Shown: positions 1-47,865 of the stretch, piece by piece
How positions within the stretch are numbered: the first letter of the stretch is position 1
Layout of the letters: the number at the start of each line of letters is the position of its first letter
From: a virus
Strand: one strand, 5' to 3'
Length of the DNA stretch: 47,865 nt
IMG/VR virus record: IMGVR_UViG_3300032360_000016
Coordinates: 1-47,865 of that record
The notes under the pieces: model-generated
What the model was told of the DNA's origin: nothing
Databases searched by the model: none
Seen by the model: the letters and a program-made list of their open reading frames with translations, nothing else
Translations under genes and position numbers: made by a program

Positions 1-817
1 TCTTAGTAATAACATTACTGTCTTTCGGTGGGCCATATAGATATACTTTTGTTTCAAAATCTAAAGTCCATATAATAAATCTTCTTTCAGTAAAATCACC
101 TTCCCATTGATCTTCTTGAGACACGCTTGTTAAAACCACTGGCATATCATGAGATACTACATCTCTGACTGTTACAGTAAATTCTGGAGTGAAAAATGGT
201 AAAATTTGTTCTATAATTTTTAAACCATCTTCAGTAGTACGTGCTGCAATTGCTAGACCCAAAGTCATAGTATAGGGTACTCGCTGATACCTATAACTAA
301 CTCTAGTTGCATTTGTACTAACTGCACCAGAAGAAGCTAAAGTAGCTGTTTCAGCTGAAATTGTACCTGTTATTACTTCACCATTAACAAAAGTTCCAGA
401 AGTATCCCTGAGAGTAAGAGTAGTCGTACTAGGCTCATCTACAACATAGCCTAATGCACCAGAAGGGGCTGTAACCTTTTCACCAACATTAAAACTACCA
501 CTAGCTGCAGCTGCAAAGGTTAAAGTTATATAAACTGAACCCATTTTCTGCATCGTATTTAATTTACGAGTAGAATCATAAGAAATATCAGTCCACTCAA
601 AACTCATTCTAGGTAAAGTGGTCTGTACTTCAGTCGCATCATAAGTCTGATTCAATCTCTGAACAAATCGAGCTCTTGGTGCATATGCTAATGGTATTTT
701 AATACTCTCTGTAGTACCATCTGTATTTTCACGCTCTATATTGATATTATTAAAAAGAGTACCAAAGGCAACAAGAATCTTTCGTATTGATTGATTATAA
801 AAAGTTTTACCTAGCAT
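1..817 (-). CDS. 15: Tail sheath stabiliser/completion protein gp15, 3' end beyond window
   Basis: The reading frame is open for 272 codons from the ATG at 817-815 to the window edge, so the C-terminus is missing. It aligns by eye with T4 gp15: the start (FYNQSIRKILVAFGTLFNNI) corresponds to T4 FYNSSFRRYATLMGDLFSNI, and IIEQILPFFTPEF (201-213) to T4 IVEQILPYFQPHF. In T4, gp15 forms a ring at the top of the tail that locks the contracted sheath and joins tail to head. Residues about 95-170 have no counterpart in T4 gp15 as I remember it; they look like an inserted beta module (FNVGEKVTAPSGALGYVV, then GTFVNGEVITG). The ATG overlaps the gp14 stop by one base (TAATG), which suggests translational coupling. 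The start is fixed by that overlap and by the conserved N-terminus. Confidence 0.9.
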   Translation of the reverse strand, partial: MLGKTFYNQSIRKILVAFGTLFNNINIERENTDGTTESIKIPLAYAPRARFVQRLNQTYDATEVQTTLPRMSFEWTDISYDSTRKLNTMQKMGSVYITLTFAAAASGSFNVGEKVTAPSGALGYVVDEPSTTTLTLRDTSGTFVNGEVITGTISAETATLASSGAVSTNATRVSYRYQRVPYTMTLGLAIAARTTEDGLKIIEQILPFFTPEFTVTVRDVVSHDMPVVLTSVSQEDQWEGDFTERRFIIWTLDFETKVYLYGPPKDSNVITK

Positions 818-1683
818 TAAAAGTTACCGAAAGGATTAGATTCTGTAAAGTCTACTATACCACTATCTGCCAAAGTCTCAACTTCCAAGTTTTGTGCGAA
901 CTTATCTGTTGGTAGTGTGAGATCGTCAAAAGAACTCAATGTCCAAGAAGCAGTACCATCAGTGACTGCCACATTAGCATTAAAAGTACCATCAATATTA
1001 ATAACTCTTAATATCCTAGTACTACTATCCCATGAAGCAACCTCACCTCTAGCTGTGCCTGCTGTCAAAGAAGTACCCTGATATATATTAGTTCCAGCTG
1101 TAAATGAACCAGAACCCCCAACTGCCATTGTTAAATCGATTGCATATGAATATGTTGTTTCGACTGCATCGACAGCTGCAATACCAACAGCAATTTCTTC
1201 ATCTGCATATTGGAACAATGAACATTCTAATTGATATACATAATTTTTACCTATTTGGAAAAATGGAATCATATCTTCAACAAATGTAATTTCATACAGT
1301 TGTGAAGACATTGGTAAATAAATTAGATCACCTTCTCTGGGCTTGGTCAAAGTAGCATCCTGTGAAGTTATAACAGAAGTGAATCGACTCACTGCCATAA
1401 CCAACTGTACAGTATCCCTAACTTCAACTCCAAATCTTGAGACTAAATCACCTTCTCCGCCAAATCCCTGCAGAGTATCCTCGCCAATATGAACTTCAAT
1501 TGTATAAGATGTATTAAAGCTATTTCTCTCTGCATCTTCAAAAAGAGTATCAATATTATTTTGAGTACGGGGCAAATAGTTAATATCCATCCCCATAATT
1601 TGAATAGACTCGACCACTAAATTATCCAACAAAGTTTGTTCAACTGTTGAAGTATTGTGAGAAAAATATGAATTTGTGGCCAT
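817..1683 (-). CDS. 14: Neck protein gp14
   Basis: This 288-aa protein matches the gp14 family: the N-terminus (MATNSYFSHN, EQTLLDNLVVESIQIMGMDI, YLPRTQNNIDTLF) and the ESNPFG C-terminus are typical of T4-like gp14. Family members form, with gp13, the head-proximal neck complex to which the finished tail attaches. T4 gp14 is about 256 aa; the extra length seems to come from a segment at about residues 190-252 (GSFTAGTNIYQGTSLTAG, later DGTFNANVAVTDGTASW) that resembles the module inserted in gp15 and repeated in the fibre genes. Three bases separate it from gp13 upstream and its stop overlaps the gp15 start, so gp13-gp14-gp15 form one translational unit. A short AGGA lies 6-7 bases before the ATG. 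Confidence 0.9.
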   Translation of the reverse strand: MATNSYFSHNTSTVEQTLLDNLVVESIQIMGMDINYLPRTQNNIDTLFEDAERNSFNTSYTIEVHIGEDTLQGFGGEGDLVSRFGVEVRDTVQLVMAVSRFTSVITSQDATLTKPREGDLIYLPMSSQLYEITFVEDMIPFFQIGKNYVYQLECSLFQYADEEIAVGIAAVDAVETTYSYAIDLTMAVGGSGSFTAGTNIYQGTSLTAGTARGEVASWDSSTRILRVINIDGTFNANVAVTDGTASWTLSSFDDLTLPTDKFAQNLEVETLADSGIVDFTESNPFGNF

Positions 1684-1686
1684 AGT

Positions 1687-2427
1687 CTATCCTGTTAAAA
1701 AATCTAATGGCAGTTCATAAGCCAATGACATTTCTGATTCTAAGGTTTCTAATTCTGTCGTAGCTGCATCGAGAATAGTCGAACCATTATAAGTTAAGCC
1801 ACCCGGCAAAGTCATTCCATCATATTTAATGAGATTTTGACCCCATTGTTTTTTCATTAATGCAGTTGCATATCTTTTTAACCATCTATCGTTATAAACT
1901 TGAGTATATGTCTCTGGATCTATTATTCTATAACATTCTATAATGAGATATTCATCTGCATTAATGTCATTGGCCCAATCCATACGAATAAAAAGTCTAT
2001 CCATATGACGATTAAAATCAAAAGGGTGAGATCCTACTAAAACATTATCAATCGTTGCTAGTTGGCTTTCTGTTAAAAAATAATTAGTCATGGATACTTG
2101 CATCAAATCAAATAGATCATTCAAACGTATTTGATAGCGAAGATTGAACATATTAGTAGTTGATGAAGCTGAAACTGGAAATATATTAATTACTCCAGTT
2201 ATAGAATCATCAATACTAATATACTTATTGGTTATATCCGATGCTGTTACTTGGTGACTTACATATGTTTTCTGAATGGAATCGTAATGATAATCTTGAT
2301 AATATTGTAATGCATTATCAATCGCATCACTTTCCTGATCTGCACTAACATTTAAAGCAATTACACCATCACCAAGCTGTCTCTTACAATAAGATATTAA
2401 AGTTGCCCTTGAAGTTGGTACTGCCAT
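1687..2427 (-). CDS. 13: Neck protein gp13
   Basis: This 246-aa protein resembles T4-like gp13: it begins MAVPTSRATLISYCKRQLGD and continues with AIDNALQYYQDYHYDSIQK, and it has a C-terminal helical part (RWLKRYATALMKKQWGQNL). Many marine T4-like gp13 proteins have about this length and this start. gp13 acts with gp14 in the neck, sealing the filled head and preparing it for tail joining. The gene lies immediately upstream of gp14, as in T4. The ATG at 2427 has a strong ribosome-binding sequence (ATAGGAGATTAAAATG) in the 52-bp gap after the 127-aa gene. The assignment rests on the family-like N-terminus and the 13-14-15 order; no catalytic residues are expected. Confidence 0.87.
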   Translation of the reverse strand: MAVPTSRATLISYCKRQLGDGVIALNVSADQESDAIDNALQYYQDYHYDSIQKTYVSHQVTASDITNKYISIDDSITGVINIFPVSASSTTNMFNLRYQIRLNDLFDLMQVSMTNYFLTESQLATIDNVLVGSHPFDFNRHMDRLFIRMDWANDINADEYLIIECYRIIDPETYTQVYNDRWLKRYATALMKKQWGQNLIKYDGMTLPGGLTYNGSTILDAATTELETLESEMSLAYELPLDFLTG

Positions 2428-2479
2428 TTTAATCTCCTATAAAACAATCACAAGAACATCATTAATAAATATTGTTTTT

Positions 2480-2863
2480 TTATTCTGCTACCACTTCCTC
2501 TGCTTCGGTTTCATCTCCAAATTTAAAATTACCAGTTGGATCTAATTCTTCAGCTGTTGGTCGCTCAGGTGGTTCTGAACCATTGGAACCAGGCTCACCT
2601 ATTTGTGGTTGTTCTTCTTGTACCACTTCTAATTTACCTGTATCAGTATTTAGAGTATATTGCAATTCTGGATCACCACCCTTTTGCTGAATATGTACAT
2701 TTATCAAATCACGAAAATCATTTTCTAATTCACGTGCTGCATACTGTGCTGATTCTAACTTACGATACGCCTTTTGAATCAAATTAATATGAGTCTGTGC
2801 TTCCGTCAATTCATTTTCATTCAAATCCAATGAGGTATTGTCAACTTGTTCTTCTGTAGCCAT
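2480..2863 (-). CDS. Small acidic protein with predicted coiled coil, function unknown
   Basis: This 127-aa protein is not recognised as a named family. Residues about 17-60 (ELTEAQTHINLIQKAYRKLE and onward) look helical, with heptad-like hydrophobic spacing. The rest is rich in Glu, Asp, Pro and Gly and probably disordered, ending DETEAEEVVAE. It is strongly acidic. It is the first gene after the promoter region at 2922-2971 and precedes gp13 by 52 bp, so it is probably expressed late with the neck genes. The site lies close to where T4 encodes fibritin (wac), upstream of gene 13, but there is no sequence reason to call it fibritin. The ATG has AAAGGAGAA 6-7 bases upstream. A scaffold, chaperone or minor neck component would fit. 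Confidence 0.75.
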   Translation of the reverse strand: MATEEQVDNTSLDLNENELTEAQTHINLIQKAYRKLESAQYAARELENDFRDLINVHIQQKGGDPELQYTLNTDTGKLEVVQEEQPQIGEPGSNGSEPPERPTAEELDPTGNFKFGDETEAEEVVAE

Positions 2864-2921
2864 TTTATATTCTCCTTTAATCTAACTTGTTAAAAAATCT
2901 CAAATTCTTCCGTTATAACAC

Positions 2922-2929
2922 TATTTATA
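2922..2929 (-). promoter_or_regulatory. T4-type late promoter TATAAATA
   Basis: Read on the minus strand, the sequence is TATAAATA, an exact match to the T4 late-promoter -10 element recognised by the gp55-type sigma factor. It lies in the longest non-coding gap of the window (2864-2987), 59 bp before the ATG of the 127-aa gene, with transcription expected to start around 2915. An identical 13-base context recurs at 24114-24126, before another operon. That coincidence in two of the few real gaps supports function. Confidence 0.72.
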
Positions 2930-2943
2930 TGTTCTTTTGTACT

Positions 2944-2971
2944 ATTATACCAAAATGATAAGATTACTCAA
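2944..2971 (-). promoter_or_regulatory. Sigma70-like promoter in tandem with the late promoter
   Basis: On the minus strand TTGAGT (2971-2966) and TATAAT (2949-2944) are separated by 16 bp, a good match to the bacterial -35/-10 consensus, just upstream of the TATAAATA element. It would read into the 127-aa gene and gp13-15. In AT-rich phage DNA a TATAAT can arise by chance, so this is a candidate only. Confidence 0.4.
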
Positions 2972-2987
2972 CTGCACACCATTTACT

Positions 2988-3224
2988 TTAATTTATAGCC
3001 TCCATAATACCCTGTATTACTAGTTCTTCGAGACTATTATCATCAAGTGTATCCAGCGGAATGTGAAATTCATCTCCCAAATAAGAACTATCTTTAACTA
3101 ATTGAGCATGAGCTATTTCAGATATTAAAAATTCAGTAGATTCATTTGTAATCTCTATCTGGACATCAAAAAATTCTACTCCAAAAAAAGATTCTGGTAT
3201 ATTTATAGTCTTATTTAATAACAT
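2988..3224 (-). CDS. Small acidic protein, 78 aa, function unknown
   Basis: The protein begins MLLNKTINIPESFFGVEFFD and ends EELVIQGIMEAIN. It is acidic, with a beta-like first half and a helical end. I do not recognise a family. A start 33 bases upstream (3257) would give 89 aa, but the ATG at 3224 is better: its A overlaps the TAA of the 448-aa gene as TAATG, the same coupling seen at gp14/gp15, and GGAGTAGGT lies just before it. The upstream alternative would overlap the 448-aa gene with an unlikely peptide (MVCNWWSRYLL). It is the last gene of the fibre operon before the promoter region at 2922-2971. Coupling to the Cys/Tyr-rich protein suggests the two act together, perhaps as a small chaperone or partner; this is inference. 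Confidence 0.65.
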   Translation of the reverse strand: MLLNKTINIPESFFGVEFFDVQIEITNESTEFLISEIAHAQLVKDSSYLGDEFHIPLDTLDDNSLEELVIQGIMEAIN

Positions 3225-4570
3225 TAGCAAGTACCTACTCCACCAGTTGCAGACCATTTATTCGCTAAATATTCGAGAGTGTCATCCCATTCCGTATCAG
3301 TCAATCTACACTTGAAATGTAAATATTCACCGAGAGCAAAACATTCTGCTACTCTGCTAAGGCAGTTATCAGGATGATAATAGCCATAATGACCATTAAA
3401 CCAATCATGGCCGTTAACTGTATCAGATGTACAACGTTGATACCAACGAGATGCGTTACTATAGTACCAAGAGTTATAGGCATCTCGGCAAGCCTGATCT
3501 TTATCAATAAACGTTACATTAAATGTATCTGTAGTAGCAGTATAAGAGATACCAGTACAAATTCTATGACCAACTATACGAGAATCATTTGCATGGTCAA
3601 AATAGGGATTTTGGCCATAATGTCTTGAGTAAGAACCATAGTAAGTACAATCAGATGCATATATATAAAAATGATGGTAGCATGTCGAGTAATAGTCTGG
3701 CTTGTAATACATCCATGTATAACCAGCGTAAAATGGATATCGATAATTGAAATTATGATAAGGAAAACCTCCATAACCACTATTGAACCTAATTATTGTA
3801 TATGAGTAAGGGCCAGAACCACCGCAAGATTGCCAAACCAGAAGTGTCGAATTAGGGTATGCACTTCCACTTGAAACACCCCAAAATGCATTATCTGTAC
3901 AAGTCATAAAAGATTTGAAATCATCTACCCAAAGATAGTTCTGAGAAATACCATTACTTGTTAGTGCTTTAATACAAGCAGTAACATTATCACAAACAGC
4001 TTTAGTTCCACTGCATGCTCTAATTACCTTTAAGCATTGTTGTTCGGCAGCTGCCGAAGTTGTACAAATAGAAGAAATGCCAGAACCCGTACTACATCCA
4101 GAAATATCATAATGTGTCCATAAACAATTAGTTACTGGTGGATCGCAATCACCAGGCGGTGCAGCTGCTGTTCCATAAAAATCACTAAAATCTATTGTAC
4201 CAGATGCTGGCACACCAGTATCTACACCATAATATTCAGTTAATGCATGAGGTGCAGCACCTAAAAATTCAGCACTAATACTTCTATTAGTTCCAGCACT
4301 AGTTCCTAAACTTAATGCACCACTAGATACTATTATAGGGTAATTGGGTTCTCTCAATTCCGACATGCCCAATCCTCGCTCATCTCGATATGGATAAAAC
4401 CCTTTTTCGTTACGACATGCAGCTATGATGGTATTATCTGGTAGAAATAAATCGTAATTGGTCTGACGAACCCTCCCCCATTTTGTATAATAAATGTCAT
4501 TACAATTTGCACAATTATCTGTTGCGTATCTTGGGTAGAAATTCTTAGGATCATTTTTTGGATCTTTCAT
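3224..4570 (-). CDS. Cys- and Tyr-rich fibre-associated protein, possible adhesin
   Basis: This 448-aa protein is not assigned to a named family. Residues about 84-136 carry a motif widespread in phage fibre and structural proteins: RSISAEF, then LTEYYG, GVPASGTIDFSDFYG. This marks it as a virion or fibre component. The rest has striking composition: by eye about 22 Cys and 44 Tyr, with a dense Tyr/His/Phe/Gly stretch near residues 262-330 (YGGFPYHNFNYRYPFYAGY and onward). Cysteines are spread along the whole length, which is unusual for a cytoplasmically made phage protein. It starts three bases after the 5811-aa fibre stop, and its stop overlaps the 78-aa gene start. The place directly downstream of a long fibre recalls the T4 37-38 arrangement, where gp38 assists or tips the fibre, but I see no sequence match to gp38. 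Confidence 0.72.
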   Translation of the reverse strand: MKDPKNDPKNFYPRYATDNCANCNDIYYTKWGRVRQTNYDLFLPDNTIIAACRNEKGFYPYRDERGLGMSELREPNYPIIVSSGALSLGTSAGTNRSISAEFLGAAPHALTEYYGVDTGVPASGTIDFSDFYGTAAAPPGDCDPPVTNCLWTHYDISGCSTGSGISSICTTSAAAEQQCLKVIRACSGTKAVCDNVTACIKALTSNGISQNYLWVDDFKSFMTCTDNAFWGVSSGSAYPNSTLLVWQSCGGSGPYSYTIIRFNSGYGGFPYHNFNYRYPFYAGYTWMYYKPDYYSTCYHHFYIYASDCTYYGSYSRHYGQNPYFDHANDSRIVGHRICTGISYTATTDTFNVTFIDKDQACRDAYNSWYYSNASRWYQRCTSDTVNGHDWFNGHYGYYHPDNCLSRVAECFALGEYLHFKCRLTDTEWDDTLEYLANKWSATGGVGTC

Positions 4571-4573
4571 ATT

Positions 4574-4963
4574 CTACGCACACTTCCTTAGCAACATCTC
4601 TACTTGACAAGTCAAGGTGTTTAATTGTCGTTGTTGTCTCTCAATTACGCATTGCTGTTCTTTCACAGTTTCCACTAGAATTGGTATTATTCTCTCTGGC
4701 TTGACAGTTTTGTATTTTTCCGACCATGACACATCTCTATGTAATTGAGACTCAAATGGTGCTTCCCTTACTGCATCTGGTAGTACTGCTTCTACCTCTT
4801 GGGCAATAAATCCAAATGTCACACCCTTTTCAATCGGATCAAAGCTTAAATTACATTTACGAATATATTGATGATCCCATTCAAATTGCACTCCACGAAT
4901 ATTTTTTATTTTATCAACTGCACAATTAACAGTAATTATATTACACTTCATTCGACAATCAGA
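4574..4963 (-). other. Peptidase S74 intramolecular chaperone domain of the giant fibre
   Basis: The last 129 residues match the endosialidase-type chaperone found at the end of many phage fibres: SDCRMK at the domain start, VQFEWD, GFIAQEVEAVLPDAV, YKTVKPERIIPILVETVKEQ, then a C-terminal coiled coil. In the family the Ser of the SD pair and the following Lys form the self-cleaving dyad; both are present (Ser5683, Lys5688), so the domain probably trimerises the fibre and then cuts itself off. Cysteines occur here too, including three in the final helix. Confidence 0.85.
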
Positions 4964-7900
4964 TGCATAAGCTGTAACATCTCCAGTAGCAAGAACACCA
5001 GCTGAAGCAGCAAGTGCCATAGTATTATCAACTGAAGTTGATGCATTATAACCAATCGCAATTGCACAATCCGCAGTTGCACAAGACCCACTACCAACAG
5101 CTGTTGAGCATATGCCAGTTGCACAAGATTTATGTCCAAATGCATCTGAAAAATTACCAGTTGCACAAGATTTATAACCTGATGCTGTTGAGCATGTGCC
5201 AGTTGCACAAGATTTATAACCAAATGCAGATGAACCTTGGGCAATTGCACAAGAATATACACCCATAGCAGATGAATATGAAGCAGTAGCACAAGAATAT
5301 ACACCCATAGCAGATGAATATGTACCATCTGCCTTTGAATAGTGACCTACTGCAATCGAATTATCACCACTTGTAGAAGCCCAGTAACCAAATGCAGATG
5401 AACCTAGGGCAATTACACATGACAAATAACCAACTGCAGTTGAACTTGTATTAGTTGCACAAGAAGACTTACCAACAGCAGTTGCCCATGCTCCAGTTGC
5501 ACAAGAACAACTACCGACTACCGTTGAATCTACTCCAGTTGCACAACTCTGCACACCAACAGCTGTTGCTTTATCACAGCATGTTTTGTTTTGGAAACCT
5601 GCAGTCATTGAACATTTACCTAATGTATTATTACCATAGCCTAGAGCAGTACTATGAGTTCCGCATAAGGTTTTACAAATACAACTAATAACACCATCAG
5701 ATCCACTTTGTGGCGAGACAGTTTCACCATTAATAAATTTAGTTGTCGTTTTCAACCTTACCCTAATATCATAGGATTCAGTTGCAACTGTTACTGTACC
5801 ACCAGTACCATTAGCAACTGTTAATACATTACCTACAGCATATCCAGTACCACCAGCGGCCAATACCGCGGTTTGAATTACACCACTCCCATCAACAGTT
5901 ATTGTTACTGTTGCACCAGTACCAGCACCGCCTGTTGTGGCTTCTGTACCAGCACTATAACCAGATCCAGCTGACGTTATTGCTTCTAAACTTAAAGCTT
6001 CACCTGTGTTTGTAACACCATATACAAATATATAACCCGTAGCACCAGATGTTCCACCCGTAACGAGTTCAGCATTACCCCAACCAGTAGCACAATTGAC
6101 TCTTATTAATTGATAATCTAAAACAGATGAAGCGCTTCCAAATACCTGTGAATAATATGCACCCCCAAAACCGCACTCCCAATTTGCACTGCGGGCAGCT
6201 ATAATAATTGCGTTGCAATGAGTTGCGTTTGCATAATAACCAATTGCAACTGAGCTAGTTCCACATGCTGTTGAATTTGTACCAAATGCAGATGAACATG
6301 TACCGTATGTTTTTACAGTATAACCAACTGCAGTAGACTTATCCCCAATTGTATGAGTTCCATAACCAAATGCAGATGAATTAGCGCAACACGCTCTCGA
6401 TGACGTACCAAATGCAATTGAATTACTGGCATATGCAATATTATTAATACCAATAGCATTTGAACTGGTATCACATGCAGTATTATTCCGACCAATAGCA
6501 ACTGAACTATTGCCATATGCGTAATTTGTAAAACCAACTGCAGTTGCATATATACTAGTTGCTTTACTCGTAGCTCCAATTGCAAGAGCTCGACAACCAA
6601 CAGCACAAACAGAATCACCTATGGCAACCGCACCTGCCGATTTTGTATTAACAGTAGAAATTAAAGCATAGGTATTATTCTGAGGATCTGAAATATCTTC
6701 CGTTCCAGCAAATAATGTTTGTGACTGATTTGCTATCGTAACCTCATAAGATATAGTTTCAACTTGAACTGTACCATTAGAACCATTAGCTACTGTTAAT
6801 ACATCTAATGATGTATATCCTGTTCCACCATTGGCAATCACTGCGGTTTGAATTTCGCCACTTCCATCGACAGTTATTGTTACTGTTGCACCAGTACCAG
6901 TACCACCTGTTGTAGCTTCTGTACCAGCACTATAACCAGAACCAGATGGTGGTGTTCCTATTAAAGTTAAAGCTTCACCTATGTTTACCAACCCACCTAT
7001 TAGTATTTTACCTCTAGCACCTGTTGTTGCACCTGTAATAAATTCATTCTGAGACCAGCCAGTATAGCAATTGACTGTTAAAACTTGTCTGGAATAAACC
7101 TGTGAATTATAGCCAATATTAACAGAAGCACATGCATTGGAATAAAAATAACCAGCACTATATCCAATTGCAATTGAATACTTATGAGTTGTAGATACAT
7201 TGTAACCTATTGCAAGTGAGTTACATTCACATGCCTTTGCTGAATAACCAAATGCAGTTGCACCTTTGCAAAGTGAACAAGATTGATATCCAATTGCAGC
7301 TGCACAACATGAAGTTGCTTTACTCAGAGCTCCAATTGCAAGAGCTCGACAACCAACAGCACATGAGCTCGAACCTACGGCCATGGCATCCACCGATTTT
7401 GTATTAACAGTAGAAATTAAAGCATAGGTACAATTTGATGCATCTGAAATATCTTCTGTTCCAGAAAATAATATCATTGAAGTATTTGCTATCGTAACCT
7501 CATAAGATATAGTTTCAACTGTTACTGTACCACCAGTACCATTCGCAACTGTTAATACATCATCCACAGCATATCCAGTACCACCAGTGGCAATCACTGC
7601 AGTTTGAATTACACCACTTCCATCGACAGTTATTGTTACTGTTGCACCAGTACCAGCACCACCTGTTGTGGCTTCTGTACCAGCACTATAACCAGAACCA
7701 GCTGACGTTATTGCTTCTAAAGTTAAAGCTTTACCTATTATAGTTCGAGTTACTATTCTACCTGTAGCACCCGTTGTTGCACCTGTAAGAGTTTCATTAT
7801 TAGTCCAGCCAGTACAGCAATTGACTGTTAAAACTTGTTGAGAAAAAACATTTGCATTATAACCAAATGCAGATGAATTACATGCCTGTGCACGCGTATT

Positions 7901-10900
7901 ATTAATTCCAACAGCCGTCGCATTGTTGTGCGTTGCACAAGTACCAAAACCAACTGCAAGTGCACCTGTACCATATGCTTTTGCTGAATAACCAAATGCA
8001 GATGAATTATTACCAGTTGCATTAGAACTACGACCGACTGCAGTTGAACTTGTAGCAGTAGCAATTGCTGTATAACCAAATGCAGATGAATTATTACCAG
8101 TTGCACAAGAGTTGTAACCAAATGCTGATGCACTAGAACCAGTTGCACAAGATCCAAAACCAAATACTTGTGAATTTGTAGCAGTAGCACAAGATTTATA
8201 ACCAACTGCAGTTGAACCTTGTCCAGATGCGCTATCGCATACACCAACTGTAGTTGAATATTGCCCAGTTGCATGAGAACAATGACCAAATGCGTGTGCA
8301 CAATGAGTATCTGCAGAAGAACAACTACCGACTACCAGTGAAAAACAACCAGTTGCAACTGCTAGATAACCAAATGCACTTGCTTCACATGCAGTTGCAC
8401 AAGATAGATAACCAAATACAGAAGAACAATGACCAGTTGCCTGTACTTGATAACCAACACCCGTTGCATTTGTTCCAGTGACAGTATTCCCAACGCCAAC
8501 ATTACTAGTACAGACAAATGGAGTTTCCATGCAAGTAGTGGAACAAGAGATAGTAGAACAGAAACTTGTGCAAGCACCAGTAGGACAAACAAAGGTAGCT
8601 GCAAATCCTGTTTCTGTCATTCCACCACCACCCGGCAGGTTTGTTAAGTTTGAACCATCTCCATAAAATCCTGTTGTAGCACAGAAGACCTTTGATTGCA
8701 CACAACATGCACCAAGTACCATCTGGCATGCAGCAGCTGCAGCTGTACAGAACCCTATTGCTGTTGCACCAATAGCCGTTGCACAAGATTTATAACCGAA
8801 TGCAGATGAACAAACACCAGTTGCAGAAGAATAACGACCAGATGCAGTTGAATCTACCTCAGTTGCACAAGAATAGTGCCCAAGTGCAGATGAATTATTA
8901 CAAGTTGCCTTAGCCAACAGACCAAACGCAGATGAACCTACACCAGTTGCACAAGAACACAAACCAATTGCAGTAGAATTTATACCAGATGCATAAGATT
9001 TATAACCAGATGCAGATGAATTCTGACCAGTTGCCTTTACTTCCTTACCAAACGCAGATGAACAACACTCAGTTGCACAAGATCCAAAACCAACAGCAGT
9101 TGAACAATTACCAGTTGCCTGAGAAGAAATACCAGCAACAAATGCATTTGTTCCCGATTCGGTATTTCCAACGCCAACATCACTAGAAACTACTTTTGGA
9201 GTCTCTACGCAAGTAGTGGCACAAGAGATAGTAGAACAGAAACTTGTACAAGCACCAGTAGGACAAACAAAGGTAGCTGCAGCTCCTGTTTCTGTCATTC
9301 CACCTGTAGATGGGAGATTTGTTAGATTAGATCCATCGCCATAAAATCCTGTTGTAGCACAGAAGACCTTTGATTGCACACAACATGCTCCAAGTACCAT
9401 CTGGCGTGCAGATGCAGCTACAGCATAATAACCAACTGCTGTTGCTCCCTCGGCAGTTGCACAAGAAAAATGACCAAATGCAGATGAATTATTACCAGTT
9501 GTACAAGATTTATATCCTGATACAGTTGACCAATCACCAATTGCACAAGAACTTTTACCAAATACAGATGAACTTGGGCCAATTGCACAAGATAAGAAAC
9601 CAAATGCAGATGATCGAGTACCAGTTGCTTCCACCACAGAACCAACAGCAGCTGCCCACATTTCAAGTGCACAAGAAGTTTGACCAACTGCAGCTGAACA
9701 ATTACCAGTTGCACAAGACTTATATCCAGATGCAGTTGAACCTATACCAATTGCACAAGACTTATATCCAGATGCAGTTGATTTAGCTCCAGTTGCCTGA
9801 GAAGAAATACCAGCAACAAATGCATTAGTTCCCGATTCGGTATTTCCAACACCAACATTAGTAGTACAGACAAATGGAGTTTCCATACAAGTAGTAGTAC
9901 AAGATATAGTAGAACAGAAACTTGTGCAAGCACCAGTAGGACAAACAAAGGTAGCTGCAACTCCTGTTTCTGTCATCCCACCACCGCCACCAGGCAGGTT
10001 TGTTAAGTTTGAACCATCTCCATAAAATCCTGTTGTAGCACAAAACACCTTTGATTGCACACAACATGCACCAAGTACCATCTGGCATGCAGCGGTTGCT
10101 TCTGCTTCAAATCCTATTGCTGTTGCTCCCTCGGCAGTTGTACAAGATTTATATCCAAATGCTTGTGAACAATGAGCAGATGAAAGTGCACTAGTATAAT
10201 ATCCAACTGCGGCAGAACAACCACCAGATGCAGTTGTTACACGACCAATTGCCAATGAATAGGCTGCAGTTGCATTTGCCGTTGAACCAAATGCAGATGA
10301 TCTTGAACCACTTGCAATAGCCGGACTACCAAATGCAGTTGAACTTGTATTAGTTGCACAAGATTTATATCCAGATGCAGATGAACTTCCACCAGTTGTA
10401 CATACACATTGGCCAATGGCAGTAGAACGACTACCAGTTGCACAAGTTAAATAACCAATTGCAGTTGACAATACACCAGATGCGACTGCTTTATATCCAG
10501 ATGCAGATGAACCAAAACCAGTTGCTTGCGTACAAATTCCTACTGATAAACTTCCACAAGCAGTAGAACAGGTACATGCCCCAATCGCAATTGAGGGTAA
10601 ATAGTAATCTGTAGTCGTATCACATCTAAATCCGTTAGATGCAAGAGTACAAAATCCTATGGATATATTTGCTTCTGGACATTGATTAGTCGCTCCAGCA
10701 AATGGAACTGTGATTGCATTATGCCCTATTGCTAAATCATTAATTCCACATGCTACTGAACTCTTACCAAATGCAACCGAACTTGTTCCAGTAGCACAAG
10801 ATTGATAACCAGATGCAGTTGAACAATCAGCAGTTGCACAATCCCTATATCCTGATGCAGTTGCAAAAGTAGCAGTTGCACAAGATTTATAACCAGATGC

Positions 10901-13900
10901 TGAAGATCTAATTCCAGTTGCTAATGAAGAATATCCAAATGCAGATGAATTTGCACCAGTTGCCTGTACTTGATAACCAACACCCGTTGCATTTGTTCCA
11001 GTGACAGTATTCCCAACGCCAACATTACTAGTACAGACAAATGGAGTTTCTATACAAGTAGTAGTACAAGATATAGTAGAACAGAAGTTAGCACAAGCAC
11101 CAGTAGGACAAACAAATCCTGCATCAACTCCTGCTTCTGTCATTCCACCTGTAGATGGGAGATTTGTTAAGTTTGCACCATCTCCAATAAAACAAGTTGC
11201 TTTAACATTTCCAGCAACGTCTAATTTTTGTGCTGGTGCAGTACATCCGATGCCGAGGTTTCCAGACTTATCAACAGTGATTTTATTAACGCCATCACCA
11301 TTGTCAATCTGTAATAAATTTGAATCTTTGTATATCTGTACATCTGTAACGGCGTTTGTAAGAGCCGAATCGACCACAAAAGTATCAGCATCAGTGACAG
11401 TTGCTACAGTAAATTTCTCAAATGCACTAGCTGCACCACTAGGTATTTTAACTGAATCACCAACAGAAAGACCATGTGCAGTGGATGCTATACTAGTTCC
11501 AGTACTTGTTGAAGTGGTATCCGTCATTGCTAGATGTATAGATCCCTTGATGTGCAAATCAGAAGTCGGGGCTGAGATTCCTATACCGATACAACACCCA
11601 CCAAGCACCAATGCATATGGGGTTGATGCAATTGCACAGTAACCTATTGCTGCTGTATAACAACTACTAGCACAAGACTTATAACCAACCGCAGATGAAA
11701 ACGCACCAAGAGCACAAGAGTAAGAACCAAATGCAGTTGCACATGAATTACTTGCACAAACTTGTTGACCAAATGCAGCTGAATTATTCCCAGATGCTTT
11801 TGAATTGTGACCAAATGCCGATGAAAATGCAGTAACTGCACAAGATAAACTACCAAATGCTTGTGAGTAATCAATAGTTGCACAAGACTTCCAACCAAAT
11901 GCAGATGATTTCGCACCAGTTGCACAAGATTTATATCCAGATGCAGATGAACACGCACCAGTTGCACAAGATAAGTAACCAAATGCAGATGATCTTGCGC
12001 CAGTTGCTTGAGTACAAATTCCAACTGATAAACTACTACAGGCAGTAGAACAACTACATGCTCCGATTGCGATTGATGGATGATAAGTATCAGTAGTATC
12101 ATCACACCTAAATCCATTTTGTGCTATAGTACAGAATCCTATAGATATATTTGCTTCTGGACATTGATTAGTTGCTCCTGCGAATGGAACAGTGATTGCT
12201 GTGTATCCTATAGCAAGATCATAAAGCCCACATGCTACAGAAAAACTACCAAATGCTGATGAATTTGTAGTGATTGCACAAGATGATCTACCAATGGCAG
12301 TTGAATTTGAAGCAGATGCACAAGACCTGTGACCAAATGCTGATGCATAATCTCCAGTTGCATGAGAACAATAACCGACTGCAATTGAAGTAAAGCATGT
12401 TGCTTGAGCATCCCTACCAATAGCAACGGAACTTTGACCAGTTGCTTTTGAAAAATAACCAAATGCAGATGTATCTGTGCCAGTTGCACAAGACTTATAT
12501 CCAGATGCAGTTGAACAATTACCAGTTGCCTGTACTTGATAACCAACACCCGTTGCATTTGTTCCAGTGACAGTATTCCCAACGCCAACATTACTAGTAC
12601 AAACAAATGGAGTCTCTATGCAAGTAGTAGAACAAGAAATAGTAGAGCAAAAACTGGTACATGATCCAGTAGGACAAACAAAGGTAGCTGCAACTCCTGT
12701 TTCTGTCATTCCACCACCACCACCCGGCAGGTTTGTTAAGTTTGAGCCATCTCCATAAAATCCTGTTGTGGCACAAAACACCTTTGATTGCACACAACAT
12801 GCACCTAACACCATCTGGCATGCAGCTCCAGCTACTGCTTCAAATCCTATTGCAGTCGAACCAAGACCAGATGCAGTAGAACTTTTACCAAATACAGATG
12901 AATCTGCGACAGTTGCACAAGAACTACGACCAACTGCAGATGAATTTGCACCAGTTGCACAAGAGTAGTATCCAAATGCAGATGAACAAGCACCAATTGC
13001 TTTAACTCTAACACCAACAGCAGTTCCAGATGCACCAGAAACAGATGCACCACAACCAATAGCAGTTCCTCGACTAGCAGCTGCCGTTGTATTAGAATTA
13101 TAACCAATAGCAGTTGAATATGCTCCAGATGCAGTTGCTAAGTAACCAGATGCTGTTCCTCGACTACCAACTGCACAAGCACGATAACCAAATGCAGATG
13201 AATTTATAGTGATTGCACAAGACTTATATCCTGATGCAGTTGATTGAGCTCCAGTTGCACAAGATTGATAACCAAACGCAGATGATCTTGCACCAGTTAC
13301 TTGCGTACATATTCCTACTGATAAACTCCCACAAGAAGTAGAACAAGCACATGCCCCTATCGCAATTGATGGTACATAGTAATCTGTAGTATCATCACAC
13401 CTATATCCGTTAGATGCAAGAGTACAAAATCCTATGGATATATTAGCTTCTGGACATTGATTCGTTGCTCCAGCAAATGGAACTGTGATTGCTGTATAAC
13501 CTATTGCAAGATCATATGTTCCACATGCTACTGAACTACGACCAAATGCAGATGAATCTACTCCAGTTGCAGAAGATTGAGTACCAACAGCTATTGAACA
13601 ATTACCACTTGCAATTGGATAAAAACCAATTGCCGTTGAACCCAAAGCAGTTGCTTGAGGAGCAGTACCAAATGCTGATGTTTGGGATGAAAGTGATTTT
13701 GCTACATAACCAACAGCTGTTGAGTAAGCACCTTGTGCACAAGAACTACGTCCGATAGCAGTTGAATTCAACTGCGTTGCATAAGAACTACGACCAAATG
13801 CAGATGAATCTGCTCCAGTTGCTTGAGTACAAATTCCAACTGATAAACTACTACAGACAGTAGAACAAGCACAAACTCCTATTGCAATTGATGGATGATA

Positions 13901-16900
13901 AGTATCTGTAGTATCATCACATCTGTATCCGTTACTTGCTATAGTACAGAATCCTATAGAAATATTAGCTTCTGGACATTGATTGGTTGCTCCAGCAAAT
14001 GGAACAGTGATTGCTGTATATCCTATTGCTAAATCATTAATTCCACATGCTACAGAACTACGACCAAATGCAGATGAACCTGTTCCGATTGCACAAGATT
14101 TATACCCAGATGCAGTTGCCCTCGAACCAGTTGCCCTCGAACTCCTACCTAATGCAGATGAATGTATGCCAGTTGCACAAGATCCAAAACCAACAGCACT
14201 TGAACAATTACCAGTTGCAGTGGAAAAATAACCAACAGCAGTTGCGGAATTACCAGAAGCTGTTGACATATAACCACTTGCAGTTGAATGATTACCAGTT
14301 GCACAAGATTTAAATCCACCAACAGCTGTTGCTCCAGTTCCAGTAGCATAAGCACATCTACCTATTGCAAGACTTGCATTTGCAGATGCACAAGATTCTG
14401 TACCAAACACACTTGCCCCATATGCAGAAGCAGTAGTACAAACCTTAACACCAACAGCATTAGATAATCCATGACCAACACAAGAACAAACCCCGACTGC
14501 AAGACTGCAATTGTTACTTGTATTATCAGAAGTTTTACAAGCCTTATGCCCCAATGCAACAACGTATTCCCCATTTGCTAAAGTAGAAAAACCAATTGAT
14601 ACTGATTGATTCCCAGTTGCCTGAGAAGAAATACCAGCAACAAATGCATCAGTTCCCGATTCAGTATTTCCTACACCTACGTTAGTGGTACAAACAAATG
14701 GAGTTTCCATACAAGTAGTGGAACAAGATATAGTAGAGCAAAAACTGGTACATGATCCAGTAGGACAAACAAATCCTGCAGCAACTCCTGTTTCTGTCAT
14801 TCCACCTGTAGATGGAAGATTTGTTAAGTTTGCACCATCTCCAATAAAACAGGTTGCTTTAACATTTCCAGCAACGTCTAATTTTTGTGCTGGCGTTGTA
14901 CATCCGATGCCGACATTACTTCCGCAAGCAGTTAATGTATCCCATTTAGATGCATTCCCAAAATGTGCTGGAGTTGTACCAAGATTACCATGAATTGTTG
15001 CTCCACTTGTACCTTGCATAAATGCACAAGCATAACCAGAACAATCTGTCGTGATAATATACCCACCAACAACATCTAATTTCTGTGCTGGCGATACAGT
15101 TCCGATGCCGACATTGCCAGACTTATCAATAGTGATTTTATTAACGCTATCACCATTGTCAATCTGTAATAAATTTGAATCTTTGTATATCTGTACATCT
15201 GTAACAGCATTTGTAAGAGCCGAATCGACCACAAAAGTATTTACATCAGTGACAGTTGCTACGCTAAATTTTTCAAATGCATTTGAAGCTCCACTAGGTA
15301 TTTTAACTGAATCACCAACAGAAAGACCATGTGCAGTGGATGCTATACTAGTTCCAGTACTTGTTGAAGTGGTATCCGTCATTGCCAGATGAGTCGAGCC
15401 CGTAATATGTAAATCAGAAGTCGGGGCTGAGATTCCTATACCGATACAATACCCACCAAGAACCAATGCACATGCAGTTGATGCTACTGCATAATAACCA
15501 ATTGCTGTTGCTCTAGCGGCAATTGCACAAGAACTACGACCAAATGCACTTGAATCTACTCCAGTTGCACAAGAATAGTAACCAGATGCAGTTGATCTAG
15601 TGCCAGTTGCACAAGAATTTTTACCAACAGCTGTTGCACCCCATTGTGTTGCACAAGAATAAAGACCGAATGCAGATGCACTATCACCACTTGCAATAGA
15701 TAAATTACCAAATACTTGTGAGTAATCACCAGTTGCCTTTGCACTTCTACCAAATGCAGATGATACAGTACACAATGCACAAGAATAATGACCAAAAGCA
15801 GATGCTTGAACTCCAGTTGCACAAGAATAGTAACCAACTGCAGTTGAACCTACACCAGTTGCACAAGAGAAGTAACCAAATGCAGATGAACCTGTACCAG
15901 TTGCCTGAGAAGAAATACCAGCAACAAATGCCGATGATCCAGATTCCGTATTTCCAACGCCAACATTAGTAGTACAGACAAATGGAGTTTCTATACAAGT
16001 TGTAGTACAAGAGATGGTAGAACAGAAGCTAGTACATGATCCAGTAGGGCAAACAAATCCTGCATCAACTCCTGTTTCTGTCATTCCACCTGTAGATGGG
16101 AGATTTGTTAGATTAGATCCATCGCCATAAAATCCTGTTGTAGCACAAAACACCTTTGATTGCACACAACATGCACCTAACACCATCTGGCATGCAGCTG
16201 CAGCCTCTGCTTCAAATCCTATTGCTGTTGCACCAATAGCCGTTGCACAAGATTGATAACCAAATGCAGATGAACACGCGCCAGTTGCACAAGAATACCT
16301 ACCAACTGCAGATGAACTTGTTCCAGTTGCAACAGAATCATAACCAAGTGCAGATGCACCAATTCCACTTGCACAAGAATCATAACCAAATGCAGACGCT
16401 GAAATTTGAGTAGCACATGACAAATAACCAACTGCAGTTGTAGAACTAGAAGTTGCACAAGACCTAAAACCAAATGCAGATGAACCACTACCAGTTGCTT
16501 GCGTACAAATCCCAACTGATAAACTTCTACAAGAAGTAGAACAAGCACAAACTCCTATTGCGATTGATGGCATATACCAATCTGTAGCCGCATCACATCT
16601 AAATCCATTTTGTGCTATAGTACAAAATCCTATGGATATATTTGCTTCTGGACATTCATTGGTTGCTCCTGCATAAGGAACTGTGATTGCTGTGTATCCT
16701 ATAGCAAGATCCTTAATCCCACATGCTACTGAACTCTCACCAAATGCAGATGAACTTATACCAGTTGCACAAGATTTAAAACCAACTGCAGTTGAACATT
16801 GACCAGATGCACAAGAACTTCGACCAAATGCTTGTGAATCGTGACCAAGTGCCCTTGATGAATAACCAGATCCAGTTGATCTTACACCACCTGCACAAGC

Positions 16901-19900
16901 GAAGTAACCCATTGCAGTTCCTTGACCGCCAGATGCTTTAGATGCATAACCAAATGCAGATGAATATGAACCAAATGAACAAGATTGATATCCAACGACA
17001 GTTGAACAACCCCCAGTTGCACAAGACCACCAACCAACAGCTGTTGAATTTGCACCAATTGCACAAGTTAAATAACCAAGTGCGTTTGAACATAACCCAA
17101 TTGCACAAGATTTAATACCAAATGCACTTGAATAATATGTAATTGCCTGAGTGCATATTCCTACCGACAAACTATTACAAGAGGTTGAACAGGCACAAGA
17201 TCCAATCGCGATTGATGGTACATAGTAATCTGTAGTATCATCACACCTATATCCGTTACTTGCTATAGTACAGAATCCTATAGAAATATTAGCTTCTGGA
17301 CATTGATTAGTTGCTCCAGCAAATGGAACTGTGATTGCTGTATACCCTATTGCAATATCCCTACAACCACATGCTATTGAACAGGCACCAAATACCGATG
17401 ATCTTTGACCAGTTGCACAAGATTGATAACCAGATGCTGTTGCAAATGCAGCCGTTGCACAAGAACTACGACCGACAGCAGATGAACTTAATGCAGTAGC
17501 ACAAGATTGATAACCAAATGCTGAGGCACAAGCAGAAACTGCACAAGATTTATAACCAGATGCAGTTGCTCTTGCAGAAGCATTACCAGTACAAGATTGA
17601 TATCCAACGGCAGTTGAACAACTCCCACCTGCATGAGATCGATAACCAAATGCACTTGCATAATGTGAAGTAGCACAAGATAAACTACCAAATGCTGATG
17701 ATCTATTTTGAGTTGCACAAGATTGATAACCAGATGCTGTTGAACATAAACCAGTTGCACAAGATTTAATACCAAATGCATTTGAATAATGTGCAATTGC
17801 CTGAGTGCATATTCCTACCGACAAACTATTACAAGAAGTAGAACAAGAACATGATCCTATCGCGATTGATGGCAAGTAGTAATCTGTAGTCGTATCACAT
17901 CTGTATCCGTTAGATGCAAGAGTACAAAATCCTATGGATATATTAGCTTCTGGACATTGATTGGTTGCTCCAGCAAATGGAACAGTGATTGCTGTGTATC
18001 CTATTGCTAAATCATTAATTCCACATGCTATAGAACTACGACCAAATGCAGATGAATCTACTCCAGTTGCCTGAGAAGAAATACCAGCAACAAATGCATC
18101 TGTTCCAGATTCCGTATTTCCAACGCCAACATTAGTAGTACAGACAAATGGAGTTTCCATACAAGTAGTGGAACAAGATATAGTAGAGCAAAAACTGGTA
18201 CATGATCCAGTAGGACAAACAAATCCTGCAGCAACTCCTGTTTCTGTCATTCCACCTGTAGATGGGAGATTTGTTAAATTCGCACCATCTCCAATAAAAC
18301 AGGTTGCTTTAACATTTCCAGCAACGTCTAATTTTTGTGCTGGTGCAGTACACCCGATGCCGACATCACCGGCACTGATCGTTACATCTGCACCAGAGAA
18401 GGATATATCATCTGAATTTATTTTAAGTTTATTACTATCTGAATAATCAATACCAATTAATGCTTTACCCACACCTGTTTCATAAAAAAGAATCCCTGCA
18501 TCAGAACCTTTTGATTTGAGTGACATTAATGCTTCAGATGTAGTTGCAGTTGTTTCAAGAATAAGATTAGCTTGCTCTGTACTACTCAACACATGCAATT
18601 CAGCACCTGGCGATGTAGTTCCGATGCCGACATCACCACTAACTGTTAAATCACCACTAACAGTAGATGTAATAAATCCATAGGAATTATTCCATCCTGT
18701 ATTTCCATCAGTTATATAGGCAGCGCCATTAGTAAGTTGATTATTATTGGTAATATAATTAGCATTAGTAGCTCCAGTAAATCCAAGATTGGCTAAAGTC
18801 ATTGTTCTTGTTGCCATACTTGTTACATGCCCATAGGTATCCAGATCAATATCAGAAACCACATTAGCACCAGTAAGAGCCGTTAAACTTGCTTGACTAG
18901 ATGTATCTGCATGACTCAAAGTACCTGTAGATGTAATGGTTCCACCTGTCAAACCACCACCTGTTGCTACTGAAGTGACTCCTGATGTTGTGACATAACC
19001 AGCACCATTGGTAAGTTGATTATTATTGGTAATATAATTAGCATTAGTAGCTCCAGTAAATCCAAGATTGGCTAAAGTGAGAGTTCTAGTACCTACAGTT
19101 CCATTAGCATCAGTTACATGACCCAGAGTATCAGTTGTTACATTAAAATCCAAGTCACTAATAACAACTGCACCTGTTAATGCTCCAGTATCTACACTTA
19201 TATCATCTCCATCTGCGGATGGATGAACATAATTATTAGCATTACTTGGAGCATGAGCAGCCTGTGAGTGTGTATATGCCGTATTTGCTTGCGTGGAAGT
19301 ACCATCAGTCCAAGTAACAACTCCATTGACATGCAATTTTGTACTCGGTGCTGTAGTTCCGATGCCGACATTGCCAGCATTGGTAATTCGCATCGCTTCA
19401 GATGACGCAGTTCCTCCATCAGCGGTAGTGTAAAAAGCTATCCTTCCAGGCATATCCCCACTAGCTGCTGTACCATCGACTTCCATTAAGATTGATGCAG
19501 CTTCCTGATAAGCGGAACCGTCATAGCCGTAAGCTTGAATGGCAACGATATCTTGGTTGACCGTAACAAGAGCGGGGCCAGCTTTAGCCCTATAAAACTG
19601 CAAGCGATTAACATCCGCATCTGCTACTATCTGCATTCTTAAATCGACATTTGACGTACCATATATATGCAGTTTTTCCTGTGGTGCAGTAGTTCCGATG
19701 CCGACATTGCCATCTTTGTCAATTCTTAATCTTTCAGTTGGTAACACATTTGAAACACTAGGTCTTGTCGCAACTACAAATTCACCAGTGCCAGCTGTAG
19801 CCCAATTCGTTATTTGTGCGCCAAACTCCACTGGAGAGATACTAGTATTATTGTCAGTATGATAACCAACCCCAATTGTTTGATAACTTCCATCAGTATA

Positions 19901-22009
19901 TGTAGAATCGTATTCATCCCCACCTAATCTAATATATGGTTTCCCATAAGTATTAGGTAGATTGGCATTACCTGCTGTACCACGGGAAAAAATAGCAACT
20001 ACATCATCAACATCATCTGTGTCCACATGCAAAGTTGCATCTGGCGATGTTTCTCCGATGCCGACATTTGCACCACTAGTACTGTTTAATCGTAAAGGAT
20101 TTCCTTCCAATCTTAATGGGGTATATGCATTTCCACCATAAGAATCAATATAAGCATCAGTACAATTTGCTTGTATAAATAATCTATGATTACTAGCACC
20201 ATTTCCCCCACCAATCTGAATACCTCCACAAGTGGCAGTACAATAAACATGCAAATTTGTCAAATTTGATATCGATGCAGTTCCGATGCCGACTCTACCA
20301 GCACTATTAATAATCATTCTATCTACAGAGGCAACATTTATTCGGAAGGAATCATCAGCACCCTCATTTCTTATATAACTCTTATTACTACCACCTTCAT
20401 TAAAGTTTATATAAGAATCAGACCCTGCAGCTGCATTAATAACAATTCCACCATCACCACTACCACCTGTATTGACACATACTGTTCTACATGCCGTACA
20501 AGTGACATTTGTTGCTGTAGTCCAACCGGCAGCTGCAGAAATACCAGTTATATTGGAACCATCGCCATAGAATCCTGTAGTAGCACAAACTACTGGTGCT
20601 TTAAAACAAACACCACTATTAACTGATCCAGTACCACAAAAACAAAAATTTCCAGCAGCTGTATAAAACTGTAATCCAGATGAATTATTATAACTATTAA
20701 CATATGCCCAACCATTATCATCATAAACTCCAGTTAGCAAATAGTTATCACCCGAACCAAGTAAACATAATCTCCTATTTGCACCCTCTGCTTTCAGACG
20801 AACTCCAGATATATCAACACAAGTAGTAGTACAAGAGATGGTAGAACAGAAGCTAGTGCATGATCCAGTAGGACAAACAAAGGTAGCTGCAGCTCCTGCT
20901 TCTGTCATACCGCTACTAGGAAGGTTTGTTAGATTTGATCCATCGCCATGAAATTCAGTTGCTATCATACATGCAGATGCACATACATCACCAGTAACAG
21001 ATAATCTATGGGAAGGAGATACATCTCCGATGCCGACATTGCCAAGAAAGTTAATACAACCAGCTTGAGTTATATTATAGACTTGAACATCAGTACCGTT
21101 TTGATTATGTGACCACAACCCAAGAGTATTTGCATCACCTGATCCGCTACCACAATATTCCCAATGAAAACCATATTCTCCTGACCATCCACTATTCCAC
21201 TGAAGCACATCACTAAATCCCCAACAAACATCTCCATTATTAGTAATAATACCTGATGCATCACCATCAGGAACATATACAATAAGTCTTCCATCTGCCG
21301 CTGTAGTTCCGATGCCGACATTGCCAGAAGTATCCATATTAAAACCACTACACCATGCTATTGCTGAACCTACTGCAATTCCACTTTCATAATTGAGACT
21401 AAACCTGTCAAGACATTTTCTAATTTGAAAATTACTTCCAGCATCAGTTGAATACCAACCAGTTTCCGCATCATTCATATATGAATCAAAACCGATAGCG
21501 ATGTTATCAACATCATATGACATTAATGTAAGTCTTGTAGTATTTACATTCCCTGCCGTTTCTGTCAATTTTATATTAGGCGTATGGCTTCCAGCCGTTC
21601 CTGTAATGTCTAAATTTGCAGTTGGCGTTGTAGTTCCGATGCCGACTTTGCAAGTAGTTGTAGTTTTATTTGTTCCTGTAGTCCAACCGGCAGCTGCAGA
21701 AATACCAGTTATATTGGAACCATCGCCATAGAATCCTGTTGTAGTACAAGAGATGGTAGAACAAAAACTGGTGCATGATCCAGTAGGGCAAACAAAGGTA
21801 GCTACAGCTCCTGCTTCTGTCATACCGCTACTAGGAAGGTTTGTTAGATTTGATCCATCGCCATGAAATTCAGTTGCAGTAATATTGCCAGTGACGGTGA
21901 GATTATCAAGCTTGATTGTACCATTGGAATTTACTAATTCAAGTGCATTAGATGAAGCATTATCAAGGTAGGTTTTTTCTGCTCCAAAATTAAATCTATA
22001 TTGTGCCAT
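4574..22009 (-). CDS. Giant 5811-aa tail fibre with YadA-like repeats and S74 chaperone
   Basis: One uninterrupted frame of 17.4 kb, very large for a phage gene. Three regions can be seen. Residues 1 to about 1300 contain fibre-shaft repeats of the VGIGTT-P...L-V-G type, joined by HGDGSNLTNLP linkers. Residues about 1310-5670 are dominated by 14-residue YadA/trimeric-autotransporter head repeats (SSAFGYQSCATG type), broken into blocks by recurring linkers and by three Gly-rich inserts. The C-terminus from about Ser5683 is a peptidase-S74 intramolecular chaperone (SDCRMK; FGFIAQEVEAVLPDAV). The protein should form a long trimeric fibre used for host attachment. Cysteine is very frequent, about 9 in a sampled 100 residues. 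AGGAAG lies upstream of the ATG, 12 bp after the sulfotransferase stop. Whether it is a lateral or central fibre cannot be told. Confidence 0.88.
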   Translation of the reverse strand: MAQYRFNFGAEKTYLDNASSNALELVNSNGTIKLDNLTVTGNITATEFHGDGSNLTNLPSSGMTEAGAVATFVCPTGSCTSFCSTISCTTTGFYGDGSNITGISAAAGWTTGTNKTTTTCKVGIGTTTPTANLDITGTAGSHTPNIKLTETAGNVNTTRLTLMSYDVDNIAIGFDSYMNDAETGWYSTDAGSNFQIRKCLDRFSLNYESGIAVGSAIAWCSGFNMDTSGNVGIGTTAADGRLIVYVPDGDASGIITNNGDVCWGFSDVLQWNSGWSGEYGFHWEYCGSGSGDANTLGLWSHNQNGTDVQVYNITQAGCINFLGNVGIGDVSPSHRLSVTGDVCASACMIATEFHGDGSNLTNLPSSGMTEAGAAATFVCPTGSCTSFCSTISCTTTCVDISGVRLKAEGANRRLCLLGSGDNYLLTGVYDDNGWAYVNSYNNSSGLQFYTAAGNFCFCGTGSVNSGVCFKAPVVCATTGFYGDGSNITGISAAAGWTTATNVTCTACRTVCVNTGGSGDGGIVINAAAGSDSYINFNEGGSNKSYIRNEGADDSFRINVASVDRMIINSAGRVGIGTASISNLTNLHVYCTATCGGIQIGGGNGASNHRLFIQANCTDAYIDSYGGNAYTPLRLEGNPLRLNSTSGANVGIGETSPDATLHVDTDDVDDVVAIFSRGTAGNANLPNTYGKPYIRLGGDEYDSTYTDGSYQTIGVGYHTDNNTSISPVEFGAQITNWATAGTGEFVVATRPSVSNVLPTERLRIDKDGNVGIGTTAPQEKLHIYGTSNVDLRMQIVADADVNRLQFYRAKAGPALVTVNQDIVAIQAYGYDGSAYQEAASILMEVDGTAASGDMPGRIAFYTTADGGTASSEAMRITNAGNVGIGTTAPSTKLHVNGVVTWTDGTSTQANTAYTHSQAAHAPSNANNYVHPSADGDDISVDTGALTGAVVISDLDFNVTTDTLGHVTDANGTVGTRTLTLANLGFTGATNANYITNNNQLTNGAGYVTTSGVTSVATGGGLTGGTITSTGTLSHADTSSQASLTALTGANVVSDIDLDTYGHVTSMATRTMTLANLGFTGATNANYITNNNQLTNGAAYITDGNTGWNNSYGFITSTVSGDLTVSGDVGIGTTSPGAELHVLSSTEQANLILETTATTSEALMSLKSKGSDAGILFYETGVGKALIGIDYSDSNKLKINSDDISFSGADVTISAGDVGIGCTAPAQKLDVAGNVKATCFIGDGANLTNLPSTGGMTETGVAAGFVCPTGSCTSFCSTISCSTTCMETPFVCTTNVGVGNTESGTDAFVAGISSQATGVDSSAFGRSSIACGINDLAIGYTAITVPFAGATNQCPEANISIGFCTLASNGYRCDTTTDYYLPSIAIGSCSCSTSCNSLSVGICTQAIAHYSNAFGIKSCATGLCSTASGYQSCATQNRSSAFGSLSCATSHYASAFGYRSHAGGSCSTAVGYQSCTGNASARATASGYKSCAVSACASAFGYQSCATALSSSAVGRSSCATAAFATASGYQSCATGQRSSVFGACSIACGCRDIAIGYTAITVPFAGATNQCPEANISIGFCTIASNGYRCDDTTDYYVPSIAIGSCACSTSCNSLSVGICTQAITYYSSAFGIKSCAIGLCSNALGYLTCAIGANSTAVGWWSCATGGCSTVVGYQSCSFGSYSSAFGYASKASGGQGTAMGYFACAGGVRSTGSGYSSRALGHDSQAFGRSSCASGQCSTAVGFKSCATGISSSAFGESSVACGIKDLAIGYTAITVPYAGATNECPEANISIGFCTIAQNGFRCDAATDWYMPSIAIGVCACSTSCRSLSVGICTQATGSGSSAFGFRSCATSSSTTAVGYLSCATQISASAFGYDSCASGIGASALGYDSVATGTSSSAVGRYSCATGACSSAFGYQSCATAIGATAIGFEAEAAAACQMVLGACCVQSKVFCATTGFYGDGSNLTNLPSTGGMTETGVDAGFVCPTGSCTSFCSTISCTTTCIETPFVCTTNVGVGNTESGSSAFVAGISSQATGTGSSAFGYFSCATGVGSTAVGYYSCATGVQASAFGHYSCALCTVSSAFGRSAKATGDYSQVFGNLSIASGDSASAFGLYSCATQWGATAVGKNSCATGTRSTASGYYSCATGVDSSAFGRSSCAIAARATAIGYYAVASTACALVLGGYCIGIGISAPTSDLHITGSTHLAMTDTTSTSTGTSIASTAHGLSVGDSVKIPSGASNAFEKFSVATVTDVNTFVVDSALTNAVTDVQIYKDSNLLQIDNGDSVNKITIDKSGNVGIGTVSPAQKLDVVGGYIITTDCSGYACAFMQGTSGATIHGNLGTTPAHFGNASKWDTLTACGSNVGIGCTTPAQKLDVAGNVKATCFIGDGANLTNLPSTGGMTETGVAAGFVCPTGSCTSFCSTISCSTTCMETPFVCTTNVGVGNTESGTDAFVAGISSQATGNQSVSIGFSTLANGEYVVALGHKACKTSDNTSNNCSLAVGVCSCVGHGLSNAVGVKVCTTASAYGASVFGTESCASANASLAIGRCAYATGTGATAVGGFKSCATGNHSTASGYMSTASGNSATAVGYFSTATGNCSSAVGFGSCATGIHSSALGRSSRATGSRATASGYKSCAIGTGSSAFGRSSVACGINDLAIGYTAITVPFAGATNQCPEANISIGFCTIASNGYRCDDTTDTYHPSIAIGVCACSTVCSSLSVGICTQATGADSSAFGRSSYATQLNSTAIGRSSCAQGAYSTAVGYVAKSLSSQTSAFGTAPQATALGSTAIGFYPIASGNCSIAVGTQSSATGVDSSAFGRSSVACGTYDLAIGYTAITVPFAGATNQCPEANISIGFCTLASNGYRCDDTTDYYVPSIAIGACACSTSCGSLSVGICTQVTGARSSAFGYQSCATGAQSTASGYKSCAITINSSAFGYRACAVGSRGTASGYLATASGAYSTAIGYNSNTTAAASRGTAIGCGASVSGASGTAVGVRVKAIGACSSAFGYYSCATGANSSAVGRSSCATVADSSVFGKSSTASGLGSTAIGFEAVAGAACQMVLGACCVQSKVFCATTGFYGDGSNLTNLPGGGGGMTETGVAATFVCPTGSCTSFCSTISCSTTCIETPFVCTSNVGVGNTVTGTNATGVGYQVQATGNCSTASGYKSCATGTDTSAFGYFSKATGQSSVAIGRDAQATCFTSIAVGYCSHATGDYASAFGHRSCASASNSTAIGRSSCAITTNSSAFGSFSVACGLYDLAIGYTAITVPFAGATNQCPEANISIGFCTIAQNGFRCDDTTDTYHPSIAIGACSCSTACSSLSVGICTQATGARSSAFGYLSCATGACSSASGYKSCATGAKSSAFGWKSCATIDYSQAFGSLSCAVTAFSSAFGHNSKASGNNSAAFGQQVCASNSCATAFGSYSCALGAFSSAVGYKSCASSCYTAAIGYCAIASTPYALVLGGCCIGIGISAPTSDLHIKGSIHLAMTDTTSTSTGTSIASTAHGLSVGDSVKIPSGAASAFEKFTVATVTDADTFVVDSALTNAVTDVQIYKDSNLLQIDNGDGVNKITVDKSGNLGIGCTAPAQKLDVAGNVKATCFIGDGANLTNLPSTGGMTEAGVDAGFVCPTGACANFCSTISCTTTCIETPFVCTSNVGVGNTVTGTNATGVGYQVQATGANSSAFGYSSLATGIRSSASGYKSCATATFATASGYRDCATADCSTASGYQSCATGTSSVAFGKSSVACGINDLAIGHNAITVPFAGATNQCPEANISIGFCTLASNGFRCDTTTDYYLPSIAIGACTCSTACGSLSVGICTQATGFGSSASGYKAVASGVLSTAIGYLTCATGSRSTAIGQCVCTTGGSSSASGYKSCATNTSSTAFGSPAIASGSRSSAFGSTANATAAYSLAIGRVTTASGGCSAAVGYYTSALSSAHCSQAFGYKSCTTAEGATAIGFEAEATAACQMVLGACCVQSKVFCATTGFYGDGSNLTNLPGGGGGMTETGVAATFVCPTGACTSFCSTISCTTTCMETPFVCTTNVGVGNTESGTNAFVAGISSQATGAKSTASGYKSCAIGIGSTASGYKSCATGNCSAAVGQTSCALEMWAAAVGSVVEATGTRSSAFGFLSCAIGPSSSVFGKSSCAIGDWSTVSGYKSCTTGNNSSAFGHFSCATAEGATAVGYYAVAASARQMVLGACCVQSKVFCATTGFYGDGSNLTNLPSTGGMTETGAAATFVCPTGACTSFCSTISCATTCVETPKVVSSDVGVGNTESGTNAFVAGISSQATGNCSTAVGFGSCATECCSSAFGKEVKATGQNSSASGYKSYASGINSTAIGLCSCATGVGSSAFGLLAKATCNNSSALGHYSCATEVDSTASGRYSSATGVCSSAFGYKSCATAIGATAIGFCTAAAAACQMVLGACCVQSKVFCATTGFYGDGSNLTNLPGGGGMTETGFAATFVCPTGACTSFCSTISCSTTCMETPFVCTSNVGVGNTVTGTNATGVGYQVQATGHCSSVFGYLSCATACEASAFGYLAVATGCFSLVVGSCSSADTHCAHAFGHCSHATGQYSTTVGVCDSASGQGSTAVGYKSCATATNSQVFGFGSCATGSSASAFGYNSCATGNNSSAFGYTAIATATSSTAVGRSSNATGNNSSAFGYSAKAYGTGALAVGFGTCATHNNATAVGINNTRAQACNSSAFGYNANVFSQQVLTVNCCTGWTNNETLTGATTGATGRIVTRTIIGKALTLEAITSAGSGYSAGTEATTGGAGTGATVTITVDGSGVIQTAVIATGGTGYAVDDVLTVANGTGGTVTVETISYEVTIANTSMILFSGTEDISDASNCTYALISTVNTKSVDAMAVGSSSCAVGCRALAIGALSKATSCCAAAIGYQSCSLCKGATAFGYSAKACECNSLAIGYNVSTTHKYSIAIGYSAGYFYSNACASVNIGYNSQVYSRQVLTVNCYTGWSQNEFITGATTGARGKILIGGLVNIGEALTLIGTPPSGSGYSAGTEATTGGTGTGATVTITVDGSGEIQTAVIANGGTGYTSLDVLTVANGSNGTVQVETISYEVTIANQSQTLFAGTEDISDPQNNTYALISTVNTKSAGAVAIGDSVCAVGCRALAIGATSKATSIYATAVGFTNYAYGNSSVAIGRNNTACDTSSNAIGINNIAYASNSIAFGTSSRACCANSSAFGYGTHTIGDKSTAVGYTVKTYGTCSSAFGTNSTACGTSSVAIGYYANATHCNAIIIAARSANWECGFGGAYYSQVFGSASSVLDYQLIRVNCATGWGNAELVTGGTSGATGYIFVYGVTNTGEALSLEAITSAGSGYSAGTEATTGGAGTGATVTITVDGSGVIQTAVLAAGGTGYAVGNVLTVANGTGGTVTVATESYDIRVRLKTTTKFINGETVSPQSGSDGVISCICKTLCGTHSTALGYGNNTLGKCSMTAGFQNKTCCDKATAVGVQSCATGVDSTVVGSCSCATGAWATAVGKSSCATNTSSTAVGYLSCVIALGSSAFGYWASTSGDNSIAVGHYSKADGTYSSAMGVYSCATASYSSAMGVYSCAIAQGSSAFGYKSCATGTCSTASGYKSCATGNFSDAFGHKSCATGICSTAVGSGSCATADCAIAIGYNASTSVDNTMALAASAGVLATGDVTAYASDCRMKCNIITVNCAVDKIKNIRGVQFEWDHQYIRKCNLSFDPIEKGVTFGFIAQEVEAVLPDAVREAPFESQLHRDVSWSEKYKTVKPERIIPILVETVKEQQCVIERQQRQLNTLTCQVEMLLRKCA
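5662..6118 (-). repeat. Gly-rich insert module, copy 1
   Basis: This segment of the giant fibre encodes GWGNAELVTGGTSGATG, then GSGYSAGTEATTGGAGTGAT, VTITVDGSG and GGTGYAVGNVLTVANGTGG. It interrupts the YadA repeats and is a close copy of segments at 6640-7095 and 7396-7845. Its end differs from the other two copies (TKFINGETVSPQSGSDG). Boundaries are approximate. Confidence 0.75.
6640..7095 (-). repeat. Gly-rich insert module, copy 2
   Basis: Encodes GWSQNEFITGATTGARG, GSGYSAGTEATTGGTGTGAT and GGTGYTSLDVLTVANGSNG, ending EDISDPQNNTYALISTVNTK. The end is shared with copy 3 but not copy 1. The most conserved DNA covers the GYSAGTEATTGG coding part. Confidence 0.75.
7396..7845 (-). repeat. Gly-rich insert module, copy 3
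   Basis: Encodes GWTNNETLTGATTGATG, GSGYSAGTEATTGGAGTGAT and GGTGYAVDDVLTVANGTGG, ending EDISDASNCTYALISTVNTK. It is nearer to copy 1 in the GYSAGTE part and to copy 2 at the end, a mosaic pattern that suggests recombination between copies. Confidence 0.75.
11265..11602 (-). repeat. Long direct repeat within giant fibre, copy A
   Basis: About 338 bp are nearly identical to 15120-15457, with a constant 3855-bp offset and therefore no indels between copies. It encodes the segment from SAPTSDLHIKGSIHLAMTDT to VNKITVDKSGN, an ordinary fibre-shaft segment that splits YadA blocks. Confidence 0.85.
15120..15457 (-). repeat. Long direct repeat within giant fibre, copy B
   Basis: Partner of 11265-11602. 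It encodes SAPTSDLHITGSTHLAMTDT to VNKITIDKSGN; differences are scattered single bases, with a small cluster near 15393-15412. The repeat could support recombination removing or duplicating 3.9 kb of YadA repeats in frame. Confidence 0.85.
21303..21627 (-). repeat. Segment shared between the two giant fibre genes (copy in 5811-aa gene)
   Basis: 325 bp are closely similar to 27198-27522 in the other fibre, equal in length and in the same frame. It encodes TANLDITGTAGSHTPNIKLT, FDSYMNDAETGW, NYESGIAVGSAIAWCSGF and MDTSGNVGIGTT. This is direct evidence that the two fibres exchange or duplicate modules. Confidence 0.85.
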
Positions 22010-22021
22010 AGGGTCTTCTTC

Positions 22022-22831
22022 CTATCTATAATCGAATCTTTGGTAAAACCAATCACATTCATTCCGTATCCATTCACAACATTGTTCTCCAAGCACTTCA
22101 TTATAATCTGGTTTAGTAAACTTAACTTCTTTTTTTATATTATGATCACCAGCATAGCCATATATAACATCATCTTCTTCTGTTGCCTGTTCTACATTAT
22201 TAAAATCATGACCTTTATAATAAGGTAATTCAAATGTATCATATATTTTCCTTAATTGTCTCTCTGGAGATTGTACAAATTCTTCATATTTTACATAACG
22301 TATCGGTTTTTCTTCCCTGACAACTTGATACAACCTTTCAAATGCAAGACCAATTGGCTGTGTCTGCATCCATTGTCCTACTCTTTTTTCAGTTGTAGTT
22401 CCTGTCATTTCTGAATGATTTGTCATCCCTTTATCAATTTCGGGATTCTTTAAGTAATTCTTTTCCATACTGGCAAGAACACTTCGGGGATCTCTAATCA
22501 TACAAACAATTTTTGGTTTGGGATAATAGAAATCAATAAAATCATAATGTATTCCCCAACCCCTGCTCTTGTCTAGTATATAGGGTTTGTCTGTTACCCC
22601 TTTGAAATACCCCATCATACCATGCAGACAAAACTTCCTAAACCCTTCTGTCACCGTTTCTTTATCCTGAGCCTTAAATTCAAGACTTTCGGAATATATT
22701 GCCCTAGAAGAATATAGCAGTTCTAGGACACCACTAGTAGGCGTCACATAGAACTCTGGATTCTGTGCGAATATATTTTGAAGTAATGTACTACCAGCTC
22801 TAGGTAAACTGCTATTGAACATCACTTTCAT
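22022..22831 (-). CDS. Sulfotransferase family protein
   Basis: This 269-aa protein carries both PAPS-binding signatures of the sulfotransferase superfamily: the N-terminal 5'-phosphosulfate loop SSLPRAGSTLLQ (7-18) and the 3'-phosphate motif IRDPRSVLAS (112-121) with Arg113 and Ser121 at the usual spacing. A later RYVKYEEFVQSPERQLRKI (178-196) fits the conserved region that ends the fold. It should transfer sulfate from PAPS to a hydroxyl on a sugar or tyrosine; the acceptor cannot be read from sequence. It overlaps the glycosyltransferase gene by 20 bp (GGAG about 12 bases before the ATG) and ends 12 bp before the giant fibre, so it is translated with both. Met4 is a possible alternative start. 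Sulfation of the fibre, its glycan or a host surface polymer are all possible. Confidence 0.85.
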   Translation of the reverse strand: MKVMFNSSLPRAGSTLLQNIFAQNPEFYVTPTSGVLELLYSSRAIYSESLEFKAQDKETVTEGFRKFCLHGMMGYFKGVTDKPYILDKSRGWGIHYDFIDFYYPKPKIVCMIRDPRSVLASMEKNYLKNPEIDKGMTNHSEMTGTTTEKRVGQWMQTQPIGLAFERLYQVVREEKPIRYVKYEEFVQSPERQLRKIYDTFELPYYKGHDFNNVEQATEEDDVIYGYAGDHNIKKEVKFTKPDYNEVLGEQCCEWIRNECDWFYQRFDYR

Positions 22832-23723
22832 AAATTTGCTTCTCCACAGACGAAACTATTTCGTCAACATCAAATATTTCATCAGTAATATATGGATATT
22901 CATCAGTCGCCCCAGATATATCATATTTTTGGTACAAATCCTTTGCAGGAGTATTAAATTTTACATCAGCACTAGGTAAAATATGACTATGAAATGAATA
23001 ACTCCAAATTTCTGGTTCGTTGGCTATCCACAAAACAGTACTAGGCATTTTCATAGCTCCAGCACCATGTTGTAAACAACTATCAATCAATACTCGACCT
23101 TTAGTTGTTTTTAATAATGCAAATATTTCCATTTCATTAAGATTCTGAACTGGTTCTGTACCTGCAACAATCTGTTTTTCATTATAGCAAACTTGAAAAA
23201 TATGATATTTACTTTTCAAACTTTCTACAACTGCCTGTACAGTTTTCAATGGCATATCTCTTGCCCAACTATAAACTCTTTTCCCTTCTGGATCTGGAGC
23301 TCCCCCATTAGATTGAATAATGATAGAAGGCTTATCGCGTTTATAATTTTGTTCAATTGTTTGATGATGTCTAAAATTAAAATGTAATTCGGGAAGCTCA
23401 CCTTCATACTCCATACCGTACATCTCTATCCAAGATTGGTATAAAGGTTTTCTTTCAACCACATGCTGAGTAGAAAGATACACCTCCTGAGCAAGAAGTA
23501 ACGGATTACCCCTCTTTATATTGTCTTCATAAAAATATTGTGTTGTTCCAAATTTGAAAACTCTTTCAACATTTGGATCAAATTTAAATATCTCTGGCCA
23601 TCCTGTTAATACAAAAATTGGATTATCAGGATATGTCTTCTTTATAGCCTTTAATACTGCAGTGGCAGAGACATTTTTGCCTATGCCACCATTAATGTGA
23701 AATATTATATTGTCAAAATCCAT
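22812..23723 (-). CDS. Glycosyltransferase family 9-like protein
   Basis: This 303-aa protein looks like a GT-B enzyme related to ADP-heptose:LPS heptosyltransferases. The N-terminal half has GGIGKNVSATAVLKAIKKTY (12-31) and FVLTGWPEIFKFDPNVERVF (37-56), the pattern of GT9 proteins that start with a glycine loop and a Rossmann-like fold. The C-terminal half has RDMPLKTVQAVVESLK (155-170) and LIDSCLQHGAGAMKMPSTVL (212-231), equivalent to the GT9 donor-site stretch (D-S/T-G...H-A-A). The match is to fold and motif order, so donor and acceptor are unknown. It is the second gene after the late promoter at 24115-24122 and overlaps the sulfotransferase, implying a glycan modified by both enzymes. 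AGG lies about 8 bases before the ATG. Confidence 0.7.
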   Translation of the reverse strand: MDFDNIIFHINGGIGKNVSATAVLKAIKKTYPDNPIFVLTGWPEIFKFDPNVERVFKFGTTQYFYEDNIKRGNPLLLAQEVYLSTQHVVERKPLYQSWIEMYGMEYEGELPELHFNFRHHQTIEQNYKRDKPSIIIQSNGGAPDPEGKRVYSWARDMPLKTVQAVVESLKSKYHIFQVCYNEKQIVAGTEPVQNLNEMEIFALLKTTKGRVLIDSCLQHGAGAMKMPSTVLWIANEPEIWSYSFHSHILPSADVKFNTPAKDLYQKYDISGATDEYPYITDEIFDVDEIVSSVEKQIYESDVQ

Positions 23724-23756
23724 TACAACCTCAATTCAAAAAATATTAATAATATA

Positions 23757-24062
23757 TTAACCAGCCAATTTAGCTGTTATTTTTGCTTCAGCAACTGCCA
23801 AAATATTTCCATCTGTAATATCGGTATCAGCACCAGCATCAGATTCATCCCATTCGTTGAGGATTTCCCGACCACCAGCATCCTTTGCCGCTTGATCTAC
23901 ATAAATTTTATAATTGATTCGTAAACGAGTAGTTGGCGGTTGATCGTCGCCTGCACCCGCCCCGTAATCATTTAACCTATATTCGAGATTTGCTTCAGAA
24001 ATTATTACTACTGCATTCGCGAATGTATGTCCAAATTCAGTTACGCTTGTTGTAAATGCCAT
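23757..24062 (-). CDS. Small protein heading the modification/fibre operon, function unknown
   Basis: This 101-aa acidic protein (MAFTTSVTEFGHTFANAVVI start, AEAKITAKLAG end) matches no family I can name. Predicted features are beta-strands (TRLRINYKIYV) followed by a C-terminal helix; there is no signal peptide, membrane segment or cysteine. AGGAGAAAAAAACA precedes the ATG. It is the first gene downstream of a T4-type late promoter and leader stem-loop, so it is probably abundant late in infection. That expression and the position between two fibres fit a small structural protein or assembly factor better than an enzyme. Confidence 0.7.
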   Translation of the reverse strand: MAFTTSVTEFGHTFANAVVIISEANLEYRLNDYGAGAGDDQPPTTRLRINYKIYVDQAAKDAGGREILNEWDESDAGADTDITDGNILAVAEAKITAKLAG

Positions 24063-24089
24063 TGTTTTTTTCTCCTATTTTAATTATTA

Positions 24090-24111
24090 ATATCAAATTC
24101 ATATTTGATAT
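24090..24111 (-). promoter_or_regulatory. Leader stem-loop
   Basis: A perfect 9-bp inverted repeat (ATATCAAAT / ATTTGATAT) closes a 4-base loop, lying between the late promoter and the ribosome-binding site of the 101-aa gene. No U-tract follows in the direction of transcription, so it is not a typical terminator. It would sit at or very near the 5' end of the late transcript and could protect it; the stem is all A-T except two G-C pairs at most, so it is weak. Confidence 0.45.
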
Positions 24112-24114
24112 ATC

Positions 24115-24122
24115 TATTTATA
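24115..24122 (-). promoter_or_regulatory. T4-type late promoter TATAAATA
   Basis: On the minus strand this is TATAAATA, in a 13-base context (24114-24126) identical to that at 2921-2933. It lies immediately after the stop of the 4340-aa fibre and 53 bp before the 101-aa gene. It should drive the 101-aa gene, the glycosyltransferase, the sulfotransferase and the 5811-aa fibre. Confidence 0.72.
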
Positions 24123-24124
24123 TG

Positions 24125-27100
24125 TTATTCATCCTCGACTAACATACCTTTGAAATAAAATCTACCTTTAGCCCATGTTGCAACAGCTGCTGTTACAATC
24201 TCCACTGTTATGGTTTGTAACCCATCTTCGGGAGTTGCTGGTAAATATCTTTCTCTTTTCTTTACTGCCGTCAATGCAGTTGTCTGTAGATTATCCAATA
24301 ATGTATCCGTATGTGTATCATCACAACCTATACTAACAGTTGCCTGTGTTGTTACATTGGTAGCAGTAGTTGAAATTACGCCCATTTCATTTACCCAAAA
24401 AGTTGCACCAGCTGGTATAGTAATCGTATGACAAGCAGCTGTCATTAAACAAATATCACTAGTCATCAATGTAATTTCTGGACTAGAAAATTGACCAAAA
24501 GCACTATATCCATAATAGCTAACTTCAGCACCATCGGCTTTATGAATAAATGGTTGGGGTACATTAGTGGTACAAGCAATTCTAGCTTTTGCAAAGAAAC
24601 CAAGTGCTAATGAACGGCAACTCTCTGCACAAGAAGAATAACCAAATGCAGATGAATAGTTACCAACTGCACAAGAAGCCTTACCAAATACTGATGAATA
24701 TGTACCAGTTGCCTGAGCTCCGTTACCAACAGCTGTTGAACTAGTTTTTGTAGCCTTACTGTAGTAACCAATTGCAACTGCTGAATTATTACTAACAGCT
24801 CCTGCACAAGAATACTGGCCAATAGCAGTTGAATTGCTCCCAAGTGCACAAGAAAAATGACCAAATGCAGATGAATTATTACCAGTTGCACAAGTTAAAT
24901 AACCAATTGCAGTTGACAATACACCAGATGCACAAGAGTTGTAACCAAATGCAGATGAACAACTACCAGAAGCAATAGTGCAAGTACCTACTGATAATCC
25001 ACCACAAACAGTAGAACGGGCACATGCCCCAATCGCAATTGAGGGTAAATAGTAATCAGTAGCCGCATCACATCTAAATCCGTTAGATGCAATAGTGCAA
25101 AATCCTATGGAAATATTTGCCTCAGGACATTTATTTGTTGCCCCTGCATGGGGAACAGTGATTGCTGTATATCCTATTGCGAGATCATAAAGCCCACATG
25201 CTATAGAACTACGACCAAATGCAGATGAATGATCACCAGTTGCCTGAGAAGAAATACCAGCAACAAATGCATATATTCCCGATTCGGTATTTCCAATGCC
25301 AACATTAGTGGTACAAACAAATGGAGTTTCCATACAAGTAGTAGAACAAGATATAGTAGAATAAAAGTTAGTACAAGCACCAGCAGGACAAACAAAGGTA
25401 GCTACACCTGCAACTGTCATTCCACCACTACCACCACCAGGCAGGTTTGTCAAGTTTGAGCCATCTCCATAAAAACCTGCTGTAGCACAAACTATAGTAG
25501 CACAAAAACTACTACATGATCCAGTAGGGCAAACGAATCCTGCATCTCCTGCTTCTGTCATACCGCTACTAGGAAGATTTGTTAAGTTTGCACCATCTCC
25601 AATAAAACAGGTTGCTTTAACATTTCCAGCAACGTCTAATTTTTGTGCTGGCGTTATACATCCGATGCCGACATTTCCAGTTGCACCTTTTATAAATAAT
25701 CTATTAACCATCCCTAAAGTAGCACATTCTAAATCAATTCCAAAATCTGCTGAACCAACTGGCCAACTACTTTTACCATATAACCTAGCTCCACGTCTAT
25801 TAGAATCAGTATTAGTAGATGTTTTCATAAAGATACCAGTTCCAACAGAACCTGATACCGACCCAAGTAATTGTAAATGAATTAAATTATCTGGCCCAGT
25901 TAGCGTTGGATTACAACAAGTAATAGTAAGTTTTTCTACTGGCTCGGCGAGCTCGCCGATGCCGACTTTGCATGTATTTGTTATGGATAGTACCTTATTA
26001 TCCGTTACGTGGAAATAATACCCACCCCTAGTAGGATAAGTAGTATTTGCCACGGCATTGGTATTAAAACAATATCTACCGTAACCGCCACTTGCGCCTG
26101 TACTATCCTCTACCCAATTGAAGCAAACTTGATTATCTCCAGCACATATAGACAAATATTCATCATCATTTGTATCTCTACTTACCCTAAAAGTTTGTTG
26201 TACATCTAAACAGGATCTTGGCGATGCAGTTCCGATGCCGGCATTGCCATAAACACCAGTTGTAGCACAAGATATAGTAGAACAAAAGTTAGCACAAGCA
26301 CCAGTAGGACAAACAAAGGTAGCTACCCCTGCTTCTGTCATTCCACCACTGCCAGAAACACCAGTTAGATTAGATCCATCGCCATGAAATTCAGTTGCTA
26401 TCATACATCCAGATGCACACACATCACCAGCAACAGATAATTTATGGGAAGGGGCTACATCTCCAATGCCGACATGGCCACCACCTGTAATAGTAAGTCT
26501 ATTATTATGACCATTTGTTTGTAAATGTAATTTCTCATTGCCAGCAGTACCAATTTCCATACAAGCACCAGCAGTACCATCACGATATATAACAAATCCT
26601 TTATATGAACCATTCGATCTTAATGCTATACCATTCAAACCGTTGGTTGGCCCCTCTATTGCAACTTGACCGTGATTACTTGCCCAAGAACCACAAACAT
26701 GAAGTGGTGCACCAGGCGATGCAGTTCCGATTCCTAAATTGCCACTCTGTGTGAAAGTAAATCCTCCGTAAGTACCACCTTGTTTATATAATTCAAAAGC
26801 ATTAGTATTAGAAGAATTGCTTATCATATACCATCTTGCAGTACCACCAGTTTGAAATACTATATTTGGATTATATGATGTATTTGTATGATTTACCACT
26901 AGTGTCGCACTATTTGAACCAATAGAAGTTTCAAAATAACCAGCAGTAGTAGCACTAGTTGTTACATGCAACTTATGTGCTGGCGATGCAATTCCGATGC
27001 CGACTTTGCCGCCACTGCCATCATCCTTCAAAGTCATGACAGTTGTGGTTGAAGCATCATAACCAATGTCTAATCTATCATCATTATAAACAGGCTGAAA

Positions 27101-30100
27101 CTTCCAATACTTACTGCTACCACCATACTCCTGCTCAAGAACTAATGCAGAACTTACATTACTCGTACCTTTGATATGAAGTCCGGCATCTGGCGCAGTA
27201 GTTCCGATGCCGACATTGCCAGAAGTATCCATAGTAAAACCACTACACCATGCCATAGCTGAACCTACTGCAATACCACTTTCATAATTGATATTAAACG
27301 TGTCATTACATTTTTTAAGTTGGAAATTACTTCCAGCATCAGTTGACACCCAAGCAGTTTCTGCATCATTCATATATGAATCAAAAGAGATAGAAATGTT
27401 ATCAATATCATATGATAGTAATTGCAGTCTTGTAGTATTTACATTCCCTGCCGTTTCTGTAAATTTCATATTAGGCGTATGACTTCCAGCCGTTCCTGTA
27501 ATGTCGAAATTTGCAGTTGGCGCTGTATTTCCAATGCCAACACAACAAGTAGTTGTAGTTTTATTTGTTCCTGTAGTCCAACCCCCAGTACCACCACCAC
27601 TAACATTAGTTAAATTTGATCCATCGCCATGAAATTCAGTTGCTATCATACATGAGGATGAACATACACTACCATTGACAGATAATCTATGGGAAGGATT
27701 AGTATCATTAATCCCGACAGCACCGTTAGCTTTAATCCTCATTTTTTCCTGCAGAGTATTACTGTTTACAACCCAAAACTGCAAATTGCCAGATACGTCT
27801 GAACTCGACATACGAAAATCACCTTCTTTTCCAGCAACAAGTTTTGCTGCAACTGCACCGCTAGAAGAAGCACATCCATGATAGAAACAAAGGGATGCTG
27901 TTTCACCTTCATCATCTGCAACTGAATGACAATTTTGAACAACAATACCTACATCCCCATCAGTTGCTGAAGTTTTATTAACATGCAATAGTTGTGCTGG
28001 TGCAGTAGTTCCGATGCCGACATTGGCAGCACCATCATATTGTAAAACTATATCATTACTTGAAAGTATATCAAATCTACTACCACTATTGTAAACATAT
28101 CCCTTTGCAGTACCACCAGAACTAAATACCAACAAAGATTCATTAGTTCCATTGATATCAACAGTTGTTCTATTTGCGGCAGTAAGATTTAGCGATGTAG
28201 TTCCGATACCAACACAACAAGTAGTTGTAGTTTTATTTGTTCCTGTAGTCCAACCGCCACTGCCACCACTAACATTAGTTAAATTTGAACCATCACCATA
28301 GAATGCAGTTGCTTTAACATTTCCAGCAACGTCTAATTTTTGTGCTGGTGCAGTACACCCGATGCCGACATTGCCACCACCTTCAATTCTCATTTTTTCT
28401 GATCTTGTAACCGCATTATCTGTAGTAAAGGTTAAATCTGCACATCTATTACTAGCACTTTTGGCAACTAAACTTATACTACCAACTCTATTATGAGTTC
28501 CACCATTGACATTGAATTGGATTGTAGCATGATCTTTAGCAGTTTCAGCTGCTTGTAAATTCACAAGACCAAGTGTTGAACAGGAAAGATTTGGAGCCAC
28601 TTCAGCATATACAGCTGATTGTGGATAAACAACTTGTAGTTTTGCCCCAGGCGATGGAGTTCCGATGCCGACATTGCCATTGCCTAAAATCGTCATCAAT
28701 TCCGTAACTGCACCATCTGTTGTAGTAGAACCAGATGCCTTTCTGACAAATTTAAATCCAGCACAGGCAGTATTATTCCATTGATTATGGATTATTAAAC
28801 CAGCACCATCAAAACTACCATTATAATCCTTAGTTGCACTTATTGTATTTCCTGTAAAAGTAAAAGATGCACCAGATGAAAGTATTGTTCCCATTGAACT
28901 ACCTTCAACCTGATGACCCAATCTTCCATGCCAATTAGTGTCAGCTGTTTGAACTGTTATTTGATTTCCTTCCCCAGTATCTCCAAAAACGTGTAATAAA
29001 CTATCTGGCGATGCAGTTCCGATGCCGAGATTACCAGTACTACCAAGTGTCATGTGGGTTGCAGTTGTTCCACCAGATGCAGTCTGAAAATACATATCAG
29101 CTGCATTTGTACTCTGCCCACCATTTGCTATTGCAAGTCCAATCGCAGCTGCTAATTTGGGATTTCCATCTGTATGTTGTAGTAAAGTAATTACATTAGC
29201 ACTACTGGTACTAATTTCAGAATGAACTGTTAATTTTGACCAAGAACCATAGTATGAATCACCGACTATCACAGAACCATGCCTATCTATTGAAAGAGCA
29301 GTCTTACTAACACCAGCAGAAGTTCTGGACTGCCAAGCAAAACCAGAATTAGCTGTTTGTGCAACATAATTGAGAGATCTTGTATTAGGAACATCCACAA
29401 TACCATTATCTGCATATTTATCCCAAATATAACCATCAACATTATTTGCTGTACCTTCATGTCTTACAAAATTATCACACGCAATATGCAATGCATATAG
29501 TGCTGGCGATGCAGTTCCGATGCCGACTCTGCCACCAGTGAAGTAACTATTACCACCAGCATCCAACAATACAGTCACATTAGAATTATTTCTTAAAGCA
29601 AATTTTCCGTATCCACCAGCACCAGTTCCCCATAAATCTGCTACCGCTGTTCCAGCAGACTTCCAACCTTGTATATCTGTAGCAGTTGATGAATCAACTG
29701 TCAATTTATCGGTTGGCGATGTAGTTCCGATACCAACACAACAAGTAGTTGTAGTTTTATTTGTTCCTGTAGTCCAACCCCCAGTACCACCACCAACATT
29801 AGTTAAATTTGAACCATCACCATAGAATGCATCTGCACAAACATTACCATCAACAGATAATCTTTCTGGCGGAGTTCCGCAACATATACCAACGCACCCA
29901 TTAGCTCTTGCAATAATCAGCTGATTCCCATTGACATCTACTGCAAAATCAGCTGTCTTAGTGCCTGGAGGTGAATTATTAGTAATATTACATGCTCGTA
30001 TGCTCCAAGTAGGGGTACAAGTTTGATCATAATGTTCGAGCATAAATTGTCTACAAACATCAGTATGCGTAGTGTGAATTGTAATTCCACCAGTACAATT

Positions 30101-33100
30101 CCAATTACTATTCTCATACCAACTAGATCTTATAACTAAACTTCTAGTTGATTGGCCACCATGTATGGTCATTCTTGGATAACCACCAGCAAAAGTCGAT
30201 ACACTTCCAGCAATCCCAACAGCTCCACAGGATGTATAAGTCTGACTAATGGCTGTAACCCAACCACTTTCACCAATTCCAGAAAGATTTGATCCATCTC
30301 CATAAAATTCAGTTGCCTTAATACAACCATCAATATCTAAATGAGTAGTTGGTGCAGTACAGTTAATACCAACCCACACATTCGGGCCCCCAGAAATGGT
30401 CATTTTTTCTGCACCACAAGCATAAAAATGTATAGCTTCTGAAGCTTGATTGTGCCCTTGAGCCGTACCAATATTAAGACCATAATTAGTTGCCTGCATA
30501 TAACCATGAGTAACAGTGGCATTAGTTGTATCCTCTACAACTATGCGAGGTGAAGTAGAACCCCTAACTAAAATACCATCAGCTGAAGAATCTGTACATA
30601 CAGTAAACTTAGTAGTTGGGAGAGCTCCAATGCCAACACATCCAGCTGCTGTAACAAACAATTGATCAGTACTCACCATGCTTATTCGGAAAGAATTATC
30701 AGAACCCTCATTTCTTATATAATTCGCAGTTGAACCACTTTCTTGAAATTTTATATAAGAATCAGCTCCTGAGGCTGCATTAATAACTAGTGTACCATCC
30801 CCACTAGTAGCGCCTGGATTGATACATACTGTCGGGCATACTGTAGAAGTAACATTTGTTGCTGAAGTCCATCCAGATGAACCAGAAACATTGGTTAGAT
30901 TTGATCCATCGCCATGAAATTCATCTGCTATCATACATGCAGTTGCTATCATACATGAAGATGCACATACATCACCAGTAACAGTAAGTTTATGTGATGG
31001 GTTCATAGCCCCAACGCCAACTTTTCCACTCACATTAGCCTGCATTACAATATCGCATGCTGTAGTTGCATCACCAGCTAATATACACAAATCAGTATAA
31101 CCAGCAGTACCTCCCGAATGTGTACAAATAACACCATGTGCACTATTATGACCAATTCTTAACTGACTATCATTCCCAGATGCTTCTATTGTAATTCCAT
31201 CAGCATTAGAAGCTGTTTGCTTTACGCCAAAAGTATTTGATGGTATAGTGAATAATTGTCCTACCCCAACTCCCCCACTGGTGGCATTACCATATGGATT
31301 TAAAGATAACTTCTGAGCGGTTGGAGTTCCAGTTGGATTACTGATAGAAGAAATGGCCATTGTTGTTTTCGCACCAGCATTAGAAAAAAATAAACTACCA
31401 CTATGATCAGTTGATGGACTTATTCTTCCTGCTAGATTTCCAACAGCTGTTGCTAGACTAGAAACAGTGTAATTAGTTCCACCTGCAACGTGTAAATTAC
31501 CACAACTTGGAGTAATACCACGACCGATGCCAACATGACCAGCATTGGAAATAGTCATGGCAATAGTCTCAGCACCCTCTGAAGTAATTTGACTCATATC
31601 AGTGGTATCACCAGAATTTTTAGTATCAGTTCTAGTGTAGAATTGGAATTTTGCAGTATCGGTCATTTGAATTCCACCAACTCTAACAGCTGTTGTCGAT
31701 CCGGCCTTCATGGTTTCAAATCTACTACAACCAGTGGTGTTTCTCAATTCAGCAACGCGTACTCTTGGACTTCCATTACAGACTACATCTAATGATTGTT
31801 GTGGTGCACCAGTTCCAATACCTACCTTGCCATTCAAATCCCATGACATTATATGAGTGGAACCATATGATATATCAAGATGATCAGATGAACCACTAGT
31901 TGTGCGTGCTTTAAAGAAATAAGGGCCACCTGTATTACTATATGGTTGGATTGCAAGTCTAGTAGCTGTTCCTGCTGTTCCTGCAGTTGCATGTTCTTGA
32001 CAACCAATATGTAAAGGTGCCGCTGGAGAATTATTTCTGATACCGACTTCACCACTATTACAAATAGTAAGTCTATCAACTAGAGTAACAGAAGTAGGCC
32101 CAGTAGCTATTCGGAAGGTATCATCAGATCCATTAGCTCTTATACAACTTCTAAGAGCCCCACCTTCATAAAATCCTATCCTAGAATCAGAACCAGCCGC
32201 GGCTTTAACGGCAAGTACACCAGTTCCAGATGAACTCGAATTAACTACTACTTGTTGACAAGTAGTACACGTCAAGCTTGCGGCTACACTCCAAGCCCCT
32301 ATTGTACCAGTTAAATTTGCACCACTACCATAAAATGAAGTTGCACAAACATTACCATCAACAGATAATATTTCTGGAGGATCACTACAATTTATACCGA
32401 CCTTACCATTAGCTCCAATCTTCATTCTAAATTGCTCTATACTGGCATCTGCAGCTGAAGTATAAAAACATAATGAAGTTGGTATACAATTAACATTAGC
32501 ATTATTAACATTTCCATCACTTTCATCTATCTTTGCAACAATAGATGCCCCTGTACCCCAACTGCCGGCAGCTCGAACTTCCCAACGTATACAACCCAAA
32601 ACATCATCTGATGTTGAAATATTAAATGGAGAAGCTTCTGTTCCGCGAGAAGATCTAAAGTTAAACTTTCCACCAGTTACAGCCCCTACTGAACCACTAT
32701 AGCTACTAAGTTTTATTTCGGTACTCTGAGCACCAAGAATTTCTAATTTAGCATTATCAGGAGTAACAGTTCCAATACCGATACTACCATTTCTGTCTAT
32801 TGCAAGAGAATTGATATTAGTTCCAACGGTATCCTTAGACTGAAAAAGAAAACCTCCATTATCACATTCTGTACGAAAATTTAAAGCACTTAGAGTGCCA
32901 TTTCCAACATTATTGTCTATATGTACCGTATAACATCCTACATCAGTCCTAGAAAGTTTCAGTTGGCAAGTACCATGAACATGCAAAGGTGCATCTATGT
33001 TATTAGAAATTCCGATGCCGACTTTGCCAGAACACATTGTTAAAGTATTAACACCACCTACATAAGCACCCAGTACAGAACCTGTCAATGTTAAATAGTT

Positions 33101-36100
33101 ATTACCAGTGAAATTATCAAAATGATATTGTCCACCAGTACTAGCATAGCGAGTGGCCGAAAGACAACTTGAAAAAATCACTTGTTCTGGGAAATTAACA
33201 GCTCCATCTGGATCAATACATATTGCATCAGTCCATCCAGAAGTATTTCTAGTTGTGATTTTGAGTCCACCACTTGGATCAGTTGCAGTTGCATTAAGTT
33301 TATAGCTAGTAATCCTTGCCCATTCGGCTGTATAATTACTATTAAATTTTCCTCCAAAATTAATCCCGCCGCCGATGTTAGCTGCTACTGCAGCACTATC
33401 ATAAATCCCAACAGTAGCAGCTGCATAATTAGCCCCAACAATATTTACTGCATGGGCATTCAAACTACTAAGTGTAACTCCAGATGCTACGGCCTCTAAT
33501 ACTGTAGCAGTCGGCGCTGACGTATTAATACCCACGCGACCCGTACTACCATTGACAGATAATTTAACATTCTGTTTTCCATCATAAACCATAAAATCTC
33601 TAAACTTTGTTACTCCGCCATTATACCCTTCATAATTGACACAAAGAACAGCATTTGCCTGTGTTGTATAATTTACACCGATACTATTACTTTTAATATA
33701 GGGCCCAGTACCAAGTTGCAAAAAAGTTCCAGATGAAATAATAGTAGGAGTTACAACACAATCAGTTGCACAAGATATGGTAGAACAAAAGTTAGTACAA
33801 GAACCTTTAGGGCAAACATAAAAAGCAGCGCCACCCTCTGTTTCACCAAAAGCTACTTCAGTTCCACTCACTCGCAATGCTCCAGTATAATTAATATCTC
33901 CAGCAACATCCAATTTGTAAAGTGGTGCACTACTCATTCCAATCCCAACATTTCCACAGCCACCAGCTCCAACATCACCATATGCATTTAAAATTAGAGG
34001 AACAGAATGAACATTACTTTGCTCACTAGTTCCAGATATTCCCATTATTCCAGAATCCCCGACACTATGAAAGCGAATATCAGTCAGAATATTTCCATCA
34101 GGTATAATTCTTAAACTACATTGATCTTTTATTTTTGCGAATGAAGTTACTGTACAACCACTACGACCTATAATCGTAAGTGCAGAACACCAAAGCGTTG
34201 ACGTGCAAGAAAAAGCATCCGTTCCAATACCAACTTGGCCAGTATCTTCTATTGTTACTACATCAGAACTTTGATTTACATTAAACCCTAATTGCCACAG
34301 ACCACCACTCATATATGATTTTATTGTTGTTACTTCTGCCTCAGTTGCACCACCCCAAAATTGTAAATTAGCTCCAGCTGATGCATGCTCATTCGACAAT
34401 ATCAATGCTGGTGTATTAGAATTAACATTAGTATAAATATGCAACGGTGCTTGTGGAGATCTAGTTCTAATACCAACATTACAACCAGCGTCCTGTAATG
34501 CTAAATGTTGACTTGCACTATTATCACCAATTTTTCCTTGAATATTACCAACCTGTACACCAGTAATACAAGTCTGCAGAATAATCGCACCGTCTGCAGC
34601 TGAAGTACCTCCCTGTACCATTAGTGCATTAGTACCACCATGTAAAATCTGAACTCGTGCATTAATTGGATTTGTAGTACCAAAACCAACATAACCAGCA
34701 GGAATTATCCTCATAGCTTCTTTACAAGTAAATACACTATCACAACTAGCTCTACAATAAACATTAAATGCTAGCATTCCCCCTTCACCAGCACCACCAT
34801 CTAATAGATAAGATGAACCAGTACTACCAGACTCATGTCGGAATCCACCATCTATTCTAGCCAAGTTTGTTACAGAATTTGTACTAGAATCATATGATTT
34901 AAATGCTACAAGGCCTACACAATGACCACCGCAGAGAGAAGTGCAACTATTAGACAAGGTAATTTGGGCTGCAGCTGCAGTTTGTAATTCTAATACACCA
35001 GTTGGTGTTGCTGCACCAGTACCAATACCCATGTTTGCAGATGTAACAAGAGCACCAGTAACTCTCATTATGCGTAAAGCTTCTCCAGAACTATTATTAA
35101 TAATTCTACGCCAAACTAAATCACCAGTAACAGGATCAAGACCAGTATCAAAACCGTATGCATCTGTATTTCCTTTGAGTGCAATCATTCCCAAATTCCC
35201 ATCTACATCGCCACTATCAACTATTTTCAATACTGATGTAGAACCAGATGGAGTTCCTTTTATATGTAATTTAGCAGCTGGATCATTGCAACCAATACCA
35301 ACTTTATTAGATTTTATAACAAGATCAGCTGAGGATGCATCAGAACCCAAGGCCAAATAACTATTATTTGACCAAATATCTGCATAATTCCCTGCACTTC
35401 CTGTTCTTTGCATTTCAAGTGCCCACAGTGTAGAACACCCTGTACCATCAGTACTAAGTACCCTACCAACACATAAATGGCCAGCAACCGTCAATTTTTG
35501 TGGGGGAGTAGTACAACCAATACCGACATTACCATCATTTCTCGCATATAAAATTTCAGTAGCAGTACCACTATTATTTGTATTTCTTACCCATAATGCA
35601 GCATTAGTCGTTGGAGTAGAAGATTCTCCTGTCCGTATTATAGCACCATATGTCTCTGATATAGTTGAAATTGCATAGCCAGTACCACCAGCATCTCCTA
35701 TTTCTAAACTATTTGTAGGAGTTGTAGTTCCAATGCCAATATTACCACTTGTAACATTAATACCTTGGTTATAATGCCATGCATCAGTAGCATGACACCA
35801 AGCAATAGTCTTATTCCCATCACTAGAACATAATGTAATACCGCCACCGCTTATATCCTCATCATCCCCTGCATTTCCACTTGGAGAATGTGCAAGTTCT
35901 ATATTTTTATCGTCAATCTGTAAATTAGTTGAATTGATCGTTGTAGTTGTACCACTAACAGTAAGATTGCCAGCAATAGTAACATGCTCAGGTAAACCGA
36001 TTGTAATTGTATTATTAGATACAGTAGTTTCAATTTCATTTGCCGTGCCTGAGAATGTTAAAGTTTCACCAAGAGTGAATGTATCATCAGTACCCCAAGT

Positions 36101-37147
36101 AGCTGCTATTGTAAAGTTGGCAGCAGTATGACCAAGAGCTGTTAAATGGCCCTGTGTATCAACTGTTAAGTTAGGAATTAGTGATGCTGAACCAAATGTG
36201 CCAGAACCAACCCCACTAGCATCATGAGTTATAGTTACTGTATTTCCAGAAACCGAACTAGTTAAATAAGTACCACCTGCAATTGTTAATGTTTCAGAAT
36301 CTAAATCAATAGCTATAGTCGGAGTTGCATCATCATCAGTAATGTCTAAATCCTGTGCTGTAACACAAGTATCAACATATAATTTAGTAGCAAAAGAATT
36401 CCAAGCAGAACCATTATACCCCTCAAAGCAGGATAATGTTGTATTATATCTTAGTTTTCCCTGTGCAACAGTACCTCTTTGTGCAGTAGTGCCAACTGGA
36501 ATTACCAACCCGCCTGTACCAATTAATGTTAACTCTCCGCCAGAAGAAAATTTACCTCTTTCACTACCAGCTGTGAAAAAACTTATTTCATCATTATCAC
36601 CGCCTGGAGTTGTCTCTGCAGAGACATATGTATCCTGATCAACATCAATAACACCGCCAAGAGAACCCCATGCACTTCCATAGCCTTCAAATGTTCCCAA
36701 ACTTGTATTATAGCGTATCTCACCTTCAATTGGAGTTCCTTCTCTCTGCGCAGTAGTACCAACTGGAATTACTAAACCATCAGTGCAGGAAATGTGCAAG
36801 GAGCGACTAGGAGAAGTACCAATACCAACATTGCCTGTAAATGATCCGTTTCCATTAACGGTTAGGCCAGAAAAAGTAGGAGTTGCTGTGGTATGAATAT
36901 TTTGAGGAAGGGAAAGTACTATAGACCCATCACCATTAGTGACAGTTATTTGATTGGATGTACCAGTAAGAGTTGCTGCTGTTAAGCCATTGCTACTATT
37001 ACCGATTAATATTTGACCGTTTGAATAAGTAGTAAGCCCTGTTCCACCATCTGTAACTCTAAGAAAATCACCTACTGTAAATTCAGCAAGTGATGTAGGG
37101 TTCCCATTACCATCAAATAAGGCCTTAAGTGGAGTTTGTTCGGCCAT
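24125..37147 (-). CDS. Giant 4340-aa tail fibre, VGIGTT-repeat type
   Basis: A single 13-kb frame. The N-terminus (MAEQTPLKALFDGNGNPTSL, VTDGGTGLTTYSNGQILIG, LPQNIHTTATPTFSGLTVNG) is of a type common in fibres of marine T4-like phages. Most of the protein is made of shaft units containing VGIGTT-P and L-V-G elements, separated by at least nine linkers of the Y/H-GDGSNLTN type. A short YadA-like block (about 24610-25260) follows. The C-terminal domain (about the last 150 residues, ending WAKGRFYFKGMLVEDE) is a compact beta-type end and not a peptidase S74 chaperone. Cysteine is frequent, and several segments are near-copies of parts of the 5811-aa fibre. GGAG precedes the ATG, 5 bp after the 89-aa gene. 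The product is probably a trimeric host-binding fibre. Confidence 0.86.
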   Translation of the reverse strand: MAEQTPLKALFDGNGNPTSLAEFTVGDFLRVTDGGTGLTTYSNGQILIGNSSNGLTAATLTGTSNQITVTNGDGSIVLSLPQNIHTTATPTFSGLTVNGNGSFTGNVGIGTSPSRSLHISCTDGLVIPVGTTAQREGTPIEGEIRYNTSLGTFEGYGSAWGSLGGVIDVDQDTYVSAETTPGGDNDEISFFTAGSERGKFSSGGELTLIGTGGLVIPVGTTAQRGTVAQGKLRYNTTLSCFEGYNGSAWNSFATKLYVDTCVTAQDLDITDDDATPTIAIDLDSETLTIAGGTYLTSSVSGNTVTITHDASGVGSGTFGSASLIPNLTVDTQGHLTALGHTAANFTIAATWGTDDTFTLGETLTFSGTANEIETTVSNNTITIGLPEHVTIAGNLTVSGTTTTINSTNLQIDDKNIELAHSPSGNAGDDEDISGGGITLCSSDGNKTIAWCHATDAWHYNQGINVTSGNIGIGTTTPTNSLEIGDAGGTGYAISTISETYGAIIRTGESSTPTTNAALWVRNTNNSGTATEILYARNDGNVGIGCTTPPQKLTVAGHLCVGRVLSTDGTGCSTLWALEMQRTGSAGNYADIWSNNSYLALGSDASSADLVIKSNKVGIGCNDPAAKLHIKGTPSGSTSVLKIVDSGDVDGNLGMIALKGNTDAYGFDTGLDPVTGDLVWRRIINNSSGEALRIMRVTGALVTSANMGIGTGAATPTGVLELQTAAAAQITLSNSCTSLCGGHCVGLVAFKSYDSSTNSVTNLARIDGGFRHESGSTGSSYLLDGGAGEGGMLAFNVYCRASCDSVFTCKEAMRIIPAGYVGFGTTNPINARVQILHGGTNALMVQGGTSAADGAIILQTCITGVQVGNIQGKIGDNSASQHLALQDAGCNVGIRTRSPQAPLHIYTNVNSNTPALILSNEHASAGANLQFWGGATEAEVTTIKSYMSGGLWQLGFNVNQSSDVVTIEDTGQVGIGTDAFSCTSTLWCSALTIIGRSGCTVTSFAKIKDQCSLRIIPDGNILTDIRFHSVGDSGIMGISGTSEQSNVHSVPLILNAYGDVGAGGCGNVGIGMSSAPLYKLDVAGDINYTGALRVSGTEVAFGETEGGAAFYVCPKGSCTNFCSTISCATDCVVTPTIISSGTFLQLGTGPYIKSNSIGVNYTTQANAVLCVNYEGYNGGVTKFRDFMVYDGKQNVKLSVNGSTGRVGINTSAPTATVLEAVASGVTLSSLNAHAVNIVGANYAAATVGIYDSAAVAANIGGGINFGGKFNSNYTAEWARITSYKLNATATDPSGGLKITTRNTSGWTDAICIDPDGAVNFPEQVIFSSCLSATRYASTGGQYHFDNFTGNNYLTLTGSVLGAYVGGVNTLTMCSGKVGIGISNNIDAPLHVHGTCQLKLSRTDVGCYTVHIDNNVGNGTLSALNFRTECDNGGFLFQSKDTVGTNINSLAIDRNGSIGIGTVTPDNAKLEILGAQSTEIKLSSYSGSVGAVTGGKFNFRSSRGTEASPFNISTSDDVLGCIRWEVRAAGSWGTGASIVAKIDESDGNVNNANVNCIPTSLCFYTSAADASIEQFRMKIGANGKVGINCSDPPEILSVDGNVCATSFYGSGANLTGTIGAWSVAASLTCTTCQQVVVNSSSSGTGVLAVKAAAGSDSRIGFYEGGALRSCIRANGSDDTFRIATGPTSVTLVDRLTICNSGEVGIRNNSPAAPLHIGCQEHATAGTAGTATRLAIQPYSNTGGPYFFKARTTSGSSDHLDISYGSTHIMSWDLNGKVGIGTGAPQQSLDVVCNGSPRVRVAELRNTTGCSRFETMKAGSTTAVRVGGIQMTDTAKFQFYTRTDTKNSGDTTDMSQITSEGAETIAMTISNAGHVGIGRGITPSCGNLHVAGGTNYTVSSLATAVGNLAGRISPSTDHSGSLFFSNAGAKTTMAISSISNPTGTPTAQKLSLNPYGNATSGGVGVGQLFTIPSNTFGVKQTASNADGITIEASGNDSQLRIGHNSAHGVICTHSGGTAGYTDLCILAGDATTACDIVMQANVSGKVGVGAMNPSHKLTVTGDVCASSCMIATACMIADEFHGDGSNLTNVSGSSGWTSATNVTSTVCPTVCINPGATSGDGTLVINAASGADSYIKFQESGSTANYIRNEGSDNSFRISMVSTDQLFVTAAGCVGIGALPTTKFTVCTDSSADGILVRGSTSPRIVVEDTTNATVTHGYMQATNYGLNIGTAQGHNQASEAIHFYACGAEKMTISGGPNVWVGINCTAPTTHLDIDGCIKATEFYGDGSNLSGIGESGWVTAISQTYTSCGAVGIAGSVSTFAGGYPRMTIHGGQSTRSLVIRSSWYENSNWNCTGGITIHTTHTDVCRQFMLEHYDQTCTPTWSIRACNITNNSPPGTKTADFAVDVNGNQLIIARANGCVGICCGTPPERLSVDGNVCADAFYGDGSNLTNVGGGTGGWTTGTNKTTTTCCVGIGTTSPTDKLTVDSSTATDIQGWKSAGTAVADLWGTGAGGYGKFALRNNSNVTVLLDAGGNSYFTGGRVGIGTASPALYALHIACDNFVRHEGTANNVDGYIWDKYADNGIVDVPNTRSLNYVAQTANSGFAWQSRTSAGVSKTALSIDRHGSVIVGDSYYGSWSKLTVHSEISTSSANVITLLQHTDGNPKLAAAIGLAIANGGQSTNAADMYFQTASGGTTATHMTLGSTGNLGIGTASPDSLLHVFGDTGEGNQITVQTADTNWHGRLGHQVEGSSMGTILSSGASFTFTGNTISATKDYNGSFDGAGLIIHNQWNNTACAGFKFVRKASGSTTTDGAVTELMTILGNGNVGIGTPSPGAKLQVVYPQSAVYAEVAPNLSCSTLGLVNLQAAETAKDHATIQFNVNGGTHNRVGSISLVAKSASNRCADLTFTTDNAVTRSEKMRIEGGGNVGIGCTAPAQKLDVAGNVKATAFYGDGSNLTNVSGGSGGWTTGTNKTTTTCCVGIGTTSLNLTAANRTTVDINGTNESLLVFSSGGTAKGYVYNSGSRFDILSSNDIVLQYDGAANVGIGTTAPAQLLHVNKTSATDGDVGIVVQNCHSVADDEGETASLCFYHGCASSSGAVAAKLVAGKEGDFRMSSSDVSGNLQFWVVNSNTLQEKMRIKANGAVGINDTNPSHRLSVNGSVCSSSCMIATEFHGDGSNLTNVSGGGTGGWTTGTNKTTTTCCVGIGNTAPTANFDITGTAGSHTPNMKFTETAGNVNTTRLQLLSYDIDNISISFDSYMNDAETAWVSTDAGSNFQLKKCNDTFNINYESGIAVGSAMAWCSGFTMDTSGNVGIGTTAPDAGLHIKGTSNVSSALVLEQEYGGSSKYWKFQPVYNDDRLDIGYDASTTTVMTLKDDGSGGKVGIGIASPAHKLHVTTSATTAGYFETSIGSNSATLVVNHTNTSYNPNIVFQTGGTARWYMISNSSNTNAFELYKQGGTYGGFTFTQSGNLGIGTASPGAPLHVCGSWASNHGQVAIEGPTNGLNGIALRSNGSYKGFVIYRDGTAGACMEIGTAGNEKLHLQTNGHNNRLTITGGGHVGIGDVAPSHKLSVAGDVCASGCMIATEFHGDGSNLTGVSGSGGMTEAGVATFVCPTGACANFCSTISCATTGVYGNAGIGTASPRSCLDVQQTFRVSRDTNDDEYLSICAGDNQVCFNWVEDSTGASGGYGRYCFNTNAVANTTYPTRGGYYFHVTDNKVLSITNTCKVGIGELAEPVEKLTITCCNPTLTGPDNLIHLQLLGSVSGSVGTGIFMKTSTNTDSNRRGARLYGKSSWPVGSADFGIDLECATLGMVNRLFIKGATGNVGIGCITPAQKLDVAGNVKATCFIGDGANLTNLPSSGMTEAGDAGFVCPTGSCSSFCATIVCATAGFYGDGSNLTNLPGGGSGGMTVAGVATFVCPAGACTNFYSTISCSTTCMETPFVCTTNVGIGNTESGIYAFVAGISSQATGDHSSAFGRSSIACGLYDLAIGYTAITVPHAGATNKCPEANISIGFCTIASNGFRCDAATDYYLPSIAIGACARSTVCGGLSVGTCTIASGSCSSAFGYNSCASGVLSTAIGYLTCATGNNSSAFGHFSCALGSNSTAIGQYSCAGAVSNNSAVAIGYYSKATKTSSTAVGNGAQATGTYSSVFGKASCAVGNYSSAFGYSSCAESCRSLALGFFAKARIACTTNVPQPFIHKADGAEVSYYGYSAFGQFSSPEITLMTSDICLMTAACHTITIPAGATFWVNEMGVISTTATNVTTQATVSIGCDDTHTDTLLDNLQTTALTAVKKRERYLPATPEDGLQTITVEIVTAAVATWAKGRFYFKGMLVEDE
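24610..25260 (-). repeat. YadA-like repeat block in the second giant fibre
   Basis: About fifteen 14-residue units of the SSAFGYNSCASG type, again with a cysteine at the ninth place, plus one copy of the LAIGYTAITVP / CPEANISIGFCT / DYYLPSIAIG block found seven times in the other fibre. It lies near the C-terminus. Confidence 0.8.
27198..27522 (-). repeat. Segment shared between the two giant fibre genes (copy in 4340-aa gene)
   Basis: Partner of 21303-21627 with equal length and frame. It encodes GTAGSHTPNMKFTETAGN, FDSYMNDAETAW and NYESGIAVGSAMAWCSGF. Confidence 0.85.
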
Positions 37148-37152
37148 ATGTA

Positions 37153-37422
37153 CTATTCTCCAGTATCAGCACCTATTGTAACTGCATGAGTAGTAATAGT
37201 TCCACTTACATTCTTTTTAATTTTATAATTTCCACTACTATCAACATACAACATTGCTGTGTTTGTTGTTACGGAAGCATCTGTTGGCGGAGTCGCTGAA
37301 AATGCTATTAATATAGTAGATGCATTCGCTTCAATGGTATTTAGTTTCGTTATAATACTATTGATAGTAGTCATTTGCTCTTCAAAAGTATTTGAATTTG
37401 TTAATGCTGTAATGTCTGCCAT
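37153..37422 (-). CDS. Small structural protein with helical N-terminus
   Basis: This 89-aa protein begins MADITALTNSNTFEEQMTTI and continues with SIITKLNTIEANAS, a short amphipathic helix likely to form a trimeric coiled coil; the second half (TAMLYVDSSGNYKIKKNVSG) looks like a small beta-domain. Similar N-termini (a T-N-S-x-T-F start followed by I-x-KLN) occur in marine T4-like fibre and structural proteins, from memory. It sits between the DUF4815-type protein (2 bp gap) and the 4340-aa fibre (5 bp gap), so it is translated with both. A connector or small fibre subunit at the baseplate is the most natural guess. GGGAGATAAGA precedes the ATG. Confidence 0.68.
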   Translation of the reverse strand: MADITALTNSNTFEEQMTTINSIITKLNTIEANASTILIAFSATPPTDASVTTNTAMLYVDSSGNYKIKKNVSGTITTHAVTIGADTGE

Positions 37423-37424
37423 TC

Positions 37425-40400
37425 TTATCTCCCATACACAGTTGCTAAAAATCTGAAAGTCTTAGTTGAACCTGCATAATTAGTAATCTTTACCATACAA
37501 CCAGTTCCAGTATCCTGCCTCAACGGCTTTATAGCATATTCCTGTATCTTTTGTAGGGTACTTGGACTTGTACTTGTTCTAACAAAATCTAAACTACTGG
37601 CATTTACATCACCAACCACAACTGCAGTATTGACCTCTTGAACACTATTTTGGTTATTGACACTTTCAGTTGTACCAAAAGCTATACCATTTGTTCTGTT
37701 GATGTAAACTGTAGTTGAATCGATAGCAGATACTACGCCTGTTGCACCACTGCTTGAGCCCGTGACTGTATCATCAATAGCCCAACTCACAGTACCAAAT
37801 GTCGTAAGTTTATCAGGTACTACAGTATATTCAAAACCTGTTCCACTAAATCCATCGCGATTTATTAATTGAATAGTTCCATGAGTCACTTTAAAATCAG
37901 TTTCTATTGCAAAAAATTCATGGTACTTTCGCGTGGTTAGATTACTTAAATAACCATCTGCAGTTAATTCACCTTGTATAGTAAACGATTTCAACGATAA
38001 TAAACTATCATCTTTCTGATTAGCAACTGCTAGAATATTCTTAATCTTTGGAAAAACGACACTACTTGAACTCTTAAATGCAACCTTTACTTGAAAAGTA
38101 GTAAACTGACCCAAATCATCCTTCAAATACTCAACTTCTTGATAATCACTTCTATCATCAGTTACCATTGTATCTTGTTGTACCAGAGCAGTCCACAAAT
38201 GGTTATCGGAAAATGGTATTACATTGTCTTCAATATCCAAAGCAGTATCTATATTAGTTCTAACATAAACATTTACAGTAGAAACGCCTGGAATTACGGC
38301 ATCAAGAACAACCTTTACAGAATTTGCACTACTTTTTAATCTAACCTTTCTAGATATATAAGAACTTAATTCAGAAGAATTGTCAACACGATTTGAAATC
38401 ATTAAAGTGTTAAGCATTCCTTTATCAATCACTGGACTGACGCGGTTAAACTCACTAGTAAATACATTTTTCATAAATGTATTATTTTCTATTTTCTTAT
38501 TACTTTCTAACTGGATATTAGCCTCTGGAATAATTCTTGTAAGAGAGCCATTGTAAGTATCTGCACGCTCCCAAGTCAGACGAGTAGATTCGGGAACAAT
38601 ACTGGCATCTCCATAATATAACATATCTACGCGTTTCCTTGGCCCATCTGCAGATAAATCAGATGATACTTTCATAGTAGATTCTGGATAATGAGTTCTT
38701 CCTGCAACAAAACTTTTAATCTCAGTTGTACTAGTATCGCCAGTAGTCTGAAAAACATTACCAGTGCCAACTCTTTTGACATCAATAGTATCATGTACAG
38801 AGCTTATAATTTGATACTCATTTCTCCTGACTCCATCTACTCTTATAGTTGCATTTAAACCGCTACCAGCCTGTGCAACTGTAATTAAATCGTTATCTGT
38901 ATAGCCAGAGCCTGGATTTATTATATGAATACCTCCAGTTGCTGCAGCACCACTTCCAAAATCATCAATTACATTACCAGTAACTGAAGCAACTCTTACT
39001 GTCAAACCAGTTCCAGTTCCGCCAGTAGTAGGATCTCCATTTTCAAGAGTTGTTACATTATACCCAGTTCCACCAGAAACAGGATCTTTCGTATTCGTTC
39101 CATCATCTAAATCAACAACAGCACCATCATTGATATATTCTAAATCAATGCCATTCATCATTCTCTTATAATGATTTACGCCAGCATAACTGTTAGTATT
39201 ACTTAATATCACATTCTTTCCACTATCTTTACCCCACAAAGGATCTGCAGAATTTACAAAACTGCCAATAGAAGTCATCATGACTTTTATTTTCTTTGGA
39301 GTTGAACTATGATCATAATCCACTATTATCCCATGAGGATAATTAGCATAATTGGATGCATCTGCTCCACCACTTCTTTGATAGATTATTTCCCCTTGTG
39401 CAAAATTACCAGCAGTTCCAATATTACCTGTATTTGAACCAGATGCCAATTCTGCTTCAAAACCATTCCTACCAGTAACATTTTTAAATGTCAATTTTGC
39501 ATTTGATACTGATTCATACCCATGACTATCAAGATCTACTCTTATTTGATTTCCGGCTAAAGAATGAGAAGTACCAGAACCCGCAACCGCGGTCAAATCA
39601 ATCGCATCGACACCAGCTGCAGTAGTTTTTAGCTTAATAGTTGTTGTAGTGGGCTTTGAATGAACATAATATGTTGTTCCAGTAGTCAAACCCCCAATAT
39701 TTCCACCACCGCCATTTGAATAAACAATAGAATCATTAACTGCTAATGCTGTAACCTGTGCAGCAGTTAAAGTAATAGTATCATCAGACGTACTCACAGC
39801 TCCAGAACTTGTACCATCAAATACAATATTACCATAAGTGTAAAGAGGATTGTCTTTAGTAGGCGAAAGATCAGGTATTGCATTAGTTTTCAACCATAAA
39901 GTTGAATCTCCAGCTGGAACAGATGTATCAAATTTACAACGATATAAAACAAACTGTAAAATTTGACTTTTTATTTGATCAAACCCTTGATATGTACTAC
40001 CAACGCCAGTCATCTTACTACCTTCAAGCCTATTTACATCTAAAGCTTTTAATTGATAAGATCTACTTGCAGTTATTAAAGTAATACAATATTTTCCTTT
40101 TGGAAGATAGATAAACTCAGAAAAAGTAAAAGATGTTGGGGTTACACCATCTGTAGGAATTGCAGTTGATACTGCAGTAAATTGTATGGAATTTGTACCA
40201 TTAGTTATATATTCATTAGCATGATTCCATTCACCCCTAACTGGTCTAACTGTGACTTGAGTAGAGGTTGGAAAATCGACAATAATTCCTTTTGCACCAG
40301 AATTATTACCAGTTAACGTATCACCTACACTCCAACTACTAGATGGATTGGAACCAAATGTCAATATATCAGTTGGATATTTTACTATAGTAGAAAATGG

Positions 40401-43400
40401 TATACAATCGTTAGATGGCTTATCACCGTCCATTTTTCTCAATTGTAAAATAATCGGTCGCATATTACCAAAATTCTCTTTACCTGTAAAATACAGATCT
40501 ACTTTACCAACAAAACAATCTTGGAAAATTTCAAAGCTTTGATGATATGCATCTCTTGTTTGAGTATCCCATGAGCCTTCAAGGTTACGAGTAGAAATTT
40601 TATTGGCTATATAACCAACGGCATTAAATGAACCCTCAGCATAACAGTCAACTCCAGAAGTTGTACTATCAACAACTATCTTTTTAATGCCAGTAGTAAA
40701 TTTAGTAGTTCCAACGCCTTCATCAACATTAGGAATTGTAAACCAGCCAACAAAACTACCGTAATCATCAGTCTTTAATACTGCCGCTGAACTATTAATG
40801 TAAGTAGCTACTGTTAATACATTTGTCCTTATATCACTAGTAATGTCTCGCCCATCAAAGCGTATCCGTAAATTACCAACATTAGGCTTAAGTCCATATA
40901 CAGTTATTTTTATATTTTGACTTCTTATATATGGAACATAATCTCTTTGCACCTTCTTTCCACTAGGTAACTCAAGAGTATTACTTTTAACATCATATGT
41001 TTTCTTCAAAGATTTAATTAGACCATCATAAGAAGTATCCTTATCAGAATCCTCAAATTCTAATTTCTCATAACCAGCCCAATGAGTTTTCCAATCGTTC
41101 CAACTTGAACGATGAGTTTTATAGTTCTTACTATGATGCTTTATAGAATCATATTCCCCGCCTCTATTTTCTATCAAATCTGGACGACTTGTTGTAGATT
41201 TCCAATTATCAAAACTAGGCGATACTATCATATACCCATGATACCCAAAAGTATGAGTAGTTCTTGGCTTTACTTCAATATTACTTTCAATATTAACTAC
41301 TTCAGAAACATATTCATCACCAGCAACCAATGGCAGAGTTACTAAATTCTTAGCGGTAGTAGACCCAAGTAGATCATTATATTCAATTGGAAGTGTATTC
41401 CAACTTGTATTTTCAATTATAAATTCTGGTCTAAGAACATTGTTAATTTTATCAATAGAAGCACTATAATAAGTATCATCTACAGCAGCATTGGAATCAT
41501 CTTCAAAAGAATCGGTAAATGTTCCAATAACCTTCCTACCTTCACCAATATCATATGTTTTAGCCTTTTCTTCTAAAGGATTTTTTGAAACATGATTTTG
41601 AATTTCTTCCAATATATTTTCCAATTTGGATAATTCAGTATCTTTTCTACGCAAGTTTGAAGTAACTTTAATTTTAACATCATCAGTAGAATGTGTATAT
41701 GCAGGAACTTTTATTTCTGCTAGTTCAATACCATTTTCTGGAACTATCGGCACCACTGGCTCATCCTCATAAGGAATCCCTTTAATAATTCTAAGATTAC
41801 CTTCAGCCATAGTTACTGTACCTGTACCCACTGTTTTACCTGTTGCTCTAAAGATGGTGCCTGGAGTATTTGATTCAGCACCAATTTGATTAAATAAACT
41901 AGTTCCTAATGTAAGAATTTTATAAACTTCACCAATTTCTAATTTATCAGAAGTTAAGATTTCCTCTGTAGTTTCACCTTCTGTTAAATAAAGTTTATCT
42001 ATTCTAGGCTGGAAATATTTCACTTGTGAAATATCTACAGTTGTATGGAAAGGTATTCTAGTATTATGTAAATAATGATCGTTGGCATCCTTAACTGGCC
42101 TAAAATCAATAGCATCAGCTAGTCTAATTTTTTTACCAGTAGTTGGGCTCGTAAAGGTTGGAATATCAGCATAGGTAAATGTACCAAATCCAGAAAATGA
42201 AACTCCAACTGGATATGAATCTGCAGATATATAATCACCTACCCTATAAGATGCAGAGCCCGCCCCTATTTGCTGTGCATCTGTTCCATGCTGCAGATAA
42301 TAATAAACAATATACAATGATCCAGAAGGCATCGGCTTATTATCTTTGAGCTGTAAAAAACCTACAGAATACGAATTATCCCTCTGACCTGTATTTAAAA
42401 TATATCTGGATGAAATATCAGTATCACTTGTAGTAGCCTGATTTGATGAACCTGCATCAAAACCATTTTTATTTTCATATACTTTCCAATTCCTATCCAA
42501 CACATCTGCATGATCTAATTGAATATGACCTATATCACCAGATAAAGTAGAAGTAGTTGAATGAGTACCAACGTGCTTCGTACCTTCCTTTACTGTTTTA
42601 TCTATTTCGACTGCAGAAGTTGTCTTAACCACCGACAACAATACATAATCTTTACTTGTCTGAATTCTAGGACTATTAATAGTCAAAGAAGTTGGCGCAG
42701 TGGTACTATTAAATTGCAATACTACATCATCCTCTTTGTAAAAAGCTGCATAATCAAAAGCACCTGCATTTGCAAACCCATATAAAAGATAATCTTTATT
42801 TCTATGTCCGACAATTGTTTCATCTACTGCACTTATAGTTGCACTTGAGAGCACTATATCACTCACTGTCATCCATTCTTCTTCAAAGCGTCTAATATGC
42901 ATAGTATAATCTTCAGCCTGAAAGAGTGTTGGACTTCCCGTAGTATCCACATCACCATTAACATCTGTGAGAACTACTAGGAATTTTTGAAAACCTCCGA
43001 GAATGTTTTCACTACCACCTGTAATAACTATTTTCCCATATGCACCAGAAGTACTACCCTTTATTACATCACCAGGCGCTGTATAGTACCCACCACCTGT
43101 AAGGACTTGTTGAGTTACCGACAGATTATTTGTTATATCAAAAGTTTCATTTCCAGAAACAGTAAAAGTTATCGTATCATTTGCAGTAGTTGTCTTCAGC
43201 TGAGTTGCTCTCATCCTATTGATAGTAACAGTACCTATGCTACTTCCATCATCTCCAATAGCATCTTTAGGAATAGGAAAGACCAAAGAATCTAATCTAC
43301 TATCATTAAAAGTTGTATAAGAAGTATCTCTATAATGGTCTACTGTTTGTGCATAATCTTTATGCATTCCAGCTTGACTGTCCGCATCCCCACCAAAAAA

Positions 43401-45185
43401 AGCTATTGTTCCATTTTGTGCCATAAGTAACGGAGTGGTTGTATTACTTCCTAACTCAGTATTTAAATCTGCAACTCTTTTAAAAACTTTGGCTGCAGTG
43501 CCTGTTCCAGTACCAGCTCCTGATGCAACAAATTCAGTACCTACATTATTATCAGTTGCACCAATACCTGTCCAAGTACTATCTCCGGCAGAAACAATTT
43601 TATAAGTTACATTTTTTACTAAATCTTCTATGTCAATAGTTGTTCCCTGAGATTTAAGTGCAATAAATTCAGCATCTTCTATTATACTAGAAGTATTTGC
43701 AGTAGTAACAAGTGGCTGTATGTCAAATAAATATATTTTATATTCATCTGAAGTATTGTTTGCTATACTTGGATGTCTTTCTATATTACGAATAGAAGCT
43801 TCTGCTAAGGATTCAACTACAGAATTCCCAAGAAATATTCTTGAATTGTCACTAGAATTTTGTCCAAATGGAACCTCAGTGGCTGTTTGCGGTGAAAAAT
43901 TCAACCAAATTCTATCAGCATGAGTATTTGCTGTACTTATACCAGCTGCTCCAGATATATCTTCATGCAATCCAGCACTAGTAACAACATAAGTTCCAAA
44001 ATCTGCAGCAACTGTAGTAGTACCAGCTGCAGTTACCAAATTTGTACTTCCTCTTTGCTTATCAATATTCACATATTGCTTATGTGGTATAGAAATTGTT
44101 TTTCCATTTAAAATGGCTTTACCGCCCTCAACACCAATAGCAAGTTTAGTACTATCACCATTTGTACTATAAACACCAGCAATACTATTATGATCTGTAA
44201 GAGAAGAAGAATGTTCGCGAAGTTCAATATTAAAAGGCTCTTCTACATAATTACCAAATGTTCTACTATGTCTTTTTGTATACTCATCCTCTGTTATCAG
44301 TTGACCTAAATAAGTATCTTTTTCTGCAGGATGACCATCAGTAACTTTCATCAATTCAATAAAATTTTCATTAGAAGGTGAACCAATGGACTTCTTGGCT
44401 AATCTTAAATTAATACTATATCTATCAGCACCTAAGGAAAATGAGCCAGCTGGATCATATAAAGACATATCTTGTCCAGCAGTTATAATATTTTCTTCAA
44501 CAGCAAGTCCAATTCGATAAGTAGGAGTAGTACCAAATTTTTCAAGTATTAAAGTCTGTCCAGGCACTCGAATTGCATAACCATTTACATAATAAATACC
44601 GTCTTTAATTTGTGCCACAGAGGCCTGACCAGTAACCTCTAAAGGATAATAAAAACTACTTGGACGCCCAACATTACCAATCTGTTCTCCCTTAGTACCA
44701 TCTGGCTTAAGTTCAAATAAATCAGTTGTCTCGGCAAAAATGGTTGCAGGACTAGCTTGATCACCATCCGAATATGTATATGCTAAATATAAAACTGCAG
44801 CTTCATTATTACCCCTATTGCTATGAGTTCCCGTTATTATCTGTGCTTTGATTCTTATTTGAGTATCTGTAATATATTTTCCAATAAGATAACGACTTTG
44901 ATTCGACCCTATTGGATTAAAATGAAAATTATTCCACGGCGTGGAAGTATCTAAAGAAATATAATCCACCTTATTACTATAAACAAGTTGCCCAGGCTTA
45001 AGTGGATCACCATTATTAAGTATTACATTTGAAATATCTTTAATATTCTCAGTAACAATACTTTGTGCTTGATTCAATTCCCTAGTTTGTAGTGCCACTG
45101 ATGGCTTATAAAGTATTTTATGAAAATTCTTACTAGGGGCATAATCATCATAATATGGTGTTTCACTAAAATTAATTTTGGCCAT
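37425..45185 (-). CDS. 2586-aa DUF4815-type baseplate/tail-fibre protein
   Basis: The N-terminus (YYDDYAPSKNFHKILYKP, then VALQTRELNQAQSIVTENI, later NNGDPLKPGQLVYS) matches the DUF4815 signature found in large structural proteins of T4-like marine phages, often next to gp8. The family is thought to be part of the baseplate or proximal fibre network. Within the rest are two copies of a YKI...IGA...GT-F-A-G-GTGT module (about residues 525-570 and 1085-1130), at least three G-D-TG-SGA-G modules, and GSGY Gly-rich units near residues 2050-2110. The C-terminus ends FRFLATVYGR. Cysteine is rare, unlike the two giant fibres. The gene lies 12 bp after gp8, with AGGTAGGAGAAC before the ATG. Confidence 0.8.
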   Translation of the reverse strand: MAKINFSETPYYDDYAPSKNFHKILYKPSVALQTRELNQAQSIVTENIKDISNVILNNGDPLKPGQLVYSNKVDYISLDTSTPWNNFHFNPIGSNQSRYLIGKYITDTQIRIKAQIITGTHSNRGNNEAAVLYLAYTYSDGDQASPATIFAETTDLFELKPDGTKGEQIGNVGRPSSFYYPLEVTGQASVAQIKDGIYYVNGYAIRVPGQTLILEKFGTTPTYRIGLAVEENIITAGQDMSLYDPAGSFSLGADRYSINLRLAKKSIGSPSNENFIELMKVTDGHPAEKDTYLGQLITEDEYTKRHSRTFGNYVEEPFNIELREHSSSLTDHNSIAGVYSTNGDSTKLAIGVEGGKAILNGKTISIPHKQYVNIDKQRGSTNLVTAAGTTTVAADFGTYVVTSAGLHEDISGAAGISTANTHADRIWLNFSPQTATEVPFGQNSSDNSRIFLGNSVVESLAEASIRNIERHPSIANNTSDEYKIYLFDIQPLVTTANTSSIIEDAEFIALKSQGTTIDIEDLVKNVTYKIVSAGDSTWTGIGATDNNVGTEFVASGAGTGTGTAAKVFKRVADLNTELGSNTTTPLLMAQNGTIAFFGGDADSQAGMHKDYAQTVDHYRDTSYTTFNDSRLDSLVFPIPKDAIGDDGSSIGTVTINRMRATQLKTTTANDTITFTVSGNETFDITNNLSVTQQVLTGGGYYTAPGDVIKGSTSGAYGKIVITGGSENILGGFQKFLVVLTDVNGDVDTTGSPTLFQAEDYTMHIRRFEEEWMTVSDIVLSSATISAVDETIVGHRNKDYLLYGFANAGAFDYAAFYKEDDVVLQFNSTTAPTSLTINSPRIQTSKDYVLLSVVKTTSAVEIDKTVKEGTKHVGTHSTTSTLSGDIGHIQLDHADVLDRNWKVYENKNGFDAGSSNQATTSDTDISSRYILNTGQRDNSYSVGFLQLKDNKPMPSGSLYIVYYYLQHGTDAQQIGAGSASYRVGDYISADSYPVGVSFSGFGTFTYADIPTFTSPTTGKKIRLADAIDFRPVKDANDHYLHNTRIPFHTTVDISQVKYFQPRIDKLYLTEGETTEEILTSDKLEIGEVYKILTLGTSLFNQIGAESNTPGTIFRATGKTVGTGTVTMAEGNLRIIKGIPYEDEPVVPIVPENGIELAEIKVPAYTHSTDDVKIKVTSNLRRKDTELSKLENILEEIQNHVSKNPLEEKAKTYDIGEGRKVIGTFTDSFEDDSNAAVDDTYYSASIDKINNVLRPEFIIENTSWNTLPIEYNDLLGSTTAKNLVTLPLVAGDEYVSEVVNIESNIEVKPRTTHTFGYHGYMIVSPSFDNWKSTTSRPDLIENRGGEYDSIKHHSKNYKTHRSSWNDWKTHWAGYEKLEFEDSDKDTSYDGLIKSLKKTYDVKSNTLELPSGKKVQRDYVPYIRSQNIKITVYGLKPNVGNLRIRFDGRDITSDIRTNVLTVATYINSSAAVLKTDDYGSFVGWFTIPNVDEGVGTTKFTTGIKKIVVDSTTSGVDCYAEGSFNAVGYIANKISTRNLEGSWDTQTRDAYHQSFEIFQDCFVGKVDLYFTGKENFGNMRPIILQLRKMDGDKPSNDCIPFSTIVKYPTDILTFGSNPSSSWSVGDTLTGNNSGAKGIIVDFPTSTQVTVRPVRGEWNHANEYITNGTNSIQFTAVSTAIPTDGVTPTSFTFSEFIYLPKGKYCITLITASRSYQLKALDVNRLEGSKMTGVGSTYQGFDQIKSQILQFVLYRCKFDTSVPAGDSTLWLKTNAIPDLSPTKDNPLYTYGNIVFDGTSSGAVSTSDDTITLTAAQVTALAVNDSIVYSNGGGGNIGGLTTGTTYYVHSKPTTTTIKLKTTAAGVDAIDLTAVAGSGTSHSLAGNQIRVDLDSHGYESVSNAKLTFKNVTGRNGFEAELASGSNTGNIGTAGNFAQGEIIYQRSGGADASNYANYPHGIIVDYDHSSTPKKIKVMMTSIGSFVNSADPLWGKDSGKNVILSNTNSYAGVNHYKRMMNGIDLEYINDGAVVDLDDGTNTKDPVSGGTGYNVTTLENGDPTTGGTGTGLTVRVASVTGNVIDDFGSGAAATGGIHIINPGSGYTDNDLITVAQAGSGLNATIRVDGVRRNEYQIISSVHDTIDVKRVGTGNVFQTTGDTSTTEIKSFVAGRTHYPESTMKVSSDLSADGPRKRVDMLYYGDASIVPESTRLTWERADTYNGSLTRIIPEANIQLESNKKIENNTFMKNVFTSEFNRVSPVIDKGMLNTLMISNRVDNSSELSSYISRKVRLKSSANSVKVVLDAVIPGVSTVNVYVRTNIDTALDIEDNVIPFSDNHLWTALVQQDTMVTDDRSDYQEVEYLKDDLGQFTTFQVKVAFKSSSSVVFPKIKNILAVANQKDDSLLSLKSFTIQGELTADGYLSNLTTRKYHEFFAIETDFKVTHGTIQLINRDGFSGTGFEYTVVPDKLTTFGTVSWAIDDTVTGSSSGATGVVSAIDSTTVYINRTNGIAFGTTESVNNQNSVQEVNTAVVVGDVNASSLDFVRTSTSPSTLQKIQEYAIKPLRQDTGTGCMVKITNYAGSTKTFRFLATVYGR

Positions 45186-45197
45186 GTTCTCCTACCT

Positions 45198-46820
45198 TTA
45201 AAATTCTATAACAATTCTAATTGTTTCTGTCCTAGTTGTATCTCGTATTATCTGTGCTCTATTGTCCAAGTATACTATATCACCAGAATATGGAAGTATA
45301 TCATTAGCCTTTACTTGGTCTATTCTAAAATAATTATTCGCATTTAATGTTCCAGATTCGTTTAAAAATACATACGAGCCAGTATCAGGCTCAAACTGAC
45401 TAGTTGAAAAAGTACCAGCATATGGTATGACATATACATATTTGCTAGTTGTATTTATATCAACTACTCTACCAACTGCAGTAAAAGTACTTGATATACC
45501 TGTACCATTTACTTGCATAATTTCCTTTTCTCTCCAATCAGTAGCACTATTTAAAGTACTGTCTCTAGTCTCACTCGTATAATGTAATCTTGCAAGATTA
45601 GTTGCATCCTGTGCAGACTGCCTATCGCCAGTTGCAACTACTTCAGATTTAAGAGTGCCGCTTTCAATGTGATCATAAATATCACGACTCTTTATTGGAT
45701 CTATCATCAAACCTACTGTTCTATAATCTGTGTATGTATTTCCATCAGCCCCACCATAAGTATGCTGATAGTTAGAACTATCTTGACCAAAGTTTCGATT
45801 ACCTTCCAAAGATGTATGAATCATCATTCGATGACCTCCCAATTCTTTGGTAGCATCCCAACCATGTCCACCTAGAGGTGAAAGGATTGCAGTTAAATTA
45901 CTATCTGCAGTATAATCACTTGGATAACTACTACCACCACCGGCCAGAGTTTGCTTCATAACCCTTCTAACATAAGTATAATTCTTGCCTGGGTCTGTGA
46001 CTTGTACATAATAATAGGTAGTTGCACTAATAGTTACTGATCGCACTGTACCTTCAAAACCAGTACCGTCACCATCTAATCTAATCAATTTGGTATCATC
46101 ACCAACTCCAATGGCACTAGATGGCTTTATAAGATGGACTCCACCAAGTATTGCTTGCCTCTGGACATCCCATTGAGAAGTGGTACTAGTATTATCACTA
46201 GTTGATGGTGCATGCCCCAATGTCTTAACTGGCATCCATAATTTACCGCTAGAATCTGCAACACTACTACTAAACTTTGTCATCTGAGCATTTGTAACAG
46301 AATACATATATTTCCATACATAACCATCACCAGACCCATCGCCTCTAGTGTGCACTGAGCTCAAACCAGATGCAATAGTAGGTTCCGTAGCAGTTGCAAC
46401 TCCGCCAGCATTTAATAAACACTTCCAAATTGTCCAAGTTGTATCAGCTTCCTGAGTGGCTACATAAAAAGGTTGTGCATTTGAACCTGTACCATCTCTT
46501 TCAAATATAGTAGAAGAATCGTGCTCCCAAGTCGTATAAGCAACAGTATTCGCCCATACATATTTGGGTGTAACAAGAGAAATATCACCTGCAGTTACCT
46601 TTTTCATTACTATAATATCGTTATGAACATCTAGTTCTTCTTGCATCGAGGCCAATGATGATGGTGTATCTGGACTAGCTTCATTTGACCAAGCCCTGCT
46701 CCTTGCAATAAAAAGATATAAATTGTGCTTCAATCTACCTCTATTATCCACATCATGAAATAACTTTCTAATTACTTCAGCATTCTTATATTTGAAATTA
46801 TTTGTTAAAATAGTTGCCAT
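45198..46820 (-). CDS. 8: Baseplate wedge protein gp8
   Basis: This 540-aa protein shows the gp8 pattern. At the N-terminus, LYLFIARSRAWSNE corresponds to T4 IFITFGRSEPWSSN; GDGSGDGYVWKYMYSV matches T4 GTIEPGDGYVWEYLFEI; and the extreme C-terminus SGDIVYLDNRAQIIRDTTRT matches T4 SGEMIYMENRPPIIMAMDQT. T4 gp8 is 334 aa, so this version has a larger central part, as in marine relatives. gp8 binds gp7 and gp10 in each of the six baseplate wedges. The gene is 10 bp from the upstream partial gene and 12 bp from the DUF4815-type gene, with GAGGG before the ATG. Residues VPFxxN-type catalytic motifs are neither present nor expected in this structural protein. Confidence 0.87.
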   Translation of the reverse strand: MATILTNNFKYKNAEVIRKLFHDVDNRGRLKHNLYLFIARSRAWSNEASPDTPSSLASMQEELDVHNDIIVMKKVTAGDISLVTPKYVWANTVAYTTWEHDSSTIFERDGTGSNAQPFYVATQEADTTWTIWKCLLNAGGVATATEPTIASGLSSVHTRGDGSGDGYVWKYMYSVTNAQMTKFSSSVADSSGKLWMPVKTLGHAPSTSDNTSTTSQWDVQRQAILGGVHLIKPSSAIGVGDDTKLIRLDGDGTGFEGTVRSVTISATTYYYVQVTDPGKNYTYVRRVMKQTLAGGGSSYPSDYTADSNLTAILSPLGGHGWDATKELGGHRMMIHTSLEGNRNFGQDSSNYQHTYGGADGNTYTDYRTVGLMIDPIKSRDIYDHIESGTLKSEVVATGDRQSAQDATNLARLHYTSETRDSTLNSATDWREKEIMQVNGTGISSTFTAVGRVVDINTTSKYVYVIPYAGTFSTSQFEPDTGSYVFLNESGTLNANNYFRIDQVKANDILPYSGDIVYLDNRAQIIRDTTRTETIRIVIEF

Positions 46821-46830
46821 TATTATCCCT

Positions 46831-47865
46831 CTAACTAGTTGCTTGGTCTACTTTTATATATCCAGACGCTGCTCCTGATATTTTTTCATTAACGTAATAT
46901 GTTGGAAAAATTTTAGTTCCTACTGGATGGGCAATAGTTGAAATAGGAGCAACCCATTTTTCAAATTGAACATCCGAACCAACCACATAAGACCATGGCT
47001 CAAAAAATCTTCCGTCTTGTAATACATTATCATTACTAAGAAATCCTCTATTATCTATATATTTACCATCAAATTCTATCATTGGCTCAGTTCTAACAGA
47101 ACCTTTAGCTGTAACCCATGGCTCAGTCTTTTCTTGTGTTGCAGCTGTAGAATTTTTTCCATAATTAATTCCAGGCGATACAACAATAGCTTTTGCTATT
47201 CCACCGATTTCAGAACCAAATGGAGTCAAATTTGCACCTGCTCCTGATGTAGTTTCAAACCAAACATGGGGTGCTTCCTCAAAACCAGAACCCCCATAAA
47301 CTACTTCAACGTCTTCTATTTCCCCATTAACAACAGATGATGGTATTCCAACTCCTGTTGCATTCCCAGCTAAATCATATGTATACAATTGCTCCGAATT
47401 AGCTATAAAATCAAAGTCATTAGGTTCAGCAATAAACTCATTAACTAATTTACTGAGCCTATTCCTACTAATTGTTAAAGTAGTTCCACCTGTCTGACTC
47501 ATTACAGTTCCCCTTGCAACTATCCCTGCCGTTATCTGTTGTTGGACATAAGTACCTATTGTAATAGTGCCTGGATTTGAAGGCAAGACAATTGTACTTT
47601 TAAGAGATGTAATTACCCCAGTACCAAAATTAGAATCTGCTCCTATAAACCATCTTACTCGTGCCTGTATGGTTCTAGGATGTGCAGAGCCAAAGTTTAT
47701 AGCAGTATTTCCGCTTGCCGTTCCAGTTGCGGTTGCAGTAAATATAGTACCAGCATTACTATCTTCGGCACCAACCGCGGTAAAATCTGTACTATAACTT
47801 TGACTTTGATGAGCCCCACCTTTACTAATCCTATATGAAGTACCTACTACAAAACTACCCGATGC
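46831..47865 (-). CDS. C-terminal part of a tail/baseplate protein (gene 7 position), 5' end outside window
   Basis: The frame stays open to the window edge; a TTG at 47586 is not a credible start because coding continues upstream of it (GNTAINFGSAHPRTIQARVR, GVITSLKSTIVLPSNPGT). About 344 residues are visible. The first part carries SYRI...STDFTAVGAEDSNAGTIF, a module also present twice in the 2586-aa protein. Later come RLSKLVNEFIAEPNDFDF and two Gly-rich units (YGGSGFEEAPHVWF; VVSPGINYGKN). Standing directly before gp8, it occupies the place of T4 gene 7, whose product is a large baseplate wedge protein, so a gp7 counterpart is plausible. The visible sequence alone does not prove it. Confidence 0.6.
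   Translation of the reverse strand, partial: ASGSFVVGTSYRISKGGAHQSQSYSTDFTAVGAEDSNAGTIFTATATGTASGNTAINFGSAHPRTIQARVRWFIGADSNFGTGVITSLKSTIVLPSNPGTITIGTYVQQQITAGIVARGTVMSQTGGTTLTISRNRLSKLVNEFIAEPNDFDFIANSEQLYTYDLAGNATGVGIPSSVVNGEIEDVEVVYGGSGFEEAPHVWFETTSGAGANLTPFGSEIGGIAKAIVVSPGINYGKNSTAATQEKTEPWVTAKGSVRTEPMIEFDGKYIDNRGFLSNDNVLQDGRFFEPWSYVVGSDVQFEKWVAPISTIAHPVGTKIFPTYYVNEKISGAASGYIKVDQATS

Follow-up and report, generated by a model that had tools for sequence, protein, structure and literature searches.

Cysteine-rich fibre proteins of phages are linked to a GT9-fold glycosyltransferase family and may carry an S-linked glycan coat

Cys-rich fibres are linked to one glycosyltransferase (GT) family across phages and bacteria, and we suggest from sequence comparison, at a probability of about 0.5, that the fibre cysteines accept a phage-encoded glycan, in many cases bearing sulfate or carbamoyl groups, that would coat the fibre. 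A wider proposal is possible and more tentative: that phages and Bacteroidota share a widespread, unrecognised system in which a GT9-fold enzyme (Asp replaced by Lys or Arg) S-glycosylates, and probably heptosylates, surface Cys arrays on fibre and beta-roll adhesins, with sulfation or carbamoylation following to give glycan-coated phage fibres.

Results

The window, by which we mean the whole 47,865-nt stretch of DNA analysed, carries all the features described here on its minus strand. The largest, identified by its open reading frame and composition, is a giant tail fibre of 5811 aa (4574..22009) with 330 Cys (5.68%). Matches to the YadA_head repeat (PF05658) number 55 across the whole window and reach 6e-41 for one piece of this fibre, and they delimit blocks of YadA-type left-handed beta-roll layers (5010..18106) with 190 layers in contiguous runs. 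The extent of the roll claimed in an earlier note on this DNA is borne out by these repeats, which span about 18106 to 5010, and its fold assignment by the PF05658 matches and the 14-residue period; with PF05658 above cut-off and a glycine at position 8 as well, the fibre groups with the YadA-head (LPBR) proteins. The C-terminal piece matched YadA_head repeats and Peptidase_S74 only, with no YadA membrane anchor, and we rejected the trimeric autotransporter adhesin class for want of that C-terminal anchor. The Peptidase_S74 domain, an intramolecular chaperone at the fibre C-terminus (4766..4963; 9.8e-11), also has extra Cys (SDCRMKCNIITVNCA).

The enrichment in Cys extends beyond the beta-roll. 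Outside the roll the 5811-aa fibre still has 4.6% Cys, and the earlier note missed this enrichment along with that of two further proteins. One is a second giant fibre (4340 aa, 133 Cys, 3.06%; 24125..37147) with the same linkers and a short C-terminal YadA block; the other, picked out by composition, is a 448-aa protein encoded after the 5811-aa fibre (22 Cys, 4.9%; 3224..4570) and probably associated with the tip. The 448-aa protein has no Pfam or PHROG match and an AlphaFold model with no interpretable fold (pLDDT 28), and its homologue in contig L015 has 508 aa, 32 Cys and 38% identity. High Cys density is limited to fibre-type proteins, as most other window ORFs have 0-0.8% Cys and the sulfotransferase-like ORF 1.9%. 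The Cys-poor genes at 2..2427 are T4-like neck and sheath-stabiliser genes (gp13/gp14/gp15), and the fibres therefore belong to a T4-like marine myovirus.

Between the two fibre genes lie a PAPS sulfotransferase (22022..22831; Sulfotransfer_3, 9e-18, with Sulfotransfer_3/1 above cut-off), a GT9/heptosyltransferase-fold glycosyltransferase-like enzyme (22812..23723) and an ORF for a small 101-aa protein (23757..24062). Small ORFs resembling the last in N-terminal sequence, as judged by eye, occur near the GT or a fibre in L015, L056 and L057. No nucleotide-heptose genes were found in the window.

The Foldseek matches of the window GT's predicted structure (AF2 pLDDT 92) include GT9, WaaF, WaaC and TibC, and its GT-B fold is closest to GT9 structures (3tov, 1psw, 2h1h; E down to 1e-11, prob 1.0). 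The protein matches phrog_8954 and has a GGIGK motif. On an alignment that is a weak profile match, Lys replaces the WaaF/WaaC catalytic-base Asp (N-terminal GD) in 41/41 sequences, and Arg stands at this weakly aligned site in the P-SSM2/Vibrio branch; a Lys in place of the Asp would be compatible with a thiol acceptor. Membership of the BAHT family (TibC/AAH) was excluded, as the 303-aa GT has 2 Cys and lacks the family's iron finger of four Cys.

Within the roll, Cys is restricted by position. Numbering the 190 contiguous 14-residue layers with G at 8, after PMC9543794, gives Cys counts at positions 1-14 of 6, 16, 30, 0, 0, 0, 0, 0, 1, 25, 0, 89, 1 and 12 (180 Cys). Position 12 holds 89/180 (binomial p about 1e-52), and the outward or loop positions 1, 2, 3, 9, 10, 12 and 14 hold 179/180. 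The earlier note had placed Cys at one fixed position in most units: the preferred position is real and Cys is not scattered, while "most" is slightly too strong for a residue found at 12 in 47% of layers and at 3 and 10 in 13-16%. Its remarks that Lys replaces Cys in some units and that linkers between blocks bear Cys both hold, the linker FVCPTGSCTSFCSTISC being present and repeated in the fibre, and position 12 having Lys in 15 layers, Gln in 17, and otherwise Ile, Val, Thr or Ser. The pattern at position 7 is F/V/I and at position 5 S/T/L/I. Because positions 5 and 7 should form the core and Lys occurs at 12, position 12 is probably a solvent-exposed site of the outer strand, and the position-12 rows of the three chains should therefore be far apart.

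That the enrichment is functionless drift or repeat expansion is scarcely credible, even though repeats grow by duplication and TGT accounts for 296/330 Cys codons of the 5811-aa fibre. The restriction of Cys to outward positions, its recurrence beside the same gene in unrelated phages and bacteria, and fibre Cys near zero in GT-less relatives all speak against it, and we reject drift on positional restriction and the Cys-poor relatives.

The earlier note read the cysteines as a hardening ladder of disulfides or metal sites. In such a ladder, Cys stacked in adjoining layers would link up in pairs or hold metal once the cell has lysed, making the fibre stiffer; such bonds may form within one chain. 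As the note stated, equal positions of successive YadA-type layers stack, at a spacing of 4.8 A (PMC9543794). Position-12 Cys in adjacent layers are also slightly above chance (45 pairs observed vs 36.6 expected), and Cys occurs at positions 3 (30 layers) and 10 (25 layers), which face across chains in BpaC. Runs of position-12 Cys nevertheless show no pairing or parity over the 190 layers, so that within-layer pairing was dropped as a sign of disulfides; strong Cys pair signals were traced to one duplicated inserted module (SIAIGSCACSTSCNSLSVGICTQA). In most homologous pairs, Cys positions are kept at 4-29% vs 34-60% for other residues, so homologues keep their Cys density while individual Cys sites are usually replaced sooner than other residues. 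Paralogues in S-SSM7, with 75-84% of Cys conserved, are an exception that favours a ladder. Turnover with kept density is unlike disulfide or metal sites, and with position 12 probably outward, and enrichment in unrelated folds that follows the glycosyltransferase gene, hardening by disulfides or metal is not favoured and in our view unlikely.

We traced relatives by DNA patterns and neighbouring enzymes, as tblastn with the Cys-rich repeats went unmatched in phages, probably through composition filtering. Among 59 GT loci in IMG/VR, 47 have an ORF of at least 200 aa and at least 2.5% Cys within 10 kb and 12 have no Cys-rich neighbour; the share of Cys-rich proteins is 39% among ORFs of at least 300 aa lying no more than 3 kb from the GT, vs a 7% background. 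Linked genes share ancestry, and independent events are therefore fewer than records. Members of the GT family stand beside Cys-rich proteins of fibre or beta-roll type in T4-like cyanophages, in Vibrio schitoviruses and in many uncultured phages. They also do so in Bacteroidota contigs, of which 14 of the 18 with the same module have Cys-rich repeat proteins and many a sulfotransferase. The enrichment tracks the linked glycosyltransferase gene through coiled-coil-like, glycine-rich and other fibre folds. Homologues of the Vibrio tail protein have 4.0-4.4% Cys with the GT vs 0.5-1.2% without, and those of the pelagiphage-type fibre 1.5-1.9% vs 0.1-0.7%. Among records with YadA-type fibres, a GT or sulfotransferase is present in 4/4 Cys-rich ones of at least 30 kb vs 0/11 Cys-poor ones. 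Short Cys-rich contigs (L014, L015, L046, L047, L009) are without a GT, which may be explained by their being fragments. No clear sequence motif surrounds the Cys (enrichment at most about 1.9-fold), and literature searches, largely without subscription journals, yielded nothing published about phage fibres rich in Cys or about their linkage to the GT.

Three cultured T4-like cyanophages, P-SSM2, S-SSM7 and S-CAM1, have proteins of 8-12% Cys directly upstream of the GT, which is accompanied by carbamoyltransferase and heptose genes. Only 2/167 ORFs of P-SSM2 reach at least 4% Cys, both of them these upstream proteins; four GT-negative cyanophage genomes have 0-3 such ORFs, none an adjacent fibre protein. 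Matches to the Cys-rich S-SSM7 protein are confined to GT-carrying records or a contig of the same single cell. S-SM2 has neither the GT nor Cys-rich fibres.

Discussion

We propose that surface Cys are covalently modified by the enzymes whose genes lie between those of the two fibres, and we infer the acceptor, the sugar and the role of the coat as follows. The GT9-fold transferase, related to ADP-heptose transferases, would put a sugar on exposed fibre Cys through an S-linkage; the sugar would then be decorated, probably by the sulfotransferase in the window phage and in relatives also by carbamoyl transfer. On a beta-roll such glycans would line up in rows, and the resulting charged glycan coat on the fibre might serve adhesion, solubility or masking. 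The place of the GT between the fibres, its heptosyltransferase/TibC-like fold and the 20 sulfotransferases, 13 APS kinases and 14 cytidylyltransferase-like ORFs counted near GT genes speak for S-glycosylation, while the Cys kept by S-SSM7 paralogues and the chance that the enzymes act on another target speak against it.

If the enzymes do act elsewhere, on other sites of the virion or on the envelope of the host, free surface thiols might work directly, by thiol exchange at the host surface or through soft-metal or hydrophobic contacts with it. The confinement of Cys to exposed positions of fibre-type proteins suits this, as does the reading of phage LPS-type genes as host-surface genes (PMC3037559 leaves their function open), but the coincidence of Cys-rich and GT-bearing loci in phages and bacterial contigs would be left unexplained, and we hold this distinctly unlikely. 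The linked enzymes could also modify Cys without glycosylation, for example by S-sulfonation, oxidation of the thiol or lipidation. No other Pfam family is as frequent in the ORFs near the GT as sulfotransferase (20/135), a cupin occurs in the P-SSM2, S-SSM7 and S-CAM1 clusters (annotated in P-SSM2 as cysteine dioxygenase), and L032 has a sulfotransferase and no GT, for which its being a fragment may account. It is the GT and not the sulfotransferase, however, that is common to the cyanophage, Vibrio and pelagiphage cases, which makes such chemistry quite improbable.

If S-glycosylation is correct, tailed phages carry their own machinery for decorating receptor-binding fibres at dedicated Cys. 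Adhesion and host recognition in marine phages would then have a further, little-known layer, and a transferase able to modify thiols in beta-roll proteins that are already folded would make a useful enzyme.

Comparison with known systems

Like the fibre, the left-handed parallel beta-roll heads of YadA and BpaC have 14-residue layers with an invariant G at 8, a hydrophobic residue at 7 and small residues at 4/6/11/13 (BpaC vs fibre: phmmer 9.8e-25); unlike them, the phage fibre has an S74 C-terminus, no autotransporter anchor seen, and Cys at position 12 in nearly half of its layers. The "LPS gene clusters" of P-SSM2, S-SSM7 and S-SM2, whose function a 2010 comparative paper leaves open (PMC3037559), have here the same heptose, carbamoyltransferase and GT genes, and their linkage to Cys-rich fibre proteins now offers a target; a glycan-coated fibre, if real, would explain what the clusters next to the fibre genes of P-SSM2 and S-SSM7 are for. 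In the BAHT family, a GT-B transferase hyperglycosylates a repetitive beta-structured adhesin (TibC/AAH with TibA/AIDA-I; PMC4358343). TibC resembles the window GT in pairing a GT-B transferase gene with a repetitive adhesin and is among its Foldseek matches, but BAHT enzymes act on Ser and have a four-Cys iron finger and a beta-hairpin thumb, whereas the window GT has only two Cys, aligns in Foldseek at about 13% identity and carries a Lys near the catalytic-base position. The LPS heptosyltransferases WaaC and WaaF (GT9) share its fold and DSxxxH C-terminal motif; unlike them, it sits among fibre genes and has Lys/Arg for the Asp base. Glycocin S-glycosyltransferases of the sublancin SunS type belong to another enzyme family, GT2, and act on short peptides rather than fibres, but through them sugar on Cys is already known bacterial chemistry.

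Cysteine pattern in the fibres

The window, a 47,865-base viral contig with gp13/gp14/gp15-like and gp8-like genes, is from a T4-like marine myovirus, and its gp14 is 45% identical to that of cyanophage P-TIM40. The minus-strand order is gp8-like, a 2586-aa protein, a 4340-aa second fibre (24125-37147), a 101-aa ORF, a GT9/heptosyltransferase-fold glycosyltransferase-like gene (GT; 22812-23723), a sulfotransferase (22022-22831), a 5811-aa fibre (4574-22009), a 448-aa protein (3224-4570), a 127-aa ORF, gp13, gp14 and gp15.

The 5811-aa fibre contains 330 Cys, and the fixed Cys column that an earlier note described in its YadA-type repeats is real. Contiguous runs of 14-residue beta-roll layers (190 layers, numbered with G at 8) hold 180 Cys, with 89 at position 12, 30 at 3, 25 at 10, 16 at 2, 12 at 14, and a single Cys across positions 4-8, 11 and 13 together. 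In the BpaC beta-roll, the trimer core consists of positions 5 and 7, residues at 3 and 10 are opposed across chains, and the rise per layer is 4.8 Å (PMC9543794). We infer that position 12 is solvent-facing, since its strand is the outer one and some layers have Lys or Gln there in place of Cys. Outside the parsed units the fibre has 4.6% Cys, and Cys is also elevated in the second fibre, the C-terminal S74 domain of the 5811-aa fibre and the 448-aa protein. Cys makes up 0-0.8% of the gp13-15, gp8-like and 2586-aa ORFs and 1.9% of the sulfotransferase. An insert module, AIGYTAITVPFAGATNQCPEANISIGFCTIASNGYRCD...PSIAIGSCACSTSCNSLSVGICTQA, recurs within the beta-roll, adding Cys-bearing loops at fixed intervals, with several copies in the 5811-aa fibre and one in the second fibre.

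Turnover of cysteine positions

The same note read the column as a disulfide or metal ladder that hardens the fibre. Cysteines of disulfides and metal sites are normally a protein's best-conserved residues. When homologue pairs were aligned with Cys made neutral in scoring, 21, 25, 26, 29 and 4% of Cys columns were common to both homologues, against identities elsewhere of 45, 34, 39, 37 and 60%. The S-SSM7 paralogues are the exception (Cys kept at 75-84%, against 54-59% elsewhere), and in the S74-containing C-terminus the two values nearly match (60% for Cys, 63% elsewhere). Because Cys columns turn over between most homologues, unlike normal disulfide or metal-site Cys, these alignments favour many interchangeable surface sites. 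The ladder is possible but of lower probability. We favour the view that the cysteines are glycan acceptor sites, to which the GT9-fold enzyme from the linked gene would attach a glycan that would often be sulfated or carbamoylated.

Linkage of GT to Cys-rich proteins

GT genes are linked to Cys-rich ORFs. A GT profile search of IMG/VR found 59 loci, 47 of which have a Cys-rich ORF (at least 200 aa and at least 2.5% Cys) within 10 kb. At 42 non-redundant GT loci, the Cys-rich share of ORFs of at least 300 aa is 39% within 3 kb of the GT and drops to 18% between 3 and 10 kb; other phage loci give 7%. Pfam assigned 20 sulfotransferases, 14 cytidylyltransferase-like proteins and 13 APS kinases among 135 small GT-neighbour ORFs; APS kinase produces the sulfate donor PAPS. 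In two IMG/VR stretches (L070, L098) a conserved cassette of these three types (the kinase being APS kinase-like) adjoins the GT, which suggests that the phages may make PAPS themselves. In AG-345-O18, a GT, a carbamoyltransferase, a sulfotransferase and a sugar-nucleotide gene set lie close to two proteins whose Cys contents are 9.6 and 10.7%.

Among YadA-type fibres, the Cys-unit pattern occurs in three IMG/VR stretches, and its any-residue version in 30. Comparison stretches L014, L015, L016, L028 and L032/L035 have Cys-rich fibres, and L020, L024-L026, L031, L036, L037, L041 and L042 have Cys-poor ones; no Cys occurs in the 2301- and 2616-aa fibre proteins of P-TIM40 and S-WAM1, two cultured relatives. 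Beside the Cys-rich fibre, L016 has a GT-like protein (36% identity to the window GT) and L032 a sulfotransferase (33% identity to that of the window), and L028 has both genes. A GT or sulfotransferase is present in 4/4 Cys-rich YadA-type records of at least 30 kb (the window, L016, L028, L032) and 0/11 Cys-poor records (Fisher 7e-4), a comparison in which records are not fully independent and the Cys-poor set includes P-TIM40 and S-WAM1, which have a different kind of fibre. The 371-kb contig L028 has a differing pattern, with Cys at layer position 5 in TCAIG-SHAEG units; by BpaC numbering this would point to the trimer core, and may reflect a register issue or another use of Cys.

A tail protein has 4.4% Cys in SBP1 and 4.0% in D505, both GT-positive Vibrio phages, against 1.2, 0.9 and 0.45% for its relatives in the GT-less 1.261.O, 1.004.O and PG11; a second SBP1 case is a fibre at 9.2%. 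Where a GT adjoins the fibre, in pelagiphages HTVC112P and HTVC111P, fibre Cys is 1.85 and 1.48%, and related fibres in Venkman, CRP-1, CRP-7 and SPO1 have 0.68, 0.16, 0.12 and 0.42%. Both pelagiphages also have an annotated lysine-acyltransferase of RTX-activator type among the tail genes (HTVC111P, L123 1240-1647; HTVC112P, L055 22452-22838), possibly a second fibre-modifying enzyme. Judged by sequence, the region in D505 resembles a coiled coil and the Cys-rich proteins of the cyanophages seem glycine-rich, so Cys enrichment is not tied to the beta-roll.

In cyanophage P-SSM2, PSSM2_304 and 306 (10% Cys each) lie directly upstream of the GT PSSM2_307, which is followed by a carbamoyltransferase (308) and heptose genes (309-313). 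Similar arrangements occur in S-SSM7 (SSSM7_114-116, 11% Cys) and S-CAM1 (8-12% Cys). PSSM2_304 and 306 are the only P-SSM2 ORFs with at least 4% Cys (2/167), and the GT-negative S-SM2, P-SSM4, S-PM2 and Syn9 have 0, 0, 1 and 3, those of Syn9 including what look like a PAAR-type spike and a thymidylate synthase. Heptose genes are common to S-SM2 and P-SSM2 (PMC3037559), yet S-SM2 lacks both the GT and a Cys-rich fibre. Among cultured cyanophages, the Cys-rich protein of S-SSM7 occurs in 19 records, every one from a GT-listed phage; two further records with it are of single-cell marine viruses. The GT clusters of P-SSM2, S-SSM7 and S-CAM1 include a cupin annotated as cysteine dioxygenase (L115 19349-19705, L116 24021-24422, L117 19223-19576); the annotation is doubtful because a relative in L049 matches Cupin_2 only, and a Cys-oxidising role is possible.

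GT relatives also occur in 21 Bacteroidota MAG contigs, some of which look chromosomal, MAG binning being uncertain. Cys-rich repeat proteins (up to 8.6%) occur in 14 of the 18 examined, and a similar sulfotransferase in many; two of the Cys-rich proteins weakly match an antifreeze beta-roll family, and one protein close by carries a type-IX secretion tail domain. In L188-L204, GT and sulfotransferase genes, some with an FkbM methyltransferase, lie beside Cys-rich beta-roll proteins, with NHL proteins bearing type-IX sorting tails in the same neighbourhood, and this gene set may represent the module's counterpart for bacterial adhesins.

Comparison with known heptosyltransferases

The AlphaFold2 model of the window GT (41 relatives as input; pLDDT 92) has as its best PDB matches GT9 3tov, heptosyltransferase II 1psw, WaaC 2h1h and the autotransporter heptosyltransferase TibC (4rb4/4rap). 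Lys16, which is Lys in 41/41, aligns weakly to an Asp in the N-terminal region of WaaF, and the P-SSM2/Vibrio branch has Arg at this site. A thiol acceptor depends less on a base, and the Asp-to-Lys/Arg change would therefore fit a Cys acceptor, if the weak alignment holds. TibC uses Asp as catalytic base and Ser as acceptor (PMC4358343).
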